Below are positions 1-64,000 of a stretch of 64,000 nucleotides of DNA, in pieces. The number at the start of each line of letters is the position of its first letter. Positions within the stretch are counted from its first letter, which is position 1. This DNA comes from Anaspis maculata (Eukaryota > Arthropoda > Insecta > Coleoptera > Scraptiidae): contig OX421961.1 of assembly GCA_949128115.1 (NCBI GenBank), forward strand, positions 102,656,363 through 102,720,362, read 5' to 3'. The notes under the pieces were generated by a model. That model was not told the DNA's origin, ran no database searches, and saw nothing but the letters and a program-made list of their open reading frames with translations. Position numbers and translations under genes: made by a program.

Positions 1-275
1 TTCACAAAAAAAAATCAAACTTTATAAATTTCAAAGTCTCATAACTCATTTTTTTCAAATAGCATGCCCCTAGTTTTATAACGTTATCTGATAGCTTTTT
101 TTATCCTCTTCCATTTTTACTTGGGGTACTCTCCCCTCAACTTCATTTTCTTCAAGATAATCGGAAATTTTCACAAAATTTGTGATTTTTTTAATTTTTT
201 TCACAAATTGAGTTGGCCGTGATGAATGACAGACAAGCCAAATAGTACGCAACGCTCAATTAGTCAGTCTGAATA

Positions 276-402
276 TTGTCGAACAAGAGAAAATGGCTTC
301 AACGCAGAAAAAACAAATTGGGATCCTGGATATCGGGATCATTACCAGAATATCATATCAATCATTTTCTCTCGCGTAAAGTCATTTTTCTTTGTTCGAC
401 AA
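276..402. mobile_element. 127-bp MITE, ends TTGTCGAACAA, TA duplication
   Basis: The ends TTGTCGAACAA and TTGTTCGACAA are near-perfect inverted repeats flanked by TA on both sides (274-275 and 403-404). A second inverted pair lies just inside (GAGAAAATG and CATTTTCTC). There is no coding capacity. TA duplication is typical of Tc1/mariner-type mobilisation; the assignment is inference. Confidence 0.65.
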
Positions 403-404
403 TA

Positions 405-1220
405 GGCGATTTACATTTAAAAAACGCCACCTGGTGTAGAGCTCGGTACTTGATCGTCGAGGACGTTTTTGCGAAGAAAACATACTCCGACGTCTAGTAG
501 CCTGGTGGGCACTAGTGGATACCTGTATCTAATACCCACATATTGACATGGAAATTTGACAAGTAGAAATAATCTGAAAAAGGGGTTTGCATTTGTGTCT
601 CATATTTCATGTTATGGTTAGCGTATTTAACAGGTTTGTAGATCTAGCTCCAGAGGTGCGCAGCTGAAAGACTACGCCCCCAGCAATGCACTACATTATT
701 GCGATAAAAAAAGACAACGTTTACGTCGCGAACACAGAGGTAGCTACGGCGAGCTTGTTAGAATGAAAAATGCGGATCTCCAGCTGAAGTCGAAGCAGGA
801 AATCTTTAGAAAAAAGCGAGGAAAAAAGGTAGGTGGTGGTTGACTTTGCACGGCCAGCCCGAGGTGATTTTTTCTTGGCTGGCAGGCTGGTCGACGGGCT
901 TGAGTGTTTCCCTCCGTGCGGGTGTGACAGAGTCTGTTGCTCTTCCTTGGGCGGAAGCTATGGATGATTTAGAGAAAGGTCTGCGACGACGCTGGTCATC
1001 AACATGGGGCCCAATAACGAGCCTATGGGGTCCCAAGGGTTCACAGGAACGAAAGTTTGCTTGTAGCGTACTGCAAAAGACAGCAAAGTGACAGTTTTGA
1101 CATGCCACCAATTGACGTAACCACCGCCGTTGCCAGACGGCAACTTACACCAGTTCTAAAAATTAACTCCCTAAAACTTCCTCGACGAAACGGCCATTTT
1201 CCCCAATAAGGTCAATCGCC
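405..1220. mobile_element. Non-autonomous element, ends GGCGAT, TA duplication (copy A)
   Basis: It begins GGCGATTTACATTT and ends CAATCGCC, with TA at each border. A second copy sits at 49090-50238 in an unrelated location, sharing the left ~250 bases (including TCTAGYAGCCTGGT and TGACATG-AAATTTGACAAGT stretches) and the right end. This shows an independent mobile unit rather than the middle of the surrounding fold-back. Short ORFs inside (61-101 codons) show no recognisable domain. Confidence 0.65.
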
Positions 1221-1740
1221 TATATTCAGACTGACTAACTGAGAGTTGCGTACTATTTGGCTTGTCTGTCATTCATCACGGCCAACTCAATTTGTGAAAG
1301 AAAAAAAAATCACAAATTTTGTGAAATTTTCCGATTATCTCGAAAAAAATGAAGTTCAAGGGTAGGGTATCCCTGGTAAAAATGAAAGAGGATAAAAAAA
1401 GCTATCAGATGACGTTATAAAATTAGGGGTATGCCATTTGAAAAAAATGAGTTATGAGACTTTGAAAATTATGAAGTTTGATTTTTTTTTTGTGAACGCC
1501 CTGTATCAAGAAATCGCAATTTTTTGACATTGGGATATTGGTCTTTGACTTGACTATCACTTTGTCAAGTTTCATCTCTTAGTTTTGAAAAGCAAGGCCG
1601 CTACGATTTTTTCAAGATAACTGTGGAAATGCGATTTTTTTCAGTTTTCAATTTTTAGTTGGTAGCACTGCCACACAATTGGAAAACAAAAATACAGGCA
1701 TAAGACAGTTGAAAAAGCTAAATCCGAAAATGCAAAAAAA

Positions 1741-1806
1741 TATAGGGTGTCCCATTTAAAAAAATTAACGTTTTGTTGATCCCGTCAAAATGGGACACCC
1801 TGTATA
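1741..1806. repeat. 66-bp hairpin of two CAGGGTGTCCCATTT ends
   Basis: GGGTGTCCCATTT faces AAATGGGACACCCTG with about 35 bases between, flanked by TATA on both sides. It looks like the two termini of a CAGGGTG-type element with almost no interior. A lone terminus of the same type (ACCACCCTGTATA) follows at about 1920-1934. Confidence 0.6.
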
Positions 1807-2048
1807 GCTGAAAATAATTTTAGGTTATAGGTCTCATTAAACCATATAACTTCTTTCTTACATCTTTTTCTCTATCTTGAACGGTAAGACCGCTATGGGA
1901 TAATTACGCTAGAATGGACCACCCTGTATATAAAAAACCAAGAACGTAAAGCCCGGATTTTTCAAATTTTCAGTATCATAAAGTCCAGAAAATTCATTTT
2001 TCCGCCGTGTTGACCGGCATATTCATAGTATATAGTATACATACGGCT

Positions 2049-2083
2049 AGAGCCTCCAGGCAAAGGCAAAGCCTGGAGGCTCT
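2049..2083. repeat. Perfect 13-bp stem-loop
   Basis: AGAGCCTCCAGGC and GCCTGGAGGCTCT are exact reverse complements around a nine-base AAAGGCAAA loop. Weaker pairing continues outward (GTATACATAC and GTATGTATAC). The unit of roughly 2025-2140 may be a small palindromic repeat. No function is visible. Confidence 0.6.
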
Positions 2084-3984
2084 CTGTGCCCTCAGCAGTA
2101 ATGATGTATTTACCGTCGAGAGTATGTATACTATTTTACTCACAACCATGTACTCAGCTTGCAGGATTACAGGCGTTCAAAAGTTGAAATCTGAAAATTA
2201 ACTTTTTGTCGTAACTTCCAGATAGGCCGATTAATTTAGCTGGAACGTGGTTCAGGAAATACTGATTAACACACTTATTGTTTGGTTAGATGCATATTTT
2301 GAAATTTCCCTTCTAAAGCTACCATTTCTTCACTTATGTCGGCAAGGGGTCACTTCCCGACCTCCTATTATAGGTATGTAATGAATCAATTACCATAGTG
2401 GTTGTGAGTAAACTAACTTCCGGTTGAGCAAGCCAATCATGAATCTCGATTTCAAACATATCGGCTGTGTATCGACTTACGTTACGTACCGTCGCCTACG
2501 TACCGATTACTTAGTGAACTCATCGTGCATAAGTGTTAATGTCATAAGAACCATCATCTTTATCGGTTTTTCTGAACACCAGTATGTTTGTTTTCACCTC
2601 TGCGATCAAAATGCAGGTTCACTGAATTCTTTCATCCAATTGAACCCCAGCAGCACATGGAAATATCAACAGGCGGGTAAGATACATCGGCCCATTTGGC
2701 GGATGCGCCGTTCAAGAACACGTCGGTAATCCCCGCGAAAGATGTAGGATTGTTAGAGAGTCGCCTCGAAGCCCATATGTCGCGATCAATGTGGAAGTTA
2801 CTAGAGAACTGGTGGCAACTTCCAGAATAACAATCGGAGGTATTTAAACACCGATGGATCGGCCGACAGACCGGTGTAAATTCAGAACGATAGCAGCGAG
2901 AATTAATTGGCGATAATCCAAGCGCAAGTGATCATTGACATGTATTTATAGTAGCACGCAGTAATAAACAGTGTTTACTGTCTCACAGTATTCACATGTT
3001 TTTTTTTCAGTGCCCAAACCTCTCCAAGAATAGCTCTTGAAGTTGCCATGTCCAATCAGTGCTTGGGTTAGGTAATGATCAATGTTTCTGCGTTTCCGTG
3101 TTTCCTTCTCACCCAGTTTTGCATATTCTGGATCATTATTTTAGTCCACCCCGTGTAGTCGTTCCACTGCTTCAGCCACTCTCTCATCATCCTTCCCCGT
3201 GCGCTTCAGTTTTATCTTCTTCATTCCGACGCTTCTCGTCTGTCTACTGTCTACCCGCAATTCCATGGGGTGAGATTCCTGCAATTGTTAGTATATTTTG
3301 AGTGTGGATGCGGTTCTGCATACAGATATTACTCTTATGGCCATATTTTCTACCACTCCCACGTTTCTGTTGCCAGTTCTTGTGTAACAGTTCCTGATGG
3401 TTGTCCTGTGCTCATATCGGGGCTCCATACAATGACGATTTAGAAAACCGCTGACGCTATGACCTTCCTTTTGCCTGCGCTTGGGCCCCTTATGTTCGGC
3501 AATATTGTCGGGAGTGCCTGTCCTGCATTGTTGGCTTTATCCGCGGCATGTTAGACAAGGCCCGAAGCTTATCACGGTTCGGCAAAATGTGAAATAGCGA
3601 AAAAAATTGTCCATCAAATCTAACATCGTAGCTTGATTCTTCATTATTTTCTGATCCAGAAAAACTCAATTTCAAAATAATTCATCGGTGAATTTGTCCT
3701 GTGGGCGATAGTTTTAAAATTTCATTCATTTCGGTGGGTTTTGCTCATGTTCATTCTTTGAGGCCCATGTGCAACTTGACGTTAAAATATAGTGGTTGGT
3801 GCCAAATTGTTCCTTAGACCATGATGAACAAGAATTGCGATGGTGGACATCTTAGACCCACGACTGGGCAGCCGGAAGGGGGAGGGGGAAGAGAATATTG
3901 ATGGGTTGTTATTTAACTATCTGTTATTTTTCGACTGTTATTTGAAAATAACAATAACAACCTGTTATCTCGGTTGAAATATAA

Positions 3985-4295
3985 CAGATACAAAATAACA
4001 GTTTACCCGGATCGTCGACGCCCGGCGCGATCAACTGATCAACAGTGAACGACTAAACAGATACAAAATAATATTTAGTTTACCCGGTTCTTCGACGCCC
4101 GCCGCGATCAACGGTGAACGACTAAACCACAGACTAAACCATTGACTGACTAAACAGATACAAAATAACAGTTCACCCGGATCGTCGACGCCCGGTGCGA
4201 TCAATGGTGAACCACTGAACCATAGACTGACTAAACAGATACAAAATAACACTAATAACAGTTTACCCCGATCGTCGACGCCCGGCGTTAGTTGT
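3985..4295. repeat. Four-copy minisatellite (73-97 bp units)
   Basis: Units start with CAGATACAAAATAACA at about 3985, 4059, 4156 and 4237. Each contains TTTACCCGGATCGTCGACGC or close variants, followed by GATCAACGGTGAACGACTAAA. Unit length varies because ACTAAACCA-type spacers are duplicated. The array lies entirely inside the hAT-like element. Confidence 0.8.
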
Positions 4296-4338
4296 TAGTT
4301 AGTTCTGTTACTTTTGCCTTGTGATATTGAGAATCCTG

Positions 4339-4468
4339 GGGCCCGTTTCATAAAACTACAAACGACAAATTACAAATGTATAACCTTGACGACTGATTGT
4401 TGCAACAATGGGTTACCAAGACTACACACACACTTGTAATTTGTCATTGTAGTTTTAAGAAACGGGCT
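4339..4468. mobile_element. 130-bp MITE with GCCCGTTTC ends
   Basis: GCCCGTTTCATAAAACTACAA at the left is matched by the reverse complement of TTGTAGTTTTAAGAAACGGGC at the right. CCTG flanks both sides (4335-4338, 4469-4472), giving a probable 4-bp duplication. No coding content. Confidence 0.6.
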
Positions 4469-6299
4469 CCTGGTTAATTTGTGAAACAACAGATTAACAG
4501 TATCTGTTATTTTCAACTGTTATTCAAAAATAACAGTAACAGGTTGTATCTGTTACGTAAAAATAACAGTTTTGCCCATTACTAGAAGAGAACGTGCTGA
4601 AGAAGAGATAACTATGTTTTCTCATGAACCAAAAAAGGTGGAATTATCAAATATGGCATGCATGCTCACTATTTCACGCCAATAAAGGTGCAGTAAACCG
4701 TTTTTGAAAATATTGGACCGATTCAGGAAAATCTCGATAAAAGTATTTTTCTTCTGAGAATGTGATCATCAAAAACCAAATTATTGACGAATTTGGAGGA
4801 CAAAAAGGTACAACTCACTCAATTTAGGTTAGTGCTTGGGTTAGTGGCCGCTTTGGCAAGAAAAAATGTCATTTTGGTATCTCACGTGGTTCTTCACAAG
4901 ACCAGTGCCACATGGTGGCTTATTATGAACCGGCAACGGACGGCTTTTATCCTCAAATGTATTGGTTTTTGGAGCCACCTGACCAAACTGTTAAATACAA
5001 GTTGAGAGGTTATTAGTTAGGAGTTATTTGAACCAAAGTGTGCTTATTTTCCACAAAAAATCCATCAAAAACGAATTTCTGATAGACATAACAAAGCTCT
5101 TTGGGGAGACCAATGGCCAAGAGTGACCGGAAAAGTCACGTAGGTAGGTGAATAGTGGGGTCTTATTTCCTGAAATAGAAGACCAAGTGATTTTCACCAA
5201 TATGCATATATTTCCAACCCCTCTAGCTGCCAAAAATATTATTGTGTAGTTTTTTGTATGTTTCCAACAGTAAAATTTTCAGAAAAAAAGTTTAATCGAG
5301 GAGCTCTCTGGAACGGTTCAGTATTTTCAAAAATGGTTTGCTGCGTTATCAATGGCATAAAATAGCGAGGTCGTATGCAATATTTCATAATTCCAACTCT
5401 TTTGGTTCATGAGTTAACATTTTTCATCACTTCTTTAGCACGTTTCCTGCCCCCTCCCCTCCTTCAGCTGCCCAGTCACGGATCTTAGATGACCATCATC
5501 GTGATACTTGTTCGTCATGGTATAAGGAGCAATTTGGCACCAACCACTATACTTTAACTCAACGTTGCAGATGGGCCTCAAAAAATGACCATGAGAAAAC
5601 CCACTGAGATAAATAAAATTTCAAATTAATTGCCCACAGGACAAATTCACCGATGAATTATTTCGAAATTGAGTTTTTCTGGATCAGAAAATAATGAAGA
5701 ATCAAGCTACGATGTTAGATTTGGTGAACAATTTTTTTCGCTATTTCACATATTGCCGAACCGTGTTATATCAGTGATCAAATTATATCCCTATAGGTAT
5801 TCACAGGTATATGATGTACTTCTGAGGAGGTATCGCTGTTGCATCAAGGTCAAAGTGGACTGGTTCGCATTTCATTCGTTCCACTAGCAACACTGCTTTT
5901 GATTTTTCAATAAGGTGCAAGTTCTAGACCGTTTTCCTGATCCATGAAGCTGTCATTCTCAGCGCCTCATTGGTTAGTCTTCTTAGGTCCCTTCTTCCCT
6001 TAGTCTTCAACTTGTCACCACCACCGCCAATATGCCACTGTTGTGACCCTAGTAGGCAAACTGATATGGGTCCCAGCACTAACCCCTGCGACACTTACGC
6101 AGTTCGCTTCATTCTTGTTCCAAAATCTATGTTGATGTACCACTCTTTTATGTAGCTCATCATTATTTTCAGAAGATAGCGGGGAAATTTTTGCCTTTGA
6201 GTCCCTGTCACTATTTTTCTCCACCGCGCTGAGTTGAAGGCCTTTCCAATATCTAGTGTCACCAGAGAACATAACTTCTTAGTTTTCAGTTCTCTTATC

Positions 6300-9200
6300 T
6301 CTTCTCCTATTCCCCCTCACTCTCTATACCGCAGTTATTATAATCTTTCATAGTCATAGTCTTCCATGTTATAAATGCAGCATCAAATTAACATTTAAGA
6401 GGAAGAACCATGTCTTCCTGAAGGATCAACCTACCGACTCTTCCTACATAAGTTGTAAAGGAGTCGTTGAGGCGACCGAAAAAATCATTGTACATTTTTA
6501 GGCTTGGAAAAAAAAAGTGTTTGACCCTGTATTGTTCATTCTCAAAGATAATTGACAGGTATGACTCCGAGATACATGTTATTGTTTTTTGTTTCTGGGT
6601 AAAAACTTTTCAAATTGATTCACGACTCTTCTTCATAACTAATATGTTCATCACAGAAAGCTCATGCGCCATTTTTTAAACACTCTGTAGCGAGATAAGA
6701 TAGGTACATTTATTTCTTCTTCTTGCATGCCTTATATCTAGGTATAAATACGTAGATAATACGGATGGTAAGTCTATCCGTATATCAGTCATCCGTCAAA
6801 TGATTCCTACTGCATGAAGGTAGAACAATATCTGATGAGCACAGATCAGTTATTGCCAATCGGCGGGTGAACAATCACCAGGTAGACTTGATTGAGGTCC
6901 ACGAACCTCAAAATTTCGCTGAGAATTCATGGGCTTCTGAAAACGAGCGGCATAAAATAAAAGAGCTTGAGACGGTTCTCAAAGGATCACTATGGGTAAA
7001 ATTATCATCAGCGAACTACCAGACTCGAGTTTAAGCGAGAATATCTTAGCCACTAGCCAAACTAGTGGATGATGATGATGATGATGATGATGCCTTTGAT
7101 TCGGCGGAATGGGTCCGTAACGGCATGCACGACAGTGGTAAGAATTCTTAGAAAAAATGACAACCCCGGGCGAAACGGGTGTATCGATCACGCGAGAAGT
7201 CTTTGTTCGCGTCGAAGAATGCAGCCTCAAATTTTCAGGAGATAATTGGCCGGTCCGCCACTGAAACAGTAGCGGCGCTCTCGTCATTACTCCACGTCTC
7301 GACTCAAAAAGCGGAGATGACCTTTCTTTTGGTGACTGCTGTGATGCCTCGCAATATTGAGACGTCGTCCACTTTTATCAATCGAGAGGCAATAGAACCC
7401 AATAGACGATTCCTCGGACGGTATTTAGATCGGCGAGCTAGCATATGCACGCTCTTTCGGCGTTCTGCAACGAAAGTTCTGGTGGATTTCCAACGGTCGC
7501 TTGATGGTAATGCACCCTAAATAGACACTTTCCATAATCATCCTTTTGCGCGCCTTCTGTCCGTTGGGGTGTAACGGCTTCGACTCCATCAAACTATTCA
7601 GGTGCAACATGTGCGAGTTACGACCCTCGCGGGCAGGTGCTCATCCACCTGTCTCATCACCCTATATAAGTATGGTCAAGATTGTATATAAAGGTAGTCT
7701 GTAAGGTGCGGATGGCACCTTCTTGCGGAGGGTTAAAGTAATCCACCTGCTTAGATTCCCAAATTCGGTTTTTTTCTTCGCGCTAGAGCTCATATTGTCA
7801 GATTGAATCAAATACCGATAGATGGTAGCGTACCGTGATTGATACCATAATAATCTTTTGTATAGGTATAGTTATAGTTACTTATGAATTTCGTGACGAT
7901 TGAGAGCCGTTGAAAGCTGAACGTCGTACAACTTGTGGCATTTAGTACATATTATCTTATGTTTCACTAGGATAATTGGCAATTAACATGAGAGAAGACG
8001 AAAAAATGACTTTATGGGAGACGACCTGAAAGAAATAAAGGATGTAGTCAAGTCAAGGTTTCGTCTTGGCATGCCGGTCCCATTGGTCATTATACATAGA
8101 AAAAATGTTGGTATAACCACCAGTTTCCTGGGGGATTATGTTTTACTCGTGTTTTATTTGTCGCAAGTCTAATTGCACACATAGCAACCAACACTTGGAA
8201 ACACTTAATTGCCATCAGTTAGTATAGGTATAGTGGAACCATTTACATTGATTGGGTAGCCAACTTATTATTCCTGTTCGGACGCCGTATCATTGGTAAA
8301 AACTTTGCTCTCGACTCGAATGACATTCATATCCTCATATACTTACGTGCTAAATTCAAGTTTTCATATAAAAAGAATCAGATTATACAAAATAATTATC
8401 ATAAGCAAAGACCTGATTTCGCGCCCACTAACCGTGGAACAATTTCCTAGAGCGCTCTCGAGGGAGATCGGGAAAAACTGGCTGTAGCGAGCTCTTATAG
8501 TGTCGGAGCATTAAGATTCCAATAAAAAAAAATACCGCGGCCGGAGCAGTAAAGGATCTCGCGGTCTTGCGTTTTACTGCGCCATCATGCAAATATTGAG
8601 CAGAGATGTTGACAAGTGCCGATGAAGAAACACGATGTTTACGCGTTATTGCCATAAGAGTACGCTCGACCATCGGACGTCAATGTGCAAAATAAAAATA
8701 ACATCGCAAAGTTTATTAAGTCATTTTCGAGTTCCAGCGGATGATTTTGCCAGATATCCCAGTCGTATTAAGGCCGTTAAATGACTGGAAAAATCGACCG
8801 TTGCTACATTTATTAATATTATTTTACGATTTTATATTGCGGCGGATCTAAAATGTCCCAAGATATGGAGGCATTACGGTACTGTACTCGTAGGAAGAGG
8901 CAGTTTTAAACTTGGCTCTTAATGACGGCACGCGGGGTTTTTATTTGAACAAATTTGAAAGGTTCGAATGGCTTTTGACGGGGGCGCGCAGAGGCTCGCG
9001 GCTGGCGACTCCTGCTACGCTCTGGGTCTGGGTCTCTCCATAGGTACTTGCGTATCAAGAAGATTGGATGTGATTTTTCATGAATATCGCGGGGCTACTT
9101 AAAAATCTTCAATGGTCGATCTCCTAATCGCGCCGCATCTACTCTACTACTACCATTTTTGAGATCTATCGTCGGTCATGTAATGATGCAGATCACCATG

Positions 9201-10361
9201 GCTGATTGATTGTCCTGTGTTCACTACTTAGCATGCGGTTGTATAGGTTATTAGCGGCTATCTCTTGGCATCTGCTCTCTGGTGGTCCCATCCTTCCTTA
9301 TCGACGTTCCGCGTCCACCGTTAGTAGGTACTTCTACTATACTACTGCCGAGGCAGAATGGTAACTACTTCTCTATTTTTTAATCTAATGGCAAATAATT
9401 GATCGCTCTTCTAATGGAACTGTTACTGAATGAGATGCTAAGGCGGGGGCCCGCGCGCCATAACGGTCAATGTGGCGCGCTGCTGCGCGAGGCCCTTTAT
9501 TGTTTATGGAATTTACTAATTAAACCTTGTACGCGGCCCATCAACCAAACGACCAAGCGAAGGAATTTTGATAAAAACGAATTAGGCTTCTGTTTCTTTT
9601 AGAGCAGGTTTTATACAGCTTCAAGTTTTAATGTCAACTCCAAAGTGCTCAATTCATATCGCCTAACGCAAGAATGATTACTTCAAAAAAGGTGTAACAG
9701 AACCATCCAGTTGCCCGCAAGCGCGTAATGAACCTGCTGAGGGCTAACATAGTCCTGCGTGCATCCCTAGTCACGCGAGCTGGTGTATTAGCTGGTGTAT
9801 TACAATGAGAATGTAAAGGTGCCGTGTTCACCGCTGAGCATTCAAAAAACGTTATAGAATTGCGTTCAACTGCTACTTCATCAATTCTTTTGGTGCCTTA
9901 ATTTGTGGGTAGTTCCCTCGGAGCATACCGATCGAACGATTAAAAATGCCTGTATTTAAGCACGCTGAATTCTTTGTCAGATGCATTCATCAGGGTTAAA
10001 TTATTTTATTCACTGTAAATTTCTATCACTCTGTCATATACTTACCAAAAAAGCTTTGGTTATACGTAACTCCGAGTCAGAAAATCCATACAATTTTAGA
10101 GATCGTAGGCCAAGTATTATAAAGCAGTTCGACCTCCGGTTTTCCATCATTCATTATGTATACCTACAATTTTACAATATTAACAAATATAATCACATTT
10201 TACAATAAACTCAACTGAATAAGCCAAAAAAATTCATCGAAATACTTATCTATTAAAATTAACCGTGCCCAATGTAGAACTAGAATAACCACGTTGAATT
10301 TGGACACCTATAACTTTTGAAAGAAAAATTTGGTCGATCTAGGTTTTTCTGCGTTACGTCG
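6300..10361. other. Stretch without recognised genes
   Basis: No convincing coding region was found on either strand. There are ORFs of up to 113 codons (7179-7520 plus), but they show no domain and no plausible splice structure. A GAT trinucleotide run lies at 7066-7093 and gives a histidine tract in a minus-strand frame. No tRNA-like structure was recognised. Confidence 0.5.
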
Positions 10362-10397
10362 CACATAGGGGTATTTGACTCAAAAAGGTGATCAAAA
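10362..10397 (+). repeat. Transib left terminal inverted repeat
   Basis: It starts CACATAGGGGTATTTGACTC. It matches the reverse complement of 14170-14205 at 34 of 36 positions. The first three bases CAC are shared with the recombination-signal heptamer. Confidence 0.95.
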
Positions 10398-10554
10398 TTA
10401 TTTTTGTTTCTAAATCGATGGAAATAATTTTTAAAACCCATTTTTTATTTACCTGCCTTGTTTCAAAAGGCACTAACCGAAAGCCGTCTTTCCAAATTGG
10501 TAGAAATCTATGAATTGTCAAATAATTGACAATTTTGAAATAAATATAAATATA

Positions 10555-11326
10555 CAGCTGGTCCAGTTTTTAATACAATAATTTTGAGAGATGATAGAGA
10601 ATCAAAAGTGAGGCATTCTTGTAGATAAAATATTTCAGAAGTGAATAATATCGGAGATATAGCCCTTCAAAGTTGTAAATAAAAAATAGTTTTTTTAGCG
10701 GAACTTTAAAACCGTTCAACAGATTTTGCTCAAATTTGAATCAAAATTTACCTAAGCAAGTCTTTATCGAACGATAGTAACGCGTTTTGTCAAAATTATC
10801 CAGGGGCATAGATAATAAGGCGTACCCCTCTTTTTGCCCCTCAATTTTTCACACCCTTGAAAATTTTCCACATTTGTTTATATTTTTGAGTCTTATGTTC
10901 ACTTTATAAGAAAAAGTTACCTTTGCAAAATTTTCATTAGAGGCTTTGTTTTCGAAATATTTGAGTTTGAAATTTTGGAAAATATCTCGGAAACATCACT
11001 TTCAAGTGCTTTAAAATTAGAATCCAAGAAAACTCATGAAATCTCAACTGAAATAAGTTCTCTAACCTCGGGTTCCACCAAACTTTTATCAACGCGATAA
11101 CTTTATCACTTTGATAGAAACTAAGCAACTGGCCATCCTATTGGCTGGTGCATAGCAGCTATCAGCGTGATAGATTTAATCTGCTCTTGAAATTTTGGTG
11201 GAACCCGAGGTAGGTGTTTTAAGTAGGATAAACAACCATTTTTTCTCTTTTTTTTGGGAAAGTTTCTTCAATTTTTGATTCTCTGTCATCTTCCAAAACT
11301 ATTGTGTCAAAAACTGGACCACCCTA
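10555..11326. mobile_element. 772-bp fold-back element nested in the Transib
   Basis: The ends are CAGCTGGTCCAGTTTTT and AAAACTGGACCACCCTA (inverted), flanked by TATA on both sides. The interior follows the same order as one arm of the giant palindrome at 56146-58836. Examples are ATAGCCCTTCAAAGTTG, an AACCGTTCAAC box, a polypyrimidine TACCCCTC block and a TTAGAGGCTTTGTTT block. It is therefore a member of that family. It lies downstream of the transposase stop codon. Confidence 0.8.
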
Positions 11327-11565
11327 TATACTTACTCAGCCTTTGCATAAGGAGGTAAGGTTATAGTTTCACATCTACACCATTTGACAGTTTATCTCTT
11401 CATACTTATTCTTATATACCTACCGTGTATTTATATCATGCATACCTGAAGTATTAAAAGTTATGATGATATTAGCAAGTGTATTTGCAAAAAAAATATA
11501 AAAATAATGCTGATTTTTCGTAAGAAAATGAAAGCGAAAACGAGAAAAATGAAACAAATATCGAT

Positions 11566-13374
11566 TCAATCATCTGATGACGTTTCACCTGATGTTGTTT
11601 CATCTGATGATGGCACATCATGGAGTAACTCATCCAATGCAGATTCGTCACATTCAGTAACACCATCAGATGACTTCATCAGTGCAATTGCTTCTTTACT
11701 GAATGGTTTCGTGGTCTTTCGTGGCATCGGTCTCAAGCTGGATATCAAAGGGTCGGAAGTCAATAAAAGTCGATTCAGGACATCCATATTGCATGACACT
11801 CTAGAAAATTTCCTTGCAAAGTCTTGCCGGTACTTTCTGAAGTGCTTATTTCGAGCTTCTGCAGCTTCCTCGGACAATTGTCCAATCGGAAGTAAGGCGT
11901 GATCTATAATGGTAGCTCCGTGAACGAGAACTTTATGAACTGTTGGTGACATTGGATACCAAGGATATAATTCGACGTACAATTCAGCTGTTTCACGAGC
12001 GTACCCGGAAAATTTTTGCGTATCCAATAGATGTTCACTAGAAATTGCCTCTAGAATAACTCCAAATCTTTTCACCAAAGTTTCTTCTACGCCTGTTATC
12101 CTAGCTGAAACCTCTGCATCAGAAAAGAATCTTCGTGAAGTGTTGCCATCATTGGTATTTCCGAAACCGGTCTTTGGAATGTCAACCAGCAAGCCCAATT
12201 CTGTTCGAAACAACTCTTGCACTTCCTTTTTTCTTTCGGCAACCGCAGCTTTTTCAGATGCAGATCTTGCTTGCCATTTACGAAGAGGAATCTTGTATGA
12301 AAGATGTGAAAGAGTTTCAAAGAAACGGATTCTCGCATGTAAAATTGATAAGCCAAACTTCAGAGCTTCAGGATTCACTTCTTTGAAAGTCAAATCATTA
12401 AAATCCTTGGATGTTGCCCCACAGAGGTAGCATCTCATTGTTGATGAAGTATTAGTCGCGGCATTACATACCTTACCATCTACCATGGTAAAAAGAAGCG
12501 TATGATGAACGGTGTTATTTATCAGTACAGTATTCTGTAGCTCTTTTATTTGGCAGTCAATGTATTCGATTTCTTCGTTTGTCACATCTTTCGTCTCATG
12601 AATAAATCTTATCCGAATCGGCCTGCAGTATCTTGGAGAAGATGGTACTGGATTTTGCCAAACAACCTTTTTCACTCCGTCAACATTACTGACCAATTGA
12701 ACGGGAACAAAAGAGCTTTGAAAAATATTGGCGTCACTATCCGTATCGTTTTGAAATTTTTGTTTGAACCGATTCTGCTGCGATCCGTCACAGCCCCATT
12801 TAGAAATGAGCTCCAAGTTTCCGTTTTCTTCAGCAGTGCACTTTTGCAGAACTTCCTCCAAGTACTGACAGAGTCGATTCGCAGTATGGTCAAGAAGATC
12901 CTGGAGTCTCAACTCAGCACAAGTTTCTGTTACTCGGTATGCTTCACGACTTGGATAGCAACTCATCTTAGCTTTTTGCAGAACAGAGTAACTGGGGAAA
13001 GAGCGTTTAGCGGTTTTTCTAACGATATTGTATTGCCTTCTTGTTAGATCAGCTTCTACAAACATCGACAGCGCTTCTATCAGAGAAATTTGGTGCTCAC
13101 GCGGTTTTTCTTTCATGGATAATAGCAATTTTGAAGCTCTTGTAGGTGACTGAGTTACACTCTTAACGATTTTTGAAGCATCAACGTTTCCTGAGGCCCG
13201 CAAACTCATTTGCGCTGCAAATGTTAATGATTCGCAAGGGAAATCTCTCAAATTGCGTGTTACTCTCCTTTTACTACACTCGGACAACTCTTCAAATGGC
13301 TTTTTTGGTCGACCAGGTAGATTAGAAATAGAATTGACTAGCAGTGGGACTTTTACGGTACCTCTCAGCCACAT
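11566..13374 (-). CDS. Transib transposase (RAG1-core-related, 602 aa)
   Basis: It cuts and joins transposon ends in the nucleus and is the only gene of the element. Read from the minus strand, the protein shows KWGCDGS (Asp196), FTMVDGKV (Asp299), a C315-x2-C318 knuckle in CYLCGATSKDFN, H480-x4-H485 in TVHKVLVHG, and EEAAEARNKHF with Glu506. The order and spacing match RAG1's D600, D708, C727/C730, H937/H942 and E962; the final Glu aligns through the EARNK/ESGNK pattern. NTNDGNTSRRFF resembles the RAG1 NGNFARK region. The C-terminus is acidic and Ser/Asp-rich. The listed start is the first Met of the open frame. The same frame continues upstream through FKAKWTQASR, past one TAG (13438-13440), and stays open to at least ~13620 (ECPIKSVDKKLQYMEERL). 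The real N-terminus is therefore probably longer, and is either broken by that stop or joined by splicing. Confidence 0.93.
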   Translation of the reverse strand: MWLRGTVKVPLLVNSISNLPGRPKKPFEELSECSKRRVTRNLRDFPCESLTFAAQMSLRASGNVDASKIVKSVTQSPTRASKLLLSMKEKPREHQISLIEALSMFVEADLTRRQYNIVRKTAKRSFPSYSVLQKAKMSCYPSREAYRVTETCAELRLQDLLDHTANRLCQYLEEVLQKCTAEENGNLELISKWGCDGSQQNRFKQKFQNDTDSDANIFQSSFVPVQLVSNVDGVKKVVWQNPVPSSPRYCRPIRIRFIHETKDVTNEEIEYIDCQIKELQNTVLINNTVHHTLLFTMVDGKVCNAATNTSSTMRCYLCGATSKDFNDLTFKEVNPEALKFGLSILHARIRFFETLSHLSYKIPLRKWQARSASEKAAVAERKKEVQELFRTELGLLVDIPKTGFGNTNDGNTSRRFFSDAEVSARITGVEETLVKRFGVILEAISSEHLLDTQKFSGYARETAELYVELYPWYPMSPTVHKVLVHGATIIDHALLPIGQLSEEAAEARNKHFRKYRQDFARKFSRVSCNMDVLNRLLLTSDPLISSLRPMPRKTTKPFSKEAIALMKSSDGVTECDESALDELLHDVPSSDETTSGETSSDD

Positions 13375-13437
13375 TCGATTCTTCGCTAAAAATGAGTTCG
13401 TATTTCTAGAAGCTTGAGTCCACTTTGCTTTAAATTG

Positions 13438-13630
13438 CTATTTAAAATGGGACAAAACCTTTCTTAGCACTGCCAATTCACATTTTATCATGGCGAATAG
13501 ACGCTCTTCCATGTACTGCAATTTCTTGTCGACCGATTTTATTGGACACTCTTGTACAAGCATGAAAAGGGCTCGTCTTGCAAAAATCTTGAAATTAGCG
13601 GCATTTTCTATCAAAAAAGAAAAACAACTT
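13438..13630 (-). pseudogene. Probable lost N-terminal part of Transib transposase
   Basis: In frame with the 602-codon ORF, the minus strand reads KIFARRALFMLVQ, KSVDKKLQYMEERLFAMIK, VLRKVLSHFK, then TAG, then QFKAKWTQAS leading into the annotated Met. The open, basic, helix-like character suggests former coding sequence. An AAATAG acceptor-like string at the stop leaves open that an intron ends there. Confidence 0.55.
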
Positions 13631-14169
13631 TAGAAAAAAATCCTATTTTCAGCTAACACGAAGATAAAAATCATTGTGAAGACGATTCGCAACTTTTCGC
13701 AACTTTTGTTTTTTTTATGAGCATTACTAAAGACCGTTCTTTAAAATAAAACTGAAATTACACCTTGGACGAACTTGGAAGGATATTATATTTGCCAGTG
13801 TTAGTGACGATAAAGGGAAAAAAATAGGTGCAAAAATTGCTGTTATCAAAATTGAGAATCTAGGACAGTTGCCATCAAAATGGAAATGTAAACGTTACTA
13901 TACGTACTACATACCTTCTGCAGTTTGATCCATTTCAAAAGTTTGGGGTAAAGCTCTTGACATTTATTCACGAACTAAAACACAAAGGGCTGAATCTTGA
14001 TGCTACGGCGATAAGCGAAACGATTATCGTGTTTTTGCGCGTTTGATATTTTTTGCCATGGCACTCTGGAGGTTTTGTTAGCAAAAAAAGCTGATAAGGA
14101 ATGTAAAATGTATTGAAGTACGATATTAGGCCGTTGTTTTCAAGAAAATACAGATTTTCGATCTTAGAC

Positions 14170-14205
14170 TTTTGATCATCTTTTTGAGTCGAATACCCCT
14201 ATGTG
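14170..14205 (-). repeat. Transib right terminal inverted repeat
   Basis: It ends CCCCTATGTG, immediately followed by the CGTCG duplication. It is the partner of 10362-10397, and the transposase 5' end lies on this side. Confidence 0.95.
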
Positions 14206-14210
14206 CGTCG

Positions 14211-14960
14211 GTCAGTCTTTTTCCAATTTTTTTAATGATGGCTTTCGCAAAATCGCCAATTGTTCCAAAACCAAGCGGGACGAAAATATGGTTGGAGTTG
14301 AGGAAAAGGTATTTGGCGGTTTTTTCCGCCTCGGCTTGGTTTGCAGCTGACCCCAGGAGACCAGGGGCGGAGGGGCGGTAGGGGCGGTGCGCCCCGGGCC
14401 TCGAGACCTCAATCATCTGATGGGGCCCTTAATTCCTCTTGTTTATGGAAAACGGAAAATGGAAATTCTGCAAAAAATTGGGATGAAATCCAAAAATTGC
14501 AACTTTTTCCCTCGATGGTAATTTTTTTCGCATACTTATTTGATACTTGGGTGAGTAACATTGTTTTTCTTTTCTTCCATCTTCAAGTTACCTTGGCAGG
14601 CCCCATGACAACAGGTTTGAGGGCCTACACACGCGGCAATAAAGGTGTCTGTATCACGGAACCTCTAAGAATTATTTTCGCTTAAGGCTTTAGGGGCACC
14701 GACCCCGGATATTAGAGTGTAAGGGGTCTCAAGCCTTTGAATTTTGTATCTTCTTATTTCTATTCAAAAGAGGGAAAAGACAAAACAACAAAATTATCTC
14801 GTCTGCGCGCTGCATGCAGGTAGTAGAAATCCATATTATTCCTAATTTTGTATATACGAGTAGTTTTTAGCATTGAATCAACATTCTAAATCCAATCCAA
14901 CATCCAAAGCTGGAACCGAAAACTTCTTGTAGATACTGGTGGTCAATGGCATAGCCAAGT
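14211..14960. other. Non-genic stretch with a GC-rich repeat-like block
   Basis: At 14350-14430 there is a run of GGGGCGG-type words (AGGGGCGGAGGGGCGGTAGG) followed by CGGGCCTCGAGACCTC. This resembles the GC-rich ends of hAT-type elements, but I could not find a matching opposite end or duplication. No coding region was recognised. Confidence 0.35.
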
Positions 14961-15960
14961 GGGGCGAGGGTGGGCGGATGACCTCACTCCCCTACGGCCT
15001 ACGGGCATTTATGTGGGTGACACATAGAACATGAAAGGCGGAGGGCTATAGCAATTCTCAGTGTAGACCGATCGAGCAGGATACCAGCAGAAGAGCTTGG
15101 AAGGACGTTAAGCCATGCGCTAGATTCTACAGATGAGGCAGCTGGCAAGGTTGCAGTTTTTTTTTCACATTATATTTCAAGTTTGAGAGGAGAATGTCAA
15201 ATTCGGTTGCACATTTTATGTCATCCCATGTCTTTTGAAAACTACGACGAGAAAGGCACGGATTAGGACGTCCGGTTGAACTTTGCCAAATGTGGATGGG
15301 CGTTTCGAGTTAGTGTAGTGTAGATAGCTGGGGAACTTGGAGAATCTCGGCAATAAGAGGAAGAGAAGTGTAATAAAGATAAGATCTTTTTATACAATAA
15401 AAATTGAATCAGAAGCTGAGAAGGTAGGATTTTCTGTTCAAAAATCAGGTGTGAGGGATGACGATGGCGCTGCCAGACAAATGGGCCGTATTGGGGAAAG
15501 TCTCTTGATACTGCTTCCAAAACTTTTTGGCGGTTCAGCATGTTGAAGCATTAGCAAAATCCAGTTTGACAAGCACCTGCGCTGAGGAGAACGTGGAAGA
15601 TAGAAATGACTTGGTGGCGTAAACAGCAGCTTCGGCACCACCTTTTGTAACAAAACCTAGGTGTGAGGGACGCAAGATGTTTCCAAGTTGATCTCGAATT
15701 TTTGGCAAATAACTTTGCCACAAAGCCTGCGCAAGGCACGGCGATGGGTCTGATTCCTCTGTCTTTCTTTTTTAGTGTCCTCTGTCTTTCTTTTTATGTT
15801 GAGGGGGACAAATCATCGAAACTTCCTGACAAACCATTTTTGTTGAGAACGAATTTGAGCAATGTTTCAGACATTCGTCAACCTCCGTTTGAAATTCAAC
15901 TGGAGACCAACCGGACAATAATACTGGCCTTGGAAGTTTGGGAAGTTTTTTTTGAAGATT
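14960..15960 (-). pseudogene. Second LINE reverse-transcriptase remnant (not R1 type)
   Basis: The minus strand gives, in broken frames: DRGIRPIAVPC, then GFVTKGGAEAAVYATKSFL, then QVLVKLDFANA (palm motif with its Asp), KVLEAVSRDFPQYGPFVW, and near 15130-15010 AWLNVLPSSSAGILLDRSTL and RIAIALRLSCSMCHPHKCP. These are successive motifs of a widespread arthropod/cnidarian LINE ORF. The segment with the catalytic FADD-type box appears deleted between about 15250 and 15150. Several frame changes and stops are present. A 23-bp tandem duplication (TCCTCTGTCTTTCTTTTT) at about 15754-15798 lies within it. The clade is not certain. Confidence 0.72.
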
Positions 15961-15969
15961 GGTAAGCTG

Positions 15970-18440
15970 CGATAGAGAACGCAGAATGAATGAATATGAT
16001 TGGTCCAGGGAAAAAATTGATATATTCAGCCCAGCTCCTGCTTATTGTTCAGCGCCATCCTCAGTTAGCTCCTTATTGTGTGAAAAGCTTCAGCTCATAA
16101 GTAGGTATCTAAAGATCACGTGGTGCCAAATTGCCTTCATTTCTTATAAAGAAATATAATTTTTTTTATGTATTTCAATGTTTTTTCAATGCGCAAATGT
16201 ATACGACCTCTAAATTGCTTGCCGTTACACCGATTTATTATTCATTCTAAGATAGGGTAGGGGCATAAGGGGGCAACTTTGAGAAGGTCGGGAAATTATT
16301 TTCTAAATTTATTCCTGGACTATTCATTTTGGGAAGCTGTCAACATTTTTAGAAAGTCATTTTTTAATGATTCTTGGTGGTCCCACAATCGATTGAGATT
16401 CAGCTCTTTACATTTTGTATCTTCACTCGTATTTTGACTGAAGCTGGACAACGTAAGGCCTTTTTAAGATCTTGCCTCTGCGATTATTTGTATAGTCCGG
16501 ATGGTTATAGCGACAAAAACAGTTCGAACTTTAAATTTTATGCACGATAAAGAGTGACGCCGTTTGGTATACTTGTTCACCATGCCTCGAGGTACAATCT
16601 GAGAAGAGACGCTCCCAGAATGGTCCCTCAGAGGCCAATTCCTCGTTTTCTTGTATGAAGAAAAATCTGCCTTTCCATCAATTTTTTTCCCAAAGTGCAA
16701 GGAATCGGATGGACATGGAAATAAATGATGTAAAAAAGGTTTCCAATAAGTGGTTTGAATCCTTCACGATAGTTGAAACAATGTCAGGCGGTGGTTCGAT
16801 ATAATAGTTCTTAAATTGGAACTTCAACTTTGCTCGCTAGGCCCCTAAGAGACTAACCTGGGGGACGTCTCTCCAGATTGTACCTTAACTCATGGGTGAA
16901 AAGGTACAACAAACGGCACCACAACTCTGTCACAAAATGTAAGGTTGAAACGGCTAACTGCCAGATTAGTGGGCGCTCATTCCCTATCCCCAATCGCATT
17001 ATTTGAACATCATCTCTATACCTAATTCTGAAGCTGGAAGCTTCCAAGAGTTCGATGTATATTGGGATAATAAAATTGATCTTCTTATTGAGTTTTAAAA
17101 ATCCTTTCAGACGTTCAGTGGCACTTGAAGATACGTAAGGTTTTCTGGTATACCTACTGTGAATATTCTGCTATTCTGCCCAAATCACCATTCCCCTCTG
17201 ATATTTTTTTCCACAGAACCGTTGCACCATGCACTGATTTATTAATTCTAACCGTTACTGCTGATAATGGAATAAAGGAGGATCGCATCAACAATTTCTT
17301 TTAGGCTGCAAGCGTTTATCCCAGATAATCCAGCAAATTATGCATCACCATCGCACCCATTCCCCTATATGGCGCTTATAAGCGCAAACATGCACGCATA
17401 CACTGCTTAATGTATGAGAAGCACCATATACCCAATTAAAAATGGGGCTTTGGGTATAATACCCTGATCCTGATGCCTTCGATAGTACATATGCATCTTG
17501 CAATTTATATCTTTTATGAGTGATAATGACTTACGTAATTATCGTGAATGAGTCGCGGGTAGTTTTTCAAAAAACCGGAATATATTTCCATATCCAGTTT
17601 CGAGAGGAGCCTTACAGAGAGCGCATCATATCATGCCTTGGAGCAGAAGCCATCAGCCGGATGGGTGATATCGACGCTGGATTAGACAAGACCGCATGAT
17701 TGAAACATGACCGGTTGATTAGGGCTGCTGGCGAAGCTATAGAGCATGGTGCTTTTTTTTACTGATTATGAACTCTCCGATATAGTATGGGGCGCCGTCT
17801 TCATCGTCATCATCATCATCATGATCATCAAGAAATAAGGCAGGATGTATGGTGCAGCTGCAGCGCCTGCCTGCGCGCCCCGGCATGTATGTACATACGC
17901 GTATAGTGGTATACGAAAAGAAGAGCAGTCTGCGTTGAATATTAAATATCTATCTTTATTTTCAGTATCGTAACGTTCGAGTTGGTAGCTTATTTATTGT
18001 GGCCGGACCACGGACAGCTCCTGAGAACTGAGTGCAGATTATACGTCCGTTGGCGTCATAAAATAGCGAACTGTGACATTCGAAATAAAGCAGTGGTCGC
18101 ATTTGATTATATGCAAGCGCCTCGCCAGATATGCAGTTCATATCTTGTAGTGCCAAGCGGCGGATTACTTACACAGTGAGAGTTACCCCAGGAAGCTGAA
18201 TTTTGGAACTATTTAATTTGTATCAAAGGATTCTAACGGCTAAAGGGATCGATTCTATGTTGGAGATTATAGACCGCCGAAGTGGAGATCAATGGTGATG
18301 GAGCCTATCTATAACAATCTCTATATCTATACCAAGGGATCAGAGTTCCGAAACCTTAGGTAGCTGCGAGTTTTGACAATTTAAAAGTTTGCGTCTTGTA
18401 CCACCCGAAACATTCTCAAGAATAATGATCCTTGGCTGCA
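15970..18440. other. Stretch without recognised genes
   Basis: No domain-bearing ORF, RNA gene or paired repeat was recognised. Short ORFs of 60-80 codons are of the length expected by chance. A CATCAT-rich trinucleotide patch lies at 17800-17832. Confidence 0.45.
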
Positions 18441-18464
18441 TTTGGGACTTGTTACATCCCGATT

Positions 18465-18972
18465 ACTCTCCCTCTTTTTTTCCCCATCCTCCCATTTCCC
18501 CCTCTATTGTTCTCCCATTCTTCCTTCTTTCCTTCTTTGCTTCCTTCCTTCCTTTCTTCCTACCTTCCTTCGTTCCTTCCTTCCTTCCTTCCTTCCTTCC
18601 TTCCTTCCTTCCTTCCTTCCTTCCTACCTTCCTACCTTCCTACCTTCCTACCTTCCTACCTTCCTACCTTCCCACCTTCCTTCCTTCTCTCCTTCTCTCC
18701 TTCTCTCCTTCTCTCCTTCTCTCCCTCTCTCCCTCCCTCCCTCCCTCCCTCCCTTCCTCCCTCTTCCTTCCTTCCTTCCTTCCTTCCTTCCTTCCTTCCT
18801 TCCTTCCTTCCTTCCTTCCTTCCTTCCTTCCTTCCTTCCTTCCTTCCTTCCTTCCTTCCTTCCTTCCTTCCTTCCTTCCTTCCTTCCTTCCTTCCTACCT
18901 TCTCTCCTTCTCTCCTTCTCTCTTTCTCTCCTTCTCTCCTTCTCTCCCTCCCTCCCTTTCTCCTTCTCGTAG
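18465..18972. repeat. TTCC / TTCCTACC / TCTCC compound microsatellite
   Basis: The block runs through TTCC repeats, TTCCTACC repeats, TTCTCTCC repeats, CCCT runs, a long uninterrupted TTCC run (about 18765-18895) and again TTCTCTCC. All three plus-strand frames are open only because the repeat lacks stop codons; the LPSFLPSF-like ORFs are artefacts. Confidence 0.95.
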
Positions 18973-19244
18973 CTAGAATAGGGAGAATATACAGTTTAAA
19001 AGTGGACAAAATGAGATTGAAGAGGTATTGCAAAGGCTCTGTGAGAACACTCGAGCAATCACGGACAAGAAAGCCAGGAATCATGTCCTCTCCAGCAGTA
19101 ATATTGTTGGGATTTCGAAGGAATATCTCCTACCTTCCTACCTTCTCTCCTTCTCTCCTTCTCTCTTTCTCTCCTTCTCTCCTTCTCTCCCTCCCTCCCT
19201 TTCTCCTTCTCGTAGCTAGAATAGGGAGAATATACAGTTTAAAA
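18894..19244. repeat. Direct duplication of the satellite edge and its unique flank
   Basis: A segment from TTCCTACCTTCTCTCC through the unique sequence CTCGTAGCTAGAATAGGGAG and on to CAGTTTAAAA (18894-18998) occurs again, essentially identical, at 19133-19244. The near identity suggests a recent duplication, or unequal exchange seeded by the satellite. Confidence 0.85.
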
Positions 19245-19249
19245 TAGAT

Positions 19250-20650
19250 TCTCAACCATTTTGAAGACTAATAAAAACTAGTTCGATTGAAAGAAACCTA
19301 GTTGACAGACTTACTACTTGAAAGACCTGCTCAAAGCCTTGCCAAGAATCTTTTCAACACCCAACGCTGACCTAGTATCAACACAAGAGCACTTTCCAGG
19401 TTCAGGAAAATCAAGTAGTATTCAACAGGACTAGCATGCAGTCAAAAAAAATAAATCAACAGTTGATGAAGCAATAGTTTGACCCATCAATCTATTTTGC
19501 GGTTGTTGAGGCAGAATCCTTCGCATTTGCAGAGTTTGAGGAATTTCATGCCATCAGACTTTCTGCAAGAGCAAATTCGAGTTCTACAGTTTGTTTTGCA
19601 GCTGGAAGCTCCGATTTGGGGACACGAGTGAATAGTGATCAGTATTATGGTTATCTCCAGAGTGGACCGTGCCTGATAATGGCTTTTCTTTATGTGAAGC
19701 TGTATGGCATTGCTGGGTGGGAGGAAACGACTCCGGTTTCTCAACAGCCGCAAACAAAAATTTTCGAGCGTTTTTACCGACAGGTGTCTATGTCAGTCTT
19801 GAGCTGTAAGAAATAAGACTCATTGTGACATAATGAATAAGTCAATAATAGGGTCCTCTTGCGAAAAATAGTATTTTTTGATACAAGAGCGCGTTTTCAG
19901 GTTCGAAGCCGTGTTTTCCATCATGAGGCGTAGTCATTATACAGCGAGAGAAAAGAAATGGTCCTCATTTCTTCACAAGCATGAAGTTTGAATACGAGAC
20001 GAAGTTGAGTGATGCAAATCGTGCAAGTGAAGGAATGGACCTCAAAATGGACATTCCATGAGAGTAGTATTGACCGGTGGCAACCGACCATGGAAGTGGA
20101 TGAATGTCTTTCAAATAATGCAACTGTTACAAAATTTATTATTTTTCTCTTATTTCACAATAATTTTTATTCCACATCCACTCATAGTGTTCCATTCCAC
20201 AGATTGACCAGTATATCTCAAATTTCGCTAGAAAATCTAAGCATCAAAAGTGAATCCAGAATTCAAAGTCATGGTCATTTTAGAAAATTTACAGCAGCTT
20301 AAAAATTGGAACAAGAAGAAAAGTCGACCTACCAGTATCTACGCCACTGGATACTTTTGTTGGAGTTCTTCTTTATGAAATCATGGACACGTACCTAAGA
20401 ACTACCATTATAAAATTTGCGTTTAATCGGTAAAGCGGTTAAAAAGATACGGCAGAAAACAATCCGATTCGCCTCATTGGACGCGATCTTTAACTATCGT
20501 GGGTATCTTACTTCCGGTCAATATTTCGCCTTGGTAACAGGCATTTTCAAATTCAGAAGGGTCTATTTAGTCTAGAAACACTTGTTACCAAAATGTTATA
20601 TGAAATGCCTCTAGGAGGTAGTTTGAGGCGTTTTTTCAAATTTTTGTACT
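19250..20650. other. Stretch without recognised genes
   Basis: No coding region, RNA gene or element end could be supported here. The fold-back described next probably starts somewhere in 20480-20660, but its left tip was not identified. Confidence 0.4.
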
Positions 20651-21108
20651 AATCTAAAACTGTTTTTGATTCAAGGGAGTTATGTTGATTTTTGACAAAT
20701 TCACGTTTTATGATGCCAGTTCTCTCCAAAGTCATGTTCTTGCCTCAAATGTGGTAGAAGTGGATAACTTTGCTCTACAAAGTACCCTTTAATCGAATTT
20801 GATCCCACTGACCAGCAGGAACGCTACCCCCTGTGAACGTCTGAAACCCCCTTTGCAGTCTGTTCCAAACAGGACACGTTCTACTGATACCTTGCATCCG
20901 CATCATCACAGGGAGGTTCAAATGAACCATCAGTACCAATCTATTGCATAATAAGTCCCCTTCAGATCATTCTAGTAGTGGCTAATGGGAGAAATCCGAA
21001 AGCCAAAAAAAATATCATCACAATCCCGTTTCTCTCATTTTTGTCAAGAGTTGTTATACTTACAAGTTCAAAGTTCGAAGGCTGTATCTCCCGAACGATG
21101 GAACATAT

Positions 21109-24100
21109 CGCTGTGCTAGAATGATAGTAAGATAACTCAAAATTTTCGATTTTGGGATTATTTCAAATTCTGTAGCTCCAAGCTATTCTCTACCTGGTAA
21201 AATAGTCAAATCACTCAGAATCATCATGGAAGTGACTTAAAAAAAAATATCTCACTGTTATAATTATCAATTTTTTCAGCAGCTCTAGTCTAATACTCGG
21301 ACATCTTGGAGTGTCCTTTTTTTTCTACTCAAAAATAGATCGAATTTGCCCTTGCATTCTGGTATAATACGAAGACATTTAAACATGTCCCAATTTTAAA
21401 ACAAATCTGATATGAAAATTTCAAGTTGTCTTTGTTTTTCATGTTATCCTAGTATTTTACTGCTGATGATATTTTATGATATCTTACTCTTATACCAAGA
21501 ATCCGATTGATTTAATAAAAGTCTTGAGGTATTTTATTTTAACTCACTATTGTACCAGAAATACTCCTCATGCATTTGTAACATATCTTACTTTTGAAAG
21601 TTGTCTCACTATTTGACCAGAAATGTTCTATAAATTGTTTGACATGACCCAATAATTTCAACTTATCTTAGTATTCCACTGTACACTGTCATAATTTCGC
21701 AAACCACAACTGATTTTACGTTGGGTAAAACGAAACGACTCTTGTAACAAAACAAAAAACAAAGAAATGGATGGGTGCAGAGGCAGACGCATATTGGCTC
21801 TAGCTGCTGCTAAGACTGCTGATCGTGTAAGTGGAAGAGTTGTTCCCTGGAATCAAAGTGTCGTAAGTATGAAACTCGGCATCAAACTAACCTCACAATT
21901 ACATTCTTTCCAATTTGATTTGATTCTGATGAGGGGTGTTATTTTTCAGATTGTTGATGATTTACCGTTGCTCCCTACGATAAACTACGAGACATGTACA
22001 TTTTTCATTAACAATACCATGGAACGACAAGAAACTTTGAACAAATACTCTGATGAATGCAAGCACATTTTCGAAATAACCGACAACGAGATGGATCTGT
22101 TATCACAAACTGTAATAAGCTGTACCGACAACAACGATTATGATGAAGTTGTCCATCTTCATGCATCTTCAAATGAAGAAATCGAAAGAGAAACAAATCA
22201 ACAATCTATATCATGGAACAATGATCAAAACATATACTCCAGTATTGACGTTGATATTGAAAGTCCCTTCGATGATAGCGATGCAGACAAGGACTAGGTA
22301 TGATCCTGCGAATGATGAAGGTAATGAAAGCAGCAGCTCCAGAGAAGAAATTGGAACGGTGGATGACAGCAGAAAACCCAAAAAAATTATACCAAGAACA
22401 AGGGAGTGGAAACAGAATGTTAAAAGGCGAAAAGTCAATACTGGACAACAATATTCGACAACAACTGGGAATTTGAAGAGAAAAAAAACATTACAGGCAG
22501 GCTGTGGAGAAAATTGCAGGTTGAAATGCAGTGAAAAGATTGATGAGGAACGAAGGATGAGCATTTTCAACAGCTTCTACGATCTTAGTGACAAAACGAG
22601 ACAACGGGATTTCATCAACACTTGTATGGATATCGCCGAAGAGCGGAAGTACCGAAAGCCAAAACCCAACAGTCATCGTGCACTGAATTATTCCTATTCG
22701 TTTGACGTCAATAATGAGAAGGTCCGTGTGTGCAAATTATTTTTCAAGTCTACTCTGGACATAAGTAACACAACAGTAAGTACTGTGGTGAGAAAAAAAA
22801 ACAGAAAATGGAACTGTTACTCCCGAATTTCGTGGTACACACAACAACCACAAGAAACTCGACAATGAAATGTTATCAGAGGTGATCAGTCACATCAATT
22901 CATTTACCAGGATTGAGTCCCATTATTGCCGAGCGGACAATAAGCGAGAATTCATCGACGGAGGACTATCCATTTCTTCTATGTACAAGCTCTACGTAGA
23001 AATTCAAGAAAAAGTTCAGAAACCAGCCGTTAAACTTTCTATGTACTCTCACATTTTCAACACCAGATTTAATATCGGTTTTTTCAGACCCAAAAAAGAT
23101 TTGTGTCCTCTTTGTGATGAGTACGACAATGCGAATATTGAACAGAAAAAACTGCTACAAGCGAAATACGACATTCATCAAAAAGAAAAAAAATTGTCGA
23201 GAAAAGAAAAAGCCAATGACGCAAAGTATGCTGCAGATCATAAAGATACGAATGTCTTATTTTGCTTCAATCTTCAAGCTGTTATTCCTCTGCCAGCTGG
23301 CAATGTTTCCTCGTTCTACTACAAAAGTAAACTGAATGTTTTTAATTTCACCATTTTTGATATTGCCGAAAAAGCAGGTTATGCGTTTACGTGGAATGAA
23401 GCGGAAGCTCGAAGAGGTGCTAACGAGATCGCCAGTTGCATTCATACCTTTTTGATAGAGAACTGTCTCGGCAGAAACGTCACCTTTTTTTCGGACAATT
23501 GTGCAGGGCAAAATAAAAATCGCTTTGTCGTTGCAATGTATCTGCATGTGATGAAAAATTTTGACATACGCTCAATCACTCACAAGTTTCTCATCGTAGG
23601 GCACACTCAGAACGAAGGTGACTGCATGCATTCTTGCATTGAGACTGCTAAAAAAAGAGCGTTATTGAGTGGACCAATCTATGTTCCTCAACAAATTGAC
23701 ATGCTAATCCGTTTGGCTAAGAAAACTGGTAAACCATACACTGTCAATCAGTTAAAATGCAAGGATGTATTTGACTGGAAGTCATTGGCAGACATTTATA
23801 AAAATATCAACCTGAACACGAATCGAGAAAAAATCAATTGGAACAGCATAAAAGTTATCCACGTAAACAAGGATCAACCAGATGTTTTCCATTACAAAGA
23901 GTCTTATGAAGATGCGATATACAAAGACGTCCGTCTAACAATGAAAACAGATGAATATCCATGTCTTGAAAAAGCTTACAAAGAGAAACCAAAGATGACC
24001 TTAAAAAAAAAGAAAGTATTCTGTCATTGTTGCCGCACATCCCCGCTGAGTACCATCAATTTTATAAGAACATCAGAGCCCATAGAAAAGGACATCAGCC

Positions 24101-24847
24101 TGAAGAAAATGGAGAAACAAGTGACTAAGATGACTCCTAAGTACCAAGAAATTATAACGAATATAGAGTGTGTTTTCCGTTTTTAGATTTTATAACCATT
24201 TTGTTGAGATTTAATATTGTTTTAGAATTTTCTGTTGAGTTGAATAAAAATGTCTAGCAAGTACTTCGATACTTTTTCTATTTTGATGCCATAATATAAA
24301 AAATAAGAATAAATGTTTTGCTCTTTATCAGCTATCCACATGCCATCGCCATTACAGTTTTTGCGCTCTATATTATCTTCAACAAACTTTTTAGGAAATT
24401 CATAATAAGCGCAAATCGATAACAAACATTATTGTAGTGCCATACAATATTTGAAGACAACTACAAAGAATATGTTGAACAAGGCTATACATGCCATGCA
24501 ATACTCGGACAACTTACAAAAAAAAAGAGATAAATTGAAAATCGCTTCACGAATTCATGACGAATAGTAGAATAACTTACATAAAAAAACGGACAACTTT
24601 CAATAGAGCCATTATTTCTGGCGATATACAAGGATATGTTCACTTTTTATTTTTTTTCTCATTGAGTGGAAGTTATTTCTTGATACATTTTTCACAGGTA
24701 CATAAAGGACGCTATGATACACCTAAAAATTGAAAAAGTCTTGGAAATTTTGAGAGGAAGAGTGTTTTTTGTGCATCTGAAATGTTTAAGTGGCGATTAC
24801 TCGAAACTATGTTTTTTAAGTTGTCTTACTATCATTCTAGTACAGCG
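21109..24847 (+). mobile_element. 3.74-kb DNA transposon, ATAT duplication (Sola-like)
   Basis: The termini CGCTGTGCTAGAATGATAGT (left) and its reverse complement (right, 24814-24847) match at 31 of 34 bases. They are flanked by ATAT on both sides (21105-21108, 24848-24851). The host fold-back reads continuously across the junction once the insertion is removed, which confirms the borders. Subterminal regions hold degenerate repeats of the terminal motif (for example CTTATCTTAGTATTCCACTG and TATCCTAGTATTTTACTG), plausible transposase-binding sites. One transposase gene lies inside. A 4-bp duplication is known for Sola elements, but assignment to that superfamily is inference. Confidence 0.85.
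21767..24186 (+). pseudogene. Transposase-like ORF with DNCAGQNKN motif, two frameshifts
   Basis: Three overlapping frames cover one protein. It starts MDGCRGRRILALAAAK at 21767 and contains a possible 87-bp phase-neutral intron (GTAAGT at 21863, TTTTTCAG ending 21949). The first frame change is near 22297, where GGTA appears as four extra bases. The second is at an A9 run (22793-22801). The middle part has CGENCRLKC and VCKLFFKSTLDIS. The last part (22870-24186) has a CPLC knuckle, FNLQAVIPLP, FFSDNCAGQNKNRF and VGHTQNEGDCMHS. In relatives I remember, the first motif is F-D-LQ, so the Asn here (residue 134 of the last ORF) would replace a putative catalytic Asp; Asp209 and Glu249/Asp251 would be the others. 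This is the DUF7869-like family of insect and cnidarian repeats, probably a Sola-type transposase. The copy is broken. Confidence 0.75.
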
Positions 24848-24851
24848 ATAT

Positions 24852-25595
24852 TGACAATAACTTTTTTATATCTTTATCGCAATACTATTCTGAACATTTC
24901 AACATTGTGAGGATGTTTTGGAATCATTCCTCTATAATAAGGGTCGAGGGTGACTTCGTGATTTTGAACATGTGAACAATTTTATGTCTTTTCAATATTC
25001 TTACATCACTCGTAACATTTCAAAGTGTCCAAAATTGTCCCCCACATTCCCCGGGAATCATCCCCTGATAACTAAATATCTGTAGAAACTACCACATTGA
25101 AAAACTATACCCCTTTTAAAAAGTACATCCACAGAGATTATTGTTACTCAAATGTTGTAACAGATTTTCCAAAATTGATGGGACAAGTACTTTTGGGAGG
25201 GGAAGTTTTTTCTTGATGGGTTAGTTTTTTCTTAATGGAGTAGTTTTCACACTGGTGGACAAAGAAAGATCATCGACGCATCATACATTAATTGGGACGG
25301 TTAAGATAAGATTTGCCAAAACTCTGCGAGGAAGGTATGCAATGGATGTTTTTAGTTATTAGGGGATGATTTTTGGGGAATGTGGAGGGCAAATTTGGGC
25401 ACCTTGGGATGTTACGAGTGATGTTAGAATATTGAAAAGAGACGAAAATGCTCACATGTTCAAAATCTTATTGAAGTCAGCCACAAGTCCCCCAACCCCT
25501 ATTATAGAGGGATGATTTCAAAATATCCTCGTAATGTTCAAATGTTCACGATAGTATCGCAATGAAGATAAAAAAAATTGTCTTTATGTTTCATC
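24852..25595. repeat. Inner hairpin of the old fold-back
   Basis: About 230 bases at each end are inverted copies, including CCTCTATAATAGGGG-like, CATCACTCGTAACAT and GGGGAATGTGG-type strings. About 280 unpaired bases lie between. It is the centre of the split fold-back. Confidence 0.75.
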
Positions 25596-25831
25596 GTTCG
25601 GGAGCTACAGCCTTCGAACTTTGTGAGTATAACAACCCTTGACAAAAATTAGAGAAACGGGATTGTAATGATCTAAAGGGGACTTATTATGCAATAGATT
25701 GGTACTGATGGTTCATTTGAACCGTTCTGCGATGATGAGGATGCAAAGTATCAGTGTCAGATTGCGAAGGGGAGTGCAGACGTACACAGGGGGAAGCGTT
25801 CCTGATAGTCAGTGGAATCAAATTTGATTGA

Positions 25832-27911
25832 CAGGGCCGATTCTGGCTCGTCGGCCGCCCTTGTGCGAAAAATATTTGGCCGCCCGCCAGCTGTAACCCT
25901 GCAGCAATTTTCTAGCGGGGGCGTCTGGGCTCTCTAGAAATTGCACCGCAGGCGATTTTTTTCACTTTTGCGGGCCTAAAACCGCCAAAGCCCCCCTCAT
26001 TTAAAACAAAATTATGAACAATTATAATCTATTTTCCGCTGAGGATCAAGGTGCGTCCATGGCCACCTCACTTCAACATATCCCTCGGCACACCCTGTAG
26101 GTCGCGGGAGCAAAAATCGCGTGCTAAAGTGGGTATATGGTATAATGTTATTGTCACTAGTAAGTGAATACCGTTTTCTTAAGTTGTAATAAATTATATA
26201 GATGATTTATTAAACAATTGCCACTTTATCAAGAAAATAATTGTGCTCTCAAGATTTGTCTGAAAAATGTTAAAAACAAACGAGTCTCTACAGCGGTACC
26301 TTGGCACCCTGTCTGCGCTTGCGCGAGCGTTTCATGTCAATTCAACGACGAAAAAAATGCGCGTTGCGCAGTTGCCACGTCAGGCATACTTGCAGCGTTG
26401 CCATAGCGGGTGCCAAGGTGACGGTTATGTTCCCGCGACCTATAGATGAGTTTTTAGGCACTTATACCAATTCATAGGTAAGCATATTGATTTTGTAGTT
26501 GGATGGAATCGGATAAAGCTGTTCAAATAAAATGGGCAACAATTGAACTGAATCACTGGAAAATTTTTGCCTTACTTCAAATGTGAATATCTCAGGTAAA
26601 AATGGATCGATTTTGAAAATCGTGGTCATGCTAGATAGCGTGTTCTTTTGGCTGTAAGATACTTGGATGGTACAGAGGTTCAACGACGTTGAGTGAGCTA
26701 TACAGGGTGAAAACAGAAGAAGTGCAAAACCGGTTCACAATATTCAATGCCCTGCTTCTGTGAAAAAATCCCGGATTTTTTCTGAGTGCAGTTCTGAAAA
26801 GCACATATCAATATCTCTAAACGGTTTTCGAATTTTGATCGTAGTGCGGTTTCTTTGAAAGTTGTGAATTTTTTTTGTACTACACCTCATTTTTTCACGC
26901 CGATCCGATTTCAAACAGACTATCCGAAATGTTACCAAGAGATGAAAATTCTTGCCCTTCCTCAGACACTTATCTGAGAAAGAAGTCTGATATCCATAAT
27001 AGTTGACGCAGGGCGGCCGCCTCGCCTCCATTCTTGACAACCTGTTGTATTTTTTCGGCACTAAAAAATCACAATTTATTATCCATTCCAAGCTTAAAAA
27101 AAACACAGTTGCCTATGATATTTTTTCTTTAAGTTGGACAATATGATACGTTGATGGATTGGAAAAGTCAAGATGATTGATTCAAATTTGTCAAGGTCTG
27201 TCAATTTGTCATTTGCTCTGCTGGATTGCCGTTTTAATTCAATTGTTAGGTCAGATTTTGACACTGACACAATATTTTCATTAGTTTTCGTCTTGAAAAC
27301 GCCGTTATTCACGTTATTTCAATAGTGAAAGTATTGAGAAGTGCAACAGTAAGAATATAGTTTAAAAAGTGATCGAGGCGAACCCAGTTCTACCGCCGTA
27401 GTGTGATTTAGTCGCAAAGTGATCTCGTGACCTGAGCTCGTCGCGCCCTGTAAGAACCTAGTACGTTAATTCACCCTCTCTTCCAGGATCATGAACTGTG
27501 ATCCTGGCCGAAAGAATTAAAGAAAGCGGCTAAGATCAGTGGGCAAACCTGTGGCCTGCCGGCGACGCAGTCCCCAGAATGACAATTTGACAACACAGCG
27601 TAGTTCAGGTGAAGGTTTCATGTCAAACGGACACAAATTTGAACGTAACCTCCCTTGTATCCAGATGACATTAAACATCAAAAATCAGGGACACCAACAG
27701 AACTCGAGTTTTTCATGGCCAGCTGTGGTTTTTTTAAGCTTGGAATGGATTATACGCAGGGCGGCTGCCGTCGGTCTCGAAAATCATAACATCAGTTCCT
27801 TTTTCGACACTCAATTTTTCGTTAGAAAAAATTGGCGACTTTTCGCCGCCCTTGAATTTTGGCCGCCCCTGTGCAGGAGCACACCCAGCACACCACTCAG
27901 AATCGGCCCTG
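25832..27911. mobile_element. 2.08-kb hAT-type non-autonomous element, duplication TTGATTGA
   Basis: The ends CAGGGCCGATTCTG and CAGAATCGGCCCTG are perfect inverted repeats. TTGATTGA flanks both sides (25824-25831, 27912-27919). CAGGG-type ends and 8-bp duplications are hAT hallmarks. GGCCGCCC words occur near both ends. The interior contains a 341-bp MITE, and an inverted pair (27005-27110 against 27722-27765, CCATTCCAAGCTTAAAAAAA and partner). No transposase domain was seen. Confidence 0.9.
26100..26440. mobile_element. 341-bp MITE, ends GGTCGCGGGA, TA duplication
   Basis: GGTCGCGGGAGCA is matched by TGTTCCCGCGACC at the other end, and TA flanks both sides (26098-26099, 26441-26442). It is nested in the hAT-type element. 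The two short ORFs inside have no domain. Confidence 0.65.
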
Positions 27912-28195
27912 TTGATTGAGGGTTACTTTGTAGAGCAAAGTCATGCACTTCTATCACATTTGAGCCAAGAGCATGACCTTGGAGAGAACCGGCATCATAA
28001 AACGTAAGTTTGTCAAAAATTGGCATAGGTAACTTCCTTGAGAACTCAGATGGAGGGATTAATCAAAAACCGTTTCGAGATATTGTAATAAGCTTTTCAA
28101 AAACTCATTGGGAAAGAATCTACGATTATTTTTTCGAAAAGTTGTGCACGGTTGAAAATAGATTATTTTGACACTGGTTCTGTTGTCACCCTGTA

Positions 28196-31100
28196 CATGG
28201 TAAACAATGTTAATGTTCACGTGATTAAGCATGGCGTTTTGTAGCCAGAAGAATGACTTATACGGCATGACCATATTCTTTGAAATCGGTTGGTTTTTCT
28301 ACGAGATTTTTGATCTGGAGGTAGCGTGAAATTTTTGGGTAGACCAGTTCGATTGATCACCTGTTCAGTACCAATGTTGATACTACCTGTGAATATGAAG
28401 AGAGCCATATGGTTGCTGTACAATATAGATCTACCCACTAAACGGAAGTGACTATACTATTAGCTATACATAATAAGTATGTCGATTCTTAGAGATAATT
28501 ACGTTTTGTTTATAGGAAAATGATCAACAGGAAATATCTATGGAATGAAATTTAGTTTACCGCTAAAAGCAAGTCGGTATCCATAGCCATCACAAGGTAC
28601 TGATAGAATTACTTGGACTTGACCTTGGGTCTCCACAGTCGGTATATTTTTAATTTTTGAAGCTCATTTATTGGACACCTATGAAAGCCATAGGTACCTT
28701 TTGCTTGGGAAAAAACCATGCACCACGGTAAAGACTTTGTTTTTATCGAACATGTATAAACATCTATCAACAATGAAAAAAAATCTTGCGCAAAAATAAT
28801 GTGATATTGTTTTTAATGACTTTCGAGCACGCTCAACAGTGACCGTAGAAAATTATATAATTGGGCAATCGCTCTAAAGCTCCCATAGTGAATTTGTAAA
28901 ATAACACAATTAACATAAATCATGTAATTACCACACAATATAAATAGCCATGGTATACGAATGTTTCAAGCGCAAAAAAAAACTAGAAAAGAAAAATAAA
29001 TCGGCTTAAGGTCGCACTTCCATGCACAATTCTCGGTTCCATTTCATTGAATGCATGATTCATTGTCGGTTATTAAATGCAACTAATTGTATTATTACTT
29101 CCTTTTACTCACATTATCAGATGCAGAGATTGTCTATAGATATTCCACACTTATATTCAGATTTTTATGGAATGGTTATTATTACAATAGATATTGCTTT
29201 TACATGATTTTTCAAAACGAGCTTGTTGTAAGACATAACCATTAGAGTAGTAGTGATTATTATAAAATACTGAATTATTGCATGTTTAAATTTTACGTAA
29301 GCTCAACATTATACATCTATACTTATGCCTACTTAAAATTATAACAAATTGTTGCGGCATAATGATCCGTAAGTCAAACAATGAGAGCGTCAGCAGTACA
29401 GTCCATTAATTACATTTCTGATAAGAATTTGACAAGGTAATAATCTCCACATCGGAGATACATTTGACTATAACAGAAGCAGAAGTCGATATACACCTCT
29501 GACTGAAACAAACTGCCTACCGTTGAAAAAAACGAACGCCAAAAAAATTGTGTTACGGTTAATAAGCCATTCTCATCTCTGTCCCTCGAGGCTTTGTCCC
29601 AATAGCTTCGGCTCTATCATCCGAGGCTCGCCACTTAACCCGACTGTTTCAACAGTAATCACTGAACTGAATAAGCGCAGGGCTATATTTTACAGTTCTT
29701 ATCTATTTATTGCTTCAACAGCGGACCAAGTCCCGGAGTCTCCGGTCCAGTTCGACTCGAACACCGTCTCGCCTCCTCTGGCCGGCTGCAGACTTATTAT
29801 AAAGGACCAATAAAGCCACCCGATTGGTTCATTGGTAATTAACAAGTTTATTATAAGAGATTATCACATGACTTTATCTGCAGTAATTTCAATGCTAATT
29901 GATTTTATGTGAGGAGGCCTCTGGGTCTCTTTCTGGCTCGCGGGCGCGCTCTCCGGAGCGTCCTGCATCCTCCTTTTGCCTCGGCCAAACGGTCTCGCGC
30001 ATCTCAGGCAATGAAACCAAGAGCTTACGAACTTAATGAATAGACTCCGGCTTTCATTCTTGTCTTTTAGTGGAGCTGGAGCCTGGTATGGAATGGGTAC
30101 CTTACCTACCCACATGTGTTTTGCTGCAATCTTAATCTGAGGATCTCTGCTATGGGTGGAATGAATGGATTGATCCGTTTTGCATAATGATCGATTCAGG
30201 ACGGTGTAATTATTACAGTCACTGGGTAGAATCCGGTTAAGGCAATGGCAACGTGAAAACTTCCTTGGTTTGATATGGTTCCATGAGTTCCATGGCACCC
30301 AAACATCACCAAGAAAGCACAGAGTAGTGTCATCTCAAGTTGATAGTCCATTTAATACTTAATCATTCGCCATCAGATATACAGAGTGATGATTTGTGTA
30401 TTACCTACGTAAAGGTGACTTCAACCCGGCAGGATGAGTTTTTTCTTATTCTGGAAAATCTTTGCCGCATAAAAAAATTTACAATTCAGTGCTTCAAGGC
30501 TTTAAAGCCCAAGAACCAATTTATTTATTTAAAAAGCTCTTAAAAGCTGCTGAAACTATATTATTATTATAAATTAGGTATACCTACGTTGAAAAATCCG
30601 ATGCGGATAATTTTGCATCATCATCATCATGGTCAATTAGGCAGATAGGTACCTACCTACGTGTACGCAGTTTATAATTGAATTCAAAATTATATACACA
30701 TAATAATAAACCATCAAAAGGTAGAAGTCCAGTGCCGATCGATGAACAGCCAATAACAACCCATTTCAGTTTCAGTTATTTTGTTAACATATAACAAAAT
30801 AGTAGTCGGATAATGAACGATCGATCATAAATAATTAATCGGATCGCATGCATTATTTATTCTGAACTATATGATAAAACAAGACGCTCGTTAACATCAT
30901 ATATTATATTCCCGAGAGCCTTGATGCCGAGACTTGCTCGCAAGTCTGCGACCGAAAATAGTCATTCTTAATTGATGACTTTTTCTGATGCAGAAATCAT
31001 CGAAAATCTTGTTATGTACAGGCAGGATCTTTTTTGTTCTCTGCTCTAGAATTCTGATTAGGCAATCCAGAACCATATAAGTAATGACGTGATGCGTAAT

Positions 31101-31390
31101 TTGAAATTTGAACACGAGCCATTGCATGTATGAAGAAGTACAAGTAGGTATTGCTATATGGACGGTCGTCTTAAGAGAATCGGTTTCGCTTTTTGCAACG
31201 TCTTTTGGTTTTCATAATTTTGGAAGTAGCTAAATATTTCTTTATTTTGGAATGGGAGGATAGGTAAAACACGTGAAATTATACAAGAGGTATTTTTTAT
31301 GTTCGCGGCATGGACATTTCAGGTGTAGAATAACAAGCTTTTTATTAGTTTTTTAATAATTTTGAATCATTTCTCGCTAGTAAGCTCAAA
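28196..31390. other. Stretch without recognised genes
   Basis: Strongly AT-rich sequence with scattered ORFs under 150 codons and no recognisable domain or paired repeat. A 144-codon minus-strand ORF (29864-30298) has no visible family signature. Confidence 0.4.
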
Positions 31391-31394
31391 TGTT

Positions 31395-32055
31395 ATCTCA
31401 ATATCTTCAAGAGTCCTCTGTACGCTCAGAGCGGACTAAAAGGCCTCTAAATCGAAGCCGGTGATTTTCTTTGAACTGGCATTTGGAGATTCCACTTCAT
31501 ATCTTTTATATAAACATATTAACGGAAAAAAATCCGAGAAAAACCGATCACAGTTGAAGATAGTCTAATCTCACGCGCGCCATCCATAGGGCCTTTATTT
31601 GACTTGGAACAAAAATCCTTTTTTCAGAGTTGACTCTCAACAGTATTTTGCACGATCGTACTGAGTGGTTTTTCAGAAAAAAATTTTCAGCTGAAGATGT
31701 GAAGTTTCAAATTCTTGAGCAATTTTTCAATAATTTTCACAGTCAAATAACTTTGGCTCCAAAAATTTTATTGAAAAATCTCCCGGTACGTTCATGCAAA
31801 ATACTGTAGAGAGTCCACCCTAGGAAAAGGAATTGTCTTTCAAGTCAAATGAAGGCCCTAGGATGGCGCCCGTAAAATTTGACTATCTTCGGCTGTGATC
31901 GGTTTTTCTCGGATTTTTTTCTTTCCACATGTTTATATGGAGATATGAAGTGCAATGACCAAATACCAGTTGAAAGAAAATCACCGCCTTCGATTTAGAG
32001 GCCTTTTAGTCGGAGCTGTTCTAACCGTACAGAGGACTCTTAACAGCTATCTAAG
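31395..32055. repeat. 660-bp fold-back
   Basis: 31405-31620 pairs in reverse complement with 31855-32045; shared strings include AGAGTCCTCTGTACG, AGGCCTCTAAATCGAAG and GAAAAACCGATCACAG. Weaker pairing continues to the centre near 31725. Terminal duplications were not identified. Confidence 0.75.
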
Positions 32056-32329
32056 TATTGCCTCAGACTTTTTGAAAAATTCCGCGAAACGTCATAAAAT
32101 AACCATCCATCATACAGCCCTGACCTGACTCCTGGTGACCAATTTCTGTGACTGAACCTAAGAAGACTTTTGTGGAAGACGTCTAGAGAACCAAATGTCC
32201 ATGCAAGTTGGCATAAACAAGCATTTTGAAGACAAATCCAAAAGATTTTCTTTTAGCGCTAACAAAAATTATAATGGATTTAATAGTCTCCTGTAAGATT
32301 ACATTTGGAAAGTGAACATTGATTATTGA

Positions 32330-32441
32330 AACATATGCACCCTCCGATACCCCAACGCACGAATATAAAACCCCCCCTATTCATAAAAGGGCCCATTACA
32401 GAACTTCGCCTTGGGCGCCAAAAGCTGTAAGGCCGGCCCTG
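32330..32441 (-). mobile_element. End fragment of a hAT-like element
   Basis: Reading the minus strand from 32441, the sequence begins CAGGGCCGGCCTTACAGC and continues through TTGGCGCCCAAGGCGAAG, a composition typical of hAT MITE ends. No matching opposite end was found, so it appears truncated. Confidence 0.5.
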
Positions 32442-33109
32442 GCTATTAGGACTACCTTGCATAGCAATATCCTTGAATAAGCCCAAAATTCTGTGTCTGA
32501 CACGTGACAGTTACCAAGGGACGCACGGCACTGCTGATACATCCGTCAAATTATAATATGGTCGATACTTGGTATTTATTAGTGGTTCCACAATATCAGA
32601 GGCAGGTCTTATATCTTCGCCAATTGATCTTTCCAGTTTTAGGAGATAATAAACTGGGCGGTACTTCAAGGTCATTTTTGAGTTTTATGAAGTTCCGTTT
32701 TGACAATATGGTGGAATTTTGCCATAGTAGAGCAGCAGCAATTTTAAAAATTCACTCATTCATCATGTGAAATGGGAAATCACTGTAGCCAGTCACCGAA
32801 ACCATTTCCAACGGGGAAAAAATATTTTGTATGTGGAAGTCCATATGTCAGTATACGTAGACCCATTCACCACTGAGACAGAATGTCATCTGGTTGTCAT
32901 TGGGAAGATAAAAACACACTTGATCCATCTCTACTTGGTTATCCACCGCATAAAACATAGTTAAATGAAATCAGAAACACCAAGTGGTAGCGTCACTGAT
33001 GCAGTTCTTCATAACTTCCGTCCGCGAAATTTGAATCGGCTGTCAATATTGCAGTAATTATTTACATGAAATCTCGATTCATGTAATGGTGCTTTAGCAG
33101 GTCATAGCG

Positions 33110-33200
33110 TGTGGTACACTGATCCAGTCGAATGATAACTCGACTGCAGCAACGCTCAGCGTGGCCAAAAGTTGGATGGGAGACCGCCCCGTGCAAGTGG
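33110..33200 (+). repeat. 5S rRNA-like fragment, possible SINE relic
   Basis: TTGGATGGGAGACCGCC is identical to the conserved 3' part of animal 5S rRNA. The preceding CTCGACTGCAGCAACGCTCA aligns loosely with the internal promoter region. The remainder diverges, so this is not a functional 5S gene. It may be a 5S-derived SINE or a retroposed fragment. Confidence 0.5.
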
Positions 33201-33649
33201 AACGTGATGAACGGAAAGCTGGAATTTCTCGGAAAAACGCCGGGTTGTCAAGCCATAAAATCTGAAAAGTTAGAACAAAAAATAGATGGGAGTTGGGTGC
33301 TTGTACTTACCTCAACCACGTGTTTAAAGTGAAAAATCTGCGTGGTCTTCTTGAAACGGTGAGGTTTTTCGTTTGCTTGTCAAATTTTTCGTTTGGAAAA
33401 TCATTTCCATAACAAACAAACCCCTTTTGTTTTCTAACATGTCTACCTTGATTTTGAAAACTGTTGTTGCACTCGTTCGGAGCTCTAGCCCCACTTGCGA
33501 CTCCATGATTGTGGCATTTGGACTCCTGTCCCTTTGTATCTTCTTGCGGATTTTGAAACTCTGTGCCCCGTTGTGCTTTTTGCGTCGTTCGAAGCTCTAG
33601 TTGGCCCGCTTGTACCTCCATGTTTGTTAAAAGCTTTAGCTCCATTATA

Positions 33650-34010
33650 CCGAGCGTTCATAAATTAAATGGGTCAAGGGTGCCTATGAGTTTGAAAACA
33701 TCTGTCGGAACTAGCATCGTTCATTTGATGTCTGTAATTTTTTGGTTATCGTAATTTGTCAAACCAGTCACAATTTTCGTTTTCGGAACATTCTAAATGT
33801 GGTTTTCACGGCAGGGCACAAAACCTACATGATCTAGGAGTATTTTTGAACTTGAAGTATTCTCATGCACGTATGGCAGATCAGAAATCAATAATATGGG
33901 AAGTAACTTGTCAAAGTTTGACAAATTAATTACAAAAAGATTACGCTAGTTTCGACAGACGTTTTTGAATCCACAGGCACCCTTGACCCATTTAATTTAT
34001 GAACGCTCGG
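33650..34010. mobile_element. 361-bp MITE, ends CCGAGCGTTCAT, TA duplication
   Basis: The arms of about 63 bp (CCGAGCGTTCATAAATTAAA onward, including GGGTCAAGGGTGCC) are inverted at 33950-34010. TA flanks each border (33648-33649, 34011-34012). Noncoding. Confidence 0.85.
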
Positions 34011-34019
34011 TACTACCCT

Positions 34020-37000
34020 AATGTGTCGCTTCGAGTTCTGATGAGTGCCCTTAGCTTTCAAAAAGCAAATGAAACGAACTCATATGCAGTTTTTGTACAA
34101 CAAGCTGTTTTCAGAATTATCGGTGATTTTGCATTGGTACACTCGTGGCATTATACCCAAAAATTTTGGGGAGCCTGATGTATGAGATCATGCTAAATAC
34201 TTTGAACAATTTCATACAATTTCTCGTACTAAATCGCATGTAATCTTGACCATGTTACACGTTTGACTAGCATAAGTTTATGAGGGCTACTGGAGTTGGC
34301 TAAGTGGAATTAAGTAGTGTCACAAAAAGCGAAAGATTCCACAGCGGTGACGTTGAATTTCAGAGGAGAAAAGCATGCAGTGAAAAATGAAATGAGCTTG
34401 GCCGGCGGCATTTTTTCTCTGTATATACCAATCTGATTGATCCAAAGCGGAATCCAAGGTATGACTTACGAGTCTTACGACCAATTCCTCCAATTCGTCC
34501 AGCCATATGACGGTAACGACCAACATCACAGGCATCGGCAATCAGCGGGCAATAATTAGACGGACGCGGTCGAGGACAATGCCATGGGAACTCTCTTCGA
34601 TCTGAGATTTTATGCGCAAGATAATAAAATCCCGTACAAAAAAGGACTACACTCGGTTTCTACCGGCGTACGCGGTAACTAACAGATCAACCGATTCAAT
34701 TTGAGATAATATTTCATGGGCAAACAAGCTCGCAATCAGACAGCTACATTATATTATGTTATTGTAATATTCATCTGCTGATGCTGTTCGAACATTTCCA
34801 TTTCGTTCCTCCTCAAGAAAGCTCGCCGCGCAGAGAGAGAATCAGTATTCGCGTTCCAGACTGGGGTCCATAATGCCATTTGCTTTATTTTCAGAGTCAG
34901 CTTATAATTACAACGTCACCACTTCTGCATTTCACATAATTCACCGGGACAAAAAAAGAGTTCGAAATTAATTTGCACGTCGCGTACTCTGGATGCCATT
35001 CGCCATATCCTAAATAGTTCCAGCCGGGCCTGATGGGGAGAAACTTTTAGAAATTGTTGTTGTTTCTCCCGACGAGGACGATGATGATGATGAAGGCAAA
35101 TAACATCACGGAGCGAAATATGCAACGTTAATTTGTTCAAAACTATGTTACGCACAAAAAGATTATTTAATACCGGGTTGCGAAGAGGAGTGGAAGCAGT
35201 TGTCTTTTAAATTTAATTGTCCAAACACAATACATTACATTAACTCACTTTTTGGTTAGGGGTAGGGGAATGTAAACATCGTTCTTCTCTCGATGACGTC
35301 GGGAGCTGGGAAAAAAGGTATCTATACTGATAAGAGAGAATAGGTAGCCATTTTTGCAGATCGCATAATTTTGAAAAGTTGGACATTTTACCTCAGTCAA
35401 TTTCTTCTTGTTGACCATTAAATCTTTGCTGAAGACGGTCTTTGTGGTTGACCAGGTAAATCACCGCTGCGTCCACTCTGGATACTGAGAAAACCCACAA
35501 CATCCGACGGGTACGTTCTTCACCTTTTCATTGGCTCTTGTACACCCTAGTTACACCCTTCTCTACGAATAAATTCGTTCTTAGGTTTTTGTATGTGGCT
35601 GGATAACACCCCCAGCATTTTGAACAACGATCTTACCACGACCAAATTCCACCCCTTTGACGAGCGTATCAGCTACAACTCCGTAGTCCTCATCGTGCAA
35701 CCCGGACTCTTGAGTGTTGTGGTTTGGCTAGCCGTCCTCTCGGACCACCATACCATCGCCGGGCACAATTACGTCCACCACGAGCAGCCAAATCAACACC
35801 AGCACTCCTAACCGCCTGGACCCACGCACCACCCTTAGAGACGGGATCCCAATCCAGTCTCTAGATAATTTCTTCGGCGGCGTAACACCGGCAGGCCAGC
35901 GGAGGCACATCACCTCGGGGGCGGCTGTAAGTCTTGTCTCCACTTCTAGCATTGCTGGCGCAGTAGTCGTAGTTTCTATTTCTCGGTATATGTTTCGCGA
36001 ACCGTGTCGCATCTAAAACACTTGAGCTCAGGTAATTTTAGGCCGTGTGACTCGTCGGTATCACCTACCCGGGGATCGTACCCTAATACGCGAGAAACTA
36101 TTGTGACAGTTTTCAGGGATTTGGGGCCTGGACCCAGGTCTTGTCTTCGAGGGAGATTTAACCTCAATCTTCAACCTGCAACAGGGAAACGTAGTCAACC
36201 ACTATTGCGTAAATAATATCTATCGCTCATTTACCACGGTGTACAACAAACGCAAAAATAAAGACTACTTTCCTTCGTCGAAGCCACAAATTATTACTGT
36301 TTTTTTTGTTCTCATAGCTCTCCGACCAAGTTTCACTTTGTTGGCAGTGACGTTCTGTCACTTCTCACCCTAGCCTTCATTATTACAAAACACACTAACA
36401 ACTATATCACTATTACCGGAGATTCCTCTGGGATGCGGGATAAATGAAGATATGGCGATATGGTGTAATTCATCCGAGATGACGCTGAAGAATTTCTTTG
36501 TGGCGAACCGCGGTCCAGCCCTTTGGATATCATCACCAAAGAAGGCACATTAACAGAATTTGAAGAAGCAAAAGAATCCTCGACATCGAACCCATATTCA
36601 CGCAAAGATCAAAAACAAAAACGCAGCTGCGCGGGTCGCTATCATCAGGTTGCAATTGATACAGTTGCTCGTATATCGGTAATTGTATCGGATGTTATTC
36701 AAGATTCGGTATTGAATGACAACCACTCATCTCGATACACCTGACCACATTGCAGCGGAGTGAAAAAAAAGTCGTTTACTGAGAGAATATATCGTTGCAA
36801 GTTGCTCCGCTACGTTCGTTTGTCTTTAATTTTAACTAGAGTACCTAATGATCTAGAATTGCATTATACCAGGCTCAAAATGGAATACTTATGCAGATTG
36901 GCTTTCAATTATCTTTTCTTGCATTAATTAGACGATCTTGAGTAGGCATGTGTGTGTTCAGTAGTAGTTTTGCGCTACGTCTGAAAATCGTAGATGATGT

Positions 37001-38130
37001 AAATCATCCATCAGAAGCCATAAAAATAAAATATCTCGAGAGCTCGTTAGCACTCATGAGTTACATGCACCTTTTCGAGCCCGTAAACAACTACTTAATT
37101 TTGTACAATGACACTATGGCATTGAAACCAGGAGGCGATGAAATTATTATTTTTCTTCTCTTATGTATAATATATTTGAAAAATAAACGCCACCGCCCAG
37201 TATGAATGGCGCTTAAGTTGAATACCAAACGAAGGACGACTGAGTTAAGATGAAGTTTGAAAATTTTGTCCACGAGAAGAATTATCTATAGAGGCCCAAT
37301 GGTGATAGCGACACCGCTTCCAACTTTTCAGTGTCAAAATTCCAATAATAATAATTAGATATAATAATCTCGTTTCTCGTAATTATTCATAATTTATTAT
37401 AGCTCGTGCGGAGGCTTCTTCTTCTTCTTGCTTCTTACAACTCTTGTTGCGTGGTTACATAGTATTGTTGCAAATCTACGTTGGGTTCGCAATTTTTTTT
37501 CAGTCAAAAGTTTTTATTTAGAATATTTAAGAACATTGTAAAAGCTCATAAGTGACATTCGAGTTCTCTACCAGGATACCTGCAGGAAGAATCCCCGTGA
37601 TCTAGGCTGCCTTTTCCCTTTGTAAAACTGAACTGATAATTTGTATTAAATAATTTGTCGCTCTGAATTTAGACATCAAAGGTACAATTTATTACACCCT
37701 ATATATTTCCGGAATCGCTTCTTTTATACCAGCAAACGGATTTCAGAACGTTCTCGTAGACTCCTTCCGAAAAGTCTTCGACGGTTCCAGCAACTCGACC
37801 ACTCTTTTTTCACACGGCTCCTCCGCCAATTGTACATGTTTGCGACTTATCAATGAATCAGAGCAGTCTATACAACTGCAGAAGATATAATATCAACAAT
37901 TATCAGACAAAACATTTTTCGCCAGTAAAATACTATCTCTTCCACCTGCTTAAACAGAATATTGTTAGATGATACTCCGGTTGCAGTAACTTTTGTCAGG
38001 GTCAGAAGGGAGATTCATCCCCCAAACAAAAATTTTACAAAAAAAATGTTTATTTCCTGCATGTCCAATGGAGAAGCATTTTTTACTTTAAAGTGCCTAA
38101 GTGATAATAGTATTATATGACAGTGATAAT
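34020..38130. other. Stretch without recognised intact genes
   Basis: No gene was recognised. At 36030-35850 on the minus strand, ELKCFRCDTV followed in another frame by KHIPRNRNYDYC loosely resembles a retroelement gag zinc knuckle. The evidence is too thin for an entry of its own. Trinucleotide ATG/GAT and CTT patches occur at 35080-35095 and 37405-37430. Confidence 0.35.
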
Positions 38131-38661
38131 ATTATACAGGCTGGCCCAACGAAAACAGAATAGAGGGGTTTTCGGGCATTTCGCCTCATTTTTTTGAAAA
38201 TATATAGCTCGGACAGGTCGATTTCTATATTGAAGGGGACATCCGAAACATACATTGGCGAATTTCCATCTTCAACCCTCTCACCCCCACCCACCCCAAC
38301 TTCGAAGTTCCAAATGACACCACCCACCTTGCGATACATCAAATTGAAGAGAATTAAATTCTCTTTCTGGAAGAATATTTCAATAATTTCCAACCCCACC
38401 CCCCTTCTTCCTAAAATTGTCTGAGTTTCCAATGTAACCAATGTAATATTTTTGACCTCTTTTCTTGACCTCCTAATTCTCTTCAGTACAGTCAACGTCA
38501 TCCTGAGCAGCATCGAAGAAGAACATTTTCTGTGTAAAAAGTGCCACCCAAATCCACCCCTTCACCCCCCCACCCCAACTTCAAAATCTAAAATGACACT
38601 CCCTACTTTGTGAAACATCAAATTGAAGGGAACTAAATTCTTTTCCTGAATAATAGATATT

Positions 38662-38774
38662 TATTGTATTAGGAGTATAAGTGACACTTTATGTGACGCA
38701 GTATGGACGTTTAAGCGAGGCGAATTAAATCCATACGAGTCACATAAAGCCACTTATACTCCGAATACAATACA
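38662..38774. repeat. Hairpin insertion, ends TATTGTATTAGGAGTATAAGTG
   Basis: TATTGTATTAGGAGTATAAG pairs with CTTATACTCCGAATACAATA, and inside that CACTTTATGTGAC pairs with GTCACATAAAG. It is probably a small palindromic MITE in the middle of the fold-back. Confidence 0.6.
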
Positions 38775-38914
38775 ATGTTTCATTTTCAAACAATCATTTT
38801 GTACACGGAATATTAAAAAAAAAAAAATTGAAAAAAGACCAAGTTGCCTGGCGTCGATCACGATGGTTTCTATAGGCGACAACCATGCTGCAATCAACCC
38901 ACTTTTACGCCGGC

Positions 38915-38980
38915 GGAGGTATAAGTACTTTTATGCCGCCGCCAGCGGAGTATAAGTACTTTTACGCCGCTCAATGCCGG
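38915..38980. repeat. Two-copy tandem with GTATAAGTACTTTTA(T/C)GCCGC
   Basis: Two adjacent units share GTATAAGTACTTTTATGCCGC and GTATAAGTACTTTTACGCCGC. The spacing is about 32 bases, and each is preceded by GGCGGAG/AGCGGA. Confidence 0.7.
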
Positions 38981-40127
38981 TGTCATAGAAATGCCCCTTA
39001 TGCCTTGTCAACACAGTCACAAAAGTGCCATGTTATAATGACGTTTGAAAATAAAATATATTAAGAATTTTCAAAAAGCCCTAAAATACTCCGAATGTCC
39101 AATTTATTAGGGGAGGGGTTGAAAATTTGAAAAAAAATGTTTTCAGAAGGAGAAATCAATTCTTTTTAATTCGATGTATCACAAAGTGGGTGGTGTCTGT
39201 TAAATTTTGAAGTTGGGGTGGGGGAGAGGAGAGAGGTAAATTTGGGTAGCACTTTTCTCCATTTAAATTGTTTCCCTTATATTCTATTTAGGATGACGCT
39301 GATTAAATTGAAGAGTTGAGGGGGCGAGAATATTAAATGGAACAGTCAAAAAAATTTAGGAAGATGAGGGGTAGGGTTAAAAATTTTGAAAAAAATTTTT
39401 TCATAAAAAGAATTTGATTCTCTTTGATTTGAAGTATCGCAAAGTAGATGGTGTCATTTAAAATTCTGAAGTTGAGGTGGGTAGGGGTGATGGGGCTGAA
39501 GATAGAAATTTGCCAATGTATGTTTCAGATGTCCCCCTCGATATAAAAATCGACCTGTCTGAGCTTTTTACAAAAAAATGAGGTGAAATGCCCGAAAACC
39601 CCTCTGTTCTGTTTTTGTTGGGCCACCCTGTATACGAGTTTCATAAAATATAGTATTGTCACACGACTGTTTTTGGGACATGACGAGCTTCCGAGTGCTC
39701 CAAAGGAACGAGTGTGACAATACGTCTTAATTAACGAGTATAATATACTATTCCATCAATACTTTTTCCTATAATAATCACCTATAGAAATTGGAAATTC
39801 TGGCTGCTAAAAATAGAAACGTTTGACAGGTGACACTTCAGAACTGACGTTCGCCTACCTTCTAATGGCAATAAATTGTTTCTGTTGGTTGAAAAACAGT
39901 TTAATAATATGCTTCATTAGAGCACTGTTTTCGATGTGATAATAATGAATCCATTAGTAACGCAAAGTGGATAAAATAATTTTATATTCCTTATGTAAAG
40001 AACGATAATCCATTCGAGTTGAAAAACAACACAATTACATCAAATTATGCAAATTATCGATCATCAATCGTTTATAGTACATCTTTTGATTACATTACAA
40101 TAAACTAACCAGAGTTCACTCCCTGAC

Positions 40128-41102
40128 GTGCGCTTCGCTTAAAACAAAAACTCTATCCATTAAAGCGATGGCAACTCATAATCATCATGTACTTTCAATA
40201 GACAATCGAAATGTATCTATCAATTTTGGAATTTTGACGTTTCTCGAGATCGCCATCTTCATCTTAATCATTTTTCGGCAGATCCACTTGGGATTTAGGG
40301 CCCATAGTCACTTTTGATGGACAATCGGAATGCACCTGTCGCATTTAAATTTTGATATTCCCCGAGGCCATCATTTTGAACAGTTACATTTTTCAACCGA
40401 TCCATTGAAATTTTGAATCAACATGCCTATACTTTTATTCGACAATCGAAATGCATCTGTCAAATTTTGAATTTTGCTGTTTCCGAAGGCCACCATCTTG
40501 AACATTTACATTTTGATACCGAAATAACCCCCATGATCAAAACAGATACACCATCAATCGCTTACGCCTTTGTTCAACTGACCAGACAATACCCATCTAC
40601 ACGCGTCTTGTTTTAAAACATATAACCGCCACAGTTGAGGCAGAAAATCCAAAACACCATAATTTGGACAAAATGATGACAATTATTATAAGGACAAAGT
40701 AGTACAAGGTGTTCTTTTGATAATGCTATAGCAATGTGTAATTCAATTTCAATGGCTTCTGTCAATCAAAGTAAGCAGCTGATAGCATGACGGCATTCCG
40801 TAGCACAACTTCAAGTTTTGTTTGACACTACAATTGTATAGTTGTCAGGCGTCAATATTGCGAACTCGGGATATGGGACAGAATGAAAAACTGCAAGTTG
40901 CAACTTGAAATTTTTATTTCAAAATTAAAAGTTTGCATCCATTTCTAAACCAATTGCTTCTGTCTAAGTCCAACTCCATATTATGATGAATGAATGGTTA
41001 CCATATTTCCTAGAAGAGCCTCAATTTGAAATGAAGCTTTTGCCAGATGTTACAGCGGGTCGAGATGCAACTCAAGTGTAGACATTTCTTATCCTCTTCT
41101 TA
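40128..41102. repeat. Dispersed repeat X, copy 1, with internal ~120-bp tandem units
   Basis: About 975 bases from TGCGCTTCGCTTAAAAC to GTAGACATTTCTTATCC recur at 47304-48303 with only scattered differences. Within it, three imperfect units of about 120 bp each start around GACAATCGAAATGYATCTGTC (near 40200, 40320 and 40440) and alternate with GCCATCWTCTTGAAC strings. No ORF longer than 67 codons. Termini show no inverted repeat; the class is unknown. Confidence 0.8.
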
Positions 41103-41109
41103 AGGATCC

Positions 41110-44100
41110 TGCCTGTGAATATCCGGTCATTGACAAAGCGCCCAAAGAAAACCCGCAGCGACTTTTCAGTACTGCGCTTCCTGCTAAGACTATAAAATGT
41201 GAGATCAAACAAAAATATGAAACTTCAAGTTAACAGGATTTCACCATGTCTTAATACGATGGGCAAGATGGCGGCGAAACCATAAAATTCAGCTTAAAAC
41301 CAATAAAGTCTATGAGAGATGAGATCAGATTCTCAGTTTCATGAAAATCGGTTGAGTAATACAAATAAAAGATTTCAAGTGACAGCCAAGATGGCGGAGA
41401 AGTTAATGGCTAGATACATAAGATCGGCTCATATAACCTCTAATGCGGTGATTTTTCCCAAAGTACTATTTGCAATATTGTTACGATGCTCGCTGGGAGA
41501 CTTCGATTCGAGAATAAGCCATGAACCCGCGTAGACTCCGACTTGGGAGTGAGCGAGCATACAAACAAACCCGTAAAATAGGCGGAGGAGCTATTTGACA
41601 GCTTGCCGTGGATTCATTGTGAAGCTGCTGAACAAAAAAATCCATCATTGTACACCATTGTACTTCTTTTCAACTTTTCATTCAGTTTTTGAAGTCTCAA
41701 AAATTGCGTTTAAAAGTTTAATGGTGGGTATAGTGTTTTACGCAGTTATGCTTCCACCTAGAAAAAGGCAACTTCTATATGTAATAATTGCCGGATATTT
41801 TCCGCTATCATCAGTCGATACCTGCCAGAAGTACATCGATAAAACACGGATTTGGTCAAAACAACTTTGCCACTGAAATAACTCGGGAATATCACCGGCC
41901 GATGATGATGTTTATGGCAGGAATTTATCGAATCGCCGGTGCTTACTGATAATTCCACAGCTCCTTAAGTACGATATAGCTACCAATACGCAAATGAACT
42001 AATAAAATACGTGCAAGTGTCCCGGCATGGTCAAGCAAGCCAGAGCCAGGGAACCAGCGCGTCTCGAAAGCGAAATAAATGGTAGGCCGTAAACGTCGGT
42101 GATTTAATTGTAAATGAAATAAAGAAAGGGGTCCGTCCGTCGTCGTTCGGTCCATTCGTCCAGCGCACCACTACTCTCCGATGCCCGGTGGAGTTTGGAC
42201 TGGTTTATTTTTTTAATTTGTCGATCGTCTCATTAAGCGTCCGGTAGCTTCATTTCTTAATTAACATCTCTAGCGTGTTATCGCAAAGAGTGATGTCGGG
42301 TCGGCTGTCTTTATGTACCACTCCAGATAGTCTCCTTTAGTGGATTTTGTGTAGGTCTACCTGTTTTATATCTCTGCATAGACACGCACACCTCTTATAT
42401 CTTCGCTCCGACGCCCGAACGGTCTGGCACTTTATCACCCGGCCAGGCCGAACCTTAAATTTGTCCGAGATAATAATTATTATTCGATGCGGTGTCCGAT
42501 GGGGACGCTCTGCGTAACTTTATTATTGGCGTGAGAGCCGCAGATATGACCAAGCTGGCTCCTTTGGCTCCTTCCAGCAGGGTATAGCTTTGAAGAGTTT
42601 GAATATTTCACATATTCAACTCTACTAACGCCTCGAGTGCTGAACTGCTTACGATGCCGCATAAAAAAAGTTTAGTCTCAGATTTACGTTACACATATAA
42701 AAGCAATGTGTAGCCTAAAGATGAAATGACAAGTTTATAACGTGGAGTTGGCAACGGCGCCAGAAGCTGTGATAAAACAGATGATAGTCTGGAAACTGGA
42801 CGTAGAAAGCAACGAAGAAGAGACCGCGAGGGAAACCCCCAGGACACGACTGATTGCATGATGCATACATCCAGCAAATGAAACGTGCGAGAAGAAATGC
42901 GGAAATTCTTGTGAATGAATTATTCGATTGATTTGTTATCAGTAGTTCTTGGAAAGGTAACATTTGGTTCAGCATTACCGCCCACTTACGGACATTCGCG
43001 ATCGCGGTATATTTCTCAAGTAGTATTCGTGGGCAATTCACGGTTGATGATAGGTTCAGACCTCAAGAAAGCCTTATTTTATCACACTTGAAATGAGCAA
43101 AGCACAGCTATGGCTCAAAAAGAGCACTATAGTCTTTGAGAAGAAACCCACATTAAAGAAAGATCTGAGTTTGAAACTCCGAAAAACTCTCGAAAACCGT
43201 TTATACCTGCAAGGGTCTACAAAACAAAATCCAAGAAAACCCGCATGATTCCTCAACTTCGATTGTTTCTCTACGTATTTCAAGTGGATGAACCACCATT
43301 TTTGCTCAGAATCAAGAAGTTTTTAAGAAACAACATTTCCTACGAGAAACTTTTCAAAAAATGTAACGGACTCACCGAGCCGCAAAGTGGGGCTTGGATG
43401 TTTGATGGTCGGTCCATCTAAGCACTGCCACTGGGACCGACAAGCGCACGGTTTGACTTGGATTTCGTGTTTGACCCTATGAAAGCAGGTGTGGATGTCC
43501 GACACATTCACGCCCTGCGCCGGTGCGTTACTGGCTTCGTCAGCCTCCCCAACTGCGCTGTCAATTTTTCTCTTGACATTGCCATATTGCCGGTTTCAGG
43601 CATATTGAGCTCGGAGTTTCAGCCGGCTTAGAATCAGAGGAGCCCCGCCAGTGGTTATACTTCTGGATCAAGGGACTTCAACATTTCGATCTTTAACTCG
43701 GCAGTATGAAGAGAAGATACAACAAAATAGAGTCATCATGACATCAAATTATCACCAGCCAAGTGACTCCAGAAGTAGGAAAACTGTTTCAATGTAAATG
43801 AATTTGAATAAGTGTGAGTATTATGGATCGACTACCCATACCTACAGGAGTTTCAAAAGAATCGCTAGCTGGGTTCTTCTCGAACTATGGTAGTTGCTTT
43901 CTTTCAGTCAGGATCACGGATCATGATCGGAAAATTTGCTCACTAGATTCGTTAGATCGGTTACACGTGACACACCCAACCAATTCAGTCAGCGAATTTC
44001 CGAATCATGATCTGTGATACTGGCCGAAAGAATACGGCTCTGATCTGAAGTTTTTCTTTGGCGAAATGCCCCTCAATCACCCTGTATTATTAAACTTGCT

Positions 44101-46047
44101 TCTTCCACCATACGAAAAACTTGAATATTTTATGCAACATTACGCCTCGAGTGTTCATTACCGGTATTAAAATCAATCGATACATTATACTTTAGTACTT
44201 TACCCGGTAGATAAACCATGCGATAGATAATTTCATAACCGCTCGATTATCTGCAGGTATGGAGCAGAGCGGCGACTCGATGCATATCTCAGGGTTACTC
44301 AGTTTTTGTCGAGAATGAATATTAAAACTTTAATCACTGGTAGCGCAAGGTGCACTATATGAATGAGTAATGGGCTTGAGCCCGCAATCTTATACAAGTT
44401 GTTTATATTTTATAAAATTTCCAATATATGAAAAACTCCTCAATGTCGCATAAATAATAAATAATAATTGTATTCAGTGTCTAATTGCTTCTTTTACTTG
44501 CTAGACTTTTAATTGGAGCTTATGCTGGTGCACAGAATGGTATAGGCCGACTATGAGATATGCAGGCATGATTTATGAAGAACGAAAAAACTATACGACG
44601 GCTTCTTCAGTCTCAGCTTCATTAATGAAATTTCGGTAGTATATCCCGACGTAATAAGGCGAATTCAAGCACCGTCATGGCTAATCATCGACGCGGCCCT
44701 TTTACCATAAGACCTGTGTCATGTTCCGTACTCTTTCCTAGCCCATCCCACTTTGCCGGCCGTTTAATTAAAAAGTAAACCAAATTGTTATTCTTCGTAG
44801 TTTTAGTATCAACGAAAACTTGATTACAAAAAAAAATGAAAGTGAACATAACAACATCTTGAACAAAAATACCAACTTTAAGCTTGTACCTGAACTGATC
44901 GCAAGGGCTTAGCCTTTATATTATGGTTGTACCCCAGTTGAGATACAGGTCTATGAAAGCAACCTTCATAAGCCCAGTCATGATAGGCCGCAGAAATGAA
45001 TCAAACCCTGTGAAATGATTTGTTACATGCTGAATTTTTGGTGATACATTCTATAGGGGACATTATTCGACCCCATATGTTTATTGGAACTTTTCTTCCT
45101 ATTTTTTGACGAAGATTGAGCTGGTCAATATTGCGGTCTAATTTCGGGACACCTGTAGAACGAGAGAGCGACACAGCAAGGCAGAAGGAAGAAAGGTACC
45201 TACTACTTAGAATGTGTGGTTTTTGAAGAGTGAAGCACTCAATCTGATGGTCAAACGTCGGACTCCGCACCACCGAGTCTCAAAATCAAACCTCCAATGG
45301 CACACCACCAAATCGAAAAAATCCATCTCATCACCCACTGATCCATAAAGAAACGATCTCATGAAATACGCATAGAATTTTAAGCGAAACGGCGTCTCGT
45401 CGGTTTTTGCATCGCGCGCGGACTAGATAAGATTCGAACACATAACATAAATATTTCATGGTGTCGAATGTCGGAGACGTAGCATACGGTTTATAAAACG
45501 CATGGCACACTCGTACCACGAAGATGACGATCGAGAGAAAAGAAAATTCGATCACTTTTTCGGCCCTATCATCACCGAGCAAAGATTCACCCAAAAACCG
45601 GCCGGCCGCGCGGACGCGACGTCTGGCCCAGCAGCAGCAGCGTCATCAGACGAAACAAATAAATACATCGCATCTTTATGGATTTGTCGCAAAATTCTTT
45701 CTGATTCTCAAGGTCAATGCTACTTCTCAAGCGATCCAGATACCCGAAGAAGAAGAAGAAGAGTGAAGAACTCGATTACCGATGCCATTGTTTCGGAGAA
45801 GATGCTACCGTGCTGCGCGTCACCCAAGACGTGATGTATGCTGCATTTCACTTTCGGCAGCTTTTTGTTCCAGCGATGCACCAGCAGTCCGCTCTTTGGT
45901 CTTCGTCCTCCTCAGCTGGAGGTTGTTGTGTTATGTTGATGACAAAAAAAGTCTCGCGTCCATCCGCTATTATAAGAGCACGGGACCTACTTATAAATAT
46001 ATCTACACATAACGTCCAGTTTTGAAACGATTTATATTTTGTTTCAG
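41110..46047. other. Stretch without recognised exons (upstream of the zinc-finger exon)
   Basis: I looked for further Cys-x2-Cys...His-x3-His coding units on the plus strand and found none. A 110-codon ORF at 45502-45834 has no recognisable domain, and no splice signals connect it to the zinc-finger exon. This may be intron sequence. Confidence 0.4.
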
Positions 46048-46131
46048 GTGATAAACCACATGCGTGCGATCTTTGCAATAAGAAGTTTGCGTTGGCTTGC
46101 AACTTGAGGGCGCACATGAAGACACATGAAG
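46048..46131 (+). CDS. Internal exon of a C2H2 zinc-finger gene
   Basis: The exon encodes DKPHACDLCNKKFALACNLR followed by AHMKTHE, one complete C2H2 finger (Cys-x2-Cys-x12-His-x3-His) preceded by a G-DKP linker. It is bounded by TTTTGTTTCAG (ending 46047) and GGTAATTTTC (donor from 46132). Both splice borders split a Gly codon after its first base, so it is a symmetric phase-1 exon that joins exactly in frame to the exon at 54788. The product should be a nuclear DNA-binding transcription regulator; the linker implies at least one finger upstream. Upstream exons were not found in this window. I do not recognise the orthologue with certainty. Confidence 0.85.
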
Positions 46132-46593
46132 GTAATTTTCTTTTTAGTACCCATATATTTAGATGATGTTTCGAAACTAAAGGGAAAATTTTTTTGTCGT
46201 GCGTCAAGTGACTTGTGATTTCCTGAAAATCTCTTTTCAGACTCGCTGTCATCTTGACCCACTACAAAAATAACGTCAAATGACTTCCCTCTTTATTATT
46301 TGAACTAACAGGGTAAACAATCTCTTCCGGTTCTAATGACTTAAACCCTACCCCAGCCCCCCTCATGTGAAAATGGCATAATTAACAAATGCCCAAATAC
46401 GACATTGACTGTCAGCTAGGAGCTAAAACTACACGCCTCGTCGTTTTCGCTGATCAGAACTAATGACATTATGAAAGTTTAATAGTGTATGAAATTATCA
46501 TCATAGACAAAACTTGAAACAATTCAAATTGCCCGCCAACATTGCACATTTTATAGATTTGACTGATTGTACAGGATGTTCACGTTGAGATTG

Positions 46594-46793
46594 CGCTGGG
46601 TGCTTTCCACCTAGACGGTACAAATACCACCAGACGGCACATGTTCCATGGTGTGGCACAAAATTTTAGGTGATCCAATGAACGGCGCAGAACCGAGTAG
46701 GAACACGTAGATGGAAAGCACCGTTTGGAACCCGCACATGCGTAAATGGCAGGTGTACCGAACTTGGGGCTAGGTGGAAAGCACGCGCTGTAT
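46594..46793. mobile_element. ~200-bp element with GTGCTTTCCACCTAG inverted ends
   Basis: GGTGCTTTCCACCTAG near 46600 is matched by CTAGGTGGAAAGCAC near 46785; a third partial GGAAAGCACC occurs at 46713. The exact borders and the duplication are unclear. Confidence 0.5.
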
Positions 46794-46799
46794 ACTATA

Positions 46800-46841
46800 A
46801 CCCGTAAGTGTTATAGTATAACCCGTAAGTGTTATAGTATA
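46800..46841. repeat. Two-copy 21-bp tandem (ACCCGTAAGTGTTATAGTATA)
   Basis: The unit ACCCGTAAGTGTTATAGTAT is repeated twice with no differences, immediately before the TATA that borders the next element. Confidence 0.8.
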
Positions 46842-47065
46842 CAGGTGTCCCGAAAATACACCGACAACATTCTAGGGTAGCTTCCTCTCATCAAAACAAG
46901 AAAAAAAGTTCCAATGAACATGGGCACGAAAACGCTTCCTAAGGGAGCTACAGGCCCCTAAAGGTGGGACCCTGAAGATGGTGTTTATTTAATATTTCCG
47001 AAACCGTTCAAGGGAAATCAATCAAACTTGACACATTGATTAACTTTTATATGCCCAACAAAATT

Positions 47066-48560
47066 TGAATGCCTAGCAAAAATGAAGTTGCTTTGAAATG
47101 GTTTTTCTTTCACCTTGAATATCGTATTTAAAAAATCAGCATTACTGACCACGTTTTCATACATTCAAACTCAAATATCTCGCAAACGATGCGTCTATCG
47201 AGGTTGAACAGAGGAACTTTTTTATTTTGGTAGAAAACTCCAATATTTCATAATTTCTTGTTAAATTTAAAAACGATTCACATTCAAAATGTTAGGGTAA
47301 TTTTTGTGCGTTTCGCTTGAAACAAAGACTCTATTCATTAAAGCGATGGCAACTCATAATCACAATGTACCTTCAATAGACAATCGAAATGTATCTGTCA
47401 AATTCTAAATTTTGACGTTTCTCGAGATCGCCATCTTCATCTCAATCATTTTCCGGCAGATCCACTTGGGATTTGGGGCCCATTGTCACTTTTGATGGAC
47501 AATCGGAATGCACCTGTCGCATTTAAATTTTGATATTCCCCGAGGCCATCATTTTGAACAGTTACATTTTTCAACCGATCCATTGAGATTTTGAATCAAC
47601 ATGCCTATACTTTTATTCGACAATCGAAATGCATCTGTCAAATTTTGAATTTTGCTGTTTCCAAAGGCCACCATCTTTACATTTACCACATTACCACATT
47701 TACCACATTTACATTTTAATACCGAAATAACCCCCATGATCAAAACAGATACACCATTAATCGCTTACGCTTTTGTTCAACTGACCAGACAATACCCATT
47801 TACACGCGTCTTGTTTTATAACATATAACCGCCACAGTTGAGGCAGAAAATCCAAAACACCATAATTTGGACAAAATGATGACAATTATTATAAGGACAA
47901 AGTAGTACAAGGTGTTCTTTTGATAATGTTATAGCAATGTGTAATTCAATTTCAATGGCTTCTGTCAATCAAAGTAAGCAGCTGATAGCATGACGGCATT
48001 CCGTAGCACAACTTCAAGTTTTGTTTGACACTACAATTGTATAGTTGTCAGGCGTCAATACTGCAAACTTGGGATATGGAACAGAATAAAAAAAATGCAA
48101 GTTGCAAAACTTGAAATTTTTATTTCAAAATTAAAAGTTTGCATCCATTTCTAAACCAATTATTTCTGTTTAAGTCCAACTCTATATTATGATGAATGGA
48201 TGGTTACCATATTTTCTAGAAGAGTCTCGAATTTGAAATGAAGTTGTTGCCAGATGTTACAGCGATGTCGAGATGTAACTCCAGTGTAGACATTTCTTAT
48301 CCTCCTAGCATGTCTAGCATGCCTAGCAAAAATGAAGTTGCTTTGAAATGGTTTTTCTTTCACCTTAAATATCGTATTTAAAAAATCAGCATTACTGACT
48401 ACGTTTTCATACATTTAAACTCAAATATCTCGTAAACGATGCGTCTATCGAGGTTAAACAAAGGGACCTTTTTTTTTGGTAGAAAACTCCAATATTTCAT
48501 AATTTCTTGTTAAATTTGAAAACGATTTACATTCGAAATGTTAAGGTAATTTTTACCCCC
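47066..48560. repeat. 245-bp direct repeats bracketing repeat X copy 2
   Basis: Both copies start at GCCTAGCAAAAATGAAGTTGC and run through CAAATATCTCGYAAACGATG to GTTARGGTAATTTTT, with few differences. Copy 1 of X at 40128 is not flanked by this block. The direct repeat therefore arose with, or was already present at, this insertion. Confidence 0.8.
47304..48303. repeat. Dispersed repeat X, copy 2
   Basis: Collinear with 40128-41102, including the three ~120-bp internal units. It differs by small changes such as a local ACATTTACCACATT expansion at 47680-47710. Noncoding. Confidence 0.85.
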
Positions 48561-49319
48561 ACACCTCAGCCAGACTTACCCCTGGTGAATTATTTTGGAA
48601 ATAATCTTGCCTAACTTTGTTGGGCACAAGAAGGTTAGTGGATTTGTCAAGTTTGATTGATTTCTTTTGAACGATTTCAGAGATATTGAATAGAAACCAT
48701 CTTCAGGATCCCACCTTTAGGGGCCTGTAGCTCCCTTAGGAAGCGTTTTCTGACCCATGTTCATGGGAACTTTTTTCTTGTTTCGATGAGAGAAAGCTGC
48801 CCTAGAACGTTGTCGGTGTATTTTCGAGACACCCTGTATATTTGTATTGAAGACAAAAGTCTGCACCCATTGCATTATTTTATTAAATGTGAATGTAATA
48901 AAACCAGGTAATTTTTTGCGACACCCTGTGTATCATGGACCTAGAAAAATTTTCATGGATAAATTTGAAAAATTCAGCAAAAATTCTTCAAAAATCGGTT
49001 GTTTTTTTTTTAAATTGGTTCAGGGATAAGCCGGCTAGTGGGGGGGTCAATCTTAACGTGAACACCCTGTACGTCCGTCGTCCACTATAGGCGATTTACA
49101 TTTCAAACCGCCACCTGCAGTAGAGGTCGAGGAATTTTTTGAGAAGGATTCAAACCGGAACGTCTAGCAGCCTGGTAGGTACTAGTAGATGCCTGCAATA
49201 CCTACATCACTGACATGAAATTTGACAAGTGAAAATAACGTGAAAGGCGATTTGGCTACCTATTTGATGTTGTGCTTAGCGTATTCAGCACTTCAGCAGG
49301 CCACTAGCAGATCTATTCT

Positions 49320-49650
49320 ATCTATCTACACTAGTTGTAAATTAATAAGGATGGGTGGTAAATAGACATTGAGTATAGAAGGAAAAATAGGTGGTATTGG
49401 GATGTGTGTAGGAATGGAATAGATTATATGAGATGGATGAGTATGGGAGAAAAATGGGTGATATGGGAATGGGTAGTATGCATGGGAATGAATGACACGG
49501 GTATGGGAGACATGGGCAATTGGGTATAATTTGGGAGGTATGGGCATAGTAATAATATTATTAGTACTATTGTGTATCTAATATTATATATTCGACAACT
49601 GTGAAGGTCATGAATAAACATTATCATTATCATTATTATCTGAATAGTTT
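49320..49650 (+). mobile_element. Insertion with LINE-like 3' tail
   Basis: Absent from copy A, so inserted. It contains degenerate ATGGGAATGGGTRTT-type words and ends GTCATGAATAAACATTATCATTATCATTATTATC. A 3' tail with AATAAA-like signal and simple repeats of this kind is common for non-LTR elements; the family is not recognised. Confidence 0.5.
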
Positions 49651-50025
49651 CGGAGGTAAGGGACTGAAAGACAACGCTGTCGCTATCGGCAGTGCAAGAC
49701 ATTGCGGGTGCGGTGGAAAAACTGCACTGGGGACTGTTACGTTATAACACAAAGGTGGCTATAAGGCGAACTGTAGAATGTAGAATGCGGATCTCCAGGT
49801 GAAGTACAAGCAGAAAATCTGTAGAAAAAGATGATGTTTGAGGCGCGGCCAGCCCAAAATGGCCTTTTTTTTTGGCTGGATTCAGCAGATACAGTCATGG
49901 CGTCACATACCAACAGTTGATATGTGACGACTCGCAAAGTGACAGTTTTGACGTGACTTTAACTGATGTGACAGCCGACGTTGCCTGGCGACAACTTAAA
50001 CCTTGTAAAATATTCAATTCCCTAA

Positions 50026-50189
50026 TGGTGGCCTTACATTGAGCATCAAATGCTGCAGCATTTTTAGCTACCGAGCTCTCATATTGGTCACATGTTGGTC
50101 ATTGACAGCAATGACATGCGTCAGTTCCAATCAGAACTCTGCAGCTAAAAAAGCTGCAGCATTTGATGCTCAATGATGTAAGGCCACCA
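50026..50189. mobile_element. 164-bp Harbinger-type MITE, TAA duplication
   Basis: The arms start TGGTGGCCTTACATTGAGCA and are almost fully palindromic over about 60 bp each side. TAA is duplicated at both borders (50023-50025, 50190-50192). A 3-bp TWA duplication is characteristic of PIF/Harbinger; the assignment rests on that. Confidence 0.85.
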
Positions 50190-50790
50190 TAAGGTTTTTT
50201 ACACGAATGGGTAATTTCCCTCAGTAGGGTAACTCGCCTATAATAGATCTAATGACTCATGCCTGATGCGAATACACACGAATGGGACATGAGCCCGACC
50301 CGACCCTTGCCCGAACTGCTATCTGCTGGCCGGTAATGTTTCTTGCAGACTTCTCTGGTGGCGATGCGCAGGAACAGGGAACTCGGAAAAAAACACGAGT
50401 TTTTGCATTTATTTGATACCTCATGGTCATCTTGAAGTTGCAAAATGAAGAATAGAATCCTGTGCGGCCACACAACCACCTGTGGGCTTCTTGGCAAGTT
50501 TCCCTGGCGACGATAGCAAAGAATGCGCACTTTTGTGTTCAGTGGACAAAACTTCAGACGTCTTCAATAAATGCGCGGTTATAAGGATGTTCTCTAAGAA
50601 AGGCGCCTGCTTGAAAAAAAATTCTCCAATAAAGTGAGATAGAATTAATAGTTGCGCGGTCATCATAAACAGAGACGACTGCTTAATTTAAAACGTCTAT
50701 CAGACCTAAATATTTCAACTAACCAGATCTCACTCACTGAAGTTTTATTTACATAGACTTCAACCCTAACGGTAACAACAACCAACGCCT

Positions 50791-50946
50791 TAAGTGTAAA
50801 AATTTGGCCCTGTACGTTTGATGTGTGAGGCCGATAACACAACAAAGGCAAATTACCGGCGCCAAAACCGAAAACCAGCAACTTGATTTCATTGTGTTCT
50901 AGGCCTGACACATGAAACGTACAGTTCCAAACTTTTACACTAGCGT
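50791..50946. repeat. Inverted repeat (45-bp arms)
   Basis: AAGTGTAAAAATTTGG-CCCTGTACGTTTGATGTGTGAGGCC pairs with GGCCTGACACATGAAACGTACAG-TTCCAAACTTTTACACT. About 65 bases lie between the arms. It may be a MITE; no duplication was identified. Confidence 0.65.
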
Positions 50947-51304
50947 CAGTGTTGCTGTTACGTTCACGATCAAGGTCATGTAATTTCACTTTTCTGGCCC
51001 CCCACTAATGAAAGGAAAAGGATTGTAATTGTGCAGAATTTTGTCTTGGATTTCGACAGATATCTATTTTGAGGTCTCCCAAGAGGATTAGGACCTTTTC
51101 CAGAATGACGTCTGTCTGTCTATCTGTCATCTTCTACGGTAACTACCAAGCCTTAATTTCGATCAACTTGAAATCTGGTCCTATACAGATATGGTTTTCT
51201 GGCACATACAATGAGTCCATTTGTTTGGGGCTGTCATCTGTCAAAAAGAAGTGTCACTATCAAAGAATAACAGAAGCTCTATCTCACGAAACTAGACTTG
51301 CAAT

Positions 51305-51500
51305 ATGTCGTTTGAAAGCACTTGAGAAACTGTATTCAGAAGAGTTTAAAGTATTTCCCTCTCTGACATCTGTCAAATGTTGAGTTCAAAACTTTGAAGT
51401 TCAATCATTCAGAACCTATCCGATTGATTGGAACCAGATTCGGCAGAAAGCAACACAACAAAATTATCAAATTAAGTCTGCAGTTGAAGTTTTCCACCTT
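51305..51500 (+). repeat. Dispersed repeat, copy 1 (inverted copy at 59747-59945)
   Basis: Shared blocks include GTTTGAAAGCACTTGAGAAAC-like, CTGTATTCAGAAGAGTTTAAAGTATTTCC, TGACATCTGTCAAAT and AAGTCTGCAGTTGAAGTTTTCCACC, found in reverse order and complement at 59747-59945. Class unknown. Confidence 0.65.
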
Positions 51501-52063
51501 TCTCAGTCGGGCGTAACAAAATTTTTGATGAGTTATTGGATTTCCCCTTCCCCCATGCACAATAATTAATTGGTGTCACCGTCAACGTCAACTGTTGTAA
51601 GTATACAGTGTTCACATTTTATTTATTACTGAACTGAACGCCTGCCTAGGCCTTAGTCGTTTCTTCTATAACTGCAATGGATTCAAGGAAATTCTCGCAC
51701 ATCCTTCGGGAAAGTCTTCGAACTTTCTCGTCGCGACCACTCTATTCCGGCATAAGTATTCTATAATATCTATTTCTAGTCTAACCGTGACAGCTTTGGA
51801 GGATACCAAGAGCTTCGCGAGTTGCGACGAATCCGAGTAATTCGACACGCTATTGACACATGGCCCCTCCGCCATTTGTACAGGTTTGTGTCTTAGCCCC
51901 TAGTTGAAGTCTATCAAAATATGGGAACAGAATTGTGGTCGAAATTATGATTTTTTCCCAAGAACTTAAATGTATACCTATTCACTCTAGTACTCGTATC
52001 TCCCCCGCTTCTTATATCTTTTCCGCCATCTTAGTCCCCAGTCCTAATCTGCCATATTACGGC

Positions 52064-52848
52064 CAGGGCCGGGCCTGGCCCATTTGCCGCCTGCGTGCCA
52101 GCGAAAAATTGCCGCCCCCCCTCACCGGCAGTGGAGACCCCCCCCCCAATACGGGAATGAAAATAATCCTTTTCAATTTAGAATTCAACTTTATCTTATA
52201 CAGGGTGTTTCAGCGATGATAGCAAAAAAATTGACTGTTGGTAGATCTCGTCAAAATATGACGTTTTGCAAAGTTTAGCCTATAATAACGAAGATACGAA
52301 GATAAGTCCTTCAAAGTTGGCTTTTTAAAGATTTTAAAAAATTGTAGTTCAGTGACGTTCTGACGAAAATAACGCAAATTCAGCATACACTGATTTGTCG
52401 AAACTATCTACCGACCTGCCAAATTTTGGAAGAATTCAACCAGTGGTGTGTGGAAGAAGCATCCGAGAAAAGTTGACTTAAGGTGACCTCTCGGAACTTC
52501 TACGCCACTGATTGGATTCTATCAAAATGTGGCAGGTTAATAAAAAGATAACTATGACAACAAACCAGCTCATGCTGAATTAAAGCTGAATTGGTATTGG
52601 ACCTTCCTGAGTTACAAATTTTTGAAATCCGAAAAAAGTTGACTTTCAAGAGCTGTATATCTTCGTCATTAGACGGAACTTTGCAAAATGATAAATAGGT
52701 TTTTGTCATATTTTGAAGAGATTAAGGAAGAGATCTACCCACAGTTGAATTTTTTGCTATCATTGCTGGAACACTCTGTATATTGCCGCCCCTATGACTT
52801 GCCGCCTGCGTGCAGGCACGCACTGCACGCCTGCTAGGCCCGGCCCTG
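52064..52848. mobile_element. hAT-type element, duplication ATTACGGC, carrying a nested MITE
   Basis: The ends CAGGGCCGGGCC and GGCCCGGCCCTG are perfect inverted repeats. ATTACGGC is duplicated exactly (52056-52063, 52849-52856). Subterminal TTGCCGCC words are shared by both ends. Removing the nested element leaves about 200 bp. Confidence 0.92.
52201..52778. mobile_element. 578-bp fold-back, ends CAGGGTGTTTCAGC, TATA duplication
   Basis: CAGGGTGTTTCAGCGATGATAGCAAAA at the left is matched by the inverted TTTTGCTATCATTGCTGGAACACTCTG at the right. TATA flanks both sides. The arms continue with GGTAGATCT/AGATCTACC and CAAAATATGAC/TTTTGTCATATTTTG pairs. Nested inside the hAT element. Confidence 0.85.
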
Positions 52849-52860
52849 ATTACGGCCATA

Positions 52861-53245
52861 CAGATGTCCCGGAATTGATGACGGAAAATAAATTGAACTA
52901 ATTTGATGTGAAGACCTGTGCAATTATTTGTTTTCCGAAGTTCAGCTCCATGGCGGAGATATGACACCTCAAAGTTTAACTTTCTGTCATCATGTTTTTA
53001 CGAGTATATTCAATATATGCAAAACTTAACGGCTTGACACACGAAGTTGTAATTTGACAGAGTGATGCTTTGACTCACTGTCCTTTTTGCCTCTTTCAAG
53101 TCAAATTTCAGGAAAATCCCACCAGCACCAAGCGATTCAATGACAAAAAACAAAAGTCGGATTTCAAACAAAACTTCACAGCCAATCCAAACATCATCTA
53201 AGAACTCTATGGTTACTTTTTTCGTAATCAGTTCTGGGACACCTG
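52861..53245. mobile_element. 385-bp element, ends CAGRTGTCCCRGAA, TA duplication
   Basis: The left end CAGATGTCCCGGAATTGATGACG and the inverted right end CGTAATCAGTTCTGGGACACCTG lie next to ATA. The left border is five bases from the hAT element's target duplication. Noncoding. Confidence 0.7.
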
Positions 53246-53299
53246 TATATACTGGGAGCTTCTTCATGTGGGAAATTGATAGGCACTAAACCAGTTCGT

Positions 53300-54729
53300 A
53301 TACCAACAGAACTTAAAATGGTGATTTCGTTACTCAGGCGCTCGCCCATTCAATTTTCTTCGAAATAAAATTACACCAAACCCCACTGTCGCCTTCATGG
53401 CCCGGTCCCGACATATCAGACCGATTTCTACGCATTATATTTACTTAAACTGTATGATTTGGACGTTGTTATGTTATACCCGTGCGTTCTCCATAAAAAA
53501 CCCAAAGGATAATATAAGACACAAAGGACATTAAAGTTTTGTTCCCACGCCCCTAAGATCCGACGCACGTTATCCCTATAAGCTTAAAAATTCTCGTGAT
53601 GGCGGTGCGGTGGTGCCATCATAGCACCATCCCGAGGAAACCACTTTTGGTCACACAGGCATAACCACAGGCGATATGGTTCTAATAATTATGGCCGGGT
53701 CAATTTTGCTTTATTATAATTTCAAATGTTCTGCGTTAATGCATTATAAATTGATGATATGGAATCCAAAGCGAAATCCCGTGGGCTAGAATTATAGACT
53801 AGGTTAATGTGAACGGTGATGCAGACTGGCGGACCTACCGAAAATTGATCCCTGGCTCCTATGCGTATAGACGCGCGTAATTGAAGGGACATGCGGATGA
53901 TTATAGTCTTTTCGGTGTCATTTAATTTCGAAGTACGACACGACAAGAGATGCAGTACCCTCGCTTGTGTGCCTTTGTGGTTTGGACAAAAATGAAATTT
54001 AGAAAACAGTAATTTGGTAGTTTAAAACGTTAAAATTCAGTCCGAAAATTGTTGTGTTCCATACAATCGGTCGATAATCGCAACATGAGCCAATTTTGAC
54101 ACTCTCAAGCAATAATTACCTACTTTGGATTGTTGCATTGGTCTTTGCATGGCTCGCTGCCGACTCTAGCTAAGTCTAGCTATATTGTATTGTACCTGCT
54201 GACTATTTTTTGAGTGAAGAATTATTTTAACGAATAGATAATAATTTACTTGTCGAAGTTTACCTCTTCCACTAATTCCATTGTGTGGTCTAAAGATATT
54301 TCTTGATTAACAATAAATTGTTGTTAGCACTCCCTTACATTGAAATAATTCAAATAGTTGTATAATATTTGAATAAGAGGATTGGTAAATAAGGATAATT
54401 AATTTGTATATTACGTATTTGCTCATTAATTTCTGAAAAGCAATGTAAATCGAGTGATTAGCAAGTACTCCGCCAAGAGATTGGTATTTACTGTTTTTTG
54501 TTTTCGCACCATTTTGCTATCTAAAGACATGAACAATAACAATTCTACACCAAGCAAAACATGTAGGCATACTGAAACAAACAAAAAATCCAGAGTAACA
54601 GGTGTTTTTTAAAATTCCACCTACGCTACTTATGTGCGGTAACTTGAACAACAGCAGTGACACTATTGGCGTTTGTGTTTCTACTATATCACATATCTGA
54701 ATTCAGATTTTGTTTATGAGTAGTCATTA
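53300..54729. other. Intron sequence without recognised elements
   Basis: AT-rich sequence with no coding exon, RNA gene or paired repeat that I can support. Confidence 0.4.
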
Positions 54730-54787
54730 GTGATAAGTACGTGGTCATTTATATTCCAAATGATCTCATTTCACTTTTCTTTTTCAG

Positions 54788-54954
54788 GTGATCCTCAAGA
54801 GGAGTGCACGCGGTGCGGCAAGATGTTCATTTGCAACGGATCCCCAAGCATGTGCAACTCTTGCACAGGATCTGGCAAGACCCGGCATGGCGATTCGGCC
54901 GAAGATTCCAGTGGGAACCACACAGAAGACAGCAACAGTAACACGCCTGAATAA
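54788..54954 (+). CDS. Terminal exon of the C2H2 zinc-finger gene
   Basis: The acceptor CTTTCTTTTTCAG ends at 54787. The split Gly codon is completed as GGT, giving EG-DPQEECTRCGKMF after the upstream finger. The exon encodes ECTRCGKMFICNG and MCNSCTGSG, that is two Cys-x2-Cys pairs about 15 residues apart. This could be an unusual four-cysteine zinc site, not a C2H2 finger. A Ser/Asn/Asp/Glu-rich tail (EDSSGNHTEDSNSNTPE) ends at TAA. An open frame extends back to 54730, but the clean phase match with 46048-46131 makes splicing the better model. Confidence 0.82.
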
Positions 54955-55335
54955 AAAGCCCTCAAAAACGTGATTATTAGTGATAGTAACGATTTTCAGT
55001 CAACTTGAAGCTCAAGAACAAACGAGAACTTTATCGTCATATAAACATAATATCTCTCTTACGTATCTCACACAGTTTTATAAAAAATGTTATGTATGTA
55101 CATATATTTACAACTTTGATTGTCTATGATTTCAGACTGAAACACAAAAAATTGATATTAATTGTACTTATTTTGTAAATAATTTCATTTATTATTCTTG
55201 TATTCGTGCTAATCATATTTATGTTGTATTTATTTACTTATTTAGGCTTAAAAATAAGTGTACAAGTCAAGTTATTACTATTTTTATTATTATACTCATG
55301 AGAAAGGCTACCAATAAAGCTTACGATGATTCTGA
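54955..55335 (+). terminator. 3' UTR and polyadenylation signal of the zinc-finger gene
   Basis: AT-rich sequence follows the stop codon. AATAAA at 55313-55318 (CCAATAAAGC) is the best polyadenylation signal, with a TGTTTTTAGGTTTG-type T/GT-rich stretch about 20 bases downstream. TGTATGTACATATA near 55093 resembles Pumilio-type UGUA sites. Confidence 0.65.
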
Positions 55336-55786
55336 AAGTTTGTTTTTAGGTTTGCGCGTTTCGAAAAGCACGGTGATTGCCCATTAAAGAGGCGTACAGC
55401 TTACAGATTTTGATGCGGAGTCTAGGTACTGACTTTTGGAATTTTTGTCTTGGTTAGGCGGTTAACATTATCAAAGACAGGATATATCGATTCCAGAATT
55501 AGGATACAGGGGCAGACATTAATATGATGCCTAGATTTGTGGACAATAGAGCAGTATTAGCAAGCTGAAAGAAAGAACTAGAAATAGCTTTGAACGAAAT
55601 GAAAGAGGTTTTGACAGAGGGTTACGGCATGAAAATCAACAAAAATAATGCTAAAATTTTGATATGCAAGAGACGAAAAATAGGGCTAATACGAGAATAC
55701 AGATTGGGAAACAGAGATGTAGAAGAAGTCGCAGATTCCTGCTATACAGTCAAATCACTCGGGATTGTAACATTATAGAAGGCTTC

Positions 55787-55947
55787 TTTGCTTATTATTA
55801 TTAAGCAAAGAACAGCACAAGGCCGCAATGCTTGGTCCAGAAAAGTTTTCTTCCGCCAACTGGGATCGAACCTCGGTCTGAGAGAGGACGCGTTGAAATA
55901 TGGGCTGCGTTGCGAGCACGTTGGTTAAGCCACCCAGCCTCAGAGGA
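55787..55947 (-). mobile_element. tRNA-derived SINE
   Basis: On the minus strand the unit starts GGCTGGGTGGCTTAACCAACG (A-box-like). It has GGTTCGATCCC, a B box, at 55872-55862, then an unrelated body, and a TTAATAATAATAAG tail. This is the structure of a RNA-polymerase-III SINE. It splits the LINE remnant. The plus-strand string TTGCTTATTATTATTAAGCAA at the tail forms a small palindrome. Confidence 0.75.
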
Positions 55948-56145
55948 GGATAAAATTTTTTGAAAGTATTCGAAATGTGGCGTTACAGGCACATGATGAA
56001 AATACCATGGATAGATAATGTCAGCAATAAGGAAGTACTAGAAAGAGTAGAGGAAGAAAGGTATATAAGGAAAACAGTAAAGAAAAGGAGGGAATGGGAT
56101 GGTAGGACACTTGCTAAGACACGAAGAACTATTTAGTTACATATA

Positions 56146-58836
56146 CAGGGCTGGTCCGACTTTTATGTCATTAAATTTAAGGATCAATAGAGAATGAAAA
56201 ATGAAGGGGACTTTCTCCAGAAAACATATTTGAGAAATGCCTAATAACAGAGATACAGCCCTTCAAAGTTGGAAATAAATAATCCATAATCCAATAATCC
56301 ATGTTTTTTTGCATAACTTTTGAACCGTTCAACCGATTTAATTATAAATAGAACCAAAGGTTCACTGAAATTATCCCCTGTCGAACAATCATAACATGTT
56401 CCATAAAAAAGTTTCAGGGGCTTTGACATTAGGGGGTGACCCTACTTTCCCCCCTTATTTTCCACCCCCTAGTTATTTTTGAAAACTGTTCATAATTTTG
56501 AATTCTACATTTAATTTTGAAGAAAAAATCACGGTTGCCAAATTTTGATTAGAGGCTTCGTTTAGGAGATATTTGGGTTTGAAACTTTGGGAAACATCCC
56601 GAAATCGCCACTTTCAAAGGTCTAAAAATTAAAATCCAAAGAAACTCATGATTTCTCAGCTGAAATAGGTTTTCTAGAATTTCTAAGTTTAGTCCAGTCA
56701 AAATAGGTTTTAACCGGAAATAAATTCAGAAGTTGACAAAATTTGGTGGATCGATGCGGAATTTAACGTGGAATAACATACTGAAATTCCCGAAAATTCC
56801 AAGGCTTGGCTTTTTTTCTAGGGCCAATAAAAGAGCGCCATCCTTGGAAATTTTCGGTTTTTTCTGAATAAGTTGTAAACTTTCACTTTCAGAACACAAA
56901 GACCAGCGAAGCAAATGTAGCCCGTTAAATTCTCAAGAGATCAGTACTAAATTTATTACTCTATGGTCAATAGCCTCTGAGATACAGCGTCTGCTAAGAC
57001 GCAGTGAAAATTACTCAAAATTTATTTCCGGATTTTACGTGACAATTTGCATAATGTCAGTTGAGGGGCTGTAACGTGGACAGCAGATGTGCGAATTTTA
57101 TTGTGTTTTACATTCTTGAAAAGCCAATTCAACCTTTGGTATCACACTTTTGTCTAGAAGTCGCCAACTCCAAAATGGTACTTTTCCTCGACCTCTGAAA
57201 TTGATACTTGATCACCCGAAGAATCCCCAAAAATCGATTTTTTCATAGCATGCCATTTGCCCAATTTTTCAAGTAGAGCAAAACCATCCAGGGAATATAT
57301 AAAGAATTGAATACCAAAAAAACCACATGTTCCGGAATCTTTTTCCCAGTGATGGTTCCAGAGTTTTATGAGTTGAAAGACTAAAACGCCCTATTTGGAC
57401 AAAAAACTGGGTGGTCCGACACTAACTGCTGAATACTGTACGGACCTTGCATTTGAGGTGTAAGATGTCACTTGACAGACGTGGAAAGTACATAAGTATA
57501 TTCAATACGTCTGCTAAGTGGCATTTTGCATCATCAAATGCAAGGTCCGTACAGTATTTAGCAGTTAGTGTCCAAACTACCTATCTTTCTTCCAAATAGA
57601 TCGTTGTAGTCTTTCAATCCATATAACTCAGGAACCATCACTGTGAAAAAGATCCCGTTACATGTTATTTTTTTGGTATTCAATTCTTCATATATTCCCT
57701 GGATGGTTTTGCCCTACTTAGAAAATTAGGCAAATGGCATGGTATGAAAAAAATCGATTTTTGGGGCTTCTTCGGGACATCAAGTATCGATTTCAAAGGT
57801 CGAGGAAAAGTACCATTTTGAAGTTGGCGACTTCTAGACAAAAGTATGATACCGAATGTTGAATTGGCTTCCCAAATACGTGAAACAGATTGAAATCCGC
57901 ACATTTGCTGTTCACGTTACAACGCGTGAACTGACACTATGCAAATTGTTACGTAAAATCCGGAAATAATTTTTGAGCAATTTTCACTGCGTTCCGGCAG
58001 ACGCTGTATCTCAAAGGCTATTTGATCAGAAAGTAATGAGTTTAGTACTGATCTCTTGGGAATTCAACGGGCTACATTTGCCTTGAGAATATTGGTGTTC
58101 TAAAGGTGATAGTTTACAAGTTATTCAGAAAAAATCGAAAACTTTCAAGGATGGTGCTCTTTTATTGGTCCTAAAAAAAAATCCAAGCCTTCGAATTCTC
58201 GGGAATTTCAGTATGTTATTCTACGTTGAATTCTGCATCGATCCACCAAATTTTGTCAACTTCCGAATTTATTTCCGGTTTGGCCCGATTTTTGCTTAAT
58301 TTGACTGGACTAGTTGATAAACCACCATTTTTTCCAAAACACGGGAAATTTTCAGGAAAAAAACAATTTGGGTTCTATTCTGGAAAGTGGCGATTTCGGG
58401 ATGTTTCCCAAAGTTTCAAACCCAAATATCTCCTAAACGAAGCCTCTAATCAAAGTTTTGCAATTGTGATTTTTTCTTCAAAATTGAATGTAGAATTCAA
58501 AATTATGAACAGTTTTCAAAAATAACTAGAGGGGTGAAAAATAAGGGGGGAAAAGTAGGGTCACCCCCTAATGTCCAAGCCCCTGAAACTTTTCTATGGA
58601 ACATGTTATGATTGTTCGACAGGGGATAATTTCAGTAAACCTTTGGTTCTATTTTGAATGGAATCGGTTGAACGGTTCAAAAGTTATGCGGAAAGAACGA
58701 TTATTTATTTCCAACTTTGAAGGGCTGTATCTCTGTTATTAGGCATTTCTCAAATATGTTTTCTGAAGAAAGTCCTCTTCATTTTTCATTTTCTATTGAT
58801 CCTTAAATTTAATGACATAAAACGAGGACCACCCTG
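56146..58836. mobile_element. 2.69-kb near-complete palindromic element, TATA duplication
   Basis: It starts CAGGGCTGGTCCGACTTTTA and ends with the inverted CAGGGTGGTCCTCGTTTTAT. TATA lies at 56142-56145 and 58837-58840. Matching blocks can be followed inward almost without a break: AAGGATCAATAGA, GGGCTGTATCTCTG, GGGGGTGACCCTAC, CCTCTAATCAAA, CAGACGCTGTATC, GTACCATTTTGAAGTTGGCG and finally TGCAAGGTCCGTACAGTATT. The arms of about 1.3 kb meet near 57491 with a loop of roughly 60 bases. No coding capacity. The arms are homologous to the nested element in the Transib. Confidence 0.92.
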
Positions 58837-58999
58837 TATACTCGAGGCGGAGGTGAGAATAAAAGGAAGCAGAGGTAGATCCAGGTCAGAATACTGATAC
58901 CAGATAGTTAGGGATGTAGGATGTTCAACCTTTAGGGAAATGCTTAGGTTAGCGCAGGATAGGAAGGGACGGAGGTACGCATCCAACCAGTCTTAGGAC

Positions 59000-60740
59000 C
59001 GAGAACTTTGTGATGATGAAATGATGACGATCAAAGTGGAAAGGTAGCCAAGATTTGAAAAAAAAATTGTTGTTGGCTGCACAAAACTTTCCCAACTAGT
59101 ATCCAGAAGCCCATGTGGAAATTCTCGTTCGAGACGGCCCTTCGGGAGGGAAGTTGTAATTTGAGAGAAAGAATGGGAAGTATCCGGTCTCGATATACAA
59201 TAGTAAACTTTGCATTTTCAACTGGAAAAATCTCGGAAACTGGGAGAAATAATTGTTGGAAATTGTTCAAGAGCAAGCTACCTCTTGATAAAAAAATTGG
59301 ACAATCACTTCACGGGATAAAAAGTTAGAAATCTGCAGCTTCTCCAAGAGGGAAAAATAAGAGGGAAAGCCGTTGGTCCGGTTGCAAGAATTTCCCCCCA
59401 AAAATTATTTAAATCTTCTCTCCAACTATGACTCGCTGCAAGTCTACACCTAAAATTAATGTTTCAAGGAGCTTACCGCCGAAGATTGAAATTTGCACTG
59501 TAGTTTTTTTTTAATTCACCGAATATGCAATTTTCATTTTGAAAAAATCACCGTCAGAAAACCGAAGCCATGTCGCATTCGAAAATGTGCCTAAGCACAC
59601 GACGCCCAATGCAATTAATTCTACATTCGATATCAGTTGGAATTTCTCAAAAAAAAGTCGATCCTTCAGCAGGAAAGGACGTCTCAGATGAGTCCTGCAC
59701 AAAATGCCGGTCGGGTCGAAAATAATGGAAATTCGTAACGCCTGACTGAATAATGGTGGAAAACTTCAACTGCAGGCTTAATTTGATTCTTGTGTTGTGC
59801 TACTTCCTGCCAAATTCAGGTTTCAGATTTTAAATATTTAAATGGCACAGTTTTGAATCTTGATATTTTTTATATTTGACAGATAACAGATAGGAAAATA
59901 CTTTTGACGGTTCTGAATACAGCTTTTCAATGCGACGTGGGCCGCGGTGCAACGTTGTCATGTTTACAATTAAACCATGCAGGAGTGGAGTATTTGAACT
60001 GATTGTTTTCAACCGCACAATAAATTGTTGCAACTTCTTTCCAACATTAATTTGCATTGCACACGTTACCACCGCATCTTAACGCGAGGACTCATTGAAT
60101 ACACTTCATCTTTTGAAGATAAAGTCAATATCTTGCGCTAACGGCAACCCTGTGTTCCATGACGGTGACAGTAATGACAGTATTAGTATTATAATAATTA
60201 ATAACATAATCAACATGAATTGACTTTATTGTTGACTTTTATTGCTACTTTTTGCACGTTTGCGAGTGTTTTATTCGCCAGTTGTGTTTTTTGCTAACAA
60301 TAGATAAAGGTTATGGACACGACACATGCGAAACAATAGCCTTTTTCGAGCGAATAACCGTTCATGACCGGTTACACTTGGTTATAGAATTTGACGTTTG
60401 AGCGAGGATTGGTTATAAGCGGTAAAGGAAGTGCCGCCATTTTGATATCATCACCGGTTATACATTTCATAACCTGGTCATGGGTCTGGTTATTGTTATG
60501 GTGGGGGAACAAATTGTGGCGGCAACAGATTTGAATTTGAAAGAAGCAGCGGTCCAGAATTTCCAAACGTCAGACGTACTTAACCTAACCTCAAAAACTT
60601 GACTTGGCGTCGAGGGAAGAAAAATCGAAGACGATGGATTCCTCTGCGATGGACCCACAAGAACATCGGGTAATCCAGATGTCCGATGGCCGCCTGCCGC
60701 CTATGGTTAACCCCTATGATCTATTATTCAAGTTTTGAAC
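59000..60740. other. Stretch without recognised genes; contains inverted copy of the 51305 repeat
   Basis: 59747-59945 is the reverse-complement copy of 51305-51500. At 60340-60500 there are repeated GGTTATA/TAACC words (ACCGGTTATACATTTCATAACC). No coding region was recognised. Confidence 0.45.
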
Positions 60741-60749
60741 GGATTCTAC

Positions 60750-62340
60750 AGGGCGTTTCCAAGCTGGTGTTACAAACTTCAAAGGGGGATTCCCCTTGCG
60801 TAAAAGTGTAATTCACGCCGTTTTTTTAATTGTAACGTCATTACCGAGATATCACCCTTTAAAGTTGGAGTTTTTAAATTGTTTTTTAGCCGTAACTTAG
60901 ATTTATTGGAGGTTTTAAATTAGGATACCAATATTTCAGATAAAAACAAAAGAAATTCCAAGAAATTAAGTTTTTATATTTCCTTGCCGGTACCGCCAAA
61001 GTACCGCAGAATTTTCTTCGTCAGTTAAATTCACTGTTTTCCCGCCAAATGCTGATAACCAAAGTTATAACCGCAACGTTTCAGCGAGAAATATCAGATG
61101 TCAAAAAAATGACAGTATCTGTCAATCTAATGTCAACCGCTAATAACCAACCAATGAAAAGTGTACTCCAGCGCTGTCACTTGTTGATCACCGATCGTTC
61201 CGATTGGTCGGTCTCGAGTCAAGAGTGTTACGTCACAGCCACACACCTGATTAAAAAATGATTCAAACAGCTCCTACTTAAAAGCTGATTGACAAAAAAT
61301 CACCACCATTTAGATCCGAATTTTCTTCTAGTAATCATCTATAAAAATTCATAGATCACTTCTATTCTGTTATGTTGCTTAAATTAATTTATAGTCCAGT
61401 ACCCTATTCAAAAATTAAATAATAATTGTTAGAAATTTGTACCGCAATTTGTGCAGGCTCATAGTGAATGTATGGGAATTATAGCCATTTGCATATTCAA
61501 ATAGTCGCAGCGGTACACTGCAGGATCGATAAAAAAGTGGCATTTAAGTATGAAAGCAAACCACTTTGCACAGGTGTCGTCTAGGACCATTTGAGTGATT
61601 TGGTTCGCAGCATCTGAAATTTCATCCCTTAGGGCTTGACGTTTGACCTCTTTTCCAAGATGGCGGCGAAAAAATGTTCAAACACTGATAACGGTCGCTC
61701 TTTCGCAAACAAGGGGTCATTTCCGCACAATTGGGAGATGAAAATACCGAAAAAGGCCGTATGACTGTTGTCGGGCTTTTTTCTTCAGTCCAAGGGCCAA
61801 AATTTTCAAATTTATTGCCTTGCGAACGCTAAAGTTCATATTAGTACAAGCGGTAGGCAAAACAATCCTGCATTGATTGAAGAAAACAAACATTTTTGCA
61901 CAGTGACTCTGAAAACCATTCTGAGCGATTTGACCCGCAGCACTCGATCATTCGCCCCTTAGGGGGCCCATGGGGGCCCTCCAAATTTTCAAGATGCAAG
62001 AACTTTCACAAAACGATTATTGAGTATCGTCATGTGTGTCATAAAATAAGCTTATAGGTCTATTGAAAATGTTTTCAGCAATTATCGTTGTCTCCTTTTC
62101 ATTCTTCACACTTGAAAAAAAAATTCTTCAGCAGAGGTCGAAAAATTGTTTTCATTTTTTAATCTACGCAAGGAAACAATAAATTCATATGTTTTGTTTA
62201 GTTCCCGAACAAATCGCATAACTGGGCCGACTTCCTTAGAAATTCGAAGAAAAAGGCTGACTTCTCAGTGAATCTCAGTAAACCGACGTCACTTCTGATA
62301 AGCATCATGAACAGAAGGATTCGTTTAAAAAAAAGTTAGC
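60750..62340. other. CAGGGCGTTTCC terminus and loosely duplicated sequence
   Basis: CAGGGCGTTTCCAAGCTGG at 60750 after TA looks like a left element end, but no right end was found. At 61570-61640 and 61875-61965 a block with TTGCACAG, ACCATTYTGAGYGATTTGRYYCGCAGCA and CCCTTAGGG occurs twice in direct orientation. No genes were recognised. Confidence 0.45.
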
Positions 62341-62344
62341 TGAA

Positions 62345-63008
62345 CGTTGCGTGGCATTAAAAGATAGCTTTCTGGGAGTTGGGAGTCTATTCCAAGAGCA
62401 AAGCGACCAGCTCATAGTATTAGACAGTCACACTGTCGTCTCTGGCGATTAAGTTAAGACTCTATACGCAGCTGAAAAAACTGGCATTGCGGCATACAAA
62501 TTAGATTTGTGAAGAGGCTTGTATCTCGGTCAACGTCGTTGTACGATCCTGTGAAGAAGATGAACACCAAAATCTTTTCTTCTAAGGTAAAGAAGAAAGT
62601 TCAGGCTTCGTCTGTTGAGAATCTCACTTTGGATATTCAGCTGTTCTCAAGGCTTTTCATGGTCGCCCGTGAGCGAACGTTGGATCTGAAAACGTTTTTC
62701 AACTTTGAAAACCAGAAGTAACCGCCGTCTCTCCTATGAATGGCCAGCTTCGCTCGGGTTAAAAGTCTGATTTGGCAGAGAAACTGGAGTCTCTGGTTGA
62801 TGGTGTTCTTATTCCTACAAGTTTTGATGGTATTTTCTATGATGGGACAGGGGCAGCTGTTGTTCAATCTCATTGGCCGCACAATGTGAAAACTTTCCAG
62901 GAATATTTTCCCTACAAAAAAGTCACGAGCCGACACTGCTTTGAAGATGTACCCCATGTAACAAAATGGCGACCTTCACAGGTTATGATCCATGGTATGA
63001 CATTATAG
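62345..63008 (+). pseudogene. Broken copy of a dispersed insect ORF family of unknown function
   Basis: The pieces read, in order, ALKDSFLGVGSLFQEQSDQL and VLDSHTVVSGD, stop, VKTLYAAEKTGIAAYKLDL. After a frame change comes FVKRLVSRSTSLYDPVKK, then DIQLFSRLFMVARERTLDLK, another frame change, SPMNGQLRSG, TAA, KSDLAEKLESLVDGVL and IFYDGTGAAVVQS. I remember this arrangement (LFSRLvvxArxRxIDLKxyxxYEL, then pLSLFxxdGsmRKxxKSdLa) from many uncharacterised repeat-associated proteins in insects. The function is unknown to me. At least two frameshifts and two stops make it a pseudogene. Confidence 0.6.
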
Positions 63009-63009
63009 T

Positions 63010-64000
63010 GACCACTGAAGTATAAGGACATCTTAAAATACTCAAAACTCATTATCCTAGATAGGTATGTAACTAACATTAGTACGGACGTTAGCGGCAC
63101 ATATCAGGACCAACCTTGCATTTCATTCCGATGCAAAACGCTCTTGCATGTGAGTAGTAGGTACCTACAGGTAATTTTTAAGAAGTGGTGCCCGGATGGG
63201 ACTCGCGACTGGCGTGCATCCTAAGAGGTCGAAGATCCAAAAAATTACCATTTTTGAAATCGTTGCTTTTTCATACTTTTTTCGCTAGACTATATATTTT
63301 CAAGGTCGAAGAGCACAATGCGGTAAGTTTCCAGAATGTGTCATGCATCAGTGGCGTACCAGACGGCTGCGAAGGGGCCGAGGTGCGATTCTTCACAAGT
63401 CTTATGGTAAACCGTAACTAACACTGTTTTTTGACATGTTCAGTATCATTTCTGACCAAATCACATATTCTGATTCAAAAAATAAGTATAAAATTTTGAT
63501 AGAGACTTGTTTAAACCGGTTATATCAGAAAAAAACATTTTTTTTTTTCACCCTCAAAATTGATGTTCTGTAAATTATACTCCCACCATTTTTCAATGTT
63601 ATTATAACTATGAATTTGACTTAGTCAGTTGGTTTAGGCTATTTCACACAAAAATATCATTTGCTAAACTTTTTTCCCATTTCCACAAAGTCAGGGAGTA
63701 ATTATGTTTCTTGAGAAGAATCATGTCAAAGCTTGATGTGACGAAACGTGCTATTTCACAGATAAAAATAGGCTAGGGTCAAAATGTAGCTCTAATTTGG
63801 TACTTTATTCATTTCAAGGCATGAAAATAGTATTATCTATCGAACAAAATCACGAACACCAAAATCGGAGCCGTATTTCAGTCATGATATCATTTTTCTT
63901 CCGACATTGCGGAATAAATTTCGACCTATAAATTTGTCGTTTTTGAGCTCCATTCCCATTGTGGTTCAAAACACCGATGATCACAATTTTGACATAGATT
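63010..64000. other. Stretch without recognised genes
   Basis: No ORF with a recognisable domain, paired repeat or RNA gene was found before the window ends. Confidence 0.4.

Follow-up and report, generated by a model that had tools for sequence, protein, structure and literature searches.

The window, as we call the whole 64,000-nt stretch of DNA analysed here, harbors a Transib element of 3844 bp (about 3.07 kb without a nested insert) that was returned as the same stretch (L001) by an automated end search and whose features are collected in Table 1. Its two ends carry the CAC-headed inverted repeats that the initial annotation had reported, with the 36-base sequence CACATAGGGGTATT[T/C]GACTCAAAAAG[G/A]TGATCAAAA, and they agree with each other at 34 of 36 positions. 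When the 26-base core of these repeats was searched with up to three mismatches, the two ends were its only occurrences within the window (0.00 expected from 100 shuffles). The exact CGTCG duplication, which had likewise been claimed, lies directly outside both ends; five identical bases have a probability of about 0.0012 by chance in the given composition, and the motif fits the 5-bp, CG-rich CGNCG pattern described for Transib target site duplications (TSDs) (PMC4735498).

Table 1. Coordinates of the Transib element, its gene, and its nested insert in the window
Feature	Positions	Strand	Basis
Whole Transib element	10362..14205	-	terminal inverted repeats (TIRs) and TSD, automated end search, empty sites
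Left TSD copy, CGTCG	10357..10361		direct reading; empty repeat copies
Right TSD copy, CGTCG	14206..14210		direct reading; empty repeat copies
TIR at the gene's 3′ end (CACATAG heptamer)	10362..10397	+	like ends in 16 other pairs
TIR at the gene's 5′ end (CACATAG heptamer)	14170..14205	-	inverted-repeat reading
Mariner-like TIR insert of 776 bp within the 3′ untranslated region	10553..11328		inverted repeat, kin, TA flanks
Second foldback element inside the 776-bp insert	11066..11210		repeat comparison
602-aa frame with GRP (NBD-like) region and complete DDE/zinc core	11566..13374	-	residue alignment, structural comparison
Predicted coding exon 1, starting with ATG, 19 nt	13915..13933	-	prediction; ATG and GT donor kept in L021
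Predicted intron, 307 nt, GT..AG	13608..13914	-	kept in L021 with small indels
Predicted exon 2 with transposase, in-frame stop inside	11566..13607	-	gene model
In-frame TAG	13438..13440	-	alignment of relatives; sense codon there in L021

The sequences flanking the element (10267–10361 and 14206–14303) belong to an interspersed repeat. A query in which both flanks were joined across a single CGTCG found 38 other matches in the genome, not counting the window's own two halves, with 75–83% identity. The ten best of these were read base by base, and each has a single CGTCG precisely at the site, with the repeat continuous on both sides except for a 2-base indel four bases to its left. The empty sites that the initial annotation had proposed to look for are hence found in paralogous repeat copies (about 80–82% identical) rather than in alleles of the window locus. 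The window element is very probably a single insertion that landed in one copy of this older repeat; judging by the labelled relatives, the host is probably an insect.

The nested insert in the 3′ part is bounded by TA dinucleotides (10551–10552 and 11329–11330) and contains a 49-nt inverted repeat (10559–10607 and 11273–11321). It is 70–71% identical to a large palindrome elsewhere in the window (56149–58834), which itself has mariner-like ends and arms that are 84–95% complementary. Five same-family derivatives that span the site (L034, L036, L038, L041, and L042) are without the insert, and a further copy, L021, carries about its first 16 bases and then breaks off. Because L021 has these bases, the insert is older than the split between L021 and the window copy.

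The 602-aa open reading frame of the initial annotation is present on the minus strand, and the element had been called structurally complete, which holds for its ends but not for its gene. Conserved Transib sequence extends upstream of the first ATG of the frame, at 13374, in the same reading frame to and past an in-frame TAG. At the TAG column, 107 of the 120 relatives listed (of 789) have an amino acid residue (Ser in 68) and 13 a gap, and at least 25 of the 30 preceding residues are aligned in 103 of these 120. None of them has a Met where the 602-aa frame starts (111 other residues and nine gaps). Exon 1, the 307-nt intron, and exon 2 would form a plausible gene, of which L021 retains the short exon and the splice sites; translations of several relatives enter what we read as an apparent T-rich stretch just upstream of the predicted start of exon 2, as expected for a splice acceptor at the predicted end of the intron. 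The uninterrupted full-length transposase gene of an intact autonomous Transib is absent. As read from the frame, the gene of the window copy is broken, with the TAG cutting off an N-terminal region that most relatives keep, and the copy probably no longer supplies enzyme. Apart from three frames antisense to the transposase (judged by length only), the element contains no further stop-to-stop frame of at least 120 aa, and at this threshold the element has a single gene, without a RAG2-like gene of the kind that lies adjacent in RAG1-RAG2-like elements (RAGL/ProtoRAG).

Within the 602-aa frame, D196, D299, and E506 align with the catalytic residues of HzTransib published as D126, D225, and E436 (PMC6941560), the published numbers being shifted from the chain positions by 17 throughout. 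In the 120 listed of 789 relatives, these acids are kept in 120, 119 (one gap), and 119 (one Asp), respectively, and the zinc-site residues C315, C318, H480, and H485 in all 120, with four residues between the two histidines. The catalytic acids and the C2/H2 zinc site with its x4 histidine spacing, both noted initially, are thus borne out, and the Transib identity is supported by the HzTransib alignment, the relatives, and structural comparison. Against it, the Pfam RAG1 model (PF12940) scores only 14.5 bits, below its gathering cut-off of 25. Pfam is poor for the Transib group, however, and that model reaches 11 of 41 alignment members. A precomputed Pfam label, PF26100.1, stands on many Transib relatives (P0007, P0014, and others) and was absent from the Pfam scan of the 41 members. 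An NCBIfam scan gave no match for any of three proteins, and relatives sought in viral_contigs and genome_contigs were not confirmed.

HzTransib from Helicoverpa zea (PDB 6pqn, 6pqr, 6pqu, 6pqx, 6pqy, and 6pr5) has the same catalytic fold, the same triad, and a 5-bp TSD, and it is 41% identical to the window transposase over 469 structurally aligned residues. It was published as an element of 3518 bp with the TSD GCTCG (PMC1852546), and its ends are reported to be symmetric (PMC8289069). An N-terminal extension that includes a GRP motif is present in the window family and lacking from the solved HzTransib chain; the family further differs from HzTransib in its predicted intron and its heptamer CACATAG, and the window copy is broken. 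This GRP region resembles the nonamer-binding domain (NBD) of RAG1, a likeness already published for Transibs (PMC9435367; for further literature see PMC8355894, PMC7204232, PMC5704228, and PMC4411706). When a profile of only the N-terminal 112 residues was run against the PDB, the RAG1 NBD was not found. For two RAG1 fragment matches, 3 and 1 of 3000 shuffles, respectively, scored as well or better, and some structural alignments begin at residues 22–31 opposite RAG1-chain residues 393–411; taken alone, these are weak signs of NBD likeness.

Vertebrate RAG1 is about 17% identical to the window transposase in the structural alignment, and the RAG1/RSS system is set apart from the window element by the latter's lack of a RAG2-like frame, its near-symmetric ends, and the absence of a 12/23 layout that would stand out. 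The ends had been described as RSS-like, which is correct for the CAC and for five of seven heptamer bases (CACATAG versus the consensus CACAGTG, so that the canonical heptamer is not present) but no nonamer at 12/23 spacing stands out. The best nonamer match was 6/9 at a spacer of 11, a level equalled by about 7% of random ends over six spacings and reached by about 4% for spacers of 11–13, so that the match is not clearly beyond chance.

In the genome (G000, 757.8 Mb in 50 contigs), 94 matches, counting those of sister families, were found to the 20-base pattern of the ends when up to two mismatches were allowed, and none to the same pattern run backwards as a control. With up to one mismatch, 17 convergent end pairs no more than 8 kb apart were counted by hand, including the window copy. 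The genome search for further copies that had been recommended yielded 16 other pairs, every one of them with an exact 5-bp duplication, which is CGNCG in 12 and GAGCG, CATTC, CGCTG, or CAGCG in the exceptions. The same-family insertion L054/L055 (C5:52196350–52198081), with the TSD CATTC, is far off the CGNCG preference. The derivatives L035/L036, L038, L041, and L042/L043 retain the first 729 bases, wholly or in part, together with short pieces from the 3′ side, and are without most of the transposase gene.

A protein search of the same genome gave at least 82 matches, with 73 of 356 first-look candidates scored, and at 89–95% identity the candidates scored comprised only three pieces of one copy, L021 on contig C4; at this coverage an intact member could be missed, although a close relative of the query would be expected near the top of the ranking. 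L021 contains stops and frame-breaking indels, including a 49-bp deletion. On its 5′ side it runs exactly to the terminal bases of the window family, next to CGACG and in other flanking DNA; the opposite end is missing, and CGACG is seen on one side only. What remains of the window family is mostly non-autonomous copies with internal deletions, and both transposase-bearing members found, the window copy and L021, are broken.

Several sister families occur in the same genome. The automated search found exact 5-bp TSDs for L002–L006, L014, L016–L020, and L028–L030, where L029 is L014 again and L028 is a wider stretch of L015 that spans 6842 bp and holds a further insertion. L032 has a long span and an inexact duplication, and the automated search for TIRs with a TSD returned none for L021–L027, L031, and L033. 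L022–L024 end near CACAGTG, and CGCCC was seen by eye on both sides of L022 when copies were compared. The window element, L002–L004, and L006 carry the heptamer CACATAG; L005, L014–L017 (L015 via L028), L019, L020, L022, and L030 carry CACAGTG; and L018 carries CACTGTG. Copies within a family are nearly identical (L016/L017 99.9%; L019/L020 99.7%; L022 versus L023 and L024 99.5–99.6%; L029 versus L016 and L028 98.7–98.9%), and the 99.6% identity of L002 and L003 indicates that these have recently moved. L019 has an N at the expected second zinc-site His, and the frames of the CACAGTG families comprise 684–747 aa where measured.

The sister families L002/L003/L004 and L006 share with the window element the CACATAG heptamer, the terminal bases GGGGTAT, and 5-bp TSDs, and their proteins are 59–62% identical to the window transposase. 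In contrast to the window copy, L002 has an open 698-aa frame with all seven key residues, and the first 17 bases of its end are the same as those of the window's 3′-side end; L003 has one stop and L004 three. A 22-row tree places every CACATAG row in one supported group (100/99) that includes L005, which has CACAGTG, and that also takes in relatives whose ends were not read, with some rows partial (L006 with 485 residues). Since the tree does not fix the place of the window element within the clade, one or two origins of CACATAG both fit.

Taken together, the locus is very probably a decayed cut-and-paste Transib insertion in an older repeat, with a gene broken by a stop and belonging to a family whose recent movement, if any, was probably in trans. 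Membership in a different superfamily whose ends also start with CAC, for example CACTA or hAT, is refuted by the alignment with the HzTransib chain and the structural comparison, and we give it practically no weight. Scarcely more credible is a domesticated RAG1-like host gene in place of a transposon, as the length of the open frame and its conserved catalytic residues might suggest; the ends, the exact duplication, and the many relatives with the same ends speak against it, as does the private stop codon, and the empty paralogous sites refute it. It is more conceivable, but still improbable, that the copy is still autonomous, with translation starting at the internal ATG (13374) and yielding an active 602-aa transposase. 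That frame has all seven key residues, and the HzTransib chain aligns from frame residue 101 (structurally from 93), so that the whole solved enzyme is retained. On the other hand, that ATG is not conserved as a start in any of the 120 listed relatives, 103 of which keep the missing N-terminal region, and the ATG of predicted exon 1 would come first and run into the TAG.

For the favored decayed insertion, a RAG1-like DDE transposase would have bound two CAC-headed ends, and the element would have been excised by a nick at the CAC and hairpins on the flanks, as in HzTransib. The excised ends would then have been joined to a staggered 5-bp CG-rich target. The borders, the duplication, and the catalytic residues are read from the locus itself and the empty site from paralogous repeat copies; the cutting chemistry is taken from homology with HzTransib. 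The parent of the window copy would already have carried the mariner-like insert in its 3′ part, and the window copy has since decayed, its gene carrying a private in-frame stop that removes the N-terminal region. Since both transposase-bearing members found are broken, the enzyme for any recent movement of the family probably came in trans from a sister family that shares its terminal bases, with L002 as a candidate.

The window element itself adds one well-documented copy to a well-known group. Sister families with a common catalytic module use two heptamers in this one genome, CACAGTG and CACATAG, each with near-identical and recently inserted copies. A broader reading is that recognition of heptamer positions 5–7 has switched while the CAC stayed fixed, and that a sister sharing its ends now mobilizes the broken window family in trans; this we consider possible, if somewhat doubtful. 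If true, the switch would be a natural experiment on the joint change of a RAG-like enzyme and its signal. With several Transib families, two main heptamers, and near-identical copies in one assembly, the link between enzyme and heptamer is testable. The CACAGTG sister families (L005, L014–L017, L019, L020, L022–L024, and L030) are closer to the RSS heptamer than the window element and are better material for the origin of V(D)J recombination.

Other repeats and a possible further mobile element were observed elsewhere in the window. At 21695–24186, frames are arranged around a DUF7869 (PF25273) protein and possibly represent another mobile element; the protein has 505 relatives at E ≤ 0.001, and among the 120 listed, the labelled ones are insects and the best matches reach no more than 58%. 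A tandem array with steps of 8 and 12 bases and a C/T-rich strand lies at 18408–19250, and a foldback at 3570–5768 has arms of 173 and 152 nt and a tandem unit containing GATCGTCGACGCCCGG inside. The stretches 40128–41027 and 47306–48233 are mutual repeats with 93–98% identity, the second of which lies within a foldback at 46844–48833.
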